This document shows positions 1 to 64,000 of a stretch of DNA of 64,000 nt, piece by piece. How positions within the stretch are numbered: the stretch's first letter is position 1; each line of letters begins with the position of its first letter. Under the pieces are notes generated by a model that was given only the letters and a program-made list of their open reading frames with translations, ran no database searches and was not told the DNA's origin. A program made the translations under genes and the position numbers. The stretch is from a virus: positions 1-64,000 of IMG/VR virus record IMGVR_UViG_3300008259_000017. One strand, written 5' to 3'.

Positions 1-114
1 GATGAGTTGGTTCAAATGAAGGAAGCTGCAATAAAAGAAGGCAATAAAAAGTTAGCTTACAAAATAGAAAGAACCATTGACGAGTTGCTTTCAGTGGAGG
101 TAGTATGCGAATAA
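1..114 (+). CDS. 3' end of an unidentified gene (partial)
   Basis: The window opens inside a reading frame that continues for 37 codons to a TAA at 112-114. The visible tail is charged and helical in character (Lys/Glu-rich, ending LLSVEVVCE). Its last 10 bases overlap the ATG of the next gene at 105, which is typical of translational coupling inside a phage late operon. Position just before head genes would fit a head-assembly gene, but 37 residues are too few to assign a family. Real coding is likely because the overlap is tight and a GGAGG-like ribosome site for the next gene (97-100) lies within it. Confidence 0.6.
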   Translation, partial: DELVQMKEAAIKEGNKKLAYKIERTIDELLSVEVVCE

Positions 115-2903
115 ATTCAGCAACCAGATCTGATGTATTTAATGAATATGCCAAAATAATTTCAAATTATAATAAAAAACATGGAATCAATAAAGCAGCA
201 ACACCAGTGCCAAAATTGATTATGCCTGGTGAAGCAGCAGGGACTGTGGCAGAAGGCGTAGACGAAGCCATTAAAGTAATTAAACAATTAGAGCCAGCGC
301 TCCAACCAAATGAGGCTTTTAAAATAATTGAAAACAATAAATCATTTTTTGATTTTACGGCAATAACTGGCAAGAGTGATGCTAGTATTGAAGATTTCAG
401 AAGTGCCAAACAGATTTTGGAAAAAGACCTTTATAAGGCTCCTAATGGAAAATTTACAATAAGAGCCAAACATAACAACGTGCCAAATGAACTAGTAACT
501 GATCTAGACATAATTACTTCTGGAAGAGATGCTATGCTCAAAGAAAAAAAAATTAACCCAGAAAAAGTAAGAAAATTTTATAAACAACTTACGGAAAAAG
601 GTATGCCTTCAGAGGAATTCCTTACCGAAGAAGCAAAAAATGTACTTAAAAAGATTGAGCCAGAAGAGGCTGCCAAAGTTACAGATAGGGAAGTTGCTTC
701 GGGTTCAAATCCTCCTGCTGAAAATCCTACAGCAACAGTTCAGGGTGAAGCACCTGCAAAAATAGTGGAGCCAGCCGTACCTACAGCACAACCACCTAAC
801 CAAAAACTAAATAGTCTTTTGGATGGAAATCTTGAATTAACACAGTTTAAGGCTGGTGGAGATATTCATAAATTACTAGATGATGACCAAAAAACTGCAG
901 TAAATGAAGTGCTAGAAGCTGCAGGAAAAGCGGACGTAAATACTTATAAAAAAAGTGTAATAAACATTAAAGATCCAAAACTAAGATCAAAACTTGATGA
1001 ACTAATTAAAAAAGAAAATCCAAATTTTGGTGCTAAACTAAAAGATAGTACAGTTAGAGCAGTGGAAGCAGCAAAGGAGCAAGCTGAAAATGCAGCAGTT
1101 AAGCTAGAGCAAGAAGAACCAGCATTGAAGGGAGCACCCACTGTAGGAGTGCCTGCTGGAGAAACATTAGCAACGCCAGGTCAAGCAGAAAGAGTAGTTA
1201 GAAAGCTTGATAATTTTAAATTTACTAGTCAATCTTTAAGTGCAGTCGCAACAAATATTAATAATCAAGCTTTGGCATCACTTAAAGCTCAGGTTAATAA
1301 TATTTCGACAAAACTTGAAGCTCTTTCAGCAAAGCCACCTCAGGAAATAACTGGAGAAATTAATAATGCCTTAGCTCCAATAATAGCAGATCTAAAAAAT
1401 CTTAAAGCTTCATTAGATACAACACAAGCAAGTCCACAGGCAGTTGTGGAAAGTGCAGCAAAAGCACAAGGTATTTTTTCAAAAGTAAAAGATATGCTCA
1501 GTGAAAGATTTGTAAATTATTTTAGAGCAAACCCAGAAAAATCAAAAGAAATAAAAGCATTAACAGAAAAGTTAGCTGAAGCTGAAAAAAGAGCGAAATT
1601 GATATCAGAAAGCGCCTCAAAGGCAGGCGAGGCTGCAAAGGCTGCAAAGGCCGCAGAAGTGGCAACAAACCCAGCCCAAAGAGAAGCATCAGAAGTCCTA
1701 TCCAAAGGCCTTTTATCTTCAGCTTTAATAACCATAGTAAAAGTCGGGCTACCTATTGCAGCCCTTGCCGGAATTTATTATATGATGACTGGTGAGGAAA
1801 TGCCAGAGGAGATTTCAGAGGGAATTGTTGTTCCACCAGAGGTTGGAGATCTTAATCCATCTGTAAATCCTATAAATCCAAATAATGTATCAGAAATAGG
1901 CAGTGCACTATCAACCCCAGATGGAAGAGCCTCAATTCAAAATCAATTAAATGATTTGCTAACTTCAAATCCAAATGCTTACAATAAATTATTAAGCTCT
2001 GTGGCAAAATTAAAAAATGCTACAGATGGATATAAATTAGAGAGACCAATAAGAATTGGTGGAGAAAGAATTGAATACGTTTATCCAAGGCAGGCAGCAG
2101 GATCTAGAAATCCTCTTGATCCAGGTAGGGCAAAGGCTACAGAAGAGTATATGTATAAGCTATTGGAAAATAACGGAAGAAAAGCCTTAAATATAAAGGG
2201 AAGAATTTTAACTGATGCAAATTCTAAAGATCCATTAGATATTGCAAGTTATATGTTTTCAACAATTGCAAATAAAGGATTGTTTAAGGGCTTAGCAACA
2301 GGCAGAGCAGGAAGATACGGAAGAGGTGCAGGCATTGGAGAAAACGAAAATAAAGGTTTCTCAGGATCACAAGAGGAAAGAATGACCAGGAAAGAAAGAA
2401 GAGCATTAAGAGGTATAAGTAGAGATCAGTTTGATCAAACAGAATCTGAGACTCCAATGGATTCTTTTGCATCTGGTTATAATGAATTATTTGAAAAATA
2501 TTCAAATGATTTAGATAATTCTATTAATAATTCTGAAATAATGAAGAAAGCTGATAAAACTTCTAAAAGATATTTTAAAGATGCCGTAAAGGATCTTTCA
2601 TCTGATAGTTTTATGAGCGATTATTATGCAGGGTTTTCAAAACTGTATGATAGCAAGGTTAAAAAGAGAAAATCAGACTACAACAAACTATATGATGTCC
2701 AAGAAGAAACTGGCTCAGATAGAATTCATAAAGCACATCCTGAAGCTATAGTAGTTGCGGATGCAATAGGAAATGGTGGTTTGGTTGAAAATGCATCAGA
2801 ATCAAGCAAGGCAATGCAAGAAGTAGCATCAAGAATGCCTACAGGAAATTACAGAGCCAGATATGCTTTTATTCAAAATGCTTTAAAGAAAGCAAGTTCA
2901 TAA
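105..2903 (+). CDS. 932-aa Ala-rich head-region structural protein with one membrane-like helix (unknown family)
   Basis: I do not recognise the family with certainty. Seen: residues 1-200 mixed helical; about 200-240 Pro/Ala-rich linker; about 320-540 Ala/Lys/Glu-rich with coiled-coil character; a single strongly hydrophobic helix at about 538-560 (ALITIVKVGLPIAALAGIYY); then an acidic Pro/Asn linker; a globular region; a basic Gly/Arg patch (about 730-750) followed by MTRKERRALRG; and a C-terminus with the conspicuous motif HPEAIVVADAIGNGG. The start is ATG 105, with GGAGG at 97-101. It lies directly upstream of the two head genes. Size, low-complexity helices, linkers and a membrane-like helix fit a virion protein, perhaps an internal head or ejection protein, or a scaffold fused to other domains. 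No protease motif was found. Function is inference only. Confidence 0.6.
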   Translation: MRINSATRSDVFNEYAKIISNYNKKHGINKAATPVPKLIMPGEAAGTVAEGVDEAIKVIKQLEPALQPNEAFKIIENNKSFFDFTAITGKSDASIEDFRSAKQILEKDLYKAPNGKFTIRAKHNNVPNELVTDLDIITSGRDAMLKEKKINPEKVRKFYKQLTEKGMPSEEFLTEEAKNVLKKIEPEEAAKVTDREVASGSNPPAENPTATVQGEAPAKIVEPAVPTAQPPNQKLNSLLDGNLELTQFKAGGDIHKLLDDDQKTAVNEVLEAAGKADVNTYKKSVINIKDPKLRSKLDELIKKENPNFGAKLKDSTVRAVEAAKEQAENAAVKLEQEEPALKGAPTVGVPAGETLATPGQAERVVRKLDNFKFTSQSLSAVATNINNQALASLKAQVNNISTKLEALSAKPPQEITGEINNALAPIIADLKNLKASLDTTQASPQAVVESAAKAQGIFSKVKDMLSERFVNYFRANPEKSKEIKALTEKLAEAEKRAKLISESASKAGEAAKAAKAAEVATNPAQREASEVLSKGLLSSALITIVKVGLPIAALAGIYYMMTGEEMPEEISEGIVVPPEVGDLNPSVNPINPNNVSEIGSALSTPDGRASIQNQLNDLLTSNPNAYNKLLSSVAKLKNATDGYKLERPIRIGGERIEYVYPRQAAGSRNPLDPGRAKATEEYMYKLLENNGRKALNIKGRILTDANSKDPLDIASYMFSTIANKGLFKGLATGRAGRYGRGAGIGENENKGFSGSQEERMTRKERRALRGISRDQFDQTESETPMDSFASGYNELFEKYSNDLDNSINNSEIMKKADKTSKRYFKDAVKDLSSDSFMSDYYAGFSKLYDSKVKKRKSDYNKLYDVQEETGSDRIHKAHPEAIVVADAIGNGGLVENASESSKAMQEVASRMPTGNYRARYAFIQNALKKASS

Positions 2904-2921
2904 TTTAAAAACAATTTAATT

Positions 2922-2934
2922 AAGGAGATTTAAA
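2922..2934 (+). promoter_or_regulatory. Strong ribosome-binding leader shared with the capsid gene
   Basis: AAGGAGATTTAAA ends one base before ATG 2936. The identical 13-mer precedes the capsid gene at 3602-3614. It is the best Shine-Dalgarno match seen in the window and fits very high expression of both genes. Confidence 0.7.
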
Positions 2935-2935
2935 C

Positions 2936-3589
2936 ATGGCATTAAAACTATTACAGCCAGGTCTACAGCCAGCCGGACAGTTCGATCTAAAGGATCCAAC
3001 TCCAGGTTCATCATCACAGACAATTTACGGTGGTGAGTATGTTCAGCTAGCAGCCGCATCAGATTATGCAGCATATGACGTAACTCAGTCTATGTCACCA
3101 GCATTCTATATGGAGCCAAGCATTAGAAATTTGGCAGCATCAGTAAGGTTTGGCGGACTAGCAGATGACGGTGTTTCAGGATACGGTACTTCATTTGGTA
3201 CCTTAATTGGCGCAACCGTAGGCCAGGGAACTGGATTTGGAACTCTAAGCACCACAGGTGTTGTAGTAATTGGTCCACAGACAACTACTGGCTCAGGAAA
3301 AGTTACAGTATGGCACGCACCAGGTCTATATGGTGTATCTGGAAAGCCAGCAACAGATGCAGCAGTAGCGCCTCTAAGTGGTCTGGCAGCAAACTTTAAC
3401 GTAGAGTCAGAGGCAGCAACAGGTTATCTAGGCGGAACAGGAACTGGAGCAGGAGCAACCGTTGGTGTAACCGTTGGAGCAGTAAAAGATCAGTCAATGG
3501 TCTCAACTTCAACATTTGCAGCAACTGGTACAGCTTCAACTGAATTCTATGCAATCTACATGACTGCAATCAACGGCCTAAGCGTCTAA
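2936..3589 (+). CDS. Putative capsid decoration/head surface protein (217 aa)
   Basis: A small Gly/Ala/Thr/Ser-rich protein with beta character, no Cys and few charged residues in its second half (repeated short runs such as TGTGAGATVGVTVG). It sits immediately before the major capsid gene with the same 13-base leader (AAGGAGATTTAAA), and its codon choice (CTA for Leu, CAG for Gln) is that of the capsid gene rather than of its other neighbours. In many large phages this position holds a capsid-stabilising or decoration protein made in stoichiometric amounts. That is inference from position, expression signals and composition; no diagnostic motif was recognised. A minor capsid or head-fibre protein is the main alternative. 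Confidence 0.6.
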   Translation: MALKLLQPGLQPAGQFDLKDPTPGSSSQTIYGGEYVQLAAASDYAAYDVTQSMSPAFYMEPSIRNLAASVRFGGLADDGVSGYGTSFGTLIGATVGQGTGFGTLSTTGVVVIGPQTTTGSGKVTVWHAPGLYGVSGKPATDAAVAPLSGLAANFNVESEAATGYLGGTGTGAGATVGVTVGAVKDQSMVSTSTFAATGTASTEFYAIYMTAINGLSV

Positions 3590-3601
3590 TCAAATAAGGA
3601 C

Positions 3602-3614
3602 AAGGAGATTTAAA
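3602..3614 (+). promoter_or_regulatory. Strong ribosome-binding leader of the major capsid gene
   Basis: AAGGAGATTTAAA directly abuts ATG 3615. It is identical to the leader before 2936 and sets the start of the capsid protein. Confidence 0.7.
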
Positions 3615-4649
3615 ATGTCAAATATATTCAATTCAAACGGCGAAGTAAACGCCTCCTCAGTTCAGGACGCATTATCAGCTATCGTAAAATACGCAAGTAT
3701 CATCGAAGATCTACAGCCATCTTCAAATGCACAGGCAATGTCAGCTTCTCTAACCGATGGTCAGAGAGATGACATGATCAAGCAGGCACTTCTAACCTCA
3801 GAAGGTAAGATTGCTCTAGGTCAGGCAATGGCTAACCCAATCCGTAGAAACTTGGACTACCAAGGTGTTGCTAGAAAGGCATTCGTAGTAGATCCTCTAC
3901 CACAGGGTTCACTAGCAATCTACGACAGAGATATCGACGTTTCAGCAGTCGTTATTTCTTCAAACGGTACAGCACCAGAGTCAAGAGTCTTTGGCGACAG
4001 AGTAACAGTTCCAGAGTTTGAAATTGTTTCAAATCCAACTGTAAGAATCTCTGAAGTTCAGAGAAGAAGATTCAACGTAATTGACCGTGCTCAGCAGAAG
4101 GCAAGAATGGAAATTCAGGCACAGGAAGACGGTAACGCCTTTACTGCCCTAGAGTTTGCTGGCGATTCAACAAAGGGTGGCGAGAACACTCTAGTTGCTC
4201 TAGATTCACCAGGTCCTTCAGGCTCACCAGCAGCACCAGGAAGTCTAACCAAGTCTGGTATGCTAGGCCTAAAGAAGCAGATTGATCGTTGGGACTTGGT
4301 AACCTCCAAGTACTTCCTAAACATCAATCAGTTTACTGATATTCTAGATTGGGAGTCAGCAGGTGCCGCAGGTGCTTCATCAGTAGATCCAGTAACTCAG
4401 AGAGAGCTACTACAGACCGGTCTATATGGTCACATCTTTGGTGCAGACATCATCGTAAGCAAGGTTGTTCCAGTAAACAAGGCATTTGCTTGCGCAGATC
4501 CTGAGTTTGTAGGCGTAATGCCAATCAGACAGGACATCGAAGTTCTACCAGCAGATGAGCCAAAGCAGCTAAAGCTAGGTTGGGTAATCAGCGAGATCAT
4601 CGGTATCGCAGTTGTAAACCCAAGAGGCGTTGCAGCAGGTGATATGTAA
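3615..4649 (+). CDS. Major capsid protein (HK97-fold type)
   Basis: A 344-residue protein of the usual size for a compact HK97-fold capsid subunit. Seen: helical N-terminal arm (residues 1-70); then LGQAMANPIRRNLDYQGV, like the start of the mature shell domain in many phages; beta-rich body with VFGDRVTVPEFEIVSNPT (a P-domain/E-loop-like stretch); a long Glu/Gln/Arg helix (about 145-175, RRRFNVIDRAQQKARMEIQ) resembling the spine helix; and a C-terminal beta region ending VVNPRGVAAGDM. Expression signals are maximal: optimal ribosome leader, strongly biased codons and a perfect terminator straight after. There is no obvious separate scaffold; the N-terminal arm could act as a delta domain. The identification rests on family-like sequence, size, position and expression. 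Confidence 0.88.
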   Translation: MSNIFNSNGEVNASSVQDALSAIVKYASIIEDLQPSSNAQAMSASLTDGQRDDMIKQALLTSEGKIALGQAMANPIRRNLDYQGVARKAFVVDPLPQGSLAIYDRDIDVSAVVISSNGTAPESRVFGDRVTVPEFEIVSNPTVRISEVQRRRFNVIDRAQQKARMEIQAQEDGNAFTALEFAGDSTKGGENTLVALDSPGPSGSPAAPGSLTKSGMLGLKKQIDRWDLVTSKYFLNINQFTDILDWESAGAAGASSVDPVTQRELLQTGLYGHIFGADIIVSKVVPVNKAFACADPEFVGVMPIRQDIEVLPADEPKQLKLGWVISEIIGIAVVNPRGVAAGDM

Positions 4650-4670
4650 AATCTTACTAACGTAAGTTAA

Positions 4671-4700
4671 AAAAGGGCGACAGTAAAATGTCGCCCTTTT
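4671..4700 (+). terminator. Rho-independent terminator after the capsid gene
   Basis: AAAAGGGCGACA (4671-4682) pairs perfectly with TGTCGCCCTTTT (4689-4700) around a 6-base loop, followed by T-rich sequence. The 12-bp stem has a GC core and lies 22 bases after the capsid stop. Confidence 0.9.
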
Positions 4701-4738
4701 TATTTGCTAATAAATTTTCACCTTACATAGGTGATACA

Positions 4739-5248
4739 ATGAATTACAATAGATTAAGAGAAAGACAAACAGCAATCAAAGCAACTCCACTACCAAATAG
4801 GGCAGTATCTGGGATCTTAAATAGAAGGCAGCTTCCTAAAAATGATTTAAATATGGAAGATCCCGTCGATAGAGCTTATCCAAATTTTTTTGAATTTGAA
4901 GAAGACTTGTCAAAAATTAAATCTTCTGCAGAATTATTTGAAGAAATTGAAAAAAAGAATTTAGAAAAAGAAACTACAGAGTTAATTGCATTAGAGCCTT
5001 TAAATAATATTATTAACTATAATCATGTAACAAATAATACTAATAATATTTCAGAAGATGTAGACACGACAGATTCTTTGGAAGAATTTTACCAACCAGA
5101 ATCTGAGCCAACTATAATGGAAGAGTTGGAGGAAATACAGAGTTATGAAGCGCAATTTATTCAGTGTGAATTTATAAAACAAAATGGTGAAAGATGCAAG
5201 AGGCAGGCACCAAAAAATCATAAATTATGTTCTAAGCATAAAATTTAA
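4739..5248 (+). CDS. Acidic protein with C-terminal zinc-knuckle (DUF5763-like) motif
   Basis: 169 aa from ATG 4739, preceded by AGGTGAT. An in-frame ATG at 4688 lies inside the terminator hairpin and is rejected. The middle is acidic and Asn-rich (residues 50-135), probably disordered. The last 27 residues carry C143-x9-C153-x10-C164-x2-H167 (CEFIKQNGERCKRQ, then KLCSKH), the spacing and flanking Gly/Lys/Arg pattern of the small Cys3His knuckle known as DUF5763 in bacteria and phages. Such knuckles bind zinc and usually mediate nucleic-acid or protein contacts. No function is established here. Codons are AT-rich (TTA, CAA/CAG mixed), unlike the preceding capsid gene. It is separated from the head genes by a terminator, so it may be read from readthrough or its own promoter. 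Confidence 0.6.
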   Translation: MNYNRLRERQTAIKATPLPNRAVSGILNRRQLPKNDLNMEDPVDRAYPNFFEFEEDLSKIKSSAELFEEIEKKNLEKETTELIALEPLNNIINYNHVTNNTNNISEDVDTTDSLEEFYQPESEPTIMEELEEIQSYEAQFIQCEFIKQNGERCKRQAPKNHKLCSKHKI

Positions 5249-5351
5249 CATTAGTTTATTTTTTTGAAACAAAAAATAATAATTTACTTTTTTAAAGATC
5301 AAACGACATAATAAATGTATATACTAAATTTTTTCAATTAAGGCGAATATC

Positions 5352-5573
5352 ATGAATACATTTAAAACATCAGACTTATCACTATCAGCCTACCTTTCAA
5401 TGATGGGTCTTAAAATTATAAAGGCAGAGAAAGACTCAAATAATAAATTTTTATTTGAGTTTGACGATCCAGATGGATTGGCAAAAGATTATTCTATTAG
5501 TTTTTTAAAAAGTGATTTTATAAAATACGACAATAGCTTAAGAAATCTTAAACGAATGTTGTATATTAAATAA
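5352..5573 (+). CDS. Small DUF5659-like protein (73 aa)
   Basis: A 73-residue protein beginning MNTFKTSDLSLSAYL, with KFLFEFDDP in the middle and a C-terminal helix LRNLKRMLY. This order (T-x-DLxLaaYL, then FxFxDp, then LRxLKxxL) matches my memory of DUF5659, a family of tiny proteins common in phages and prophages; its function is unknown. The start is ATG 5352 with AAGGCG at 5340-5345. The 103 bases upstream (5249-5351) hold only an all-A/T hairpin (5256-5264 with 5271-5279) and a TATACT-like box near 5323; neither is convincing alone. It is flanked by the zinc-knuckle gene and the repeat fibre. Confidence 0.55.
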   Translation: MNTFKTSDLSLSAYLSMMGLKIIKAEKDSNNKFLFEFDDPDGLAKDYSISFLKSDFIKYDNSLRNLKRMLYIK

Positions 5574-5628
5574 ATTATAAGTTTAAAGTTATACGTTAAG
5601 GAATCAAACTAAATAGGAGTAATTATAA

Positions 5629-8322
5629 ATGGCAAGATCATTTACAACCAAAATCGCTGGCGATCAGATTATTCTAGAGAATAACTCTAATCTGAGCACA
5701 CAGGATGGTGGTCTATCAGTAAGCGCAACCGGTGGTCTAAAAGTAGACTTCGCAGTTGTAGCACACAAGTCAACAGTAAACCAGAACCTAGCAGACGAAA
5801 TCGTAGCAAGAACCTCAGCAGTTCTAGCCGAAGAGAATGCAAGAATCGCTGGTGATTCAGTACTAACCTCAAATCTAGCAGTAGAAATTTCAGCAAGAGC
5901 TTCAGCAGTTCTAGCAGAAGAGACCGCAAGAATTGCAGGTGATTCAGTATTAACCTCAAATCTAAACGTAGAAATCTCAGCAAGAGCATCAGCTGTTCTA
6001 GCAGAAGAGAACGCAAGAATTGCAGGCGATTCAGTACTAACTTCAAATCTAGCAGTAGAAGTATCAACAAGAGCATCAGCAGTTGCAGCCGAAGAAGCAG
6101 CAAGAATCGCTGGTGATTCAGTACTAACTTCAAACCTAGCAGTAGAAGTAGCCGCAAGATCAACCGCAGTTGCAGCAGAAGAGTCAGCAAGAATTGCTGG
6201 TGATTCAGTTCTAACTTCAAATCTAGCAGTAGAAGTTTCCGCAAGAGCTTCAGCTGTACTAGCAGAAGAGAATGCAAGAATTGCAGGTGACTCAGTTCTA
6301 ACCTCAAATCTAGCAGTCGAAGTAGCAGCAAGATCAACCGCAGTTGCAGCAGAAGAGTCAGCAAGAATTGCCGGTGACTCAGTATTAACTTCAAACCTAG
6401 CAGTTGAAGTTTCTGCAAGAGCATCAGCAGTACTAGCAGAAGAGACTGCAAGAATTGCAGCAGACTCAGTGCTAACTTCAGATCTAGCAGTAGAAGTCTC
6501 AGCAAGAGCATCAGCTGTTGCCGCAGAGTCAACAGCAAGATCAGCTGCAGATTCAGCACTAGCTTCAGATCTAGCAGTAGAAGTTGCTGCAAGATCAACA
6601 GCAGTAGCTGCAGAGCAGTCATCAAGAATCGCTGCAGATTCAGTATTAACTTCAGACCTAGCAGTCGAAGTTTCAGCAAGAATCTCAGACGTTGGTGCAC
6701 TAGATCTAAGAATCGACAGAGTTGAAGCAGGTCTAACCAAGGGCGTACAGTTCAAGGCTGCTATTAGCGGTGCTGACGAGTCAGCAGTTCTATCAGCAAT
6801 CAAGAGCGCAATCGAGGCAGATCCAACTCACGTTGAGACAATCACAGCTGGCGTTCTAACCATTCTAGATCCAGTAACCAACGCAGGCGTAAGCCCAGTA
6901 GGTTGGGCTTACTACGATGAGACTGGCGCAGACACCTACGTACTAGTAGAAGGTGCAGCAGATGCAGCACTAGGCAAGCTAGCACTACCAGGCATCACAA
7001 GCCACTCAGTAGTAAAGTTTGCTAACTACAAGGAACTAGCAGATTATGCAACAGCAGCAGTTTCAGTTGCTCAGTCAACTCTAACTTCTTCACTAAATGC
7101 AGAAATCTCAGCAAGAATCTCAGTAGTTGCAGTAGAAGAAGCAGCAAGAATTGCAGCAGACTCAGTTCTAACTTCAGACCTAGCAGTCGAAGTTTCAACA
7201 AGAGCTTCAGCAATTGCAGCAGAATCAACAGCAAGATCAGCAGCAGACTCAGCTCTAGCTTCAGATCTAGCAGTTGAAGTATCTACAAGAGCTTCAGCAA
7301 TCGCAGCAGAATCAACCGCAAGATCAGCAGCAGACTCAGCTCTGGCATCTGACCTAGCAGTAGAAGTAGCAGCAAGATCAACAGCAGTAGCAGCTGAGCA
7401 GTCAGCAAGAATTGCAGCAGATTCTGTTCTAACTTCAGATCTAGCAGCAGAAGTTCTAGCAAGATCTACAGCAATGGCAGCAGAGGAGTCAGCAAGAATT
7501 GCTGGTGATTCAGTTCTAACTTCAGGTCTAAACGCAGAAATCTCCGCAAGAATTTCTGTAATGGCAATCGAAGAAGCAGCTAGAATCGCAGCAGATTCAA
7601 CTCTAACTGCAAACCTAAATGCAGAGATTTCAGCAAGAACATCAGCAGTTGCAGCAGAACAGTCAGCAAGAATTGCAGCAGACTCAGTACTAACTTCAAG
7701 CCTAGCAGCTGAAGCTTCAATGAGATTCGCAGCAGATCTATTCGAAGAGACCGCAAGAATTGCAGCAGATTCAACTCTAACTGCAAACCTAGCAGCAGAA
7801 GCTTCAATGAGATTTGCAGCAGATCTATTCGAAGAGACAGCAAGAATTGCAGCAGACTCAACTCTAACTGCAAATCTAGCAGCAGAAGCTTCAATGAGAG
7901 CAGCAGCAGACACAGCACTTGGCTCAAACGGAACAATGAGAGTATTCTCAGGCTCCTTTACAGCAACTGATGCGCTAAAGCTACTAGCATTTGAAGTAGG
8001 TGCAGGCAAGACTCTACTAAACGGATTCAACCTAGAGCATGTAATTGATCCAATCGTAGTAAACAGCAAGGTTCCAGTAAGCTTTGAACTATATGTCAAC
8101 GGCCTACTACTAGCCCCAATGTACGATGGAGCAAACTTCAAGGTATTCGGAACAGCAGATGTAGATGCAGGCGATGCAACAAAGATCGACGGTACCAAGT
8201 TCCTAACAGGTGATTACGCATTCTACAGAAATGTAACTGGACCACAGTTCAGAATTGCATTCAAGTTTGCACTACTATCAACTGACGTAGTAACAATCAA
8301 GTACAACAAGCTTCACTACTAA
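5629..8322 (+). CDS. Long fibre/whisker-like virion protein made of 29-residue repeats (897 aa)
   Basis: The N-terminus (1-52) is a short anchor. Residues 53-342 are ten full 29-aa repeats (consensus NLAVEVSARASAVLAEE, then ARIAxDSVLTS), plus a partial one. About 355-487 is a non-repeat globular insert. Residues 488-748 are nine more repeats, plus a partial one. About 766-897 is a beta-rich C-terminal domain with ELYVNGLLLAP and VVTIKYNK. The alternating Ala/Val/Leu and Arg/Glu pattern predicts long helical coiled coils; 29 residues over 8 turns gives 3.625 residues per turn, nearly straight helices. About 565 repeat residues would span roughly 85 nm if fully helical. Codons are as biased as in the capsid gene (CTA, CAG), so high copy number is inferred. 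Ribosome site AGGAG at 5613-5617; a terminator follows. It is a fibre or whisker on head or tail; attachment site unknown. Confidence 0.75.
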   Translation: MARSFTTKIAGDQIILENNSNLSTQDGGLSVSATGGLKVDFAVVAHKSTVNQNLADEIVARTSAVLAEENARIAGDSVLTSNLAVEISARASAVLAEETARIAGDSVLTSNLNVEISARASAVLAEENARIAGDSVLTSNLAVEVSTRASAVAAEEAARIAGDSVLTSNLAVEVAARSTAVAAEESARIAGDSVLTSNLAVEVSARASAVLAEENARIAGDSVLTSNLAVEVAARSTAVAAEESARIAGDSVLTSNLAVEVSARASAVLAEETARIAADSVLTSDLAVEVSARASAVAAESTARSAADSALASDLAVEVAARSTAVAAEQSSRIAADSVLTSDLAVEVSARISDVGALDLRIDRVEAGLTKGVQFKAAISGADESAVLSAIKSAIEADPTHVETITAGVLTILDPVTNAGVSPVGWAYYDETGADTYVLVEGAADAALGKLALPGITSHSVVKFANYKELADYATAAVSVAQSTLTSSLNAEISARISVVAVEEAARIAADSVLTSDLAVEVSTRASAIAAESTARSAADSALASDLAVEVSTRASAIAAESTARSAADSALASDLAVEVAARSTAVAAEQSARIAADSVLTSDLAAEVLARSTAMAAEESARIAGDSVLTSGLNAEISARISVMAIEEAARIAADSTLTANLNAEISARTSAVAAEQSARIAADSVLTSSLAAEASMRFAADLFEETARIAADSTLTANLAAEASMRFAADLFEETARIAADSTLTANLAAEASMRAAADTALGSNGTMRVFSGSFTATDALKLLAFEVGAGKTLLNGFNLEHVIDPIVVNSKVPVSFELYVNGLLLAPMYDGANFKVFGTADVDAGDATKIDGTKFLTGDYAFYRNVTGPQFRIAFKFALLSTDVVTIKYNKLHY
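5785..6654 (+). repeat. Ten tandem 87-bp in-frame coding repeats (block A)
   Basis: Each unit encodes 29 residues starting N/D-L-A/N-x-E and ending DSVLTS or DSALAS. Units differ mainly at synonymous sites and in a few alternating variants (SARASAVLAEEN versus AARSTAVAAEES), so the array is homogenised at protein level but not fully at DNA level. Confidence 0.9.
7090..7872 (+). repeat. Nine tandem 87-bp in-frame coding repeats (block B)
   Basis: This is the same 29-residue unit as block A, resumed after the globular insert. Two adjacent units (residues 517-574) are identical in protein sequence. The last two full units diverge to SLAAEASMRFAADLFEE. A truncated unit follows before the C-terminal domain. 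Confidence 0.9.
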
Positions 8323-8340
8323 TTAACTTAGTATAAGCTA

Positions 8341-8369
8341 AGGGTGGCAGGCAACTGCCACCCTTTTTT
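8341..8369 (+). terminator. Rho-independent terminator after the repeat fibre
   Basis: AGGGTGGCAG (8341-8350) pairs with CTGCCACCCT (8355-8364) across the stable tetraloop GCAA, followed by a run of T to 8369. It closes the highly expressed fibre gene. Confidence 0.93.
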
Positions 8370-8412
8370 GTTTTTATTTTTAGCATAAAGTAAAATACTG
8401 TAGAGGTTGTAT

Positions 8413-8742
8413 ATGAGCAAAGATTCAAAAGTTAAAAGTTTAATTTCAAAGATAGAGACTTCAAAGATTGAGGCAGTAAAAGCACAGGCCTACTCTGAAG
8501 GATATTTTGATTGTATCAGTGATTTTATGGAAGGAAGGTTAGAGGAAATTACAAAGGTATTTGATGCAAAATATGATGGCTCAATTAGATTGCAAGTATA
8601 TAGTGAAATTCTTCCAACTCTAAAAGATATAGATGCATCAGAATCTGCTAAGCAAGAGCAGGCACCGCAAACACCACCTATTGATCCTAATCACCCATCA
8701 GTTAGGGCCAAGGAGTTTATGGCAAGACTAGAGGGCAGGTAA
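8413..8742 (+). CDS. Hypothetical small helical protein (109 aa)
   Basis: Not recognised. The best start is ATG 8413, six bases after AGAGG (8402-8406); an in-frame TTG at 8407 is too close to that site. The sequence is Lys/Glu-rich and helical for residues 1-75, then Pro-rich (QTPPIDPNHPSV), then a short basic helix KEFMARLEGR. No Cys cluster, signal peptide or membrane segment. Its TAA overlaps the next ATG by one base (TAATG), so the pair are co-translated. It comes after a strong terminator and before a bidirectional terminator, so the pair form a two-gene unit. Phage morphogenesis accessory function is a guess only. Confidence 0.65.
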   Translation: MSKDSKVKSLISKIETSKIEAVKAQAYSEGYFDCISDFMEGRLEEITKVFDAKYDGSIRLQVYSEILPTLKDIDASESAKQEQAPQTPPIDPNHPSVRAKEFMARLEGR

Positions 8743-9044
8743 TGCCTGTTTTTACAAAATCAGTGAAAATACTTTCAGAGGAAAGGGCGGCTATTGATGG
8801 AGCCTCTCATTATTCTGATATTCTTAATCAATACGAAGGAATATATAATAGTGAAAAAGACACCGAAAGCTTTCAAGATTTATTAAGATTAAGAAAATGG
8901 ATTGCTTTATATGTAAAATGGGCAGAAAAATGGCACATGGAAAATATGAAGCCTGGTGATGATATGTTTGTAAATAAAGAGGATTTTATGGGATATCCTC
9001 CAAGACCCACTGCCCCTAGAAAAAATCCATTTGAACCATTATAA
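8742..9044 (+). CDS. Hypothetical protein (100 aa), coupled to the previous gene
   Basis: Not recognised. The start ATG 8742 overlaps the upstream stop by one base. Seen: helical region rich in Trp, Tyr and Leu (LRLRKWIALYVKWAEKW, residues about 45-65) and a Pro-rich end (MGYPPRPTAPRKNPFEPL). The aromatic amphipathic helix with a Pro-rich tail suggests a protein-binding adaptor, but nothing specific. The stop lies right at the base of a terminator hairpin. Confidence 0.65.
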   Translation: MPVFTKSVKILSEERAAIDGASHYSDILNQYEGIYNSEKDTESFQDLLRLRKWIALYVKWAEKWHMENMKPGDDMFVNKEDFMGYPPRPTAPRKNPFEPL

Positions 9045-9070
9045 AAAAGCGCCCAGTTGGGCGCTTTTTT
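9043..9070 (+). terminator. Bidirectional terminator between convergent genes
   Basis: AAAAAAGCGCCCA (9043-9055) pairs with TGGGCGCTTTTTT (9058-9070), a tight hairpin with A run on one side and T run on the other. It serves the + strand pair that ends at 9044 and the - strand glycosyltransferase gene that ends at 9072. Confidence 0.92.
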
Positions 9071-9071
9071 A

Positions 9072-10142
9072 TTATATTGATTTTATTAAATCTTTATACA
9101 TCTTCTGAACAGCTGGATTTTTAATTGAAAATTTCCAAAGGACTTCTTTTGCAGCATGTAATGATTTTTGAGACATATGATCATTTGTTTCAATTGCTTG
9201 TTTTAATTTTTCTTTTCCAATGTTGACATTAAACTTTGGATAAAAATAACCAGCTTCTTTGCAAAACTCACTATTATGAACAATTGGATAATTTAAATAT
9301 AAAGATTCCAAAGTTACATAATTTAGATCATTATAAAAATGGTTAGAAACTATTACTCCAAATTTCTTTTGATCAAGTAATTTTATTAAAGAATATCTTA
9401 ATTCTGGTTTTAATTTTTTTGCTTTAAATAAATCTGTATTTTCAATCATTTTTTTAAAATTCAAATCTGTTTCTAAATGTTTTGATCCATATAAATACAT
9501 TGTCTCTATTAAAGAGTTATCCTCTCTTTCTAAAGCTTCTGCTATGTAAAGAGGGGTAATATAATTCTTTGAAATACTTATGTTTGGCTCAAGGCAAGCC
9601 ACATTCTTTTTGTTTGTTATATTGGAAAATTTTTCATTTATTTTATATTCTGGTTTTATACTTCCATCAATAAACCAAGGCTCCCAAATATAAGGAAGTA
9701 TTTTTACTTTTGCCTTGCTTGTAGCCTCGACAAATGATTTATAAAATTCATAATGTGGAGATATCCATGTTTCAACACCTTCTCTATGTATTCCAACTCC
9801 AGAGTCTGGATTGTGTAGCATTCCCTCTATTAAATAGAATAAAGAATTTCCATAATTTATAGATACAACTTTTATATTTTTTTCTATACATATATTTACT
9901 ATGCTTGTTTCTATCATGTATGCTGCTTCAAGGATTAAGAAATATTTATCTACAGAATCAGCAGTTAGTTTTTCTTGCTTCATATCCATAAAATATGTAT
10001 TATCTTCTTCTGCTCTTGTTAATGCAACAACATCATAGCCCATATTTTTTAATAGTTTAATTAAAAAATAACAATTTTGATTTAATCCATTTGACCATAT
10101 TTTGCTAGAGTCATTTGTTGTTATTCCAATTTTTTTTATCAT
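9072..10142 (-). CDS. DUF2827-type putative glycosyltransferase (copy 1)
   Basis: 356 aa. The whole layout matches DUF2827, a GT-B-like glycosyltransferase family: SNGLNQNCYFL near the N-terminus (residues 17-27), PYIWEPWFI (about 149), EPNISISKNYITPLYIAEA (about 183), and near the C-terminus YLNYPIVHNSEFCKEAGYFY (about 280-298). In GT-B enzymes the region around the EPNIS and HNS motifs forms the nucleotide-sugar domain; I infer sugar transfer from an activated donor in the cytoplasm. Acceptor unknown: virion protein, DNA or host surface polymer are all possible. It is the second gene of a two-gene - strand operon; its ATG overlaps the upstream gene's TGA (ATGA). A bidirectional terminator follows. 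It is a paralogue of its neighbour, with low overall identity by eye but the same motif order. Confidence 0.8.
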   Translation of the reverse strand: MIKKIGITTNDSSKIWSNGLNQNCYFLIKLLKNMGYDVVALTRAEEDNTYFMDMKQEKLTADSVDKYFLILEAAYMIETSIVNICIEKNIKVVSINYGNSLFYLIEGMLHNPDSGVGIHREGVETWISPHYEFYKSFVEATSKAKVKILPYIWEPWFIDGSIKPEYKINEKFSNITNKKNVACLEPNISISKNYITPLYIAEALEREDNSLIETMYLYGSKHLETDLNFKKMIENTDLFKAKKLKPELRYSLIKLLDQKKFGVIVSNHFYNDLNYVTLESLYLNYPIVHNSEFCKEAGYFYPKFNVNIGKEKLKQAIETNDHMSQKSLHAAKEVLWKFSIKNPAVQKMYKDLIKSI

Positions 10143-11206
10143 TTTATTAATTCCTTAATTAAATTTTCAATTCTTTCTTGATTACTTTTATTGTCAGTAG
10201 AATGGCTCTCAATTTTATTTAAATATTTATTTTTATGATCATTGTAATCAAAATTTAATATAGCTTTTTTTAATTGTTTTGCACCTTCAATTGCGTCAAA
10301 GTCATTATAAAAATAACCAACATCTTTAAAAGACATGCTATTATGAACTAATGGTCTTTTGTAGAATAACAACTCTAAATAATAATAATTATTTTCATTA
10401 CATACTTGATGAGCAATAAAAGTGTTTAAAACATCATTTGAAAGAATAACATGTAAAGGTATTCTTTTGTGTGCAAATACTTTTTTATTTTTCACTATAT
10501 CAAGCTTATCATAAAAACTTTTAAACATTTTATTCTCTAGTTTTTTATCTATAGATCCAATGTAAACTCTTTCTACAAGCTCTGGATTGGTATAGTTTAA
10601 GCCTTCCGCTATTCCAATTGGAACAATTGAAGTCTTGTAAAAGTTATAATTAGAATCAATTGTTCCAATTTTCTTTAACTGCTCTTTTGATTTTAAGTCA
10701 CAATTTTTATAAAAATCTTTATCATTTTTTATTAGAAAATCTGGATCCCATAAAAAAGGAATTGTATCTACATCAGTTCTGGTCATCGTAGATATTAAGC
10801 TTGAAAATTCCTCATGAGCTTCTTGTATCCAAATATTACAAGAATTTGAAAAATTTGATTTTGATAAAGAAGTATTTAATTCTTTATTATTTACAGCCTC
10901 AAATTGATTCATCATCATATTGTGATGAATATTTAAAACTATTTTTTTTCCTTTTGATGATATCTGATTGAAAATTTCATCTTGATTTATCTTGCTGCAG
11001 TTTATAAAAAAATCATAATTTTTTATTTTTGAAAAGTTTAAGTTTTTGGTCTCTTCTTCAAAAAATTCAATTTTTCTATAAAAAGAGACTATATCAACAT
11101 CATGCTTTAATTTTTTCAATATTTTGTTTAAAAAGTAAGCATTTTGATCTGCGCCATCAACCCATGGCTGAGTTATGTTATCGCATATTATTCCTATTTT
11201 TGACAT
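10139..11206 (-). CDS. DUF2827-type putative glycosyltransferase (copy 2)
   Basis: 355 aa, nearly the same length as copy 1 and with collinear motifs: WVDGADQNAYFLNKIL (residues about 15-30), PFLWDPDFL (about 149), a degenerate TIDSNYNFYKTSIVPIGIAE in place of EPNIS, then FIAHQVCNENNYYYLELL and RPLVHNSMSFKDVGYFYNDFD (about 280-300). The loss of the Glu-Pro of the EPNIS motif may change donor specificity or activity. The start at 11206 has GAGG upstream on the - strand (TGAGGTTTTAAAATG). It is the first gene of the - strand pair, facing away from the 11.27 kb structural genes across a short palindromic spacer. AT-rich codons. The likely role is modification of a phage or host component. Confidence 0.75.
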   Translation of the reverse strand: MSKIGIICDNITQPWVDGADQNAYFLNKILKKLKHDVDIVSFYRKIEFFEEETKNLNFSKIKNYDFFINCSKINQDEIFNQISSKGKKIVLNIHHNMMMNQFEAVNNKELNTSLSKSNFSNSCNIWIQEAHEEFSSLISTMTRTDVDTIPFLWDPDFLIKNDKDFYKNCDLKSKEQLKKIGTIDSNYNFYKTSIVPIGIAEGLNYTNPELVERVYIGSIDKKLENKMFKSFYDKLDIVKNKKVFAHKRIPLHVILSNDVLNTFIAHQVCNENNYYYLELLFYKRPLVHNSMSFKDVGYFYNDFDAIEGAKQLKKAILNFDYNDHKNKYLNKIESHSTDNKSNQERIENLIKELIK

Positions 11207-11219
11207 TTTAAAACCTCAT

Positions 11220-11243
11220 ATTAATATTATTAGTAATATTAAT
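11220..11243. promoter_or_regulatory. Perfect inverted repeat in the only divergent intergenic region
   Basis: ATTAATATTA (11220-11229) and TAATATTAAT (11234-11243) are exact reverse complements separated by TTAG. The element lies in the 62-base gap between the divergent 11206(-) and 11269(+) genes, where promoters must sit for the - strand pair. Operator-like by position. All-A/T composition makes chance plausible. Confidence 0.35.
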
Positions 11244-11268
11244 TACTATAATATAGGAAATTAATAAA

Positions 11269-11535
11269 GTGGCAACAATTAATATTACTACAGGACAAGT
11301 TACCCAAGAATATATTAAAGAAGATCTTTCTAATTCTTTGGTCTCTGGAGTTCAAACATATAATACAGCTTATAAATTTAAACAATCCACACTAGAAGTT
11401 CATTATAATGGACTCTTATTAAGAGAATTGCATGAATATGTGGAAAATTCAAATAGAACTTCATTTACTTTTTTGCCCGAAATAAACTTTGTGTTAAATG
11501 ATAACAGTTTAATTATCAAATATGTAAGAGGATAG
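11269..11535 (+). CDS. Small beta-sandwich structural module (88 aa)
   Basis: The start is GTG 11269, with AGGA at 11255-11258. The core reads STLEVHYNGLLLREL, then TSFTFLPEINFVLNDNSL, then IIKYVRG. This is the same scheme as the C-terminal domain of the 29-residue-repeat fibre (ELYVNGLLLAP ... VVTIKYNK): a strand, YNGLLL turn, ligand-like strands and a final IKY strand, a layout common in phage fibre and baseplate modules. So this may be a free-standing fibre-tip or attachment domain. Function inferred only. It begins a + strand run that continues without gaps into the neck and fibre genes; 9 bases separate it from the next gene. Confidence 0.6.
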   Translation: MATINITTGQVTQEYIKEDLSNSLVSGVQTYNTAYKFKQSTLEVHYNGLLLRELHEYVENSNRTSFTFLPEINFVLNDNSLIIKYVRG

Positions 11536-11544
11536 GAGGATTTA

Positions 11545-11880
11545 ATGGCACTAGGAAGTTATTTTTTGGGAGCAAAAGTTAGAATTCCAATAAATGTCAC
11601 CGTTGATGGAACTCCTTTGCTTGGGGTTATTCCAGTTATAGAAAGAATTATACTGCCAAACGGAGCAATAGAAACTGGATTTCCAAAAACTATGATAGCA
11701 ACTCATCAAAATTCTTCTATATATTATTTGGATTATACACCAAAAACAATAGGAGACTATATTGTAATATCTAAAATTACATATATGGGAAAAGATTATA
11801 ATACAATTGAAAATTTTACTGTAAACGATAGTGTACTAAAAGTTGTATCTAAAACACCACCAAGATCAGTAGCGAGTTAA
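11545..11880 (+). CDS. Small Ig-like/beta-sandwich virion protein (111 aa)
   Basis: Not assigned to a named family. Predicted beta-rich throughout: VRIPINVTVDGTPLLG, then SIYYLDYTPKTIGDYIVISK, then NFTVNDSVLKVV. The segment YYLDYTP..IGDYIV..IT resembles the N-terminal domain of the next gene product (YKYSYMVPSQSSIGMWKDT ... EFTFLV), so the two are probably related Ig-like modules, one alone and one fused. The ribosome site is excellent (AGGAGG, 11535-11540). It lies between a small fibre-module gene and a neck-like gene, so a head-tail joining or decoration role is plausible. Confidence 0.6.
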   Translation: MALGSYFLGAKVRIPINVTVDGTPLLGVIPVIERIILPNGAIETGFPKTMIATHQNSSIYYLDYTPKTIGDYIVISKITYMGKDYNTIENFTVNDSVLKVVSKTPPRSVAS

Positions 11881-11885
11881 TAACA

Positions 11886-12797
11886 ATGGCAAATGCACGA
11901 GGAAGAGCAGTAATAGGTCAAGTTGTTGATTTGACTGTAACATTTTATGGATTTGATGGAGCTCCAACAAATACCGATAATTTTCCAACTATACAGATTG
12001 CAGACCAGAATGGCGCAATATTAGTTACAACGACTTCTGCAGGAATTACAAATACGTCAGATGGCGTATATAAGTATTCTTACATGGTTCCATCACAATC
12101 ATCAATTGGCATGTGGAAAGACACATGGGATGCATCAATTGACGGATCTAGAGTTTTAAATGAATTTACATTTTTAGTTGTAAATGAAGCAAGCTCAGTT
12201 CCCATTGGAGAAGTAAAGCTAGGAGATGAGGTGCTATTCGATTTTAGCCAGCAAGAATTGGAAGGTATCAATGTGCTGCTAAAGTATTTAAAAGCTAGAC
12301 TTCGCTCTGACGGCAAAAAACCAAAGAGAGATAAGTTTGGAGCATTTGTTTATGATTCATATGGCGAACTTGTTACCGAGGATTGCAACGTATTCACCGA
12401 TGAAATTTTAGTATGCTTTTTGTGCCAATCCTTATCCGAATTCAATTCTACCCCGTTCTTTACATCCTATCTTTTTTCCGACCAGATAATTTATAAAACC
12501 TTTGCCAATATAATCGTAGAGGGAGCTTACGTTGTGGCATTAGCATCACAAGCATTGGTAGAAAAGGGTAGGGACTTTACCATAAGTGACGGCGGTATCT
12601 CCTACCAGCCACCAGCCCTTGGAGATTTTTTGCAAAGCCACTATCAAAATTGGTTGACAACCTACCGCGATAGGCTTAAGTTTATTAAGGCTTCCATTCG
12701 CCCTGGTCCTGTATCGTTCGGAACCTACACAAACCTTGGAAGTAACAATCCTGCCTTCACGAGGCTGAGGCACATGCGTTCAAGAAGAATTATATAA
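11886..12797 (+). CDS. Ig-like plus helical protein, possible neck/adaptor protein (303 aa)
   Basis: Two parts. Residues 1-105 are an Ig-like sandwich related to the preceding small protein (VVDLTVTFYGFDGAPT, YKYSYMVP, NEFTFLVV). Residues 110-303 are mostly helical (QQELEGINVLLKYLKARL; AYVVALASQALVEKGRDF; GDFLQSHYQNWLTTYRDRLK) and end in a basic tail RLRHMRSRRII. A helical body with basic tail is reminiscent of head-tail connector or neck proteins in large myoviruses, but the family was not recognised. Start at ATG 11886 lacks a strong ribosome site, so coupling to the upstream gene (stop 11880) is likely. Codons of the second half include CGC and CGT for Arg, unusual for this window, which suggests a recombinational join between the two domains. 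Confidence 0.6.
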   Translation: MANARGRAVIGQVVDLTVTFYGFDGAPTNTDNFPTIQIADQNGAILVTTTSAGITNTSDGVYKYSYMVPSQSSIGMWKDTWDASIDGSRVLNEFTFLVVNEASSVPIGEVKLGDEVLFDFSQQELEGINVLLKYLKARLRSDGKKPKRDKFGAFVYDSYGELVTEDCNVFTDEILVCFLCQSLSEFNSTPFFTSYLFSDQIIYKTFANIIVEGAYVVALASQALVEKGRDFTISDGGISYQPPALGDFLQSHYQNWLTTYRDRLKFIKASIRPGPVSFGTYTNLGSNNPAFTRLRHMRSRRII

Positions 12798-12873
12798 GTT
12801 CTTGATGGAATAGTATAGTATAAGATTGAGGAGTTTTGTACTGTGCTAAGTAGAATAAAAATGGAAGGTTTAA

Positions 12874-13383
12874 ATGTTTTTAAAGGTAGCCAAGAAAAGC
12901 AAAATTGAAGAGAAGCAAAAGTTATTTGCAGAAATAAGAAAGCATATGAAGAATTCTGATATTGCAAAAGAATGTCTAAAGGAAAAAAAGATAGGATCAT
13001 GGATATTTGATGCATTTCCGCTTGACTTTGATGACATTGATGTAACTGCAAAAACAGTAAATGGAACAATATATTTGAATCCTAAAGTTTTAAAAATGGA
13101 TTTTAAAATAGTAATGAGATATGTAATTCATGAGTTTGTTCATGTGTTACAGCATATTAATGAGGAAAAAAAAGGCGATAAGAAAAGCGATAAAAATCAA
13201 GACTATTTAGATAGAGAGGACGAAATTGAAGCTTTTCAGAAGCAAATAAAATTTGATGCAAAAGTAAGAGGGCCGGAGGCTGCAGAAAAATATGTTGATG
13301 AGCTTCTTGAGTTTCATGAGATTGACAATAAAAAAGAAAAGAAAAAGAAAAAAACCTTGTTATTAGGAGAAGTTGTTGATTAA
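12874..13383 (+). CDS. Predicted zinc metallopeptidase (HExxH)
   Basis: 169 aa. IHEFVHVLQH contains the zinc-binding H86-E-F-V-H90, and DEIEAFQKQ downstream offers Glu117 in an E-x-x-A context as third ligand, the gluzincin arrangement. The C-terminus is strongly basic (KKEKKKKKT). No signal peptide, so it acts in the cytoplasm or inside the virion. The start is certain: TAA is the codon just before ATG 12874, and GGAAGG lies at 12863-12868. Known phage relatives of this kind are annotated only as putative metallopeptidases. Possible roles are processing of a virion protein or of a host protein. A lysis role is less likely without an export signal, although holin release cannot be excluded given the membrane cassette 2 kb downstream. 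Confidence 0.72.
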   Translation: MFLKVAKKSKIEEKQKLFAEIRKHMKNSDIAKECLKEKKIGSWIFDAFPLDFDDIDVTAKTVNGTIYLNPKVLKMDFKIVMRYVIHEFVHVLQHINEEKKGDKKSDKNQDYLDREDEIEAFQKQIKFDAKVRGPEAAEKYVDELLEFHEIDNKKEKKKKKTLLLGEVVD

Positions 13384-13422
13384 CTGTACGCTACTAATTG
13401 TTGGCATTAAGTAGGAGATATA

Positions 13423-15444
13423 ATGATAGTTATAGCGGGACAGTCACCAGCACCATCAGAAGCAATGGTAGCTCCAACAGAAGTTGTTTCTTTTCAGCTT
13501 ATTGAAAAGCAATCTGTTACAATAGATTTGGCAAAAACTGTTGTTTATATAAATGAAGACTTAGCGTTTAAAGAATCAGAGTTTTTACCACAATTTGATG
13601 GAATAGAGTCATCTGTAGATAGGGTAGATCAAACAATTTTATTTGTTTTTGATCCTATTAGTCAGTTTAGACTTGGAGCTACAGTTGGAGTTAGAATCCA
13701 AACTAAAGACTTGGATGGAAAAAGTTATAATTTTTCATATGTATTTAAAACAATTCCGGCAACTCCAGTTCTTGTAGAGTCAAATCCGCAAGAGCTGCAG
13801 GAGCTTACAAATCATGAAATTATATATCTTCACTTTGAAGATGTAATAGATGATGTAAATCCTGCTTCAGTAAATATATATTTAAATGATATTAAAATAG
13901 TCTCAGACGGATCATTTGATCTAAATATAGCAACATCAAAGTCGATAATAAATAAGATTACAGACGGAGTAGTTGTAAGAATTGATACAAAAGATCCATT
14001 AAAAGATGGTAAATATAAGCTAAAATATTTTGCAGAAGATTTTTCTGGAAATAAATTATTTGGTGAATTAAAGTTTTCAATAAAGTTATTAGAGCCAGTT
14101 TTGCCAGATATATTTCCTCAAATTTTTTATGAAGGTGGTGTAAGAGGTTTGGATAGAGTTGCAAATCTTGGCATAGGCGACTCAGTGCAAGTTCAATGGC
14201 ATAGGCCTCTTCCTAGATCTTATAATGGTGAGGTATTTTTTGCAATATATCAAACAGAATCAAGATTGTCTATTTTTGATGAAAACCCAAAATATATTGG
14301 ATTACCATCTTTAAGCAGCGCAATAGTTTCTGGACTCATAACAAATAGGACCTATAACTTCGCTGGAAGGGCATTTGAGGTGTATGCTGGAACGCTTGAC
14401 CTATCTGGTATGGATATGATGTCGGACCAGCTATATATCGTTCCAGAGCCTTGCAGGATGACTTCAAATGCAACAACAACAGATCTTATATTAAATGTAG
14501 ATTCAACTGCCGGCTATCCAGCATCTGGAATACTTATTATAAATAAAACAGAAGTTGTTAGATACGAAACAAAAACTGATACAACATTTGTATTGGCAAG
14601 CAATGGAAGAGGCTTGAGCGGAAGCCCTCCATCAATGTTTATACCTGGTGATAAAGTTGAAATGTTCTTTGCCTGTCAGGATAAAAACTCAAACTTAATT
14701 ACATCAACTCCAACTGGAAGCGACGGCTATGCAATAGGCAGAGCTATTAATGAAATTGGAATATTAACACCAGATTATTCAGATGAAGAGAAAAAATTCT
14801 TCCAAGGGTTTGACTTTTGCGGATATCATAGAGCAATGCCTCAGAAAACATTGCAAGGTGTTGATGACTGCCCTTCTTATTTGGGAGGGGAATTTAATGG
14901 CTTTAGGGGATTCAATCTTTATGATAGAATGTTAAATAGGGAAGAAGTATTGCTTGATCAAACTGGAGAGCCAACAATTCTATTAAGAAGAATTTGGAAT
15001 GGAACAACATGTTCTTGTGCTGACGCAAGAAGGCAGCATCCAAAGGTTAAATCATGTCAGGATTGCTATGGGACAACCTTTGAGGGAGGATACGATCAAT
15101 ATCAATATAAGAGAAGACTTGATGGAAGAGTTATGGTAAAGTTTGGCGATACAACCGAAGACCTAAAGCTTGGCGCACAATCGCATATGCAAGTAGAATA
15201 TGAGCCATCATGTTGGACTCTTCCTAATCCAGCAGTAAGAGATAGAGACTTAATATTAAGATTTGACTATACTAATGATATTGAATATATTTATGAAGTG
15301 CTAGATGTTACTAAAGAAAAATTAGTATTTAGGCATTTTACAAGACAAAGACTAAAATTAAAAAGACTGGATAAAACAGACATTGTTTATACATATCCTG
15401 TAAATTATGATCTAGTAAGGAGGTTCGGTGAGTTTTTGGGTTAA
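13423..15444 (+). CDS. Large Ig-like virion protein with Cys4 zinc-ribbon-like site (673 aa)
   Basis: Residues 1-330 look like tandem Ig/fibronectin-like beta domains (repeated strand patterns such as PVLVESNPQELQELTNHEI and KYKLKYFAEDFSGNK). Around 335-420 there is a short beta module with EVVRYETKTDTTFVLASNGR, similar to modules in phage tail proteins. Residues 530-548 hold C530-x-C532-x12-C545-x2-C548 followed by YGTTFEGGY, a CxxCYGTxxxGGY pattern I have seen in structural proteins of large phages; it probably binds zinc. The C-terminus is basic (FRHFTRQRLKLKRLDK). The start has AGGAG at 13413-13417. A head-tail junction or tail-collar role is inferred from its place between neck-like and tail genes. 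Confidence 0.65.
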   Translation: MIVIAGQSPAPSEAMVAPTEVVSFQLIEKQSVTIDLAKTVVYINEDLAFKESEFLPQFDGIESSVDRVDQTILFVFDPISQFRLGATVGVRIQTKDLDGKSYNFSYVFKTIPATPVLVESNPQELQELTNHEIIYLHFEDVIDDVNPASVNIYLNDIKIVSDGSFDLNIATSKSIINKITDGVVVRIDTKDPLKDGKYKLKYFAEDFSGNKLFGELKFSIKLLEPVLPDIFPQIFYEGGVRGLDRVANLGIGDSVQVQWHRPLPRSYNGEVFFAIYQTESRLSIFDENPKYIGLPSLSSAIVSGLITNRTYNFAGRAFEVYAGTLDLSGMDMMSDQLYIVPEPCRMTSNATTTDLILNVDSTAGYPASGILIINKTEVVRYETKTDTTFVLASNGRGLSGSPPSMFIPGDKVEMFFACQDKNSNLITSTPTGSDGYAIGRAINEIGILTPDYSDEEKKFFQGFDFCGYHRAMPQKTLQGVDDCPSYLGGEFNGFRGFNLYDRMLNREEVLLDQTGEPTILLRRIWNGTTCSCADARRQHPKVKSCQDCYGTTFEGGYDQYQYKRRLDGRVMVKFGDTTEDLKLGAQSHMQVEYEPSCWTLPNPAVRDRDLILRFDYTNDIEYIYEVLDVTKEKLVFRHFTRQRLKLKRLDKTDIVYTYPVNYDLVRRFGEFLG

Positions 15445-15712
15445 AAATACAAATAAAAAAGAAGATGCAATGTTAACCTTTGCAACAATTTCTTTTGCAG
15501 TTACAACAATTTGCTTTATTCTATCAATTATAAGTGTAATATCTCTTGGAGATTTTAAACTTGAATTAAAATCAGTTGACTCGGGACTAATGTCAGTTTA
15601 TCTTGGAGCGACCTTTTCAGCATATGTAGCTAGAAGATGGACAGATAAAAGATACCAACCTTCTATAGACGCAGAGGATAAAACCGAAGAGGTAGAAGTT
15701 GCGCCTAAATAA
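15428..15712 (+). CDS. Two-helix membrane protein, holin candidate (94 aa)
   Basis: Starts with GTG 15428 just after a strong AAGGAGG (15417-15423), inside the last 17 bases of the previous gene. Membrane helix 1 is at residues about 16-41 (TFATISFAVTTICFILSIIS) and helix 2 at about 52-69 (SGLMSVYLGATFSAYVA), followed by positive ARRWTDKRY and an acidic tail. Size, two helices, a short loop and charged tail fit a class II-like holin, and the neighbours are also small membrane proteins with overlapping ends. No endolysin is beside it, so a lysis role is inference; a virion membrane protein is the alternative. Confidence 0.6.
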   Translation: MSFWVKNTNKKEDAMLTFATISFAVTTICFILSIISVISLGDFKLELKSVDSGLMSVYLGATFSAYVARRWTDKRYQPSIDAEDKTEEVEVAPK

Positions 15713-16028
15713 GTTTTATGTAAAAAAATGGATTAAAAAAAATAAATCACTTATTACATTATTGTTTTTTATAGCTCTAATACCAATGGTCGCTATTATA
15801 GCATTTGGTAATAAAGATAATGTTTTATTTAAAAAAATAGTGAAACTTATAGACGAAGAAGAAAAAAAGTTTATTAATTTATCAAAAGAAGAGACTGAGG
15901 AAACAAAATCTGAGATTAAAGATTTAGAATCAGAAGTAGAAAAAACAAAAGAAAAAATTAAAGAAATAGAGAATACAAAAAGTAAAAAAGAGGATCTAGA
16001 TTCATTTTTTGATGAGAGGCTGAAATGA
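15699..16028 (+). CDS. Single-helix membrane-anchored coiled-coil protein (109 aa)
   Basis: TTG 15699 is the only good in-frame start, preceded by AGAGG at 15689-15693; it overlaps the upstream gene by 14 bases. Basic N-terminus (KKWIKKNK), one membrane helix (residues about 19-37, LITLLFFIALIPMVAIIAF), then a long Glu/Lys coiled coil (about 55-105). Basic-in, helix, then charged coil is the topology of an inner-membrane spanin subunit (Rz-like), but there is no sequence proof. The stop TGA overlaps the next ATG (ATGA). Confidence 0.58.
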   Translation: MRLNKFYVKKWIKKNKSLITLLFFIALIPMVAIIAFGNKDNVLFKKIVKLIDEEEKKFINLSKEETEETKSEIKDLESEVEKTKEKIKEIENTKSKKEDLDSFFDERLK

Positions 16029-16228
16029 TTGATATTTTGAAAAAATTTGCACAAGAGTTAAAACCAGAAAATCAAGCAGTATTCAATAAGAGTATTGATG
16101 AATTTAATAAAGGTCTTGAAAACAAAAAATATATGGTTATAGATATAAAAAAAATGGAATCTATGTTTGACCAGGAAAAGGTAGAAGAAGTTGAGCCTTT
16201 AGAGCCTTTTGTTATGGATCTAAAATGA
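16025..16228 (+). CDS. Hypothetical small acidic protein (67 aa)
   Basis: Not recognised. Soluble, helical N-terminus (MIDILKKFAQELKPENQAV) and acidic C-terminus (EKVEEVEPLEPFVMDLK). It overlaps both neighbours by the ATGA arrangement, so the four genes at 15428-16629 are translated as one coupled unit. No membrane segment, unlike the three others. It might be a regulator or antiholin-like partner, but that is only position-based. Confidence 0.6.
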   Translation: MIDILKKFAQELKPENQAVFNKSIDEFNKGLENKKYMVIDIKKMESMFDQEKVEEVEPLEPFVMDLK

Positions 16229-16629
16229 TAAAAGCACTATTCTTAGGCGCAATATTTGCAGGTGATATTATGCCTGCAAAAACTGTTTTACAATCAGAGT
16301 CTTATGTTCTTTCCATAGAAGAGGCGGAAAAGCTTAAAGCAAAAATTGAAGATTTAGAAAAAAAAGAAAAACTTTTATCCGAATATATCAATCTTGAAAA
16401 TTTAAGAGAAAAGCAAGTATCTGGCTATAAACAGGTTGTAGAATTCCAAGATTTGCAAATTGAAAAGTATAATATAGTAATAAGCTCTAAAGATAAGCAA
16501 ATAAAAACATTGCTTAAAAGAAGCGATAATAGTTTTTTAAAAAATGCAATATTATTTAGTTCTGGAGCTTTATTAACTGCAGGATCAATTTATGCAGCAG
16601 ATAAATTGGACGATTCTATTGAAAAATAA
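16225..16629 (+). CDS. Signal-peptide, coiled-coil, C-terminal-anchor protein (spanin-like candidate, 134 aa)
   Basis: N-terminal signal-like segment (MIKALFLGAIFAGDIMPA), a central Glu/Lys coiled coil (residues about 30-100), and a C-terminal membrane helix (about 107-127, NAILFSSGALLTAGSIYAA). Proteins with exported N-terminus, periplasmic coil and C-terminal anchor recur in lytic phages and are often annotated as Rz-like or lysis-associated. Here the coil would lie in the periplasm with the C-terminal helix in the inner membrane. The ATG overlaps the upstream TGA. The next gene starts 12 bases later. The family assignment is by topology only. Confidence 0.6.
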   Translation: MIKALFLGAIFAGDIMPAKTVLQSESYVLSIEEAEKLKAKIEDLEKKEKLLSEYINLENLREKQVSGYKQVVEFQDLQIEKYNIVISSKDKQIKTLLKRSDNSFLKNAILFSSGALLTAGSIYAADKLDDSIEK

Positions 16630-16641
16630 ATAGAGGAAATA

Positions 16642-19600
16642 ATGGGAAAATCTAAATATCCAGAAAAATATGATACATCTATTGAAATACCTGTAATAAG
16701 AGGAAATATAAATGAATTAAGTGTTGATTACATTAATTCATTAAGATCTGCTTTGCTGCAAATTCAGCATACACTTGGTATTATGCCACAGGGTGCTGCA
16801 ATTGGTACTGTTGCAGATAGGCTTTCTAAATCATTAGACTCATCTGGATCTATAAAAAAAGAAGCATTAGATTCTGCTGGTGTTATTTATGGTCCAATAA
16901 CAAATGATAACATTTCCAAAGTTGCAGCAATTGATGAAGCAAAATTAAAACTAGATTTTCCAACCAAGATTCTTCAAACCGAATATTCATTATTGAATTC
17001 AAAGCTAAACGAGGTAATAACGGATTTAGAAGAGGTTATTTCTAAACTTGGATCACACGTATATGTTGACGCTGTAAATAGACATTCTGGAAAATCAATA
17101 AAAATATCTGAGATTTTAGTAACTCCATCTGATTTAGCAATTGCAGAGTTAGCAGTAACAAATGCGCAAGATGCAATTGAGGCTATTTTTTCAAAGCACA
17201 TAAATTATTCTGGTGCAAATATCTCAAGCGAAAATAATTCGCATTTGTCAAAACAAATATTTTTTGATAATACATCTGTTGCTGATGATATTCTAGGATC
17301 AGATTTACAAACAGTTGTAGAAGAGTTAGTTCCAATTTCAAGAAATTCACAGATTAAGCATCAAAATATATTCCATTCAAATGGGTATTTAAGATCTGGA
17401 CTTATATCATTAGCTAAAACCTCTACGAGTATAGCATCTGATATATCAGTTGTATTTTTTAAATCTAATATTAGTGATACAAATAGAAAAACAAAAATTA
17501 CACTAACCTCTCCACAAGAAGTTTTTGATATAAAAGAATATAATTATATTTCATTAAACTTGTCAAGTGGAACATTTTATTATATAATATCTGATATAGA
17601 ATTTGACTCAAGTAACTTGGTTCAGTCAATTTATATATATGGAAGTATTGACGAAGATTCAACTGGATCAAGTGTAATTTCCATATTTAAAAGTGAAAAT
17701 GCACCTACATCAGCGTGGGGCTTGGCCACCACAATAGTAGAATCACCGTCTTTATTATCAGCAAATATTCTAAAGATAGCAGATCCAAATTCACCAGGAG
17801 CCGTTTCTATTGGGTTTAAAACTAATGCTATAACCTCAGCAAATAGATATATTGGTTTAGAAGTATCTGGTAAGCTTTATCAAATAAATTGTTATAATAA
17901 TTTAAAAGACTATCAAACTATTGACTCTGTAATATCAACAATGAATGAATCTCTAACTGAATCTGGAGCCCCAGCTTTGGCATACAAAGTTCCTGGAGTA
18001 GAAACAGATCAATTAGAAATTGCAATAGTTTTAAATATAAAAGAAAAAGATTCATATTTAAAGTTATATAGAATAGATGATGCAATAGATTTAATTGGAT
18101 TTTCAAAATATGAAGATATTGAAATTTATCCAACAACAGGAAATCTTCATGTTATAAATGGTGTCCCTTATGAGGGATCTCTTGAGTTAATGAATTTAAC
18201 TGGATTGCAGCTTGATGCTAGTGCATCAATTTCTGGCGCAAACTTTTTAAATTATAATTTAAAAATAAATGACATACTAAATATAGTTGGAACAGATAGC
18301 GATGATGGAAGCTATATTATAGTAAATATAACTAGCACAAGGCTATATGTGAATTCAGCTCAATTATCAGGCGGCACATGGGCCGGAATATCATCTGCAA
18401 CGTCAAAGTTTATTGTATATAATGATGTGCAGTCATTTGATAATTATAACTTTATAAAGACATCTGGATCTCCAGCAGGATTATTATTTGAGTTAATTTT
18501 AAATGAAAATAATAAATTACACTACAGAACAATAGCAGAATATCAATCTCCTATTTGGTTTGGAACATCATTATTTTCAATAATAGAATGTGAGCAAGAA
18601 GCAGAGGTTGTAGAGAAGACTATAAATTTTGAAATAATAAATTCTGATTTATATTGCTACATAGAATCTTCTAATAAAATAAAAATTACAAATTATAAAA
18701 ATTATCCATTATCTTTATCAAATAACGAATATGATTCATTGCTAAAGCTATATATTTACAATGGAAGTCAAATAATTGGATATATGACATCTCTTGGTGT
18801 AACAAGTCTTTCTATACTTACAACTATTTATGAAAAGAAAAGTTATGAAAATATATTGTCATTGGCAACCGCATCATTTTATTCAACAAATGGAAGGATG
18901 GAGGGCGGTCCAGAAAGAACTCCATATATAAAGAGTGCACTAGATGTTGGATCGATATCTACAGATCAAATATCTCAAAAGGTAAGAAAAGAATTACAAG
19001 AAAGTATTTTTAAAGATACAAGATCAAACGGTATGACTAGGGGTCTTGAATTACTTTCAGTAGACGCAGACATTGTAACTGGTAGTTATATAGTTTCTAT
19101 ATCATCAGGTGTTGCGTATGTAAACGGAAGAAGATTTAAAATAGATTCAATAACTAATTGGTCTACAAATATAGCTCATGCAGACTTTGATAAAATTATT
19201 TTGGCTGTAAATAGCGATGGTCTGATTATAGCAGATGCTGCAAACTCAGCAGACTGTGTATTTTATATAAACCAGGAAGAATATGCTATAATTGGAACCG
19301 CAGAATATAACGGATCTAATATATCTATAATTGATCAAAGATTATTTATAAGTGAGCTAGATCTAAAACTGGTAAATTCTGTTACAGTAAGTCCTCAATA
19401 TGGTCTTGGTCATTTTACAAATATAAATAAAGCACTAAAGTATGCAAAAAGATTTTCTCAGATATTTCCAGATGCTGGCACACCAGAGGTACTATTAAAG
19501 GCAGGATTGCATAAGCTGGTAGTTGACACAGGAGTAGACTATGGACTCTCAACAAACCAAACCTTGATAGACTCAGCAGATAATTATGGCATTTTGATAG

Positions 19601-21054
19601 ATTTTCCTGTAAAAATAATAGGAGAAGGTGATTCTTCTATTGTAGATATAATGACTATTTATAATGATTATCCAGAAAGTGGCGATGATAGATCTACAGA
19701 TGCAATAAATAAAGGTTATATTGTAATTATAGGTAGCGGTGCTTCCACTTATCATTCTCCATTTTCAACAGATAAATTAAATCTTGATTCTGTTGTATTA
19801 AAAGATTTTAAAATAAAAAATTCAACTATATTGTATTTAGATCCAAAACTTTCAGTTGCTGGAGATTCAACTGAGAATTATCAATATCTAAAAATAGAAA
19901 ATATATACTTTGACTGGTCAAATATAGAATATGTAGCCACGTTTTTAACGTCGTATTACTTTACAAATGCAAATGCATTTTTGCTAGGATTATATGATGT
20001 AGCATCTGGATATGTCGGAGGATTTTCAATAAAAGATTGCACGTTTGATAATTGTTTTATTGACCTATCAACCTCCGGAGTTTCATACAAGAATATTACA
20101 GTCTCTGGAAATCAATTTTTCTCCAGAGGACAGTATAGCAATCCTTTGTATCCATCAATATTGATTAAGACTGAGTCGGGATCACTTTTAAATGATGGAC
20201 CTGTTATATTTAATAATAGTGGAAAAATCTTAGGAATAGGAAACTGTATTTTTTATTCTGCAGATGGAACAGAAATATTAAACAACTCAAGTGCATTGTT
20301 ATGGAATGGAAATTTACTATTAGGAGATAGCTCAATATCTTTAGATGGAACTTTATCAGTAACAGATTCTATTCAGGCAAGTAGCTCTGGTTTCGTAGTA
20401 ACAGCTCCTGCAACATTTAACGGAGCTGCCACCTTTTCAAGCGCAATAACGGCTGATGGTATATCAACATTTAACGGCGAAACAATATTTAATGCAGAAG
20501 CAACATTTGATGCTGATGCAATATTTAATTCTGCAGTTGATATAGCAGGCGTTTTAACTGTTACTGGAAACTTATCAGTATCTGGAGCTCTATGCTATAT
20601 AGATACGCTTCTTGCTGTAACACAAAATGCATCATTTCAGCAAGATGCTTTTGTAGTTGGAGATTTGACTGTAACTGGCGCATTATCAGTATCTGGATCA
20701 AAGTCTTTTAAGATAAATCATCCTGATCCTAAAAAAGAAGATATGTATTTAGTTCACTCGGTAGTTGAAACAAATACTGCCGGTGACAACATGTATAGAT
20801 GGTCGCTTGATTTAGAGCAAGGAGATAATTTTATAAAACTTGAAGATTATCATCCTTATTTAAATGGAAATGAAATGATTTGGGTTTCACCAGCTGCAAG
20901 CTTTGGCGTTGGTTATGGAACTATAGATAAAGATAAAAATGAATTAATAATAACTGTTAATAATAAAGGTAAATATAATATATTATTAATGTGCACAAGA
21001 ATAGACCCTGATGCAAAACTATGGAAGGGTGTAGAGATATTAAAAAAGGAATAA
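16642..21054 (+). CDS. Tail fibre/spike protein with beta-helix and tip domain (1470 aa, paralogue A)
   Basis: Residues 1-150 form an anchor almost shared with the next gene (VIYGPITNDNISKVAAIDEA; LDFPTKILQTEYSL). Residues 150-900 are beta-rich modules collinear with those of the next protein. Around 916-1200 (GLGHFTNINKALKYAKRF, VLLKAGLHKL) the pattern is that of a pectin-lyase-like right-handed beta-helix. Residues 1253-1350 are shaft-like repeats (FNGAATFSSA, FNGETIFNAE, LTVTGALSVSG). The C-terminus carries KSFKINHPDPKKEDMYLVHS, like the KSFxIxHP...LxHxxVE domain at the ends of many tail proteins. GAGGAAATA precedes ATG 16642. Role: receptor binding or polysaccharide contact; no catalytic residues can be assigned. 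Confidence 0.75.
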   Translation: MGKSKYPEKYDTSIEIPVIRGNINELSVDYINSLRSALLQIQHTLGIMPQGAAIGTVADRLSKSLDSSGSIKKEALDSAGVIYGPITNDNISKVAAIDEAKLKLDFPTKILQTEYSLLNSKLNEVITDLEEVISKLGSHVYVDAVNRHSGKSIKISEILVTPSDLAIAELAVTNAQDAIEAIFSKHINYSGANISSENNSHLSKQIFFDNTSVADDILGSDLQTVVEELVPISRNSQIKHQNIFHSNGYLRSGLISLAKTSTSIASDISVVFFKSNISDTNRKTKITLTSPQEVFDIKEYNYISLNLSSGTFYYIISDIEFDSSNLVQSIYIYGSIDEDSTGSSVISIFKSENAPTSAWGLATTIVESPSLLSANILKIADPNSPGAVSIGFKTNAITSANRYIGLEVSGKLYQINCYNNLKDYQTIDSVISTMNESLTESGAPALAYKVPGVETDQLEIAIVLNIKEKDSYLKLYRIDDAIDLIGFSKYEDIEIYPTTGNLHVINGVPYEGSLELMNLTGLQLDASASISGANFLNYNLKINDILNIVGTDSDDGSYIIVNITSTRLYVNSAQLSGGTWAGISSATSKFIVYNDVQSFDNYNFIKTSGSPAGLLFELILNENNKLHYRTIAEYQSPIWFGTSLFSIIECEQEAEVVEKTINFEIINSDLYCYIESSNKIKITNYKNYPLSLSNNEYDSLLKLYIYNGSQIIGYMTSLGVTSLSILTTIYEKKSYENILSLATASFYSTNGRMEGGPERTPYIKSALDVGSISTDQISQKVRKELQESIFKDTRSNGMTRGLELLSVDADIVTGSYIVSISSGVAYVNGRRFKIDSITNWSTNIAHADFDKIILAVNSDGLIIADAANSADCVFYINQEEYAIIGTAEYNGSNISIIDQRLFISELDLKLVNSVTVSPQYGLGHFTNINKALKYAKRFSQIFPDAGTPEVLLKAGLHKLVVDTGVDYGLSTNQTLIDSADNYGILIDFPVKIIGEGDSSIVDIMTIYNDYPESGDDRSTDAINKGYIVIIGSGASTYHSPFSTDKLNLDSVVLKDFKIKNSTILYLDPKLSVAGDSTENYQYLKIENIYFDWSNIEYVATFLTSYYFTNANAFLLGLYDVASGYVGGFSIKDCTFDNCFIDLSTSGVSYKNITVSGNQFFSRGQYSNPLYPSILIKTESGSLLNDGPVIFNNSGKILGIGNCIFYSADGTEILNNSSALLWNGNLLLGDSSISLDGTLSVTDSIQASSSGFVVTAPATFNGAATFSSAITADGISTFNGETIFNAEATFDADAIFNSAVDIAGVLTVTGNLSVSGALCYIDTLLAVTQNASFQQDAFVVGDLTVTGALSVSGSKSFKINHPDPKKEDMYLVHSVVETNTAGDNMYRWSLDLEQGDNFIKLEDYHPYLNGNEMIWVSPAASFGVGYGTIDKDKNELIITVNNKGKYNILLMCTRIDPDAKLWKGVEILKKE

Positions 21055-21057
21055 CAA

Positions 21058-24000
21058 ATGTCAAAATCATTATTTCCAGGTAAGATAGACTCATCAAAAG
21101 AGTTGCCAATAGTTAGAAACAATGTAACTGAAATAAATGCAGAAGTAATAAATTCCTTAAGGGATGCAATTATTCAGATTGAAAAAACCCTTGGAATAAA
21201 CCCACAGGGTAGCTCAACTGTATCAGAAAGAATATCTGGGATAATGGACTCCTATGGATCTTTGAAAAAAGATGCATTAGATGAGGCGGGAGTTATTTAT
21301 GGACCAATAACAAATGATAATATATCCAAAGTTGCAGCAATTGATGAGGCAAAACTTAAGTTAGACTTTCCTACAAAAGTTCTTCAAACAGAATATTCAT
21401 TGGTAAAAAAAGAGCTTGACAGCTTTATTGCTACATTAACAGAAGTTTCCGCAAAGTTATCATCACATTTAAATGCAAACTCTTCCTCTAGGCATAATTC
21501 AAGAAATATATATGTTTTGGCAAATACTGCAGCTGAAAGTGAGGTTGCACTACAGTCATTTATAGGCGGCTCTTTGGAAGAGTTTATAAATGACTTTTTT
21601 AATTCACATGTTAATTTCCTAGGAAATACATCTCAGGATAATAGATCTCATAATGCTTCACAAATATATTATGATAACTCAAAGACATCATCAGCAATTA
21701 CGTCTGTAGATGTTCAGGGAGCAATTGATGATTTAGCAAGCAAAGAATCTATTCTTCTTAAGACAAATCTTTTTGCAACAAATTCAAATGGAATTCCAAG
21801 GCACTTTAAGGCAATAGATATTTTAAATAATTTAAATGGAAAGTTAATATTAAATAGCTCAGTAGTCACTTACTCTGCAAATAATACATCATTACAAGTT
21901 TTAACTTTTTCAACTCCACAAGCTTTATTATATGATATAGAAAAATTTGACATAGCAGTATTGTCAAATTCTTTTGACATAAATGATGATAAAGAATATC
22001 TAATTTTAGATTACTCACTAGATGGTAGCGGAAATCTTCAATCAATAACTATTTTGGGTGGAACAAAAAATGATTCAATCGAAACATCTTCTGTAGAAAT
22101 AGTTAAAAATCCATATCAATATACAAACATAAATGCTTACAACACAACTGTAAGACCAAGATATAACAGGACAAATACTCCCGACGTAATTGTGGCTCAT
22201 CCAAATTCTGCTACAATTATATCTAGTGGAATCTGCCCAGAGAAAATAAACTCTGCTGTAAAATTTTTAAATTTGGAAATAGATGGGGCCACTTATTCAA
22301 TTGATATGTATGATGTTCTAAACCCATATCAAACTATTGATACTATAGTATGGTCATTAAATACATATTTTTCTGATAACAGAGTTCCAGCATTTGCTTA
22401 TAAACAAAGAGTTTCCAGCTGTTATGAGATTGCAATATCTCATTTGATCCCAACATGGACTGACTCAAGTTTAAATAGGTATATTAAGGTAAAAGAAAGC
22501 AACACAAATGATGCATCCGCTGTATTAGGTTTTTCAAATTTTATAGATAAGGAAATATACGGAAGCTATGGAAATTCCATTTTAATAAATGGAATAACAA
22601 TTTCTGATCCAGGATTTATTTCCTCTTATACTTCTTCAGATGTTGAGCTTGTAGTTGGAACAAATAATGTTTTATTTAATACAGCAAATCCACTACAACT
22701 TGGAATTAAAATTGGAAACTTATGCCATATAGATAACGTTGGAACATATAGAGTAATAGGTGTTTATAGCGGCTATATAGTGCTAGATGATCAAGATTAT
22801 TTATTTACTGCAAATATTGCAGCTGGTGAAAAGTTATTTATATATAGCGGAACAGTTTCACTGGAGGCATTGGAATTCTCAGAGATAGTGGGCCCAGATG
22901 GATCTATATTATTAGATATATTTATGACAGAGCAGTCAAAACTAGGTTATAGCATAAGGGCAACTATAGAGGGGTCACTTCAGGATTCAGCATTTTATGG
23001 TGCAATAACAGATATTTCGAGAAATTATTCAATAGGCCTATCGGATGTTATTACAATATCAACTGCAGGCATTGCAACTGTAGACAATGGACTTGAAACA
23101 TCATCTGGTGACAAGATATATAACTCTGGAGAATATGCTGTAAGATCTCCGGATGGAGCTTCCTTCTATAAGATAAATGTAACTGGAGGCTTCCCCACAG
23201 TTAATACCTCAGTTACTGTAACTGGAGTTTCAGAGGTGGCATATGGAAACTTTCAACTATCAAGGGTGCTTTATTCGACTTCTCTAGGATTTATTTTAGG
23301 AGACTCAAATATTGGAATACCATCTGTATTAGATAAAAGAGCCACTGGAACAACAAACGAGATAATAATTTCTCCTTCATTAATAGAGAAGTATATAGAA
23401 GGTCCAAGATCAGAATTAAGAGGGGATGGAGTTGTAAGTGGAATGGAGGTAACTCTAGCAGACGTTACTCCAACAGAATGCACAATAAGTATATCAGCAG
23501 GGTTTGTTTATATATCAGGAATAAGATACAAGTTTGATGGAATAGAGGAATTGCCATTTACACATGATGGTCTAAATTTTTATATTGTAGTTGACAAGAA
23601 TGGATGTCTAAGAGTTTCGCAGGAAATACAAGAGCCATCAAGTTCTAATTATGTATCGCCATTTTTTGGACTAAGAGTTGCTTATGTTCTATATGCTGAA
23701 TATGTATTATCAAGTTTTACACTTGTAGATCTGCGAAAGAGCATTGCAGCTATAGATAAAAAAATAAATGAAATAATTGTTGCAGAGGAAGAGTCAGCAG
23801 GGCATTTTACATCTATAAAAAAAGCAGTAGATTATGCAAGGGTTTATAAAAAACTCTATGAAGTAAGTGCAAGACCTTCTATTTTAATAAAAAATGGAAC
23901 ATATATAGTAGATGAACCAATATGGCTGGACTTTGATATATCTATATCTGGAAGCGGTCCAGAAACAATAATAACTAAATCTTCTGATATGTTAGATGTT

Positions 24001-24645
24001 TCAAATACATTTTTATCTGTTTTCTCAGAAGATGATTACCAGCATGCAGCATTTATAATTGGCTCTCCTACAGCAGACTATTATCAATCAGAAGATATTG
24101 TTTATGGAATAACTATATCCAATCTGACATGTTTAACACCTAGTGACATTTCTTCTTTAACTAATAGTTATTTTAACTTTTTCTTTTTAATTTTGCAATA
24201 TAAAAATTATAGCGAATTTGCTTCTTATAAGTTTAATAATATAAACTTTATAGGAAACTCATCAATGATGGGAAGCGACAATAATGATCCTGCAACATTA
24301 AATGGCGAAAGGCAAGATCTTTCAATTGTATTTGCTAATGCACATGGACAGCCATACCCTCCAACATACGGAGCTTTGTTTGTAAGTAATTGTTTCTTTA
24401 GCTATTCTGGAACCGAATGGGCAGCTCTTGGTTGCTTATTTACCTATGCAGGCATTTATGCTATAAGGGACGTAATTATAACTTCAAATATTTTTAAAAA
24501 ATGCTCACCAAATATAGAAAATGTAGCATCAGGAGATTATGAAATTTTTGGAATCTCTGATAACTATACGCTAACAAATCCCTCTGTTTCGATCCCATTC
24601 TTGGAATCTGAAATTATTGTTGCTAACAATGCTACAGCTGATTAA
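21058..24645 (+). CDS. Tail fibre/spike protein with beta-helix (1195 aa, paralogue B)
   Basis: Same architecture as the preceding protein up to the beta-helix: anchor (residues 1-140, VIYGPITNDNISKVAAIDEA, LDFPTKVLQTEYSL), beta modules with conserved landmarks (SNGIPRH, ILGFSNFIDKEIYGS-like, GDGVVSGMEV), and the pectin-lyase-like region from about 907 (AGHFTSIKKAVDYARVYKKL; ILIKNGTYIVDEPIW). It ends right after the beta-helix (ATAD) and lacks the shaft and KSF..HP tip of paralogue A. So a duplication was followed by loss or gain of the distal tip. Ribosome site AAGGA overlaps the end of the upstream gene, three bases between genes. Both probably attach to the same baseplate site, as two alternative or heteromeric spikes. 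Confidence 0.75.
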   Translation: MSKSLFPGKIDSSKELPIVRNNVTEINAEVINSLRDAIIQIEKTLGINPQGSSTVSERISGIMDSYGSLKKDALDEAGVIYGPITNDNISKVAAIDEAKLKLDFPTKVLQTEYSLVKKELDSFIATLTEVSAKLSSHLNANSSSRHNSRNIYVLANTAAESEVALQSFIGGSLEEFINDFFNSHVNFLGNTSQDNRSHNASQIYYDNSKTSSAITSVDVQGAIDDLASKESILLKTNLFATNSNGIPRHFKAIDILNNLNGKLILNSSVVTYSANNTSLQVLTFSTPQALLYDIEKFDIAVLSNSFDINDDKEYLILDYSLDGSGNLQSITILGGTKNDSIETSSVEIVKNPYQYTNINAYNTTVRPRYNRTNTPDVIVAHPNSATIISSGICPEKINSAVKFLNLEIDGATYSIDMYDVLNPYQTIDTIVWSLNTYFSDNRVPAFAYKQRVSSCYEIAISHLIPTWTDSSLNRYIKVKESNTNDASAVLGFSNFIDKEIYGSYGNSILINGITISDPGFISSYTSSDVELVVGTNNVLFNTANPLQLGIKIGNLCHIDNVGTYRVIGVYSGYIVLDDQDYLFTANIAAGEKLFIYSGTVSLEALEFSEIVGPDGSILLDIFMTEQSKLGYSIRATIEGSLQDSAFYGAITDISRNYSIGLSDVITISTAGIATVDNGLETSSGDKIYNSGEYAVRSPDGASFYKINVTGGFPTVNTSVTVTGVSEVAYGNFQLSRVLYSTSLGFILGDSNIGIPSVLDKRATGTTNEIIISPSLIEKYIEGPRSELRGDGVVSGMEVTLADVTPTECTISISAGFVYISGIRYKFDGIEELPFTHDGLNFYIVVDKNGCLRVSQEIQEPSSSNYVSPFFGLRVAYVLYAEYVLSSFTLVDLRKSIAAIDKKINEIIVAEEESAGHFTSIKKAVDYARVYKKLYEVSARPSILIKNGTYIVDEPIWLDFDISISGSGPETIITKSSDMLDVSNTFLSVFSEDDYQHAAFIIGSPTADYYQSEDIVYGITISNLTCLTPSDISSLTNSYFNFFFLILQYKNYSEFASYKFNNINFIGNSSMMGSDNNDPATLNGERQDLSIVFANAHGQPYPPTYGALFVSNCFFSYSGTEWAALGCLFTYAGIYAIRDVIITSNIFKKCSPNIENVASGDYEIFGISDNYTLTNPSVSIPFLESEIIVANNATAD

Positions 24646-24665
24646 ACTAGGGTTGGCGGTAGAAA

Positions 24666-25151
24666 ATGGAAAAAGAATATTCAGCTATAGACATAATTTA
24701 TAATCTTTATGAAAAATTTGAATCTTTTGAAAAAAGATTGCAAGCAATAGACGACAATATTAAAATACTTAACAATAAAGTTACCAAGATAAACAAGGTT
24801 GGAAATCAGCTTGTTGAGCATAAGCCAACTGCAATGCCTGCAAACCCTGTTGTGCAGGAGGACTTGGTGCAAGATATTAAGGTTGGAACACCAGAAAAGT
24901 TGGTACTTGGATCTGTAAAAGTTTTTGGATATATAGTAAACAGAATGAAGGAGCCAGTTCAGGATGTTGTTATAAATATATATGATAATGAAAATAAGTT
25001 GATTAAATCTGCAAAATCTAATGGCGATGGATATTGGGACTTTAGACTTCCCTCTGGAAGCTATTCAATGCAATATATTCATTCTAAATTTAAACCAATA
25101 AATAGAACTATAAAAATTCCAGAAAATGTAAAAGAATTTGAGGTAAGGTAA
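24666..25151 (+). CDS. Coiled coil plus carboxypeptidase-regulatory-like domain (161 aa)
   Basis: Residues 1-48 form a helical coiled coil (KFESFEKRLQAIDDNIK). Residues about 78-161 look like a CarboxypepD_reg/Ig-like sandwich (GSVKVFGYIVNRMKEPVQDV, NGDGYWDFRLPSGSYSMQY). In phages such domains decorate baseplates, fibres or tubes and help binding. The start follows GGCGGTAG; the stop overlaps the next ATG by one base (TAATG). Position between fibres and sheath suggests an accessory baseplate or fibre-attachment protein. Domain identity is by pattern. Confidence 0.6.
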   Translation: MEKEYSAIDIIYNLYEKFESFEKRLQAIDDNIKILNNKVTKINKVGNQLVEHKPTAMPANPVVQEDLVQDIKVGTPEKLVLGSVKVFGYIVNRMKEPVQDVVINIYDNENKLIKSAKSNGDGYWDFRLPSGSYSMQYIHSKFKPINRTIKIPENVKEFEVR

Positions 25152-25504
25152 TGTTTTCAATTTCAATAAAAACTAATGAAACAATAAATGATATATTATC
25201 TTCAACAGTTAATACAATTAATAGCTATATAAAAACTAAATTGTCAAAAAAGACATCACTAATTAGTGATGAAAAAATTGTAAATATAACCTCTGGAAAT
25301 ATACTTTCTAATAGAGATCCAGAAAAAGTTGTTGCAGAAATAAATTTTAAATATGAATTCTTAATAGATAAAGATAAGCTTGAAGATAAAGAAGAATTAG
25401 ATAAGTTTATTTTTTACATAAAAAAATGTATATCTAATCTTTCTGATATAGAAAAGGAGATGTATATTCCTTTGCATATGAGAGGTAAAGCTGATGATAG
25501 ATGA
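25151..25504 (+). CDS. Hypothetical protein before the tail genes (117 aa)
   Basis: Not recognised. Mixed alpha/beta, Lys- and Asp-rich (DKDKLEDKEELDKF), no membrane segment. It is coupled upstream by TAATG and overlaps the next gene by 11 bases. The coding sequence contains an exact 18-bp DNA palindrome (25254-25271). Location just before a tail-terminator candidate and the sheath suggests a tail-completion or assembly role, without proof. Confidence 0.6.
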   Translation: MFSISIKTNETINDILSSTVNTINSYIKTKLSKKTSLISDEKIVNITSGNILSNRDPEKVVAEINFKYEFLIDKDKLEDKEELDKFIFYIKKCISNLSDIEKEMYIPLHMRGKADDR

Positions 25505-26303
25505 GATTAATTTGCCAGGACTTGGAACGAATGCTGACCACATCGTTTACTCAAGTTATTTTAATGATAATCATATAATTCAGCAAACTGCAATAGTCCA
25601 TCCAAAGTTTTTACTTATAGATGGACTTAGAAAAGTTTTCAGATCAGATTCTATCTATACATATAGAGATGATCAATATGGTTATCCATTGACTCCAGAC
25701 TTGACAGGCCTGACAATTGATTCTCCATTAACAACAAAAATTTTAATATCAGATTCCTATAGATATGAAACAAAATTTTATCCCGCTATAATAATAAAAG
25801 CATCAGGCGGATCTTACAAGCCAAACTCATTTAACCAAGACATGACCCTTAAATACAGGCATGATGTGATAACAAATGAGTTTGGTGGAAGAAGAAATGT
25901 TTCTACTCCAACCCACAGAGTTTACTCTGGAAGGTGGGAGTTGGGATTTGACATACAGATATATTCAGAAAGTTTATCAGAATTAAATGAACTTGTTGAT
26001 ATAACTTCTCTTATTTTACAATTTACTTTGTTTAATGAACTCAGATCTTCAGGACTTGTTATAACCAGATTAAATATTGGATCTGAAAATGCAGAGGCAT
26101 ATGCTAATGATTATGTATATAATACTAGTATAACACTGAATACACTCTCTGAGTGGAGAGCTGAAATACCTATAGATAATTTAGTTGAAAAAATAGTTTT
26201 GAAAATTGAACCAACTTTTCACAGAGTGCCTGGAACGACTGCTTTATCACCTGAACTTACTAGTAAGTATAAAGATATATTAGAAATTACACAGATAACA
26301 TAA
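25494..26303 (+). CDS. Putative tail terminator/sheath-completion protein (269 aa)
   Basis: Beta strands alternate with a long helix (SLSELNELVDITSLILQFTL), followed by strands ending in SEWRAEIPIDN. This helix-then-strand arrangement, with an edge strand where an aromatic residue leads into the C-terminal region, is reminiscent of tail terminator proteins (gp15/gpU type). The gene sits directly upstream of the sheath gene, as tail terminators often do. ATG 25494 is within the previous gene and follows GAGAGGTAAAGC. No database check was possible, so the role is moderate-confidence inference; a neck protein is the alternative. Confidence 0.5.
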   Translation: MIDEINLPGLGTNADHIVYSSYFNDNHIIQQTAIVHPKFLLIDGLRKVFRSDSIYTYRDDQYGYPLTPDLTGLTIDSPLTTKILISDSYRYETKFYPAIIIKASGGSYKPNSFNQDMTLKYRHDVITNEFGGRRNVSTPTHRVYSGRWELGFDIQIYSESLSELNELVDITSLILQFTLFNELRSSGLVITRLNIGSENAEAYANDYVYNTSITLNTLSEWRAEIPIDNLVEKIVLKIEPTFHRVPGTTALSPELTSKYKDILEITQIT

Positions 26304-26366
26304 CTATGTTTTTAATTACAACTACTAATAATAATAAAATTATTGTAAAGCATATCGGAGGATTTG

Positions 26367-29300
26367 ATGGCTAATATTCCAGGTATTTCAGGATACATTC
26401 AACCTGGCGCATTCGCAAGGGATAGAGTAATTTCTAAGGCAGCTAGTATTCCTGGCGGCCTAAGAGTTGCTGCTATCATGGGCGAAGGAATGAGAGAAGA
26501 GGTTATAGTAGAATCCGCTGTAGGTGGCGGAGAAGACGGAGTTGCATCATGCTCTCCAAGTGGAAGCGGAGAAAGTAGATACTTTAAGTTATCAAGATTT
26601 CCAGTAGTCTCTGGTAGAACAGAGCTGTATCTAAATGGTACAAAGCTATTTGGAAAGGAAGAAGTTGTTGATGAATCAGTTTTATCATCTGAATATGATT
26701 ACAGACTGGACATAGAAACAGGCTGTATTGAACTTCAGAAGGCAACAATAAAAGATCAAAATGGAAAAGTATATTCAGCAAGCGGAACAAATGTTGGAAA
26801 CGGAATAATTCCAGATTCACAGTCAGATGCATGTCAGACTGTAGATATAGTTGATTCATCAGCACCAACAGAAAGGTGGACTCTAAAGTGTGTCTCAGTT
26901 GTAAGAGACTCATCTGGATCACCAATTCCAGGAAGAGCTACTTTTTCAGTAACCGGTTCTTCATCAGGACAGGTATATGACGATGCAGGAAGTCCAATAT
27001 TTTTCCATAGCACTTACTTTACATCATCAAGTGGAGCAGTATCTGGAAATGCAGATCCATCAGTAGACGGCTATGTTGTAGCATCTTCAGATGGATATGG
27101 ACTAGCATCTCCAATAGCAGATGGTGGAGCAACACCAACAACTACAAATACAGTAACAATTCCAGCCGATTTAGTATCAGATGGTCAGGCCCTTGTAGGC
27201 GATTATCTAGTTCTAGATGATGGTACATATGGACAAATTTCATCAATATCATATGACTCTGGATCATCAGAAACCACGATAGTTGTATCAACAGACTCTC
27301 TAGGCAGCGTTGGCGATACAGTAGACTGGAAGATTAGAGCTGTAAACGCATTTGTAGATCAAACAATGGGCGGAAGCTTTACAGGTCTAGACCTAGGAAA
27401 GATCTTAGTTGTATGTCCAGCGGGAAATTTTGCAGGTGGTAAATTTTTAATTACAAAGGTAACTTCCAATACAACAGTGAGAGTAGAAAAGTATGGAGAG
27501 CCTGGAGTAGTTTATCCTTCGCAGGAAGCTACCGACACTGCTGTAGGTTTGGCTTACGAAGACTTAACTTTCTACATGGTAGAGACAAACGGTATAATTC
27601 AGGCAGGAATACAAGAGGGTGCTATTTCTTTCGAAGTTGGTGATAGACTATTTATTGATGTTTCATCTAGAGCAATGGGCCCAGGCGATAGACTAGTTGC
27701 AAACTATATATATGAAGCAGATTTGAATGATCCAGAGTTATTTACAGATGCAGAATCATTATTTGCAAAGCATGGTTTTCCATCAGTAGAAAACACTTTA
27801 TCATTGGGAGCACAGATTGCATTTGAAAATGGTGCACCAGCAATTCTAGCTGTTCAGTGCAAGCCTTCAATTCCAAGAAGAACTTCTGCAACTCTATTAT
27901 CACAGATAAGCGCAGCCGGCGTTGGAGGCTTTACAGGCTGTCTATCATCAGGTGGTGTAGCAGATGATTCGCTATGTGGATTGGAAGACTTAAGATTTAT
28001 TATTCCAACTCCTACAACTGGTCTTCTAAAAGGAAGACCAGCACAGGATACAAGAGTAAATATATTTATAAAGAGAAGCGGAGTAGAGACTCAAATATTC
28101 CCAAATAAGGTCGATTTCTATAATAGTCAACTAGAGACTGATGCTCAGCAGCTAGCGTTTATTTCAGGTGATGAGAATCCATACTCATACACAATAGTAA
28201 ATAGTGATACAAATACTTTATTTACTGGAGAGGACGGAGTTCTCACAACTGGAATAGCCGGAACAACATTCTCAAGCTTGTTTATCAATCTTGATAGAGA
28301 TCATGTTGGATCAACAATAGTAATCGAATCTATGGAAGATGCATTAACTGGAACTGTTTACACTAGCGTAGCTGATATTTCAGAGCAGCTATACGGTGTA
28401 GGCTTAGGAGTAACCGAAACAGCAGAGGTTGTAATAGATAGTATAACATCTGATACAAAAGCAGTTGTAATTGGTGCAGAATCAAATACACTAACTGTTT
28501 CTGATAAGTTTGTAAATATTCAATTCTTTATAAAAGGAGAGAATACATCAAATGTTAGTGCATCATTACTACTTCACAAAGATCTAGTAAAGAGCGGAAC
28601 CTTAAAGAAGGGAGACGGAATTAGGATCACCTATATTGATGAGAATGATTCAAACTTCTATGATACAAATTGGTTTACAGCATTTGAGAAGCTAGAGGCT
28701 GTAGATGCTCAAATTATAGTTCCACTTCCTTCAAGCACAATTTCTGCTATATTCCAGTCAGCAGTAACACACTGCGAGACAATGTCATCTATTGCAAACA
28801 GAAAAGAAAGAGTTGCAATTATAGGCGCTCAATCAGGCCTGTCAACTGATGCAATCTTAGGTCTAAAAGATGTTGCAGTAGAAGATATTGGAATTATAGA
28901 AGGAATTCAGGGAGATGATCCTCTAGAGCTTCTTTCTGGAGATGTAGAGGACTTGGCAGATTACAAACTAAGTAACTCATATGATAGCAGCAGAGCAGTA
29001 TATCTATATCCAGATTCAATCGTAAGAAATGTATCAGGTACAAATGTACAGTTGCACGGATTCTATATGGCAACAGCAGTAGCCGGATTACTATCAGCAA
29101 ACCAGAATGTTTCAATTCCAATAACAAACAAGAGCCTAACCGGATTCTCTCTAACAAGAGATAAAGTATATAGGCCAGTAATACTAGACAAGCTAGGTGG
29201 AGAAGGAGCAACAGTCGTTCAGCCAATTCCAGGTGGCGGAAGAATTCTAGCAGGAAGAACCACAAGTCAGTCAGGTATTGTAGAGGAAGAGGAGATCTCA

Positions 29301-29576
29301 ATAGTCTTTATTAGAGATAGAGTAAAGCAGGTACTAAGAAATTCACTAAAATCATTTATTGGTGGAGTTCAGGGTCCAGATACTCTAAGTCTAATGTCAG
29401 CAAAAGTAAAGACAATTATGACAGGTCTTTCATCACAGGGTCTAATAACATCATTTTCTAATATCAGAGTTGCAAGAGATAAGGTCGATCCAAGACAGCT
29501 AAATGTATTCTTACAGTTCGTACCAGCATACCCAATCAACTTCGTATTTATTGACATTGAAATCGGAATAGCATAA
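26367..29576 (+). CDS. Contractile tail sheath protein (1069 aa, enlarged)
   Basis: N-terminal residues 1-50 (GISGYIQPGAFARD, GGLRVAAIMGEG) and the C-terminal third are typical of phage sheath proteins: FAKHGFPSVENTLSLGAQIA at about 460, and after about 935 KLGGEGATVVQPIPGGGRIL, VKQVLRNSLKSFIGG, and a final beta strand FVFIDIEIGIA. Sheath proteins usually have 400-700 residues; here about 50-450 and 500-800 hold extra Gly/Ser-rich beta domains, probably exposed on the tail surface. Start ATG 26367 is chosen because GGAGGA (26357-26362) is correctly spaced; the in-frame TTG 26364 is too near. Codons partly show the CTA/CAG bias of abundant proteins. It forms the outer contractile layer around the tube. 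Confidence 0.93.
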   Translation: MANIPGISGYIQPGAFARDRVISKAASIPGGLRVAAIMGEGMREEVIVESAVGGGEDGVASCSPSGSGESRYFKLSRFPVVSGRTELYLNGTKLFGKEEVVDESVLSSEYDYRLDIETGCIELQKATIKDQNGKVYSASGTNVGNGIIPDSQSDACQTVDIVDSSAPTERWTLKCVSVVRDSSGSPIPGRATFSVTGSSSGQVYDDAGSPIFFHSTYFTSSSGAVSGNADPSVDGYVVASSDGYGLASPIADGGATPTTTNTVTIPADLVSDGQALVGDYLVLDDGTYGQISSISYDSGSSETTIVVSTDSLGSVGDTVDWKIRAVNAFVDQTMGGSFTGLDLGKILVVCPAGNFAGGKFLITKVTSNTTVRVEKYGEPGVVYPSQEATDTAVGLAYEDLTFYMVETNGIIQAGIQEGAISFEVGDRLFIDVSSRAMGPGDRLVANYIYEADLNDPELFTDAESLFAKHGFPSVENTLSLGAQIAFENGAPAILAVQCKPSIPRRTSATLLSQISAAGVGGFTGCLSSGGVADDSLCGLEDLRFIIPTPTTGLLKGRPAQDTRVNIFIKRSGVETQIFPNKVDFYNSQLETDAQQLAFISGDENPYSYTIVNSDTNTLFTGEDGVLTTGIAGTTFSSLFINLDRDHVGSTIVIESMEDALTGTVYTSVADISEQLYGVGLGVTETAEVVIDSITSDTKAVVIGAESNTLTVSDKFVNIQFFIKGENTSNVSASLLLHKDLVKSGTLKKGDGIRITYIDENDSNFYDTNWFTAFEKLEAVDAQIIVPLPSSTISAIFQSAVTHCETMSSIANRKERVAIIGAQSGLSTDAILGLKDVAVEDIGIIEGIQGDDPLELLSGDVEDLADYKLSNSYDSSRAVYLYPDSIVRNVSGTNVQLHGFYMATAVAGLLSANQNVSIPITNKSLTGFSLTRDKVYRPVILDKLGGEGATVVQPIPGGGRILAGRTTSQSGIVEEEEISIVFIRDRVKQVLRNSLKSFIGGVQGPDTLSLMSAKVKTIMTGLSSQGLITSFSNIRVARDKVDPRQLNVFLQFVPAYPINFVFIDIEIGIA

Positions 29577-29586
29577 GGAGTAAAAA

Positions 29587-30225
29587 ATGGCATCTTATCC
29601 ATATACAGGAACTTTGTTTGACTCAGAAGCAGTCACTGGTGCAAAAACAAGAACTGGTTTAAGTACTCAGGTTGTTGTTTATGTAAATAATCAGCCAGTA
29701 GGCGCAATTCAAAACTTTCAGGAAAGTCAGGGAAGACCTACACAGAGAATAAAGGAAGTAGGAACAGATGGGACAATAGAAATTGTACCTACCGGTGTTG
29801 CAACAGTAGACCTCACAGTAAATCGAATCTACTTCGATGGTCTGTCACTTCCAGAGTCTATGGCAAGAGGATTCAGAAATATCCATGCTCAAAGAATTCC
29901 TTTTGATATAGTTGTAATTGATAGATTTACTGGAACAGAAGATGAGGGTGGAGCAATAGTAACAACCTATCATAACTGCTGGTTTAAATCACTCGGAAAA
30001 TCATATTCTGCAGATAACTATTTGATAACAGAAAATTGTAATATAGAAGTAGAGTCTATAAGCACTGAAAGAAATGGAGCACCAGTTGCTTCAAGTCAAG
30101 GAGTTGGAGGCGGAAGAGACTTAGGATCTGAAGGTAGACAGATTGATGCAGTTGAGCAGGCTGCTGATTATGGAACCTACAGAGGAAGCTTGGACTTCCC
30201 AGGCCTAATAAAAGCAGCATTCTAA
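29587..30225 (+). CDS. Tail tube protein (212 aa)
   Basis: Follows the sheath by 10 bases with an AAGGAG ribosome site, the classic sheath-tube order. The sequence has tube-like features: VGAIQNFQESQGRPTQRIKE and VGTDGTIEIVPTGVATVDLT (strand-turn-strand with a charged N-terminal loop), HAQRIPFDIVVID, CWFKSLGKSYSADNYLITEN. Size is slightly above T4-type tube proteins (160-210). The C-terminus is disordered and Gly-rich (GVGGGRDLGSEGRQ). Hexamers stack into the inner tube. A strong terminator follows. Confidence 0.85.
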   Translation: MASYPYTGTLFDSEAVTGAKTRTGLSTQVVVYVNNQPVGAIQNFQESQGRPTQRIKEVGTDGTIEIVPTGVATVDLTVNRIYFDGLSLPESMARGFRNIHAQRIPFDIVVIDRFTGTEDEGGAIVTTYHNCWFKSLGKSYSADNYLITENCNIEVESISTERNGAPVASSQGVGGGRDLGSEGRQIDAVEQAADYGTYRGSLDFPGLIKAAF

Positions 30226-30243
30226 GTAAATAAAATATTTACA

Positions 30244-30270
30244 AAAAACCCCTCTAAATGAGGGGTTTTT
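30244..30270 (+). terminator. Rho-independent terminator after the tail tube gene
   Basis: AAAAACCCCTC (30244-30254) pairs perfectly with GAGGGGTTTTT (30260-30270) around TAAAT. It separates high-output sheath/tube transcription from the lower-output chaperone and tape-measure genes. Confidence 0.93.
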
Positions 30271-30273
30271 ATT

Positions 30274-30282
30274 TGGTATAAT
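30274..30282 (+). promoter_or_regulatory. Candidate extended -10 promoter for the chaperone genes
   Basis: TGGTATAAT is an exact extended -10 (TGnTATAAT), placed 19 bases before ATG 30301 and just after the terminator. The expected -35 region falls in the terminator stem and shows no TTGACA match, so recognition would rely on the extended -10. The transcript start would be near 30289. Confidence 0.4.
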
Positions 30283-30300
30283 CTAGCAAAGGGTATTGAT

Positions 30301-30738
30301 ATGTCAAAAGTAGAAGCAACAATGGTAAAACCTCAGCCAAAAGAGGCAGTGATAAAAAAACAAGAATTTAAGTCTCTAAAAGATCTAATTTTTTTAGGCA
30401 GAATTGAAAAGAAGATTAATATTTCAGGCTATGAAATAGGGTTAAGAAGTTTAACTATTCAAGACAATAAATATATTATAGAGAAAATATTATTATCAGA
30501 TAATGCATCTAAATTTGTTGATGCAAAAATACTATCAATTGTAACCCACATAAATACAATAAATGAGGTTCCAGTAGAAAACTTGTGTGAAGATGATTCC
30601 ATTGTAAATATAATGGATAGAAAGCTAAATGTTGTATCAAATTTTCAGCTTTCTCTTGTTGAGAAGCTATATGAGATTTGTAATAAAATTGATGAAGAGT
30701 CTGGAAGAGAAGTTGAAATAGAAGAAATAAAAAAATAA
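30301..30738 (+). CDS. Tail assembly chaperone, short (G-type) product (145 aa)
   Basis: Located between tube and tape measure, the standard place of tail assembly chaperones. Lys-rich start (MVKPQPKEAVIKKQEFKSL), a small beta section (INISGYEIGLRSLTI), then helices (EKLYEICNKIDEESG). It ends EEIKK followed by TAA. The last two Lys codons form the slippery A-AAA-AAA at 30729-30735. The product binds the tape measure in known systems and prevents premature polymerisation of the tube; that role is inherited from the family position, not visible here. The normal, non-shifted product is expected to be the more abundant one. Confidence 0.75.
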   Translation: MSKVEATMVKPQPKEAVIKKQEFKSLKDLIFLGRIEKKINISGYEIGLRSLTIQDNKYIIEKILLSDNASKFVDAKILSIVTHINTINEVPVENLCEDDSIVNIMDRKLNVVSNFQLSLVEKLYEICNKIDEESGREVEIEEIKK

Positions 30739-31163
30739 CAGAGGGTCCGGAATCAGATATTATCTGGACCCTCTCAAAGATGTGGAACTGTCCAATAGAT
30801 GACGATAAGCTGAAGAATATTAACAAAAATCAACTTATATGGTATTCTATTATGATTAATAATGATAAAAAAGAAAAAGCAGAATCCATGTTTGCAGTTG
30901 CAGAATATTTGGCATCATTTATAAACCCAAGCGCAGTCTCAAAAATAAAAGAAGCAAGAAAGGAAGCTGAGAGTAAAAACTTTGCATCTGATAATGAATT
31001 TAAGTCTATGCTTGATAATAAGGAATTCTTAAAAGACCTAGCAAACAGAGCTCCAAAAGAAGAACAAAAAAATAATCTTATTAATAAAAGAAAGTCTATT
31101 AGAGAAACAAAATTGCCAAAAAATCTTGGCAATATAATGAAGATTAATAGAGATAATTTTTAA
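30301..31163 (+). CDS. Tail assembly chaperone, frameshifted (GT-type) fusion (about 287 aa)
   Basis: Predicted product when ribosomes slip back one base at 30729-30735: 145 residues of the first frame, then 142 residues read from 30735 (starting ITEGPESDIIWTLSKMW). The frames overlap at 30717-30738, precisely where the heptamer sits. This is the G/GT arrangement known for lambda and, as E/E+E', for P2-like phages. The fused T part is helical and Lys/Ala-rich, fitting tape-measure binding. The relative amount of fusion cannot be read from sequence. Confidence 0.8.
30729..30774 (+). promoter_or_regulatory. Programmed -1 ribosomal frameshift signal
   Basis: Slippery heptamer A-AAA-AAA (30729-30735) in the correct phase, with the zero-frame stop TAA immediately after. 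Four bases downstream, AGAGGGTCC (30740-30748) pairs perfectly with GGACCCTCT (30766-30774), a 9-bp GC-containing stem enclosing an inner AGAT/ATCT helix. The -1 frame is open from 30717 to 31163, so slipping joins the two chaperone frames without interruption. Absence of a T run argues against a terminator. Confidence 0.85.
30780..31163 (+). CDS. T-frame of the tail assembly chaperone (probably expressed only by frameshift)
   Basis: The first ATG in this frame is at 30780, giving 127 aa (MWNCPIDDDKLKN ... KINRDNF). No ribosome site precedes it (the upstream bases are the 3' arm of the frameshift hairpin), so independent initiation is doubtful. The sequence is mostly helical (KEKAESMFAVAEYLASF, KIKEARKEAESKNF) and basic at its end (INKRKSIRETKLPKN). 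It is followed 18 bases later by the tape measure gene. If translated separately it would be a minor product. Confidence 0.7.
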   Translation: MWNCPIDDDKLKNINKNQLIWYSIMINNDKKEKAESMFAVAEYLASFINPSAVSKIKEARKEAESKNFASDNEFKSMLDNKEFLKDLANRAPKEEQKNNLINKRKSIRETKLPKNLGNIMKINRDNF

Positions 31164-31181
31164 TATTTACTGGAGAGGTAC

Positions 31182-33008
31182 ATGTCAGTAGACAGCGGAA
31201 TAAGCCAACTTGGAGACACAGCTAAACAGACTGGAGAGAATATCAATGAGCTTACAAAGTATATTGATAGTTTTTCTAATGTAAATAATGCTTTATATAG
31301 ATCTCTTGGAAGTAGCACTACAGCCATGAAGTCTTTTAGCGAAACTGTAACAGGCCTTACAAACATTGCAACCGGTCCATTGAAGATTTTTGGAAGTTTA
31401 GCTGGTAAGGTTGGTGAAGATGGAATCGCTGCAGCGCTTGGCTCGACAACAAGGCTTTTAGAAGATTTCTCAAAACTTATTGGTGAAGATGTTGTTAAGT
31501 CTGGCGCAGCAGCGCTAGGAATACTTGATAGTCAATCAGAAGGGTTTAGGAAATTAGACAAAGAATACCTGGCTTATACAAAATCATTTGGTATGGGTCT
31601 TGATAGAGCTAAAGAGCTTTCATCCTCACTTTCTTCAGAGAGAATAAGTGAATTTGGAAAAGCATTTAATATGACTGCAGAAGAAGTATCTGCATTTAAT
31701 GCTTCGCTATTAAGGACTAATATAGGTTTGGAAACTTCTTTTTCAAATATTGAAGTTGGCGGAACGAGCATGAAGTTTTACTCAGCTGCAATGGCGGCTG
31801 CACAAGCTTCTGGTTTGGATGCCACAGCGGCAATAAGAAACTTAAATGACATGATATCTAAGCAAGGAATGTCCTCAAAAGCAGCGCTTGAGGCTCTTGC
31901 CGGATATTCAGAAATTTCAAAAGAAACTGGATTAAATACTGATAGCGTTTCAAACGCATTATTACAGTCAATTTCTGGCTTTCAAAAGATGGGAACAACC
32001 ATTGACTTTGGAAAGCCTATATTGAAAGGTTTTGCAGAGTCCTTTAAGGAAGTAGGCCTTGGTATTGAGGGTGCATCTGATGCAGCTCAATCATTTACTC
32101 AAAGTTTAGCAAGAATGTCTACTGACTATGCAATGTCATATATCTTAAATCAAAAAGGTGGAATGGGTGGACAGCCAGGTGGTACGATACTAAGCTCGTC
32201 AATAGAAACTAGAGCTAAGATGCTTGAAGCTGGTGACGATACCGGCAAGCAAGCAGATATTGCAGTTGATATGGCAAAAAGTCTAAAAGAATCCATAGAA
32301 TCATTTACTGGATCTGGCTTAATTACATTAAAAGAAGCAGCAAAAGATCAATCACTTCAGCAAACATTTTATCTCCAAGAGCAAATGATCTCTAAGTTTA
32401 CCGGAACAAGTGATGTTGCTTCTTTGGATAGAATAATGGAAATGCTTCCAAAGATTGCAAGAATGGAAAAGTCTGGAGACCAAGAGGGTGCTCAACAGCT
32501 TTCAAAGTCATTGCAGGATATAATATCTCAAAGAGATTACACAATGGGTGAGGGCGAGAAGTTTGGAGTTGGGTTGCAAAATCAAGTAGCAGAACAGATG
32601 AATAGAACAAGAGAGGTTGCAGAATCTGCCACAAATCTTGCAAAAGAAGTAACGAATCTGATCTCTATAAAGGAAGATACCTTTGAATTATTAGCAAAAG
32701 GTTATTTAGCACTCAATGATGAGGCATACAAACCTCTGACTGAAAAGATCAGAAACGGTGATCTTGATAAGTCACAATTTTTTGAGGCCTTTAAGGAGTT
32801 TTTTAATGATGCTAATGCCGCTAAAGAAGCGGTAAAAGATGAAGTTAATGAAATATCAACCTCATTTGACGGCTTTTTAGATAAATTTTCACAAATGTTA
32901 GAAAGTAAATTTCCAGGAGGAAAACTAATTGTTGATCTAAGTCAGGAAGCAAAGGAGCTTCTATCTGTTGGATCTTCGAGTACCAGACCTATTTCTGGAC
33001 CAAAATAA
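31182..33008 (+). CDS. Tape measure protein (608 aa)
   Basis: Directly after the chaperone frames and before the baseplate hub genes. Almost entirely helical, rich in Ser, Ala, Glu, Lys, with repeated Gly-Ser turns (LGSSTTAMKSFSETVTGL, KIFGSLAGKVGEDGIAAALG), Gln-rich helices and a Pro-ended tail (SSSTRPISGPK). GGAGAGGTAC precedes ATG 31182. At about 0.15 nm per residue a fully helical 608-residue ruler gives a tail near 90 nm, short relative to the very large baseplate proteins encoded downstream. No peptidase motif and no clear transmembrane segment were seen. Confidence 0.83.
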   Translation: MSVDSGISQLGDTAKQTGENINELTKYIDSFSNVNNALYRSLGSSTTAMKSFSETVTGLTNIATGPLKIFGSLAGKVGEDGIAAALGSTTRLLEDFSKLIGEDVVKSGAAALGILDSQSEGFRKLDKEYLAYTKSFGMGLDRAKELSSSLSSERISEFGKAFNMTAEEVSAFNASLLRTNIGLETSFSNIEVGGTSMKFYSAAMAAAQASGLDATAAIRNLNDMISKQGMSSKAALEALAGYSEISKETGLNTDSVSNALLQSISGFQKMGTTIDFGKPILKGFAESFKEVGLGIEGASDAAQSFTQSLARMSTDYAMSYILNQKGGMGGQPGGTILSSSIETRAKMLEAGDDTGKQADIAVDMAKSLKESIESFTGSGLITLKEAAKDQSLQQTFYLQEQMISKFTGTSDVASLDRIMEMLPKIARMEKSGDQEGAQQLSKSLQDIISQRDYTMGEGEKFGVGLQNQVAEQMNRTREVAESATNLAKEVTNLISIKEDTFELLAKGYLALNDEAYKPLTEKIRNGDLDKSQFFEAFKEFFNDANAAKEAVKDEVNEISTSFDGFLDKFSQMLESKFPGGKLIVDLSQEAKELLSVGSSSTRPISGPK

Positions 33009-33036
33009 TAATAATGCTAATATTATAAACTAATAT

Positions 33037-34095
33037 ATGTCACTAAAAAGAAAAACAATTATATTTTACCTTCCATTATCAATGGAATCTTTAACAAAGG
33101 ACTTGGTAGCTACAAGTTCTATCCCAAGCATATCTGGAGGGGTATCTGAAAAGCCTTTGGCAAATTCAAAAGATACAACAAATGGTATATATTGGGATAA
33201 AAAAAGAATGTATGTAAATCCGGATTCATTTAATATATCTAATACAAAGATAATAAAAGAGTCTCAAACAAAAGGCGGATTTATGATTCAATACTGGGGA
33301 GAGCAACTAACTAACGTTGAGTTAAGGGGAACAACTGGATCAGCAGGTATAGAGGGAATAAATATATTAAAAGATATCTATAGACATGAGCAGCTACAGA
33401 TTGCAAAGGTAATAGAAGAAAGGGATAGAAGACTGGCACAAGAAGCTATAGATCAATCAATTAACTCTTATAAAAATTTAAATAATAAAGGGCTAGGAGT
33501 AGCTGCACTTGAAATTGCTGATGCTATACTTACAGATGGGGCTATAACAAATCTAGTAGGAGGCTTGAAGTCAACTGTTGAGTCAATATCAAACATATTT
33601 GACTCGGGAAATGCTGATTACACACCTTCTATGACTCCAGCAGTGCCAACTCTTGCAGCATTTGCAACAAATATACAGATGTATCATGACGGTGTTTTTT
33701 ATAGAGGATATTTTTCAGCTTTTTCATATAATGAAATATCTGAAAAGCCAGGTATTTTTGATTACAACCTTTCTTTTAAATGCACAAGAACTTATGGGGA
33801 AAGAAAGAATTTTATGCCATGGCATAGAGATCCATTGGATTATTCTGGAAATACAGTTCCCGCAGATAGCTCTGGAGTTTCAAAAGGAACATACCCATCG
33901 GTAAATAGATTATCAATACCATTGACACCAGTTGAGAGTAATGAGGCCTTTGTGCAGAAGGATTATAACAATATTTACAAAGATGAGAATAGTAATAAGT
34001 TTATTGGAGAGTCTGACCAGAAGTCTGCCTTCTCTAGCTCTGGAAACGATGGAGCAAATAAAACATCCTTTAGAAGAAAATTAATAACAGGATAA
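33037..34095 (+). CDS. Baseplate/tube-initiator-like protein (352 aa)
   Basis: Two beta regions flank a helical insertion. First: GIYWDKKRMYVNPDSFNISN, ESQTKGGFMIQYWGEQLTNV, VELRGTTGSAG. Insertion, about 110-195, includes a charged helix (KVIEERDRRLAQEAIDQ). Second: FATNIQMYHDGVFYRGYFSA, NEISEKPGIFDYNLSFKC, then MPWHRDP. The pattern (GGF.IQ.WGE.L..V.L.G, then YHDG..Y.G......E.P..F.Y...F) is that of small beta-barrel proteins joining tube and hub in large phages. Position between tape measure and hub agrees. No good ribosome site precedes ATG 33037, so the start is uncertain; ATG 33082 (MESLTKDL) is an alternative. The last 100 residues are low-complexity and polar. Confidence 0.55.
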   Translation: MSLKRKTIIFYLPLSMESLTKDLVATSSIPSISGGVSEKPLANSKDTTNGIYWDKKRMYVNPDSFNISNTKIIKESQTKGGFMIQYWGEQLTNVELRGTTGSAGIEGINILKDIYRHEQLQIAKVIEERDRRLAQEAIDQSINSYKNLNNKGLGVAALEIADAILTDGAITNLVGGLKSTVESISNIFDSGNADYTPSMTPAVPTLAAFATNIQMYHDGVFYRGYFSAFSYNEISEKPGIFDYNLSFKCTRTYGERKNFMPWHRDPLDYSGNTVPADSSGVSKGTYPSVNRLSIPLTPVESNEAFVQKDYNNIYKDENSNKFIGESDQKSAFSSSGNDGANKTSFRRKLITG

Positions 34096-34108
34096 GTATA
34101 ATTTTTAA

Positions 34109-37100
34109 ATGAATAATCAATTACTTTTAAAGATATCAAAAACATTACAAAAAACAAGGAAAGATATATCTGGTGGTACAAAATTTGTAATGCCAGAGGA
34201 GAAATATATTGAAACAGGGTTTCAAACATATTTGGATGAAGGTCTTTTAAACACAACTTCTCCAAATACAAGAAAGGTTACTTCTTTATCACCAGAGGCT
34301 ACAATTCTTGTAAAGAAAAAAGCATTCTCATCACTTGTATCTAACAATGATATTAGATTTTTTGACAAAACAGAAAGAATGCTTATGAGGGCTTCAAAGG
34401 CTTTATTTGCCTATAAAGTTCAGCAAATAAGAGCTTATGAAAGTTTAACAAAATTTGAAACATATTATACAAAGACTGGAACTTATAGTATGAACTTGCT
34501 GGCTTCAATGTTAAGGCAAAGTTCATTCTTAGCAAAAGATGTAGAATCTTTTCAAACGCTATTTCAGAAAAAATTAAAATTTAATACTGCAGAAGATTAT
34601 GCAAATGAAATGCTAAAAGAATGGCTTTTAAAGCCATCCGATTTAAGTGTTGATGAGTCAATATCTGTAATTGCATCAGACATAAAAGTAAAAAATGGAA
34701 TATTAAAAAAGGAAGTAATAACTCCAACAACAAATCAGCAGTATTTAAATCAATTACCATCAACTCAAGCTAAGTATATTTTAGATAAAAAATGGGAAGA
34801 ATTTAGAGCACAATTTTCTTCTGAAATAACAAAAGATGTCATAAGCATAGATAATTATATAGAGTCCTTATCTACAAATGAAAAATGGAAAGAGGGCATT
34901 AAAAATGAATATGCAAACATGCAGCTTATAGATATTATAGAGGTAATCAAGCGTGCTGCTTATTCAAATGATTCGAACCTAACAACATGGATTGTTGATG
35001 CTGATAGTTTGGATAACTATCTAACTGGACCAGGAACAGGGGTGATAGAAATCTGTTCTTTTACAAATTTTAGCACATCATGCACAAAAGACCCATCTCC
35101 AGCATCCGCAAGTTTTAGTTTAGAGTATCCATACGGTATATCTTTTATATCAGAAGATGACATAGAAATCGCAATAGAAGAGGCCTTAAAGGGAACCCTT
35201 GGTATATTCGCAGATCTAGTAACGAATGGTTTTAAAAGCTCTACAAACGGTATTACCAAACCAGGAGTTGATGGCCTTTCATTTTTGGGAGCATCGGCAC
35301 TCTTGAATGGCTATGATTTAATAGATAGCACTGTAGACTCGAACTATATAAGAAAAAGTTTAAGGACTTTTTATCTTGGAAAGCCAATAGTAAACGCTTC
35401 AGATGTTTGTCATTTTTATATAAGAGGAAATAGATTCAAGCAAAGCTTTGGATCAAGTAGCAATAACTTATCAACAGATCAATCTGAATATTCAATAAGT
35501 GATTCTGTATTTAAAGCAGAATATGAATTATATACAACAAAGTCTTTATCATATGATGACTATAAGAGACTAAGGCAGGAGCAGGATAATTCACTTGGAA
35601 TGATACATGTTTATGCTGGTTATGTAACCGGGGTAACAGAGACTTATGGTGGGGGATTTAGAACTATATCAGTATCATGTTCTGACAATATGGGATGGTT
35701 ATCATGGAGTAATGTACCTAAACAGCCAGCAATAGCAGATGTAACAAATATATTGGAAGATCCATTGACGCCATACAAATTAGTTACAGATGATATGTAT
35801 TCCTTAGATTATGAAAAAATAACATTGCTGGATGAAAATAAGCAGCTATTATCGGAAGGATTTTTATCTTATTCAAATGGGTTATTGGCTGGAAAAAATT
35901 CAACAATAGATAATCTATATCAAGGGCAGTATAGAGGTATTGGATCTTTAGATGGATCAAAAATTATGCAACATGCAGATGGATTTGTTTATAGATGGAA
36001 AACTGGAATAATGACTGCAACCGCTGGTTTTCAAACAACCGGATCTAGAAGTACAAAAGAGTTGCAGCAGTTTACTCAGTATTATTCTATATCTTCTGTT
36101 AAAAATCCAGTTAATAATCTTGATATTGCAAATATTATATCCGTTTTAATTACTGGAGAGCCATATAATATACTTTCATTCTTAGAGAAAACTGGATCAA
36201 CTGGAGTTAAGTCAGATAGATTTTCAACAACTTTAAATTCACAAGATCCTCTTACTGGATATTTAGAATCTATAAAGAAGCAAAATAAAATATATGGAAA
36301 CTTTAAGCCATATAGATTGTTTACTCAGAATTCTTATACATTAAATATTTTAAGACTGCAGGGCAAAAAACAAGAACTAAATAATGATGTTAAAAAGTTA
36401 TTAGATAGAAAAAATAAATTAAATGATCAGATTATAAAATTAAAGAATACTATAAAGTCAAGTAATAGTCCAATCATATTAACTATACAATCTGAAATAA
36501 AATCAATAGATATAGCTATTGATAGTAAGATTGGTGAAGCAACAGAGGCTGCAAATACTCTAAACTCAGCACAGCTAACTTCTCAAGGGCTTATGGTGTC
36601 TGCTTTGTTTGGCAATGGAGATGCTATACCTTTTTATCTAGGCAGTACAAAGGAAGAGCATGAGGAGACTGTAAGGGCTATATCAAAAGTTGGAGCCACA
36701 AGAAGAATAGAGGATGTGAGGTTAAATAGAGATAATAATCTTTTAATTATCTCTGATCAATACGATACATCTGATATAAGACCATTTATTTTAGGATTAA
36801 ATAGTTCACAGTTTAAAAAATTCGACGGCGAATATGAATCATTAGACCAGCTATGTAGAGAGGCTGCTCAGTATATTCATATGGAATTTTTTTGTAATTC
36901 ACAGGGACATATTGAATTAAGGCCTCCGCAGTGGAATAAGACGCCGCTTTCTCTTTTGAGAAATCTAGTTAGATATAAGAAGTTAACTGGAAAAAATATA
37001 ATTCCTGATTTTATAATAAAAAACTTTGAAACTAGAGAAAAGTCAATATATGAAAATATATATTACTATAACATTAGAATAGTTTTAATTTCCTTATTAC

Positions 37101-39148
37101 TGGGAAGATTTCCAGACGAATCTTTGATTCCATCATTAAAATTCTCCTCTGTAACAACAAAGATTTATGAAGATTCAGACTCAAAAATGTCATTAACAAA
37201 TTCTTTGCAATTTTTTGGTGTATCAATGAGAGGGGAAAATGATGGGGCAAAGATAAGAAAATCAACTTATGAAGATAAGGGTTCTGAAACTGCAAGTGGA
37301 AAAAAATCAGTATTAAATAGTATTAAAAAAAATCTTTATCTAAGTGCAACTTATTTAGAAGATTTCAAGTCAATAAATGCAGATACGGATACAATACTTG
37401 GCAGTATTGAGTCTATAAATTTGGCTCAAAATAATCTAACTGAAGATATACAAAATGCAGCACTTGGATCTGGATCTCCTGTTGCAGCAAGCTTTGCAAC
37501 TTCAGAGAATCTAAATAATATAAGAAATCAATTTAAGAAGTTATCAGGAAGAGATGCTGGATCAGGATTATCATCAAATGATTCATTTAATGATAATGAT
37601 TTTGTATTTAAAATATCAGAAGGAAAAGCAAATGATAGCTATGGAGACATCTCTGTAAAAGTAGACTCACTATTGTCAGAATTAAATAAGGCAATATCAG
37701 GAAGAGATTCATTTGTAAGATTGCTAAAATCAAACAAAGAAAGGCAGCAGGAGTTAGAGGGAGTTATAGGGGTTATAGATGAGGAGGGTATAAATGCGCA
37801 AGATCAGACCACTTTTGTTGGTACATCTACAACTGCAAATATACTAGGAAGAGTTCAGCAAACATTAGAAAGAACATCAGATGCAATTCAAACTGTTTTG
37901 GATGTAATAACTGGAGATTCATATAAATCAAGCCCATTTGATAATTTAATAGAGGATGACTTTGTTAATGATCTTGGATATGGATCTGGTAAAAGATACA
38001 TAATACATGATGAAGATATTATAGATGCAACATTTACTGAGAAACCACCTGATTTCACAAGAGTTGATATAATTGGTGATACACCACTTGGATTGACTTC
38101 TGAAATTCAAAGTCAGACAGATGGAACTCTTCTTTGGGCAGGGGCAACAGACTTTGATTTGTGGAGACAATACGGGTATAAGGCAAAGCCTATGAATATA
38201 CCATTCATAACAGACTCAGAAACAATGGGCAAGCCATATGCAATACTTGAGCTTATACTGCAAAGCGCAGAGGTTAATTCAGCCTCAATAACAGTGGTTG
38301 GAAATGAATTTTATCAACCAGGAGATACGGTATATGTACCTTCCAAGAATCTTATATATTATGTAGCAGGAGTATCTCATTCATTTACATATGGTCAGCA
38401 GTTCTCTACTCGTTTAGATTTAAAGATGGGCAGACCTCCAGGCGTATATATACCTAATCCAATGGATATTCTAGGACAAAGTGTTCTTGGGTCTTTAGAT
38501 ACTCCGTCATTAATATATAGATCAAGTCAATCAGATGATAATTATAGACCATTAAATCCAGAGTCAAGTATTAAAATTCCGCAGTGCATTTACGATGGCT
38601 CTTGCGGCCAAAATGAAATGGTTAAATTATTATCTTATCAGGAGAATAATTCAAGATTTACATCTATGATGTCTCATTTAAGTACAGGAGTTTTGACAAA
38701 CAATTACTTCTTGCTTTTAAGAGCCTTTGTTAGATCGTCCGAAGATAATTCTGCAATAAGTATGGCAAACAAGTCTCTTGAAAAGATAGCCAGTCTATTT
38801 CAAAATCCAATTCAATATAGGGAAAATGGTTTAAGTGGCGAAGCTCAAAAGATGACCTTGCCAAATATGAGACCGGTAATTCCAATTAATGCAGATAAAA
38901 TAATTAGACAAATAAGCTTTATAAAGAAGGGAGAAGATTCTTCGAATAATCAAATACAATGTCTTGATATAAAGCTACTTGGAGCTATAGAAAATTTTTC
39001 ACATGAATATGATAATCTATTTCCAAAAGATGGTCCAAGGCAAACTACATGGCTGTCAATAAGAGATGACTTTAGAGGTCAGTTAAGTGCAAATGGCTTA
39101 TTAGATGTAATTGAAGTTGGTATAATATACATTCCGGATATAGAATAA
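34109..39148 (+). CDS. Baseplate hub protein (gpD/gp27-like C-terminus), enlarged to 1679 aa
   Basis: The N-terminal 280 residues are helical (LMRASKALFAYKVQQIRAY). About 280-760 is beta-rich, with CSDNMGWLSWSNV, a pattern of hub domains. About 755-800 is a coiled coil. Residues about 1310-1450 contain the most diagnostic section: VDIIGDTPLGLTSEI, QYGYKAKPMNIPF, VVGNEFYQPGDTVYVPSKN, YYVAGVSHSFTYGQQF, TRLDLKMGRPPGVYI. That section matches hub proteins of the late-control-D/gp27 type. Around 850-900 SKVGATRRIEDVRLNRDNN and DQYDTSDIRPFILGLNSS are noteworthy. The usual size is 300-400 residues, so about 1200 are extra. No strong ribosome site; it starts 13 bases after the upstream gene and its TAA overlaps the next ATG. 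Confidence 0.72.
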   Translation: MNNQLLLKISKTLQKTRKDISGGTKFVMPEEKYIETGFQTYLDEGLLNTTSPNTRKVTSLSPEATILVKKKAFSSLVSNNDIRFFDKTERMLMRASKALFAYKVQQIRAYESLTKFETYYTKTGTYSMNLLASMLRQSSFLAKDVESFQTLFQKKLKFNTAEDYANEMLKEWLLKPSDLSVDESISVIASDIKVKNGILKKEVITPTTNQQYLNQLPSTQAKYILDKKWEEFRAQFSSEITKDVISIDNYIESLSTNEKWKEGIKNEYANMQLIDIIEVIKRAAYSNDSNLTTWIVDADSLDNYLTGPGTGVIEICSFTNFSTSCTKDPSPASASFSLEYPYGISFISEDDIEIAIEEALKGTLGIFADLVTNGFKSSTNGITKPGVDGLSFLGASALLNGYDLIDSTVDSNYIRKSLRTFYLGKPIVNASDVCHFYIRGNRFKQSFGSSSNNLSTDQSEYSISDSVFKAEYELYTTKSLSYDDYKRLRQEQDNSLGMIHVYAGYVTGVTETYGGGFRTISVSCSDNMGWLSWSNVPKQPAIADVTNILEDPLTPYKLVTDDMYSLDYEKITLLDENKQLLSEGFLSYSNGLLAGKNSTIDNLYQGQYRGIGSLDGSKIMQHADGFVYRWKTGIMTATAGFQTTGSRSTKELQQFTQYYSISSVKNPVNNLDIANIISVLITGEPYNILSFLEKTGSTGVKSDRFSTTLNSQDPLTGYLESIKKQNKIYGNFKPYRLFTQNSYTLNILRLQGKKQELNNDVKKLLDRKNKLNDQIIKLKNTIKSSNSPIILTIQSEIKSIDIAIDSKIGEATEAANTLNSAQLTSQGLMVSALFGNGDAIPFYLGSTKEEHEETVRAISKVGATRRIEDVRLNRDNNLLIISDQYDTSDIRPFILGLNSSQFKKFDGEYESLDQLCREAAQYIHMEFFCNSQGHIELRPPQWNKTPLSLLRNLVRYKKLTGKNIIPDFIIKNFETREKSIYENIYYYNIRIVLISLLLGRFPDESLIPSLKFSSVTTKIYEDSDSKMSLTNSLQFFGVSMRGENDGAKIRKSTYEDKGSETASGKKSVLNSIKKNLYLSATYLEDFKSINADTDTILGSIESINLAQNNLTEDIQNAALGSGSPVAASFATSENLNNIRNQFKKLSGRDAGSGLSSNDSFNDNDFVFKISEGKANDSYGDISVKVDSLLSELNKAISGRDSFVRLLKSNKERQQELEGVIGVIDEEGINAQDQTTFVGTSTTANILGRVQQTLERTSDAIQTVLDVITGDSYKSSPFDNLIEDDFVNDLGYGSGKRYIIHDEDIIDATFTEKPPDFTRVDIIGDTPLGLTSEIQSQTDGTLLWAGATDFDLWRQYGYKAKPMNIPFITDSETMGKPYAILELILQSAEVNSASITVVGNEFYQPGDTVYVPSKNLIYYVAGVSHSFTYGQQFSTRLDLKMGRPPGVYIPNPMDILGQSVLGSLDTPSLIYRSSQSDDNYRPLNPESSIKIPQCIYDGSCGQNEMVKLLSYQENNSRFTSMMSHLSTGVLTNNYFLLLRAFVRSSEDNSAISMANKSLEKIASLFQNPIQYRENGLSGEAQKMTLPNMRPVIPINADKIIRQISFIKKGEDSSNNQIQCLDIKLLGAIENFSHEYDNLFPKDGPRQTTWLSIRDDFRGQLSANGLLDVIEVGIIYIPDIE

Positions 39149-41589
39149 TGTCATCAATAAATAATTTAATAAATAAAATAAAATATGATATAGAAGAGAC
39201 AATGGTTACAACCATTCCATCTGAAGCTATTGTTAAGAATGTAGCTAAAGATGGAAGAATTGTTTTTAAACATATTTCATCACCAAGTGAAATGATTGAT
39301 ACTGAGCTAGGCTCTTTAACTGGTGGATCACATGGCTTATTCTATAAACCATTAGAAGGTTCAAAAATATTACTTACAAGAGTTTATCCGGGTAGTACAA
39401 ACCATACTCAGGTATTGCGAGTTATAAATAATCCAGCTAGACTTCAGCATGATAGCTATGAAAATCCATTACCAGATACTGATCCAGGTTATATCCATGA
39501 TGGAAACTTTGAAATAGAACCTGGCGATGTAATGATTAGATCTATTGTAAACGGAAAGGTTAAGCTTACTAAGATTGGTAATGATGGAGAGCTCATTGAG
39601 ATTATAGATTCTAATAATTCCGGATTTTATATCTCTACTGGATTTTCAGAAACAAAAATATCAGAAGTCTCTGATTACAAGCAAGAGGTCAACTCATCAG
39701 GAAGAAAGGTAGCTGGAAAGATAAATAATATAAAAAAGAATGTTTTAAATCAAGAATTAAATCATGAATACTTTGTTGATAAAGATGTAATTTTTGATTT
39801 TGACAAAACACTAGGGATTTATGGCCCAACAGCTAGAGATTTTTATAGTCAAAATGAAGCAAGAAATCCAGCATTAACAGTTCAAAAACTTGTAGTAAAT
39901 CAGATAAACGAAGGAGCAAGATTTATAGGCTTTGATAAAGAGCTGGAGCTTATAAATAGCAAGCTTATAGATAAATCTTACTCTAGTATAGAATTAGCAA
40001 GATATTTAAATGCAAGAAAAGATGATAATTTATTTTTTATGACACCAGATCAAATAATCCAAGTTATAGCTGGTACTGCAGCGGTTGATGACTTTGATTC
40101 CATAAATATAAATTATAATAAAACAGAAATAAAAGATTTTAAAAATCATAGAGATTACTTTTTAGTAAAAAATACTCAAAATAATATTTTCAATAAAATA
40201 AAATCATCATTCAAAAGAGGCATAGGATATCACTTTCAGCTAAATACTCATAATTCAATTTTAGATGATTTTTCTTCACTAAACAATACAAGATTTATTT
40301 TAGATAAGGAAGGAGTTTTAAAAGTTAACATACCAAAGTCTTCAAAAACTGGAAATATACTATATGTAGATCAAACTTATTTTATGAAAGGGCAAGGACA
40401 AACAAGCCCTTCTATATCCCCTGGATTTGCTAATCAGACAAGAACTGAGCAAATACCAGTAACATTAAGAGATTCCGATGGCAAGGTTGTATTTCCAAAG
40501 AGAACTCAGCAGGAGGCAACTTCTAGAAGATTAACAGTTACAAGGCAAACTGGAATTGAATTTTTAAACTCAAATGGTTATTTTGGAGATCAAGGGTCTG
40601 ATTTAAACAGAGTAAGGGTGAATACAACAAGATGGCATAATATGCCAGCAGCATGTGAGCTTCTAACTGCAAACTATATAGAAGATGTTTCAATACCAAC
40701 AGTAACATCATCAGAGATAGCCCCGCATCTTTTGATAGGAAATATGTATGAAAAGACATTTGAGAGGTATGGGCAGTCTTTCAAGTCAAGCGTTACAAGG
40801 CCTGGAAACCCAGCATTCCACTCTGATATTATGGCAACAGTAAGGGTTGCTCCAACTCCTCCAGTTATAAATCCAGGTGGATTGCAGTATATTTCCGGAG
40901 ACAAATATGGAAATGATATACCGTATACAAATGATGATCAAGGACTAAATGAATCAACAAAAACCTATAGCGGAGTAAGTGCAAATATAAATTTTGAAGG
41001 ATCTTTAGAGGCATCTGTAGGCGCAGATGATGCAGATGGAAAAAGCATAACTCTTGATACGCAGGGTTCAGCAGTTGCTTGGTTTGGAAAGGATAAGCAA
41101 GGCAGAAGCGTAGCAATGCAAACAGATGGAAGTGTCATGGTTAATATTGGTGGTCATGATTCCTCTGGAAAATTTAACATCGGAAGACTTGATCTAAGAG
41201 TAAACCTTACAGATAAAGGTATTCTAAGTGAGAATGAAACGCAAAAACCAACTAACTATAAAGATGGTGATTCTGACTTCCTGATTTCTATCAGCGAAAA
41301 GGGTATTATAATTTCAGGAATGAAAAAAGAAGTTCCTATGATTATAAATAACTCTGGAAAGATATGTTTGCAGTCACCTTCTGGTATTGATTTAAATGGT
41401 GGAGCAGGAGGTGTAACAATTACTGAAAAGCAATTGGCACCAAGACCTACATATATGAGCCCAGAGTCAAAGAACACGGATTCTACTCAAAACCCTGGCG
41501 AGCTATCAGATATTGAGACAATCCAAAAAATGTTAACAGAACTCGCTGCAGAAATAGAATCATTAAAGAGTGGAAAACAAGAATACTAG
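39148..41589 (+). CDS. Baseplate central spike protein with OB-fold and beta-helix (813 aa)
   Basis: Residues 20-95 are OB-fold-like (EAIVKNVAKDGRIVF, GLFYKPLEGSKILLTRVYPG, HTQVLRVI), the gp5/VgrG/gpV signature of a channel-top domain. About 400-610 is a mixed region with conserved-looking GNMYEKTFERYG-like strands. About 609-770 repeats short beta turns (EGSLEASVGADDADGKSI, DTQGSAVAWFGKD, MQTDGSVMVNIGGHD, LISISEKGIIISG) like the triple-stranded beta-helix of a membrane-piercing needle. It ends in a short helix (IQKMLTELAAEIESLK). TAATG overlap with the hub. No lysozyme or metal-binding tip (PAAR) motif was found, so any sharpening protein lies elsewhere. It sits below the hub and pierces the outer envelope in family members. 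Confidence 0.76.
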   Translation: MSSINNLINKIKYDIEETMVTTIPSEAIVKNVAKDGRIVFKHISSPSEMIDTELGSLTGGSHGLFYKPLEGSKILLTRVYPGSTNHTQVLRVINNPARLQHDSYENPLPDTDPGYIHDGNFEIEPGDVMIRSIVNGKVKLTKIGNDGELIEIIDSNNSGFYISTGFSETKISEVSDYKQEVNSSGRKVAGKINNIKKNVLNQELNHEYFVDKDVIFDFDKTLGIYGPTARDFYSQNEARNPALTVQKLVVNQINEGARFIGFDKELELINSKLIDKSYSSIELARYLNARKDDNLFFMTPDQIIQVIAGTAAVDDFDSININYNKTEIKDFKNHRDYFLVKNTQNNIFNKIKSSFKRGIGYHFQLNTHNSILDDFSSLNNTRFILDKEGVLKVNIPKSSKTGNILYVDQTYFMKGQGQTSPSISPGFANQTRTEQIPVTLRDSDGKVVFPKRTQQEATSRRLTVTRQTGIEFLNSNGYFGDQGSDLNRVRVNTTRWHNMPAACELLTANYIEDVSIPTVTSSEIAPHLLIGNMYEKTFERYGQSFKSSVTRPGNPAFHSDIMATVRVAPTPPVINPGGLQYISGDKYGNDIPYTNDDQGLNESTKTYSGVSANINFEGSLEASVGADDADGKSITLDTQGSAVAWFGKDKQGRSVAMQTDGSVMVNIGGHDSSGKFNIGRLDLRVNLTDKGILSENETQKPTNYKDGDSDFLISISEKGIIISGMKKEVPMIINNSGKICLQSPSGIDLNGGAGGVTITEKQLAPRPTYMSPESKNTDSTQNPGELSDIETIQKMLTELAAEIESLKSGKQEY

Positions 41590-41597
41590 AGGTTTAA

Positions 41598-44500
41598 ATG
41601 TCATCAATATTATCAGTTGTAGCTGGAGCAATAAATAAGCAAGAAGTAAATGTATCAATAGATATAAATTGTAATCCAGTAGATCCAGCAACTGTTGGAG
41701 CAGATTTATTTGGAAATCCAATATATGAAGTAATATCTCCAATAAACACTGAAAACTTAGTACCACTAAATGGCGGCTCAGTACTAAAGGTATATGGAAA
41801 TCCAGGATTTACAATTGGAATAGATGGCAGCGGAAGTCAGACAAGCTCTTATGCTTCCAAAATAAGAGCAATAAAGTCGATCATATCATCAGAGCTAGAA
41901 CAAAGTTCATTAAAAGAAAGAGCTTTTGATGGATATAAATCAATGTCCTGGATTAGAACTAGGATAAATAAATGTCTAGCCTCAATATCAAATTATATAT
42001 CTAGCGTTCCTTACGATAAAAGTATTTATCAAGAAGATAAGGTTCCAGAATTTATATTAAGCAGAAGGTATTTTACAGCTGCAAATGACATAAAAACAAC
42101 TACAGATAGCTATAAAAATTATTTAAGTGGACTAGGAAAGAGAGATGAAGAGCTAAATCCATTTGGATATTTTTGCTTTATACCATTTGAAGCCATTCTT
42201 TATATATTTGAACTTTTATCAAATATTTCACCAGATGGATTAACTGGAACTGGATTATTTTCTGCAAATGCATTATCTCCAGACTCAGAAAGAATAACCT
42301 TCAAGAGCATATATGATGCGCTGCTAGATGTAAGTGTAAATGGAGTTAGCTGGTCAAATAAGACTAGTGCTGTATTAGCTAGTGCTGTACTAGAGCTATT
42401 CTCCGTAATAAGATTTGACGAAAACTCTTATTACACAGATGCATCAGATAAAAATAAATTAGCCGGATATTATACATTTTTAAATGGTACTTTTTATTTA
42501 AAAACTCCAAATTTAAGCGGAAAGGATTCAAGGGAATCTTATAGTGACTTTATTTACATTGATAATGATGGATCATTAGAGCTGCTGCAATTTGTATTAG
42601 AAATTCTACTTCCAGAAGATTCATTAAGCAAGTCTTTGCCAATCTTATACAGTCAGCTACCAAATTTGTCTATTATAAATGTAACAATAGACTATACAGA
42701 TGGAGCTAGTGAGCAAGCGAATAGAAACATTACTTTAGAAAAAATGAATAAGAAAGCTTATGGGGAGCTTAAGGATTATTCATTTAAGTTATCGCCTATT
42801 ATAAAATCATCATTAAGAAATAATAATATATTAAATACTATAAGTAAGTTTAATCAGAGCTGTAGCGGATTAGCTATAAATAAAGATCAAGCAATTGAAG
42901 CTTTTCCAATTCCAGTTGATATAAACTTTAAATATTTTAATCAAGTAAAAGACTATAATCAAAAAGCAGAAGATCTTTTTAAATTATATAATTCAGTACC
43001 TTTGCATCTTGATGTTTCAAAATCAATAACCAGAGTAGATTCTCTTGATTCCTATTTGTCTGCAATAAATAGACCAGAATTAATCTTGTCAGATAGAGAC
43101 TCAGAGATTACTACTAATCAATTAGAGAAGAATGATTTAGCATTATTTTCTACAAGTAATCAATACTCAAGGATAGCGCTGTCTGGGTCTAAGCCAGAGT
43201 ATTTATTTAAATTTGAAAAAGGTCTAGAATTACCTCCAGTTCCAAATATAGATAGTCAAAATGCTTACCCTTTACACTGGCTAAGTCTAAATCAATCAGA
43301 AGGAGAGAATGAATTTAGTCTGAGCTTATCACAAGATTCAGTAGCTAAGTTGAATTCTATTTACTCAATTGAAAAAGAAACTGGAAATGGAATTATAAAC
43401 CTATTAGATGTTGAATTTGCACTATATATTATTCACAATGCAACTGGCCAATTCTTAAGATTGCCTGGTCCAAATATATTAATAAACGTAGCAGAGTCTT
43501 CTATAACTCAGATAATACCGGACGGATTTTATGGTGGTAAACCAATAACTCCATCTGACAATCTTTCCTTCAAGATAGTAGGAGAGAATTTAGAAAACGC
43601 ACAAGGCGTTTATATAGCTCTGGAAACAGAAGATAGGCTAATAATAGGTTCAAACGAACCAGGCTTTATAGCTACAAATAATCAGATATCTGTATTTTCT
43701 ACAAAATTATGGTCCGAGGTTCTTTCGCTTATTGGAAAGTTTAAAGTATTTGTAAAAACAATAAAAACTGCAAATAAAAAAACCAATACAAAAGAAATAA
43801 ATATAAGTGCTGATGGCACATCAGCGCAAAACCTAGAAAGAAATATAAATACAAAGTTATTTTTTACATCATTAAATTCAATTTATTCTTCAGTAGAAGG
43901 TAAGCCTAAAAAACTAGCCAATAATGTTATTAATAATAAATCACCAGATTCAATACCTCTAGCTCTAGATGGAACTAGCGTATCACTATCTTTAAAATCA
44001 AAAGATACATATGTTTTTTCTGAATCATCAAGGGGAGGTTTATATTGCTATCTTGCTGTAAAAGATGAGGATATAGCAAACTCTGTAGGCTTAAAAAGTG
44101 ATGTAGCAAAAGTAACAGTTGCTGGTGAAAATTACTACTTTAATAAAAAACTAGAATGGGCATATGGATCTGAATATTTTAAAAAATCAAAAATAGGAAA
44201 TCTTGTAGAACTTTCTATTCCAGGTCCGGCAAAAAATACTCCATTAAATTTATCAAAATTTATAGAAACTACTGGTGCTCATAAGTCGTATCTTATATTT
44301 ACAAATTCAAAAATAACTAGCAATACCGAATTTGATATAACATCCTCCACAAGTGAATTTCCAGTATCAATATTGCAGCTAGGAAAAGATCAATTAGATA
44401 AGCCAGCATTTATAACTCCTCCATATATATTGGGCTTATTTGCAGATATTGATAAGGAGTCTGGTGGTGCGGCAGATTTTAATATAAGCGAAGCTTATAA

Positions 44501-47500
44501 TGCACAGGAAGGTTTATTTTTAAAAATTAAAAACGCAATACCATCTGGAATGTTATCAAGTGATGTTATTGTTAAAATAAATGGATCAGAGTCAATATCT
44601 GCAAAAGACAATATTAAATATTTAATGGTCTTGTTTAAATCTCCAAATAGAAAGTCAAATATATTATCAAAGTACCATAATTTTTATATAGAGAGTTTAA
44701 AGATAAATAAGTTTAGATTTAGAAAAGTAAAATATCTAGAAAAAAATATTGCAGTAGCTATATTTAAAAATATAAATAATTTGCCAAAGATAGGTTATTC
44801 TGAAGTTAAAATATTAAGACAGAACCTAGAACACTTTGGCACAACTTCATCCGACCTTTATACCAAGGTATCAAAGAGAATAAATACTGTACAGCCTGAT
44901 GGTAATGATATAATTTTAAACACCGATGTGCGTAGTCTTGATTCTTACAATGTACTCAATGGGAAGCTTATACCAGAAAATTGTATAGTCCCAATAAATA
45001 CAAACTCCGTATATTCTGGAATCCTGCAATACTTTGGGTATTTGACGCCTGCCGCATTAGCTCCAAGATGGTCAGCAAATGAGGGCTTGGAGGATATATC
45101 AAGAGATCCACCTCCTTATATAAGATTTTCTAATCCAGTTATAATAAAAACAAACATAGATCTCTTTGTAGGTGACGAATCATCTAATCCTTATGGTGCA
45201 GTGCTATCAGATCAGAAGGTTGAGGACGGTGCTACAAAAGAGGACTATGTAAAGCTTTCATCTGAAAAAATTTATCCAATTGTAAGCAGAGAGTATGCTG
45301 AATCAAAAGCTGCTTTGCAAAAAAAGGAATCAGAGCAAAAGTTAAACAATATAACATCATCAAATGAAAAAATTAAAGATAGCGATACAGCGACCGAGGA
45401 AGATAAGGCTGCCGCAGAAAGTTCATCTTTAATAGTCACTGATATAGCAGGGCTTCAAGGTGAGCTAGATGCACTACTGGCAAATGTAAACTCAGCTACT
45501 GCTGAGATAATGGCTAAGATAGAGCAGATAAATGAATTGCTAAGGAAGGCTTCGGCAATTGCTGATAAGCTATCGAGTGGTGTGTTTGCAGCCTTAGACT
45601 CAATAGAGGAAATGATAGGAAATACAAGTAGGCCAGAAGATGTATCTGCTATATCACAGTATAGGTGCTTGATACCAGATACTATTGCAAAAAACTCTTC
45701 TTACTCAAGCTATGATGGTTCTGAGTTTTTTATAACTATAACAACACATATTGCAAAAGCACACTCAATTAAGCAAAGAATTCCAGAAATTTTAAAAATA
45801 TCTATAGATGGCAAAGAATACAATTCCGATAACTATAAAGATATAACAATTGGATCAAATCCAATTGTTATAAATATATATGTAAAAGATGGTGATAAAG
45901 ATTTAAAAATAGAGCTATCTAAGTTTAGAGTTTCATCTACATTTAAAGAAAAAACATCGGATGGAATATTTATTTACACAGCTACAATAAATCCAAGCGA
46001 TAGAATTCAGTTATTTGAGACAAATGATTGTATAAAACTATCAGTTAGTACGACCAACAAAGATCGCTTGAATATAAACAGAACTATATCTCCAGAATTC
46101 GGACAAGATATTGATAGAGCGATGGATAGGGCAAAGGGTGGTATAGATAAGTTTAAGAAAAAATCAAAAAAGAAAATTGATGATAAAATTAAGCAAGCAA
46201 AGCTAAAGGTAGGTCCATGGATAACTGACGCTTCTCTTGCTGCGCAAGATGTAATAAGAAGCTTTTGCGACTTCTCATTTCATTTAACGGCAGAAATTGC
46301 ATTCCAGTTAAAAGCACTGAGAATTATTTATGTTCCTATAAAAGTTATCTTCTGTATAATTGATGTTTTATGTGCCTTAACAAATCCTGTCAAATTGGCT
46401 TTGGCAATCATAAGATTGTTTGTATGTTTGTTTGATCTACTATTACTATTGCCACAGCTTGCACTTCCTGTTTTATTCCTAACTCTTTTGATCCACATAT
46501 TGGAACTATTACTCTGTGTAATCCAGAAGATTATAACAATGGTGGTTGCAACAAATGAGATAATAGATGCTTTGGAAAGAGCTGTAAAAGAAAGATCATT
46601 TGAAGCTATAAAAAACCTAGAAATAGCTTTAGAAGAGCATTTAATAACAATCGAAGCAGACTTACAAGTAATGGAGCCGATTCTTCAGATAATTGCATTA
46701 ATACAAGAGTTATTGCAGCTTGTATTTGCATTTCCATGTCAAGTAAATCAAGATCCCGACGACCCAGGTTGTATAGATCCTTCTATGCTGGCCGGATTGA
46801 TTGTAGGAAAGGTTGCTCCAAGTGGGCAGCTAGTTCCAGATGCAATGATTCCAATGGCACAGGCATATACAAACCTTTCATCTCAAAGAACTGGAACAGA
46901 AGGCAATACACCAGATTCTCCTGATCATGATCCAGAAGATGTAACTGATATAGATTATAATTCACCTCCAAAGAATGAGGCTGGAAATAAAATATCAAAC
47001 GTGCTATATAAAACTACTGAGGCAATTGATGCAAATAGTGATGTTATAGTATCCAACAACTCGTTATTTGCTGGTAATGCTCTCCCTGATTTGATAGACT
47101 CTCAGACTCAGCTTCCAAAGACTGTTCAACCTGGTGGCTATTTCTCTGGTGATTCAGATGGAGATGGAAAGATTGATAATATAAATTATGAGAAGTTGAG
47201 ATTTAAAAATGGAGATTTTAATGCAACATTTACAATGTCTTGCACAAAAGCTAAAAAGAAATTTAGCTTTGGACTTCCATTTCTAAATCCAAAAAATGAC
47301 CCAAGATTTGTTGAATTTAGATTTAATAACAGAGGCTTAACAAATAACTTTATATTTGGCAAATTTGCAAACTTCTTTGGAATCAAAGGCAAAGTAATTG
47401 ATGAGAACTTTCCATTGGATTCAAACCCAACATTCTTATCTGCAAATGGAAATGAGCTAAAAATCTTTTCACAGGCATCCTCTTCATTTAATTCAGACAA

Positions 47501-49433
47501 AATAAAGCTAATAAGCCCAATTGATGGATTCTCAGACTTTATAGAGTATGTAGGCGTTGATAGCGGGTTTGGAGATACTATATATTCATTTAAGCCAAAG
47601 CCATTGGTTGCAACTGTTGACGTCTATGAAAGTGGTGTAGATCCAGTTACAGGAGAGGCTACTGTAACTTCTAGACAGGTAACAAAGACGTTTGGAGGTA
47701 TACCATCGTTTGCGATAGTTGATGATAGATTTAATGTTTATTTTATAGAAGATGGCGGATTAAATATAAAACTTGAACAAACAGATGACGGAAGATATAC
47801 TCCTGTAATTGATACAATATTTGCAAAAATGATTAACTATCCAGCCGCAACTTCTAGATCTTTTGATAAAGAAGAGGAGTCTATAACAAGAAAGACGAAC
47901 GCCTATGTTGGTGGTAATAAAAAAGTTAGAGCGGACATAACAAAGAACTTGTTAGCATATTCCGGAGGAGATGAAGTAAAGCAAAATAGATCTAGTGGAT
48001 ATGGAGATGATCTTGGTGATGCAATGCTTAAGATGCAAGAGAATGCATCATTTTTCCAGTCATTAACTGCCCAACAGTATATAGAGATAAATGACAATGG
48101 TGGGGACAGTATAGTAGAAAGAGATACTGATGAGACTTTATTTGGATCATCAAAGCCATTCTTTGTTGCTGGACCAAATGGCGGTCCATATACAATTTAT
48201 ATAAATTATAACAAACTAAACGACAATCTATTTAATGATGGAGCAATAACTTCTTCTGGTAATTACGTAGGAAAGAATGGAGCAAGAGATTTAAAGATAT
48301 ATTTAAATACATTTCTTCCTGATAATCCTATACAAGCAGATCCTCCATATCCAGAGTATGGCGTATATGAGTTTATAAATGGAACTGTACTTGAAAATGA
48401 TGATTTAAGATATGCCGTAACAAATATAGACGTATTTGTATTTCCTCAGATTTACTTTGTAGACATGAGGCAGGTTGCAGATGATATAGCTGCAGCCTGT
48501 GGAACATCGCAAGCAAACCAGCTATTATTGGATATGCCGGGCTTTACAATGGACTTCAACGCAGACGTAGTTGAGCCGTACAATAGGTGTTTAAATGACT
48601 TTATGGGCTTCTTTTTGGATGAGGAAAAGGGGGTCGTTTCAAAGGCAAGGGCAACTATGGCAGCAGGCGGAATACCAGAAAAGATATCTATAGCAGATAT
48701 AAAATCTGTATATGACTCTTTTGTAATTTGTACAAATCTTGCAATTGATGACTCATGTAAGTTTACAGTAAATCCACTAAATACAAGCTTTAAGTTAATG
48801 GGAGACTTAGATGAAACCCCATTGGATGGATATATAGATCCAGCGAATACAATAACAGAGGTCGAACTTGACGGTGCTGTATCAACCATGCCTACAATAA
48901 CTGGCGCAATGGAGTATGCATCAGGAATAGGTGACTCTGTAACTGTAAATGCAAAATCAAGAGCAATTATCCAAATAATCCCAAGAGATTCTTATGATGA
49001 TCAAATTATTGACACACTTGATTTAAGAAATAAAATAAGAGTTGATATAATTTCTGATAGCACAAGCTCTGGGGCTAAGCTTGAAAAAATTGATGTTGAT
49101 CAGGATTTATTAATTAAAAAAGAAGGATCTATATATACACTAGCTATATCCTCTAATACTCCAGGTAAAGTAACAATTAAAGCAAGCATTTGTGATGTTA
49201 CAATCCAGGCGGTAACAGAGAGAGGTATAAAAATAGATACTATTGATCAGAATTGCATACCAAATATAGAAGAAAATGATACAGAATTATTTGCACCAGG
49301 TTCATTGATAAAGGTTGATAGAATTCTTACTGTATTATTTATCGCTCCAAAAGCTCAGACTATGTTTGAATCTAATAATGATGGCGCATCAGTTACAATA
49401 CCACAAGTAGTATTTACAGACATGGCAAATTAA
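41598..49433 (+). CDS. Giant baseplate-region protein with clustered membrane-like helices (2611 aa)
   Basis: No family recognised. Starts after AGAGG (41589-41593). Residues 1-1230 are mostly beta/alpha structural modules; an IPT/TIG-like stretch (ITPSDNLSFKIVGENLENAQ) is at about 650-720. About 1235-1335 is a coiled coil (AALQKKESEQKLNN, GELDALLANVNSATAE). Around 1500-1550 a basic patch (KFKKKSKKKIDDKIKQ). About 1562-1655 has several successive hydrophobic helices (YVPIKVIFCIIDVLCALT, LALAIIRLFVCLFDLLLLLP, ALPVLFLTLLIHILELLLC) followed by amphipathic helices to 1715. At about 1851 SDGDGKIDN resembles a calcium loop (D-x-D-x-D-G). Cys residues are scattered. Placed between spike and wedge genes, it may be a tail protein that inserts in the host membrane during injection; this is inference. 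The stop overlaps the next ATG. Confidence 0.65.
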   Translation: MSSILSVVAGAINKQEVNVSIDINCNPVDPATVGADLFGNPIYEVISPINTENLVPLNGGSVLKVYGNPGFTIGIDGSGSQTSSYASKIRAIKSIISSELEQSSLKERAFDGYKSMSWIRTRINKCLASISNYISSVPYDKSIYQEDKVPEFILSRRYFTAANDIKTTTDSYKNYLSGLGKRDEELNPFGYFCFIPFEAILYIFELLSNISPDGLTGTGLFSANALSPDSERITFKSIYDALLDVSVNGVSWSNKTSAVLASAVLELFSVIRFDENSYYTDASDKNKLAGYYTFLNGTFYLKTPNLSGKDSRESYSDFIYIDNDGSLELLQFVLEILLPEDSLSKSLPILYSQLPNLSIINVTIDYTDGASEQANRNITLEKMNKKAYGELKDYSFKLSPIIKSSLRNNNILNTISKFNQSCSGLAINKDQAIEAFPIPVDINFKYFNQVKDYNQKAEDLFKLYNSVPLHLDVSKSITRVDSLDSYLSAINRPELILSDRDSEITTNQLEKNDLALFSTSNQYSRIALSGSKPEYLFKFEKGLELPPVPNIDSQNAYPLHWLSLNQSEGENEFSLSLSQDSVAKLNSIYSIEKETGNGIINLLDVEFALYIIHNATGQFLRLPGPNILINVAESSITQIIPDGFYGGKPITPSDNLSFKIVGENLENAQGVYIALETEDRLIIGSNEPGFIATNNQISVFSTKLWSEVLSLIGKFKVFVKTIKTANKKTNTKEINISADGTSAQNLERNINTKLFFTSLNSIYSSVEGKPKKLANNVINNKSPDSIPLALDGTSVSLSLKSKDTYVFSESSRGGLYCYLAVKDEDIANSVGLKSDVAKVTVAGENYYFNKKLEWAYGSEYFKKSKIGNLVELSIPGPAKNTPLNLSKFIETTGAHKSYLIFTNSKITSNTEFDITSSTSEFPVSILQLGKDQLDKPAFITPPYILGLFADIDKESGGAADFNISEAYNAQEGLFLKIKNAIPSGMLSSDVIVKINGSESISAKDNIKYLMVLFKSPNRKSNILSKYHNFYIESLKINKFRFRKVKYLEKNIAVAIFKNINNLPKIGYSEVKILRQNLEHFGTTSSDLYTKVSKRINTVQPDGNDIILNTDVRSLDSYNVLNGKLIPENCIVPINTNSVYSGILQYFGYLTPAALAPRWSANEGLEDISRDPPPYIRFSNPVIIKTNIDLFVGDESSNPYGAVLSDQKVEDGATKEDYVKLSSEKIYPIVSREYAESKAALQKKESEQKLNNITSSNEKIKDSDTATEEDKAAAESSSLIVTDIAGLQGELDALLANVNSATAEIMAKIEQINELLRKASAIADKLSSGVFAALDSIEEMIGNTSRPEDVSAISQYRCLIPDTIAKNSSYSSYDGSEFFITITTHIAKAHSIKQRIPEILKISIDGKEYNSDNYKDITIGSNPIVINIYVKDGDKDLKIELSKFRVSSTFKEKTSDGIFIYTATINPSDRIQLFETNDCIKLSVSTTNKDRLNINRTISPEFGQDIDRAMDRAKGGIDKFKKKSKKKIDDKIKQAKLKVGPWITDASLAAQDVIRSFCDFSFHLTAEIAFQLKALRIIYVPIKVIFCIIDVLCALTNPVKLALAIIRLFVCLFDLLLLLPQLALPVLFLTLLIHILELLLCVIQKIITMVVATNEIIDALERAVKERSFEAIKNLEIALEEHLITIEADLQVMEPILQIIALIQELLQLVFAFPCQVNQDPDDPGCIDPSMLAGLIVGKVAPSGQLVPDAMIPMAQAYTNLSSQRTGTEGNTPDSPDHDPEDVTDIDYNSPPKNEAGNKISNVLYKTTEAIDANSDVIVSNNSLFAGNALPDLIDSQTQLPKTVQPGGYFSGDSDGDGKIDNINYEKLRFKNGDFNATFTMSCTKAKKKFSFGLPFLNPKNDPRFVEFRFNNRGLTNNFIFGKFANFFGIKGKVIDENFPLDSNPTFLSANGNELKIFSQASSSFNSDKIKLISPIDGFSDFIEYVGVDSGFGDTIYSFKPKPLVATVDVYESGVDPVTGEATVTSRQVTKTFGGIPSFAIVDDRFNVYFIEDGGLNIKLEQTDDGRYTPVIDTIFAKMINYPAATSRSFDKEEESITRKTNAYVGGNKKVRADITKNLLAYSGGDEVKQNRSSGYGDDLGDAMLKMQENASFFQSLTAQQYIEINDNGGDSIVERDTDETLFGSSKPFFVAGPNGGPYTIYINYNKLNDNLFNDGAITSSGNYVGKNGARDLKIYLNTFLPDNPIQADPPYPEYGVYEFINGTVLENDDLRYAVTNIDVFVFPQIYFVDMRQVADDIAAACGTSQANQLLLDMPGFTMDFNADVVEPYNRCLNDFMGFFLDEEKGVVSKARATMAAGGIPEKISIADIKSVYDSFVICTNLAIDDSCKFTVNPLNTSFKLMGDLDETPLDGYIDPANTITEVELDGAVSTMPTITGAMEYASGIGDSVTVNAKSRAIIQIIPRDSYDDQIIDTLDLRNKIRVDIISDSTSSGAKLEKIDVDQDLLIKKEGSIYTLAISSNTPGKVTIKASICDVTIQAVTERGIKIDTIDQNCIPNIEENDTELFAPGSLIKVDRILTVLFIAPKAQTMFESNNDGASVTIPQVVFTDMAN

Positions 49434-51415
49434 TGAATTTTGAAAATATAGATAAAATAACAAAACTATTACAAGATCAGAACAGTACTGTTAATCCTGA
49501 TTTGATTCAGACGCTTGAGCAAGCAAGGGTTTTGCTTTCTGAAATCTATGATGTAGAAGAATCTAATGCAGAATCTGCAGAGGCAAAAGGTGCAGAAAAT
49601 AATATTTATGAATTTGCATACAATAAAATTAATGCAGAATTTGATAAATTATTTAATGAAATAGAAAACAACAGATCTAGTTATATGCCATACAGCTTGT
49701 ATAAACAAGTTTTAAAATTTTCAGAAGAAGATACTAGTGGATCAAGCGAAGTATTAAATGAATCAACTATAATTGAAAGCCCTCAAAACGCATTCTATAG
49801 AATGGTTGGACTTCCATCGTCAGAGGACTTGGAGGTTAGCTATAAACTTCCAATAATAAATACCAGTGGTGAGCTAAAAGATAATGTAGTTAGTGCTCGC
49901 AATATTTATAACTTTTTAGACTCAAGGCAGGCTGCTTATTCTATTAGCTGCTCTAATGCCATATCTCAATATAATATATACAATCAAAGATCATCAGAAG
50001 ATATATTGAAAAAAAGTTATCACCTAAGTGATGATAAGTATGACGATGTAATTAATATGTCAAATTTGATTGGCAGTCTTTTACTTTCAACTAGTGAAAA
50101 CTACTCTCAAAATTTTACAGCTACTTTGCAAGAAATAAACAGCTATAAAGAAGATGTTGTTTTACTTGAAGAGAGTACTGATGGATTAAACCCTTCGCTA
50201 TTTGATAAGATTATTTCAGATATGGATGGTATGAAGTTTGAAGAAGGTATACAATATATATCTAATAACTTATTTTTATTTTATGGAAGCTTTCTAACTT
50301 TTATTTATTTGATCAGCAACCCAAACAACCAGCAAGATGAGGCTCCAAATATAAGTGATATATCTTTTCTTTTAAATGATTTGGTTTTTAAAAAAGAAGT
50401 TGACGAAACTGTAAACAATATTGAAAATATATTCTTTAATTATAGCTCATTTTTATTTCCAATGGTTCAAGACGGAAGAATTGCAAAATGTATAAATGAT
50501 CCTGAAAAAATAATTGCAGAGCCATTCTCTCCAAAAAGCAAGCGAGTGATAAATGGAAAGGGATTGAAATCTTCATTACTTGAGACAATAATAAGAATAA
50601 GGAGTGATGTAAATTCTGGAACTAAAAAGTATTTATTTGATGATTTTAAAATATCCAATAATCAAAATATAGTAACAAATGAGGATATATCTGGACCTAC
50701 ACTAGGTTATATAGAGTCTTTGTTAATAATTAGAATGCTAGATTCGTTATCCTTACTTGCTAAAAATGTAAGAAACTCTATAAATACAATTTCTAAGTCA
50801 CAAAGAAAGAATAAAATAGGGTTATACTCAAGCTGCAACAAAATAAGGAGGTCCAATCCAACTACAGCTTCAGGTCATGAAACAATCCAAGATAAGCCAG
50901 AGGCAGAAAGATTAAATGCAATGCTTCTTATAGAAGATTCTTTGATGCTGGTACTTGGAACTGGAGAGGAGCAGGGAGTTGTAGATCTTCAGGTTGGAAC
51001 TGCAAGAAATTCATCAATATCAAACTCAGTATTAATGCCATCATTATTAAATGTTGCTCAAGTTCCTAGAAACTATATAAATAATAGGCTTTTAGAGATA
51101 AAGAAAGATGGACATTCGTCAACCTCAACTGGAAACAAATCACAGGGAGGTATAGAGACTGCGATAGGCATTGCAAGCGGAATAGGTATGGTTGACTTTA
51201 TAGTTTTAACATTATCACTTTTAACTATAGACGAGGTCAGCTTGATAGCTCTTTTGAACAAATCCCAAAGAGAAGCCATGTTTAATGAGTTGAAAACTTT
51301 ATCTGGATTTAGAAAATCTGTTGAAGAGCAAACTATATATAGCTCTGTAAATAGATTAACCCAAATAACTCACTCTTATTACAATATCTTTATAGATTTG
51401 CTAAAGAACATATAA
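49433..51415 (+). CDS. Unassigned baseplate-region structural protein (660 aa)
   Basis: ATG 49433 overlaps the preceding TAA by one base. Not recognised. Residues 1-120 helical and acidic (EESNAESAEAKGAENN), middle mixed, with a Ser-rich helix DSLSLLAKNVRNSINTISKS. Around 575-620 a hydrophobic stretch (GIGMVDFIVLTLSLLTIDEV) leads to SLIALLNKSQREAMFNELK. It lies between the giant protein and the gp25-like wedge gene in an uninterrupted baseplate run, so it is most likely a baseplate component and perhaps a partner of the giant protein, which is also unusually hydrophobic in one segment. No catalytic motif seen. Confidence 0.6.
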   Translation: MNFENIDKITKLLQDQNSTVNPDLIQTLEQARVLLSEIYDVEESNAESAEAKGAENNIYEFAYNKINAEFDKLFNEIENNRSSYMPYSLYKQVLKFSEEDTSGSSEVLNESTIIESPQNAFYRMVGLPSSEDLEVSYKLPIINTSGELKDNVVSARNIYNFLDSRQAAYSISCSNAISQYNIYNQRSSEDILKKSYHLSDDKYDDVINMSNLIGSLLLSTSENYSQNFTATLQEINSYKEDVVLLEESTDGLNPSLFDKIISDMDGMKFEEGIQYISNNLFLFYGSFLTFIYLISNPNNQQDEAPNISDISFLLNDLVFKKEVDETVNNIENIFFNYSSFLFPMVQDGRIAKCINDPEKIIAEPFSPKSKRVINGKGLKSSLLETIIRIRSDVNSGTKKYLFDDFKISNNQNIVTNEDISGPTLGYIESLLIIRMLDSLSLLAKNVRNSINTISKSQRKNKIGLYSSCNKIRRSNPTTASGHETIQDKPEAERLNAMLLIEDSLMLVLGTGEEQGVVDLQVGTARNSSISNSVLMPSLLNVAQVPRNYINNRLLEIKKDGHSSTSTGNKSQGGIETAIGIASGIGMVDFIVLTLSLLTIDEVSLIALLNKSQREAMFNELKTLSGFRKSVEEQTIYSSVNRLTQITHSYYNIFIDLLKNI

Positions 51416-51481
51416 AGTCTATGACTATTTTAAAGCCTAAATATCTATTATTTTTATTTGAATATTTAGGTTATACAAAAA

Positions 51482-51910
51482 ATGTCATTTGATTTAAAAA
51501 TAGCAAAAGGAGACTTGCAGCTAAATCCTGATGGAACTGCATCAATTGCAAGCGGCAATCAAAAGTTAAGACAAGATATATTGAAAATATTGCTTACATC
51601 TTTTGGTGATAATAAATATCATCCAGGCTATGGAAGTAATCTGAGTATGCTTGAGATTGGATCATCAGACATTGTAATTGCTGAAAATGAAATTAAAAGT
51701 TCAGTAATATCATCTATAAATACTTTAATGAGCATGCAGAGATCTCAAGCAAAATATCAAACACTTTATCCATCTGAAGTTATAGTATCTATATTGGATG
51801 TTCAAGTAGGAAGAGATTCTCTTGATCCAAGAATGTATAATTTAAGAATATCCATATTGACTCAGCAACTTACTGAGGTATTTGATAATATAACAATAAG
51901 ATTATTATAG
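51482..51910 (+). CDS. gp25-like baseplate wedge protein (142 aa)
   Basis: Clear family pattern of gp25/gpW (IraD-like) wedge proteins: FDLKIAKGDLQLNPDGTASI at the N-terminus, SGNQKLRQDILKILLTSFGD, then HPGYGSNLSMLEIG with the typical His-Pro-x-Tyr-Gly-Ser, and C-terminal strands. Length is close to the family norm (100-150). It is followed by the baseplate-J gene, the standard gene pair. The gap before it (51416-51481) has no convincing ribosome site (only AGG at 51468-51470). The family forms the inner wedge that holds the sheath-initiating part of the baseplate. Confidence 0.9.
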   Translation: MSFDLKIAKGDLQLNPDGTASIASGNQKLRQDILKILLTSFGDNKYHPGYGSNLSMLEIGSSDIVIAENEIKSSVISSINTLMSMQRSQAKYQTLYPSEVIVSILDVQVGRDSLDPRMYNLRISILTQQLTEVFDNITIRLL

Positions 51911-51919
51911 GATTAAAAA

Positions 51920-54900
51920 ATGGCAACAACAAGAGGATTTAGTGAAATAGTAAACTCAATGATTGAGAGGCTAAAGGTTAGCCAGCCAAATCTAGACACA
52001 AAGCCTGGTACAGTATCTAGAGATTTGTTTATTGATCTGCCAGCAGATCAATTATCAAAATTTTACAGTTTATTAAATATAATAGCAGGCAAGCAGTCAT
52101 TGGCAACGTCCTCTGGTCAGGATTTAGACCTTCTTGCTGGAAATTTTGGAATTGGAAGAACTACTGGATCTCCAGCTTCAGGATATGTAGTGCTATGTAT
52201 TAATACTTTAAATTCAGACATTCCAATTCCAACTGGAACTATAGTTACCGCAAGAAATGGTTTTACATATAAAGTTCTTGGAAATTATTCATTATCTGTA
52301 TCTGATAAGGGAAGGTTATCATCAAATGCAAATAGATTAAGAAAAGCGCTAAATATTGCAGGCATATCCTCAAACTATGCACTAGAGATACCGGTAGAGT
52401 GCTCTAGGGTGGGCGAAGCTGGAAACATATCTTCGATGCAGATAGTATCAATAGACCTAGAGGCAAACGGATTAAGTGTAACAAATCTTTCCTCATTTTC
52501 TGGTGGAACATCAAGAGAACAGGATGATTCTTTTAGATCTAGGATTTTATCAGTATTTAGTGGTGCAAACATAGGAACAAGTGCAAGCTACAGAAACACT
52601 GCTATATCAGTCAATGGAGTTCAGGATGCGTTAGTTGTCGAGCCTGGAAGTTCTCTTATGCTAAGAGATGGCACTGAAGTTATTTCAGTATCTGATAATT
52701 CAAAGAGAATTATAAACTCAGGAACAGGTGGAAAAGTAGACTTATATGTTCTTGGCTCAAAAACTAGTCAGGTATCTGAAACATATATTTATACAGATCT
52801 TTCTGGCAAAGGAGATGCAACAAGAGAGGAAAATGATTATATTCTTGGACAAGCTAACCAAGACCTAACTAGAACTGTTGCAGAAAGAAGAGTTTTATCA
52901 CTAAAAACTGGAAACATACCTTTGCAACCAGTATCGAGTATGGTATCAGTAGTGGGAAGTTCATCTGGTGAGCTTGTAGAGAAGTATACTGATGCATCTG
53001 GTGCGGTAGTTGGAAATTATGAGCTGATAAAAGATACATCAGATGATGTTGGTGGAAGTCCATTCGGCTTTGACAAGATTCATTTTATATCAAATATTAA
53101 AAAAATTGAAGGAGAGATTGTAGCAAAGGGGCTTAATAATAGCGTTGATCCTGTTTTATTTACAGAGCTAAATAACATTAACTCTGTTTACTCTGATGTA
53201 ATAGAGACTTCAGATTCAGGCATAGTAAGTAAGGCAGCAAAAAATATAATAAAGGTAAATCATTATCCAGTTGTAAGAGTTAGTAGAGTTCAGAATATAA
53301 CAACTGGAGAGGTTTATATAATTTCAAATCAAAATTTTGATTCTGTAACTGGTTTAAATTTAACTGGCGAGTTTTATATATCTGGAAAACAACTACCATC
53401 TCCTTCTGATATTATATCTGTAAATTATACATGGAGAAAATACTTTAATCCAGCAATAGACTATGCTGGTTATAAAAATATATCTACATTTTATTACTCA
53501 ACGTCTACTGATATAGTAGACTGGACAACTCCAAATGGAATAATAAAAGAAGAATCTACAGTTGAATTAAGTGGCGATGGATTAGAATATATAGTAAGTC
53601 TTTCAAATAATATATCTGCTGTGTCATCAGTCTATACTGACACAGAAGCTTCTGGAACAGTTGAGCAATTTGTAATTGATGGCGATACATTATATGGTGT
53701 GAACATACTATCACCTGTTGACAATGTAGTAAGCGCAAAAAGAGAAGACGGATTGGAATTATTTAATACAACTAAATCAGATGGAAAAATAGTTGGATAT
53801 AAAATTATTTTCCCAAGCGATTCACAGGCATCAGTTGGAGACTTAGTAACTATAAACTATAATAAAATAGAACTGTATAATTTTGATGAATCTGATGCAA
53901 GTTATTCAAATGAAATAATTACTTTGCCAGGACAATCAGTTAGAGAGGCTAATGATTTAGAATCAATTATAACAACTTTGTATACAAATAATCTTCCAGT
54001 TTATATAAACTATGTTGCAAATATAAACCAACTTGTATCTCAAGTTGATTTATCAAAGCTTCCTATACAGTCTATATCAGGATCAAATAATTTATCCTTG
54101 GCAGTTGATACTGTAGATACATTAAGGCAGCCAATGGATCTTTCTTATGTTGATGGTATAGTTAATGATGTAATTAGATTTAGTCCATCACAATTAAGAT
54201 TTGTAGCTACGAATATTTCAAATCCAGGAAAAATAAGAATACAAGGAACGTCTTTTAATACTTATATCCTAACAGTTCCTGGAAAAGATTCATCTGGAAA
54301 GGTTATAAACATTCTTAATGCTCTAAAGGAAGCAACGGGATTACAGAGCCTTCCATCCTATGGAATAGCAAGGGTAAATAATATAGAGGTAACATCTGGA
54401 TTAAAAACTACAACATTAGATATCCATGGATATGGATTGAATAACAATATATATGATAATAAAAGATGCTATAAAGATTCACTGCTAAGCCCATTTGAGG
54501 TTTCTATACCAAGCATTTCTGAAAATCCATCATCATTTAATTCAGGTGACTCAATAGCCATAACATGTCAAGTTTTCAATACTCTTGCGCAAGAAGAGAT
54601 TTCTATAAGATCATCTGGAATAAAAACAACGGTTATGTCATATGGGATTATAAATAAAATATCTATATCTTCCGGATTCAAGAGTCCTGCAGGAATTTTA
54701 AAAGGTAATATAGAGGTTCTGACTTATACTCAGCCTTTAAGCTCTACAAATTATTATTGTAATTATGATTTTATCGCTCCAAAAAATGGAGAAAGATTGA
54801 CAATATCTTATAATCTAAATAACTTAATTATAGATGTTACACAGCAGATAGAGCAGTACAGACCTGTTACTGCAGATGTACTTGTAAAAGAGGCGTTTAA

Positions 54901-55216
54901 CATACAAGTAGATGTCGTGGGAACAATACTTGTAAATGATGATTTTATTTCAGAAGCTGATACAATAGAGCAGAATGTAATAACTGCTATATCAGGACTT
55001 TTAAATACCGGAACATTAGGATCCAGGGTTGATTATTCTGATGCAATATACGCGTCTGCAAATGTAAGAGGCGTTGATTCAGTTAATATTTCTTTATTTA
55101 ATGAATCAGGAAAAGTTGGAAGAAAAGCTTTTATTTCTTCTTTAGAGAATCAGACTATTGTACCTGGTACAATTACAATTAAAGCTGTATCTAAAGATAA
55201 ATTTAAAATTAATTAA
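51920..55216 (+). CDS. Baseplate J-like wedge protein (gpJ/gp6 type), enlarged to 1098 aa
   Basis: N-terminal pattern of baseplate-J proteins: NLDTKPGTVSRDLFIDLPAD, LATSSGQDLDLLAGNFGIGR (the ASGxDLDxLA landmark), YVVLCINTLNSDIPIPTGTI, then GEAGNISSMQI and GGTSREQDDSFRSRILSVFS (the GGxDxExDExxRxR landmark), and NGVQDALVVEP. J proteins are usually 300-400 or, in T4 gp6, 660 aa; here several beta modules (residues 400-950) are inserted before the C-terminal section (VKEAFNIQVDVVGTILVNDD; AIYASANVRGVDSVNISLF). AGGATTAAAA precedes ATG 51920. Together with gp25 it forms the wedge ring around the hub. Confidence 0.9.
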   Translation: MATTRGFSEIVNSMIERLKVSQPNLDTKPGTVSRDLFIDLPADQLSKFYSLLNIIAGKQSLATSSGQDLDLLAGNFGIGRTTGSPASGYVVLCINTLNSDIPIPTGTIVTARNGFTYKVLGNYSLSVSDKGRLSSNANRLRKALNIAGISSNYALEIPVECSRVGEAGNISSMQIVSIDLEANGLSVTNLSSFSGGTSREQDDSFRSRILSVFSGANIGTSASYRNTAISVNGVQDALVVEPGSSLMLRDGTEVISVSDNSKRIINSGTGGKVDLYVLGSKTSQVSETYIYTDLSGKGDATREENDYILGQANQDLTRTVAERRVLSLKTGNIPLQPVSSMVSVVGSSSGELVEKYTDASGAVVGNYELIKDTSDDVGGSPFGFDKIHFISNIKKIEGEIVAKGLNNSVDPVLFTELNNINSVYSDVIETSDSGIVSKAAKNIIKVNHYPVVRVSRVQNITTGEVYIISNQNFDSVTGLNLTGEFYISGKQLPSPSDIISVNYTWRKYFNPAIDYAGYKNISTFYYSTSTDIVDWTTPNGIIKEESTVELSGDGLEYIVSLSNNISAVSSVYTDTEASGTVEQFVIDGDTLYGVNILSPVDNVVSAKREDGLELFNTTKSDGKIVGYKIIFPSDSQASVGDLVTINYNKIELYNFDESDASYSNEIITLPGQSVREANDLESIITTLYTNNLPVYINYVANINQLVSQVDLSKLPIQSISGSNNLSLAVDTVDTLRQPMDLSYVDGIVNDVIRFSPSQLRFVATNISNPGKIRIQGTSFNTYILTVPGKDSSGKVINILNALKEATGLQSLPSYGIARVNNIEVTSGLKTTTLDIHGYGLNNNIYDNKRCYKDSLLSPFEVSIPSISENPSSFNSGDSIAITCQVFNTLAQEEISIRSSGIKTTVMSYGIINKISISSGFKSPAGILKGNIEVLTYTQPLSSTNYYCNYDFIAPKNGERLTISYNLNNLIIDVTQQIEQYRPVTADVLVKEAFNIQVDVVGTILVNDDFISEADTIEQNVITAISGLLNTGTLGSRVDYSDAIYASANVRGVDSVNISLFNESGKVGRKAFISSLENQTIVPGTITIKAVSKDKFKIN

Positions 55217-55224
55217 GGATTAAA

Positions 55225-58200
55225 ATGGCTCTAAGACCGGTTAGCTTACAGATAAATTCATCTACAACAGTAGAAATATCATTTAATAAAAATTTAAATA
55301 CCTTAATAAGTGTAGATAATTTTGAAATATCTTCCGCGTCTGGCGTAGAAGACGATATATCAGTTGTAAGTATTTTTATAACGGAAAAGACAGTAATACT
55401 AACTACAAGGCCGCAAAATCAAGATAATTTATATATAATAACTTTAAAAGATGGTCTGCAAAAATTTTCAGCAGAAGATGGCGACAGACTAGTAAATGAC
55501 GATATAAGCAGAGTTCTATATTTTGTTGGAGCTGATAGTTTTAATCCAGTAAGAGATAGGATGCTGTCAAATGTTCCAAAGACTTATTCTTTGGAGGGAA
55601 CTGTAGTAAAAAACGTAGTATCAAATACTGCAGAAGAATTATATACGCTTCAAAAGAATATTGGAGAGGTTTTATCTGATAACTATATATCTGCCAGATC
55701 TGAAAACGAAGTAAGAATAAGAAACTCTGGCGCTAAAGATAGATTGGCAAACGAAAATGCTTATATGGTTGAATATGTATCAAGATATAGAAGTGGTGAG
55801 AATTTATTATTTGGCGAACTATTACTAAACAGCTCTGCTATTGCCCCATCTCAAACAGTAGTATCTAATTATCCAATATCACTTCAGCAGGTTTTAAATA
55901 CAGAGGAGTTTGTATTTTCAAATTTAGACTCAAATATATCTGGATATTTAATTACATTATCAAAAAATAATATATTAAAACTAGAAAGTATAACAATAAA
56001 AAAAGCATCTACAGAAGAATGCGAAGACTCTGATTATACATATAATATAGAAAGTTTTAAATATTCTATTAAGGATAACAGATATGATCCTTATAGATCT
56101 TATTCTTTTAGTGAGCTAGGGTCTAATCAAATATTGCTATCTGAATCATCTGGCTTTGCAATGCCATCAGCTGGCGATACAGTAATTATATCATATCTAT
56201 ACAAAGATTTATCAAGAAATGTATCTACAGATTCAATAGAAGTCTTTTCAATTGAGTCTACTCAATCAGAATTAATTCCACAAAACATATCAAGATTCTT
56301 TTTAAAAAATGCACCAATAACTGATCAATCTGGGGATATACTTTCTTTTGGAAATATAGCTTTTAATTCTTTATCACAATATATTGAAAATCCATTTCAA
56401 ATTGAAATTCAGTTTAGTACATCAAAACTTCCATCTAATTATGGTGAATATTCAGTAAATTACTCTACTGGAGAAGTAATAGTATTTGGAACTGTTTCCG
56501 CAACTGGTACTGGTTTTGGGCAATACTTAGCAAGCTATACTTACAGAAGGCAGTTCAAAGGAAATCTAGATTATTACTTATCAGGTTACGACTTTGCTGC
56601 AACATCCGGTAGAGATTTAGCAGGAGCAGAGGCTGTAATTAGGTTTACATATCAACAAATCTTTGTTGATGGTGTTGATTATAAATCAGAATGTCATATA
56701 GAAGTTTTAAATGAAGAAGTTACTAATAACGTTACATCTTCGTTTTCTTTAAAAACAAAGAATCATCCAATAACAAAAGTATTTAATATATCAAATCAAA
56801 CAACTGGCGAGGTATATAAGCTCCTTTATTTCTATAAAAATCAAATATTCTTTACAGGAATAAATCCTCCAAGGTTTGTATCAAGTAAGAACAAAATTCC
56901 AAGGTTTGATATTGCTCAGGACGAGAAGATCTCTCCTTACTTTAAATTTGTAAGTCCAATACATAAATTTAAAATAACAAATAACGATAGCATAAACAAT
57001 ATACAGATATATCCGCCAATCCAATCACACTTGGTAGATACCACTTCTTCGCAGTATGTTCTAAAGACTTCCTCTGGTGAGCTTCAAAATATGAATGTAA
57101 AATTCTTTGGCCCAGAAGATGGAAATGGAAATATAAATTATATAGCATTAACCACTTCTTCTGACTTGCCAGATGTAAATGCGGAATATTATATAGGATT
57201 AATATCATTATCAGTAAAGTTAAAAAACAAATATATTCTAAATAAGCTAGAGGATTCAATTGGATCGGTTGTAGATTCATCGCTGCATCTGGATAAAGAT
57301 ATTTTTATAACTGAAAAAGTATTCTCTACTGATATTGAATATTATTTAGCTATAAAGAATTTTTACTCAAGTGAAAATATATCAGCAACTTACAATTCTT
57401 CTACTGCTAGACTGCAGAATGTTGGAGATTACGTAGTAGATTATTCAACTGGAACAATACATGTTGCAGTTGGAAACGTATACGATATAGATATAGGAAG
57501 GGCAACTTATTCTTACTCAAAAATAGCTTTAAATGGTCTAAATATAGTAACATCTGATGGGATATCAAAAAAGAAAAATTACATAGATAATCCATCTGTT
57601 GTATTTGAGAAGACAAAAATAGATAATGGAATTATTATAGAGGATTTAAATAATTATCTAGAGATTGCAAGCGAAAACAAAATTATATTAGATGATGGAA
57701 CAGAAGAGTATACATGCGCTGTAACCTCTGACTATGGTATTTACACTAAATATAAGCCAACGCAAGTAAAGGGTGTTTGGACATTGCAAGATCTATTTGG
57801 AAGGTCATCATCAGTTGCAGCATCAAGAGTTACCTCTGGAACTTACGAAAACCTAATTCCATCGAAAGATTTGGGCGGTAGAAATTTAATAAATGGCTCA
57901 GCATCAGTTGAGGACTTCTTTATTGATCTAAAAACATATGTAAAGACAAAGGCAAGGTTTTACTCTGGATATACATTTGTTGTATATGACGAGCTATTTG
58001 GATCAGTATTTGATGTAGTAAACGCAACAACTGGCGCTAGCTTATTGGCTAGCGCAGCAATTAGCTATGTTGATGGATACTTAGAAATATTTATTCCAGA
58101 TGGATCTGGATTATTCTCTGGAAATGATGTAGTAATATCATATGTAAAAAGCTATATACCAGCGCCCGGAACCAGAGTCTCTGCAGCTTACTCTGCCGGA

Positions 58201-61200
58201 AGCTTATTCCATGATTATACAGAAGTACTAGATACGCTAATGGTATCGTATGAATACGGTGATAATGAGCTAAACTGGCAAATATCTGGATCATTGTCAG
58301 AGGGTGAGGTATATTACGTAACATATAGATACGGAGCATTAAGAGATGCTCTTAAGAATAACTTTGGAATATTAACAAAGATTCCTTTCTTTACAAAATT
58401 TACACCATCTACAGATAGAGAGCTATACAGAAGGGCTCTCCAGGGAACCATAGAGTCTTTTGCAAGAGGTCCTACAAAAGAGTCATTTGATAATCTAATT
58501 AGAAAGTTTACTGATCAATCACCAGAGATAACCGAATCAGTATTTGGAGAATGGATACTTGGAAGAGATTTTGTAAATCCTTCTGAATTGAGTTATTCTG
58601 GTGCATTAAAATTCGAATCAGGAAGATTTGAATCGGGCATTTTAATAGACGGAGATACAGTTATAAAGGCTCCAGCTCTAACAAGCCTGAATATCAATGA
58701 AGGAACTTTTAGTACTTGGATTAGAAATGATTGGTATGGAATAAGTAATGATGCAGATATATCATTTGATTTCTCATCAATGGGCAAAATACAATATTCA
58801 TTAATTTTAAATCAAGATATATTTAAAAAAGATAATTTTGAGCTATTTGCATCCAATGATAGATTTGGCTTTACAGATTGGACCGGAAGCAATATTTCAA
58901 TGGTAAATTATTCAAATATATCAGAAGATACATTTGTTGGTCCATATGGAATAACAAAGTATCATGATAGACTAACACCTTTTAAAAAGTCAAGTCATGA
59001 ATTTGTTTTAAAAGCAGAATCTCTAGATACAAATGAATATTTAACTAGTTTTTATGATAAGATAACAAGTTTGTCAGAACGACTATCAGGTATTGGAATA
59101 CCAAGCTTCTCTTCTGCTATAGGCATGTCAACAAGAGGATTCTTTACATTAAATCTTGAAATACTATTGGATTATTATTCAAGTCCAATAACAGTATCAA
59201 TTGGCGATGGTGAAAAAGTATTTATGGCAATAGGAGCATTTACTCCTATTAAAGATCCAGATACAGGCAGAGTAAGAGTATTCTCACTTGATGAATTAGA
59301 AGTAACGCAAAATACAATGCCAAATTACGATGGACCCTTCTTAATAAAAAATTGCAACTGTATTGATTATGAAGATATGGAGTCACTAGAAAAATTCAAT
59401 GATCCTGTATTTAACATGGCAAAAATTGTATTTGATGAAAATATAGATATAGGCTATTTAACAACAGAATATGAAATACTAAATTATAATCTTTCTGGTT
59501 TGAAATTTATATCAAATAATGGAAGACTATATTCAGTATTAAGCTTGCTAGATGTGAGTGGTAATGAATTTACCGATATATCTGAATCAACTATAGTATC
59601 AGGGTTTGTTATAAATAAACTACCAGACAATGAACGAAACACTACAGCCCTTGGAAGCGAAGCTATAAACACTGCATTGCCAACAGGCTCTGGTGCATTA
59701 TTGTTTACTGCAATTTCGGTTATAAAAGAGTCATCAGACTCAGAGACTAAATATGGATATAACCCCCTTCCAAAGCTCGTAGACTTTACCTCAAAGACAT
59801 TTTCATTAAAAGTAGATCGTAATCCTCTTGAAAATAAAGTAGATTATACACTAAATACGTCATCATATAATATGGTATATTCAGATTTGCTTTCAGCTGG
59901 AAATTACAATAATGTTTTCGAGATATTAAACCTAACCTCATGGTTTGCATCCGATGCAGGTTTATCTTCTGAAATAGATGGAATATCTGATTTAGATAAT
60001 AAAATGTTTGTAGGAACCTTAGATCCTATGTCCAAGTCAAGAGTAAGTATTTACTCTATTTCTTATAATATAGAAGAATCATTAAACAAATCAAATGTAT
60101 ATATTGGTAGTTTATTAAGAAATCCAGCTTCATTAAAATTTTCATTAAACAAAGAATCGGAAAATGTATCTGGTATTGGAACTATAAACTCTTCAGAAAA
60201 AGGAGTTTATATATGGTTTGATAATGATTGCAAAGTTGATGATAATAAAGTAGGAAGCTGGAGAGTAAGAACGATAATTCCAAATCAAAAGTCTATTCCA
60301 GCCGGCATAGATGTTGATGGTTATACAATATATGAGGCATCTGAAAAGCTTGATTATATAGAAGGATACATAACAACCAATGGAACCTACTCATATGCAA
60401 AATCAAGATCATTAGATTTGGACTGCTCTGATGAAGATTGCAAAGGAAGCTTTAGGTTTTGTGGTCAAGATTTATTAGAGTCTACTGGATGGAAGTCTAT
60501 AACTGACTCAAATTCTGAAATTATCAACACTATAATTGGCGGAATGCAAACTACAGCAAGTAGCTGGTTAAAGGTTGGAAACTTTGATACTGCAATTCAA
60601 AATAATATTTATACAATAGATAATATAACATCATACGATTATCTTTATCTGCCATTAAACTGCATTCAGAGTGCCAACTATTCAATATCTTTTAAAGTTA
60701 CAAGCTTTGATGCTGGAATAATTGGTTCAAGCTATGGACAATTTTCTGGATCAGTAAGTGGAAATATAATTGGCACAAATATTGCAGAAATCTATAATGG
60801 AACAAAATGGATTAAGCTGTCGCTTGCTGCAACAAATACTGAAAAGTATATAGCAATTCTAGATGGTTATGATAATTCGATAATAGATTTGTTCTTGTTT
60901 AATTGGGATAATTTACTATATAATAACTTAACAGTATCTCTTGACTCATCAAATGAAATAATTACAATTTATTCATCTGAAATTGTCAAGTCTAGAATAA
61001 AGTATTCTGCTTTTAAAGATATAACAGTTGATTGTAATAATCAAATTGAAAAAGGAATATTTATAAGACTTGTTGATAGCAGCATAGTAGATGATATGTT
61101 CTTTACTGCAATAGAGCCTATAAAATTAAATATAGATTTAATTGAGCTATCACTAACATCTAAAAATCAAATTGAGACAATAGAGGAGGCAGACTCCTTA

Positions 61201-64000
61201 GTTATCTCTTCAGACAATATTCATTTTAAATTTTATAACAAAGCAGATGGATACTTGGACTCATATGGATATATGGAGCAGGGATCTGATATTGATGATA
61301 TAGTATTTGTATCAGATAAAGAAAGATATATATTAGACTCTGGTGAGGCAGTTAATAAAAATAGATTATCTATCTTTAAAGATGGCTTTGGCTACTTAAA
61401 CTTTAGAGTGTACGATTCATTATATCCAGATAAGAAATCATCTTATTATAATATATCATCAAGTATAAAAAATTTCCTGCCTGGCGAGTTCCACCACATA
61501 GCAGCAAGTTGGAGATTTAATACTGATTATAGCAAAGATGAAATGCACTTGTTTATAGATGGCCAGGAAGTTCCATCTTTGTACAAGTTTGGCGGATTTA
61601 TATCTGCAAATTTTGACTCAATGGTCGGAGATGTTGCAAAGGAAATTATACAGAATTTCTCCAATACAAAGATAAGCTTTAATGATTCTTATAGTGATGG
61701 AGTAATCTTGGCTGGATCCAGTATATTGTCTTCTTTATCAGCAGCATTTAGCCAATCAGATATAGGAAGATCAATTATATTTAAGGATCCAACTTTAGCA
61801 TTAGAGTTGGATAAAAAAGCATTTGTTATAATAGGTGTAGACGGTTCAGATGCTATAATCGGCGACATAGATACATTATCAGAATACTCTTTTACTACTT
61901 CAGAGTCTGGATTGACGTTTGAATTTCCACCCTATATATCATCAGGATCATTAAATACAGAGCTTTCAACGACAAAGTATGAGGTTTTCAAAAGAACATG
62001 TGAAGATATTATTACTGAGCTTGGAGGAGTTCAGTATACAGTTAGCGATGGGCTAATTAATGTAGTGGATAATAAAAATATAAAAAATAATTACAGAGCA
62101 AACATATCAAATGGATATATAGAATTCATAAAGAAAAACAATGATTGCTCTTGGTCAGGCTCAGTAGATGTATCTGATCTAGATATATGGCTGGAAACAT
62201 TTGGATTAACAAAAACAAGGGTATCAGAAAAAATAAATTACTCTAGCAAGAGTTTAATGGGCGACTTGTATCTTGATGGTATGAGCGCATTTATAACTAA
62301 TTTACCAGAGCCAATTGATTTAACAGCTACATCTATCAAGAAGATTATTGTTGATAACACAATTCCCGAAGGATCAGTATCTCTAAATGTCTTTAGCTTT
62401 TCCATTGACTTGGAATCTTATACTTCTTCTCAGTTTGCATCTATAAACAATGGAAGACTTGTAAAATTAAATTTTGAATCAGATAATATAAAGTTCTGTT
62501 TAGATGGATATACCTTATCAAACTATATTACAGTGACCGGCCTAACAACAAGCGGTCTAACAACTGAGACATTATATATAACAGATTCAAAAAGCTATAT
62601 TTTAGAAAATTCATTTATAAGTATAACAAATATATCTGGATCTTTTGAGATTACAGATGAGAACTATGAGCCATGCATGATTTCCATTGAAGAGGTGGAT
62701 GCAATAACTATTCAAAATGCATCCGGATCATATCCTATAATATCAGAGTATTCAAATGGTGTATTTATTTTCAATGACAGCTCAAATGAATCTGAAATAT
62801 TTGTTTTGTCAAAGGGTGTTTACAAGTTTGAATATTCAGCTTATTTAAGAATAAAGATTCCAAATCTAGGAAAATATTTATTCTTTGGATCAGATATTAA
62901 TGGTGAAAATAAATTAAATGGATTAGTTGATGAAACAAAGATAGTCACAGAGATGTCAGGAGATACAAGGGTATATGAGTATTCTTCACTCTTCTCAAGA
63001 AGCATAACTGAGGAATTTATATCGCAAGATAGTCCATGTTTGGATCTTCAAACTATATTCTTATCACATTTTGACAATCCAGAGTCTATGCAACTAAGAA
63101 GACTAAGAAACAAAATATTTTTAAATTCAACTGAAAACTTTAAATATAAATTAAGTAAATCAGATATTGAAAAGTTATATCCTTACTTGAATGATAGAAA
63201 TAATTTCATATCAACTATGTTAAAGATGGGATACTCTGAGGCAATATCCGAAGAAACATTCGTTGAGGTACACTATGCAGATGGTGGCCCATTATTTAAT
63301 GAAGCAAGGTATAAAAATAATAGCGAACTTACTGTTGGTTTTAATAGCGTAAATGAAGGCTTTGGCAATTCTGCAAAATTCTTTGGATCAAGACCAGAGA
63401 TTTATACAGCTCCAAATGTAATAAATAATTCATTAGGAAATATTGAGTTTTGGGTAAGTCCTCTTCTTTCTACAAAGACTGATAAAACAAAAAGAGTTTT
63501 ATTTGATTCATATGCAATAAAGACGGCCTTTATAACACCAACTACTACAAACTTATTATATCTACCAGAGGCTGCATCAAAAATAATTTCTATAACCCTT
63601 CCTCAGCAAAAAGACAGCAAAATATATTCAACTAGCAGATACGATGAGATAACAAGATCATCTCTAACCGGCAGATTATCTGGCGGAACTGGAGTTTTGA
63701 ATGATTTCTCTTCTGAATGCAAACTAAAAAATGATGGAACTATTATTGTCCTAAAGACAAACTTAATTTCAAATGATCCAGTTATTGTAAGATATATAGA
63801 CAAGGCATCTAGTGGTTCAAGAATTCAAATATTCTTGGAGAATAATAAAATATTCTTTGTTATAAATAATAATAATATTTCTTATTCAGTATTTGCAGCA
63901 ACTGATTGGCAAAGAAATACATGGCATAGAGTATCTGCAAGTTGGAAAGCAAATACAGGAAGAGACTTTTTAAAACTAGTTGTAGATGGAACATCATATG
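55225..64000 (+). CDS. Giant baseplate/adhesin protein with LamG-like domains (partial, at least 2925 aa)
   Basis: The reading frame from ATG 55225 (AGGA, 55216-55219) is open to the window edge. Residues 100-112 (VGADSFNPVRDRM) and 110-200 are helical, like the baseplate protein after J in large phages. Around 1060-1110 is a helical stretch (KFTPSTDRELYRRALQGTIE, DNLIRKFTDQSPEITES). LamG/concanavalin-like modules are recognisable at about 1158 (GTFSTWIRNDWYG), near 2089 (GEFHHIAASWRFNTD ... MHLFIDGQEV) and at 2738-2925 (IEFWVSP ... TWHRVSASWKANTG ... LVVDG). A Cys cluster occurs at 1734, 1739 and 1746, and a CxC at 1377-1379. A carbohydrate- or protein-binding adhesin anchored to the wedge is inferred. 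The C-terminus is outside the window. Confidence 0.75.
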   Translation, partial: MALRPVSLQINSSTTVEISFNKNLNTLISVDNFEISSASGVEDDISVVSIFITEKTVILTTRPQNQDNLYIITLKDGLQKFSAEDGDRLVNDDISRVLYFVGADSFNPVRDRMLSNVPKTYSLEGTVVKNVVSNTAEELYTLQKNIGEVLSDNYISARSENEVRIRNSGAKDRLANENAYMVEYVSRYRSGENLLFGELLLNSSAIAPSQTVVSNYPISLQQVLNTEEFVFSNLDSNISGYLITLSKNNILKLESITIKKASTEECEDSDYTYNIESFKYSIKDNRYDPYRSYSFSELGSNQILLSESSGFAMPSAGDTVIISYLYKDLSRNVSTDSIEVFSIESTQSELIPQNISRFFLKNAPITDQSGDILSFGNIAFNSLSQYIENPFQIEIQFSTSKLPSNYGEYSVNYSTGEVIVFGTVSATGTGFGQYLASYTYRRQFKGNLDYYLSGYDFAATSGRDLAGAEAVIRFTYQQIFVDGVDYKSECHIEVLNEEVTNNVTSSFSLKTKNHPITKVFNISNQTTGEVYKLLYFYKNQIFFTGINPPRFVSSKNKIPRFDIAQDEKISPYFKFVSPIHKFKITNNDSINNIQIYPPIQSHLVDTTSSQYVLKTSSGELQNMNVKFFGPEDGNGNINYIALTTSSDLPDVNAEYYIGLISLSVKLKNKYILNKLEDSIGSVVDSSLHLDKDIFITEKVFSTDIEYYLAIKNFYSSENISATYNSSTARLQNVGDYVVDYSTGTIHVAVGNVYDIDIGRATYSYSKIALNGLNIVTSDGISKKKNYIDNPSVVFEKTKIDNGIIIEDLNNYLEIASENKIILDDGTEEYTCAVTSDYGIYTKYKPTQVKGVWTLQDLFGRSSSVAASRVTSGTYENLIPSKDLGGRNLINGSASVEDFFIDLKTYVKTKARFYSGYTFVVYDELFGSVFDVVNATTGASLLASAAISYVDGYLEIFIPDGSGLFSGNDVVISYVKSYIPAPGTRVSAAYSAGSLFHDYTEVLDTLMVSYEYGDNELNWQISGSLSEGEVYYVTYRYGALRDALKNNFGILTKIPFFTKFTPSTDRELYRRALQGTIESFARGPTKESFDNLIRKFTDQSPEITESVFGEWILGRDFVNPSELSYSGALKFESGRFESGILIDGDTVIKAPALTSLNINEGTFSTWIRNDWYGISNDADISFDFSSMGKIQYSLILNQDIFKKDNFELFASNDRFGFTDWTGSNISMVNYSNISEDTFVGPYGITKYHDRLTPFKKSSHEFVLKAESLDTNEYLTSFYDKITSLSERLSGIGIPSFSSAIGMSTRGFFTLNLEILLDYYSSPITVSIGDGEKVFMAIGAFTPIKDPDTGRVRVFSLDELEVTQNTMPNYDGPFLIKNCNCIDYEDMESLEKFNDPVFNMAKIVFDENIDIGYLTTEYEILNYNLSGLKFISNNGRLYSVLSLLDVSGNEFTDISESTIVSGFVINKLPDNERNTTALGSEAINTALPTGSGALLFTAISVIKESSDSETKYGYNPLPKLVDFTSKTFSLKVDRNPLENKVDYTLNTSSYNMVYSDLLSAGNYNNVFEILNLTSWFASDAGLSSEIDGISDLDNKMFVGTLDPMSKSRVSIYSISYNIEESLNKSNVYIGSLLRNPASLKFSLNKESENVSGIGTINSSEKGVYIWFDNDCKVDDNKVGSWRVRTIIPNQKSIPAGIDVDGYTIYEASEKLDYIEGYITTNGTYSYAKSRSLDLDCSDEDCKGSFRFCGQDLLESTGWKSITDSNSEIINTIIGGMQTTASSWLKVGNFDTAIQNNIYTIDNITSYDYLYLPLNCIQSANYSISFKVTSFDAGIIGSSYGQFSGSVSGNIIGTNIAEIYNGTKWIKLSLAATNTEKYIAILDGYDNSIIDLFLFNWDNLLYNNLTVSLDSSNEIITIYSSEIVKSRIKYSAFKDITVDCNNQIEKGIFIRLVDSSIVDDMFFTAIEPIKLNIDLIELSLTSKNQIETIEEADSLVISSDNIHFKFYNKADGYLDSYGYMEQGSDIDDIVFVSDKERYILDSGEAVNKNRLSIFKDGFGYLNFRVYDSLYPDKKSSYYNISSSIKNFLPGEFHHIAASWRFNTDYSKDEMHLFIDGQEVPSLYKFGGFISANFDSMVGDVAKEIIQNFSNTKISFNDSYSDGVILAGSSILSSLSAAFSQSDIGRSIIFKDPTLALELDKKAFVIIGVDGSDAIIGDIDTLSEYSFTTSESGLTFEFPPYISSGSLNTELSTTKYEVFKRTCEDIITELGGVQYTVSDGLINVVDNKNIKNNYRANISNGYIEFIKKNNDCSWSGSVDVSDLDIWLETFGLTKTRVSEKINYSSKSLMGDLYLDGMSAFITNLPEPIDLTATSIKKIIVDNTIPEGSVSLNVFSFSIDLESYTSSQFASINNGRLVKLNFESDNIKFCLDGYTLSNYITVTGLTTSGLTTETLYITDSKSYILENSFISITNISGSFEITDENYEPCMISIEEVDAITIQNASGSYPIISEYSNGVFIFNDSSNESEIFVLSKGVYKFEYSAYLRIKIPNLGKYLFFGSDINGENKLNGLVDETKIVTEMSGDTRVYEYSSLFSRSITEEFISQDSPCLDLQTIFLSHFDNPESMQLRRLRNKIFLNSTENFKYKLSKSDIEKLYPYLNDRNNFISTMLKMGYSEAISEETFVEVHYADGGPLFNEARYKNNSELTVGFNSVNEGFGNSAKFFGSRPEIYTAPNVINNSLGNIEFWVSPLLSTKTDKTKRVLFDSYAIKTAFITPTTTNLLYLPEAASKIISITLPQQKDSKIYSTSRYDEITRSSLTGRLSGGTGVLNDFSSECKLKNDGTIIVLKTNLISNDPVIVRYIDKASSGSRIQIFLENNKIFFVINNNNISYSVFAATDWQRNTWHRVSASWKANTGRDFLKLVVDGTSY

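Follow-up and report, generated by a model that had tools for sequence, protein, structure and literature searches.

A predicted -1 programmed ribosomal frameshift between tail assembly chaperone frames in an uncultured, distant relative of phage G

Frameshifting in tail chaperone genes has long been known in general, with lambda among the examples, and is reviewed in PMC5009743. The tail frameshift is conserved in dsDNA phages (Levin 1993 and Xu 2004, cited in PMC5009743). The gene pair reported here would share with lambda gpG/gpGT a -1 slip late in a short chaperone gene just ahead of the tape measure gene. Lambda is a siphovirus, and its heptamer differs from that of the phage analysed here. 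In lambda both the frameshifting and the role of the products are known by experiment, whereas for our phage we infer the slippage, its efficiency and the chaperone role from the sequence.

The DNA analysed, referred to below as the window, is a stretch of 64,000 nt taken from a viral record of 72,878 bases, most of which it covers, and it belongs to an uncultured, distant relative of the giant phage G (Donellivirus gee). The gp181/gp182 of Bacillus phage G were described as frameshift tail assembly chaperones, and they were undetected in mass spectrometry of phage G (PMC8570332). The phage G record annotates them as a frameshift pair. Both halves of the window pair appear homologous to gp181/gp182, as suggested by weak side-by-side tblastn matches, by the alignment and by a fold match. 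In phage G the heptamer A_AAA_AAC is directly followed by TAG, whereas in the window phage A_AAA_AAA is followed by TAA. Unlike the window phage, phage G yielded no strong local hairpin, and its C-terminal chaperone part and tape measure protein are far longer.

Two further isolated phages have tail sheath proteins homologous to that of the window phage. For gp114/gp115 of Rhodococcus phage E3, the record annotates the fusion and notes possible ribosomal slippage. The E3 site lies in a GC-rich context and reads G_GGA_AAA CTG TAA, with the heptamer one codon before the stop, and the E3 pair is likened to the window pair by gene order. In Eggerthella phage LE2-3 (L135 5411-6147), A_AAA_AAA abuts the TAA between the tail assembly chaperone LE23_86 and LE23_87, which lies in the -1 frame. 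The LE2-3 record lists LE23_86 and LE23_87 as two separate genes with no fusion, and they probably represent an unannotated fusion.

All features of the window tail module lie on the plus strand. The tail sheath gene (26364..29576, 1070 aa) matched phrog_279 with an E-value of 2.4e-16, as well as phage G gp178 and Rhodococcus phage E3 gp111. The following gene (29587..30225, 212 aa) matched the phage G virion structural protein gp180 (E 2e-11) and phrog_985, and its position after the sheath gene points to a tail tube role. Directly after the chaperone pair lies a 608-aa gene (31182..33008) that is kept in relatives and is placed like phage G gp183 and E3 gp116. Since its product had no family match of its own in the profile searches, its position alone marks it as the probable tape measure gene. 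The preliminary description had located the pair at the place typical of G/GT-type chaperones, between tube and tape measure. The order of sheath, tube, chaperone pair and 31182-33008 agrees with that location, and the same order was found in relatives, in phage G and in E3. Tandem duplicate tail tube genes were seen between the sheath gene and the chaperone pair in L048-L053, in L001 (2518-3836) and in phage G (gp179 and gp180).

Several other features of the window were recorded. An 897-aa open reading frame at 5629-8322 consists mostly of tandemly repeated 87-bp units (5805-6681 and 7099-7894), and these repeats also yield long minus-strand open frames that are probably not genes. Two neighbouring minus-strand genes of the DUF2827 family lie at 9072-11206, in a low-GC stretch within the plus-strand structural region. 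The adjacent large frames at 16642-21054 and 21058-24645 encode 1470 and 1195 aa, respectively; their N-terminal parts look paralogous by eye, and they might encode fibres or adhesins. At 55225-63999 a frame stays open for 2925 aa or more and continues past the end of the window.

The zero frame of the chaperone pair (30301..30738) starts at ATG 30301, encodes a 145-aa putative gpG-like N-terminal product, and ends with the codons GAA GAA ATA AAA AAA TAA. The upstream protein matched phrog_2992 (E 8.5e-5) and phrog_2792 (E 8.7e-5), both of them PHROG profiles of tail assembly chaperones; among 31 family members, 6 and 9, respectively, matched these profiles as well. A search of solved structures by sequence returned chance hits only. 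The AlphaFold2 model of the upstream protein had a pLDDT of 78, and its top PDB fold match was the HK97 tail assembly chaperone 2ob9 (probability 0.99, E 0.04). Fold matches of the model in BFVD included the Rhodococcus phage Finch chaperone and phage G gp181/gp182, with E-values from 8.5e-8 to 2.4e-6 (6e-7 for gp181). The profile matches and the predicted fold place the upstream protein in a tail assembly chaperone family.

The last seven nucleotides before the zero-frame stop are the heptamer A_AAA_AAA (30729..30735), which sits in the X_XXY_YYZ phase that tandem -1 slippage needs and which is directly abutted by the stop codon TAA (30736..30738). Open at 30717-31163, the -1 frame shares 22 nt with the zero frame. 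Thus the overlap is restricted to 30717-30738 and holds an in-phase heptamer just ahead of the stop, both as initially described. Because in-phase A7 occurs 10 times in the 16,641 codon positions of the open reading frames of the window, however, A7 by itself is weak evidence. Inspection by eye of the region upstream of the heptamer gave a purine-rich stretch at 30703-30712 as the sole candidate for a Shine-Dalgarno stimulator, and it was set aside as seemingly too distant from the heptamer.

A stable structure lies 3' of the heptamer in this phage. In the minimum-energy fold (-20.8 kcal/mol), a 5' arm at 30740..30751 pairs with a 3' arm at 30763..30774 to form a 12-bp stem with one G-U pair and an 11-nt loop. 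The stem was more stable than dinucleotide shuffles (z -5.0) and than synonymous recodings of the -1 frame (z -4.4), and none of 300 recodings was equally stable. The spacer of 4 nt between the heptamer and the stem is short, a point against the frameshift reading; one of the two outermost stem pairs was found in this phage alone, and the nearest relatives have about 6 nt. A 9-bp stem (30740-30748 with 30766-30774) with an inner AGAT/ATCT helix had been proposed at this place. The pairing of these 9 bp is exact and begins four bases past the heptamer, but the minimum-energy stem extends to 12 bp. The letters of the inner helix are present as well, but this helix competes with stem pairs 10-12, and when the two forms were compared by folding energy it was about 5 kcal/mol less stable (-15.4 versus -20.2 kcal/mol). 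No Rfam match was found within the window.

After a slip at the heptamer, the codons read would be ATA ACA GAG GGT CCG GAA TCA GAT, giving the predicted junction ...EEIKK-ITEGPESD... The -1-frame part expected after the shift (30735-31163) comprises 142 aa, and the predicted fusion has a length of 287 aa. The downstream part, a putative gpT-like C-terminal extension from the frame at 30717..31163, is predicted to be helical. It aligned with the C-terminal region of gp182 from phage G, and the relatives have a homologous -1 frame. Profile searches of the library gave no known family for this part, and the fold search gave no solved fold.

The second frame might alternatively be a separate gene, translated from a start of its own such as ATG 30780, which is present in the -1 frame, or by reinitiation past the upstream stop; stop-proximal reinitiation is common in phages. 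ATG 30780 is not preceded by a Shine-Dalgarno core, however, and starting there would remove a conserved N-terminal core (W-x-L-C/S-K). Of 36 loci, 22 have a -1 frame devoid of ATG, GTG and TTG between its upstream stop and a point about 27 codons beyond the zero-frame stop, and the -1-frame starts of the remaining loci have no properly placed Shine-Dalgarno core. The claim that the downstream frame has no ribosome site was thus borne out. A separate gene would also leave the heptamers unexplained, and we regard it as very improbable. With no start preceded by a ribosome site in the -1 frame, frameshifting is the only straightforward route to the second part, which would be made solely as an extension of the upstream protein.

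Related sites were collected from IMG/VR in two ways. A search with the sheath protein gave 51 loci, and a profile built from a subset of the second parts gave 80 loci, many of them on contigs already found by the sheath search. A single profile from all second parts was dropped as too diverse for scanning. The chaperone proteins alone as queries found no close relatives in IMG/VR, and the subset profile had no matches in bacterial and archaeal genomes. After identical sites were dropped, the comparative set contained 69 distinct sites, including those of the window phage and phage G.

At all 69 sites the two frames stand in a -1 relation. Indels are frequent errors in A runs, and the pair could in principle be one gene that was split either artificially, during sequencing or assembly, or by a genuine frameshift mutation. 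The same -1 break recurs, however, in the same place throughout the 69 distinct sites, which come from many assemblies, and in the isolated phages G, E3 and LE2-3. Because the arrangement is conserved, the broken-gene explanation is already refuted, and we give it practically no weight.

A canonical in-phase X_XXY_YYZ heptamer was likewise present at all 69 sites, so that no relative was found that keeps both frames yet lacks a slippery heptamer. The heptamer ends directly at the upstream stop at 48 sites, as in the window phage, and 3 nt before it, with one intervening codon, at the other 21. Among the first 36 sites, about 1.1% of the codon positions in the upstream frame carried an in-phase heptamer of this kind, and synonymous recoding gave a mean heptamer chance of 0.27 per site; as the sites are related, the per-site chances were not merged into one probability. 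When 45-nt stretches were compared across the whole gene pair, the most stable one fell no more than 15 nt from the slippery site at 24 of 36 loci. A stop-adjacent in-phase heptamer, a 45-nt stretch at the same place that is more stable than any other in the two genes, and a slippery site at 69 of 69 related sites together indicate that the arrangement is not due to chance. The preliminary description had called this an unusually compact example. This was not upheld, since the layout is common to the group including phage G, and the compactness is a trait of the lineage that is not special to this phage.

The heptamer letters vary among the related sites as A_AAA_AAA, A_AAA_AAC, A_AAA_AAG or T_TTA_AAA. 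The proposed check of related phages for conservation of A7 and the hairpin thus gave a mixed result: a slippery heptamer is always found and a hairpin usually, but A7 is not conserved and a few relatives have no hairpin. A7 as a conserved sequence was rejected because T_TTA_AAA substitutes for it in many relatives. This variation also bears on a transcriptional shift, in which RNA polymerase would slip on the A run and produce mixed messages, some of them in the other frame. The window site is indeed a run of seven A, and seven A is close to the lower limit for polymerase slippage. The relatives, however, carry AAAAAAC, AAAAAAG and T_TTA_AAA, and most T_TTA_AAA sites have runs of identical bases of only three to four, on which polymerase should not slip, whereas the ribosomal heptamer pattern is retained, usually with an RNA hairpin. 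As these T_TTA_AAA relatives have no long single-base run, transcriptional slippage is unlikely, and we rate it slightly below even a separate start for the second frame.

The hairpins of most loci were more stable than synonymous recodings, and three stem geometries were distinguished among the relatives: that of the window phage, common to L004, L005, L024 and L033; the AAAAGCTCC type; and the GGAGCC/GGCTCC type. No strong local stem was found in phage G, L052, L101, L106 and L111, so the hairpin is common and placed as a stimulator should be but is not universal. When each of the three hairpin classes was analysed apart, few two-sided changes were seen and the covariation values fell within those of shuffles. 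As significance over shuffles was reached in none of the three classes, we do not claim covariation of the stem.

The most interesting addition from the comparison is the change of slippery-site register among relatives. All 16 sites at which the second Lys codon has been lost (AAA to GNN) have a T preceding TTA AAA, which makes T_TTA_AAA available one codon upstream. At three sites (L023, L061 and L096) both heptamers are present and overlap, as T_TTA_AAA_AAA followed by the stop. A tree of the sheath and tube proteins implies about three changes of the T_TTA_AAA register, of which one or more fall on well-supported branches. On balance, these observations favour the view that selection in this lineage preserves what the frameshift site does and not its letters. 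The heptamer would alternate between T_TTA_AAA and A_AAA_AAN, a move of one codon, with the three dual-heptamer sites as likely intermediates, and the stem would be re-formed at one place in three or more different pairings.

The gene order, the homology, the predicted fold, the heptamer, the hairpin and the comparative data all support the initial reading of a G/GT-type pair joined by -1 frameshifting, and we consider it very likely that a -1 programmed ribosomal frameshift yields two tail assembly chaperones from one start. In the proposed mechanism, the majority of ribosomes would translate 30301-30735 and terminate at TAA 30736-30738, releasing the 145-aa short protein. A minority would be paused by the hairpin (30740-30774) with the two AAA codons in the P and A sites, slip by -1 on A_AAA_AAA, bypass the TAA and continue to the stop at 31161-31163 to give the 287-aa fusion. 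By analogy with lambda gpG/gpGT, binding of the tape measure protein and recruitment of tube subunits may be the task of both proteins, whose ratio would matter. The frameshift itself is textbook, and this site is a clean but ordinary example of a known trick in tailed phages.

The analysis settles the annotation of the tail module for an uncultured lineage whose IMG/VR relatives lie on contigs of up to 395 kb. The second chaperone part matches no family in the libraries used and would usually be labelled a hypothetical protein. Two heptamer registers and several stem geometries occur among the 69 natural sites, which constitute a panel for dissecting the features of frameshift signals. If selection does keep the function of the site and not its letters, they would form a natural record of the turnover of a frameshift signal without loss of frameshifting.
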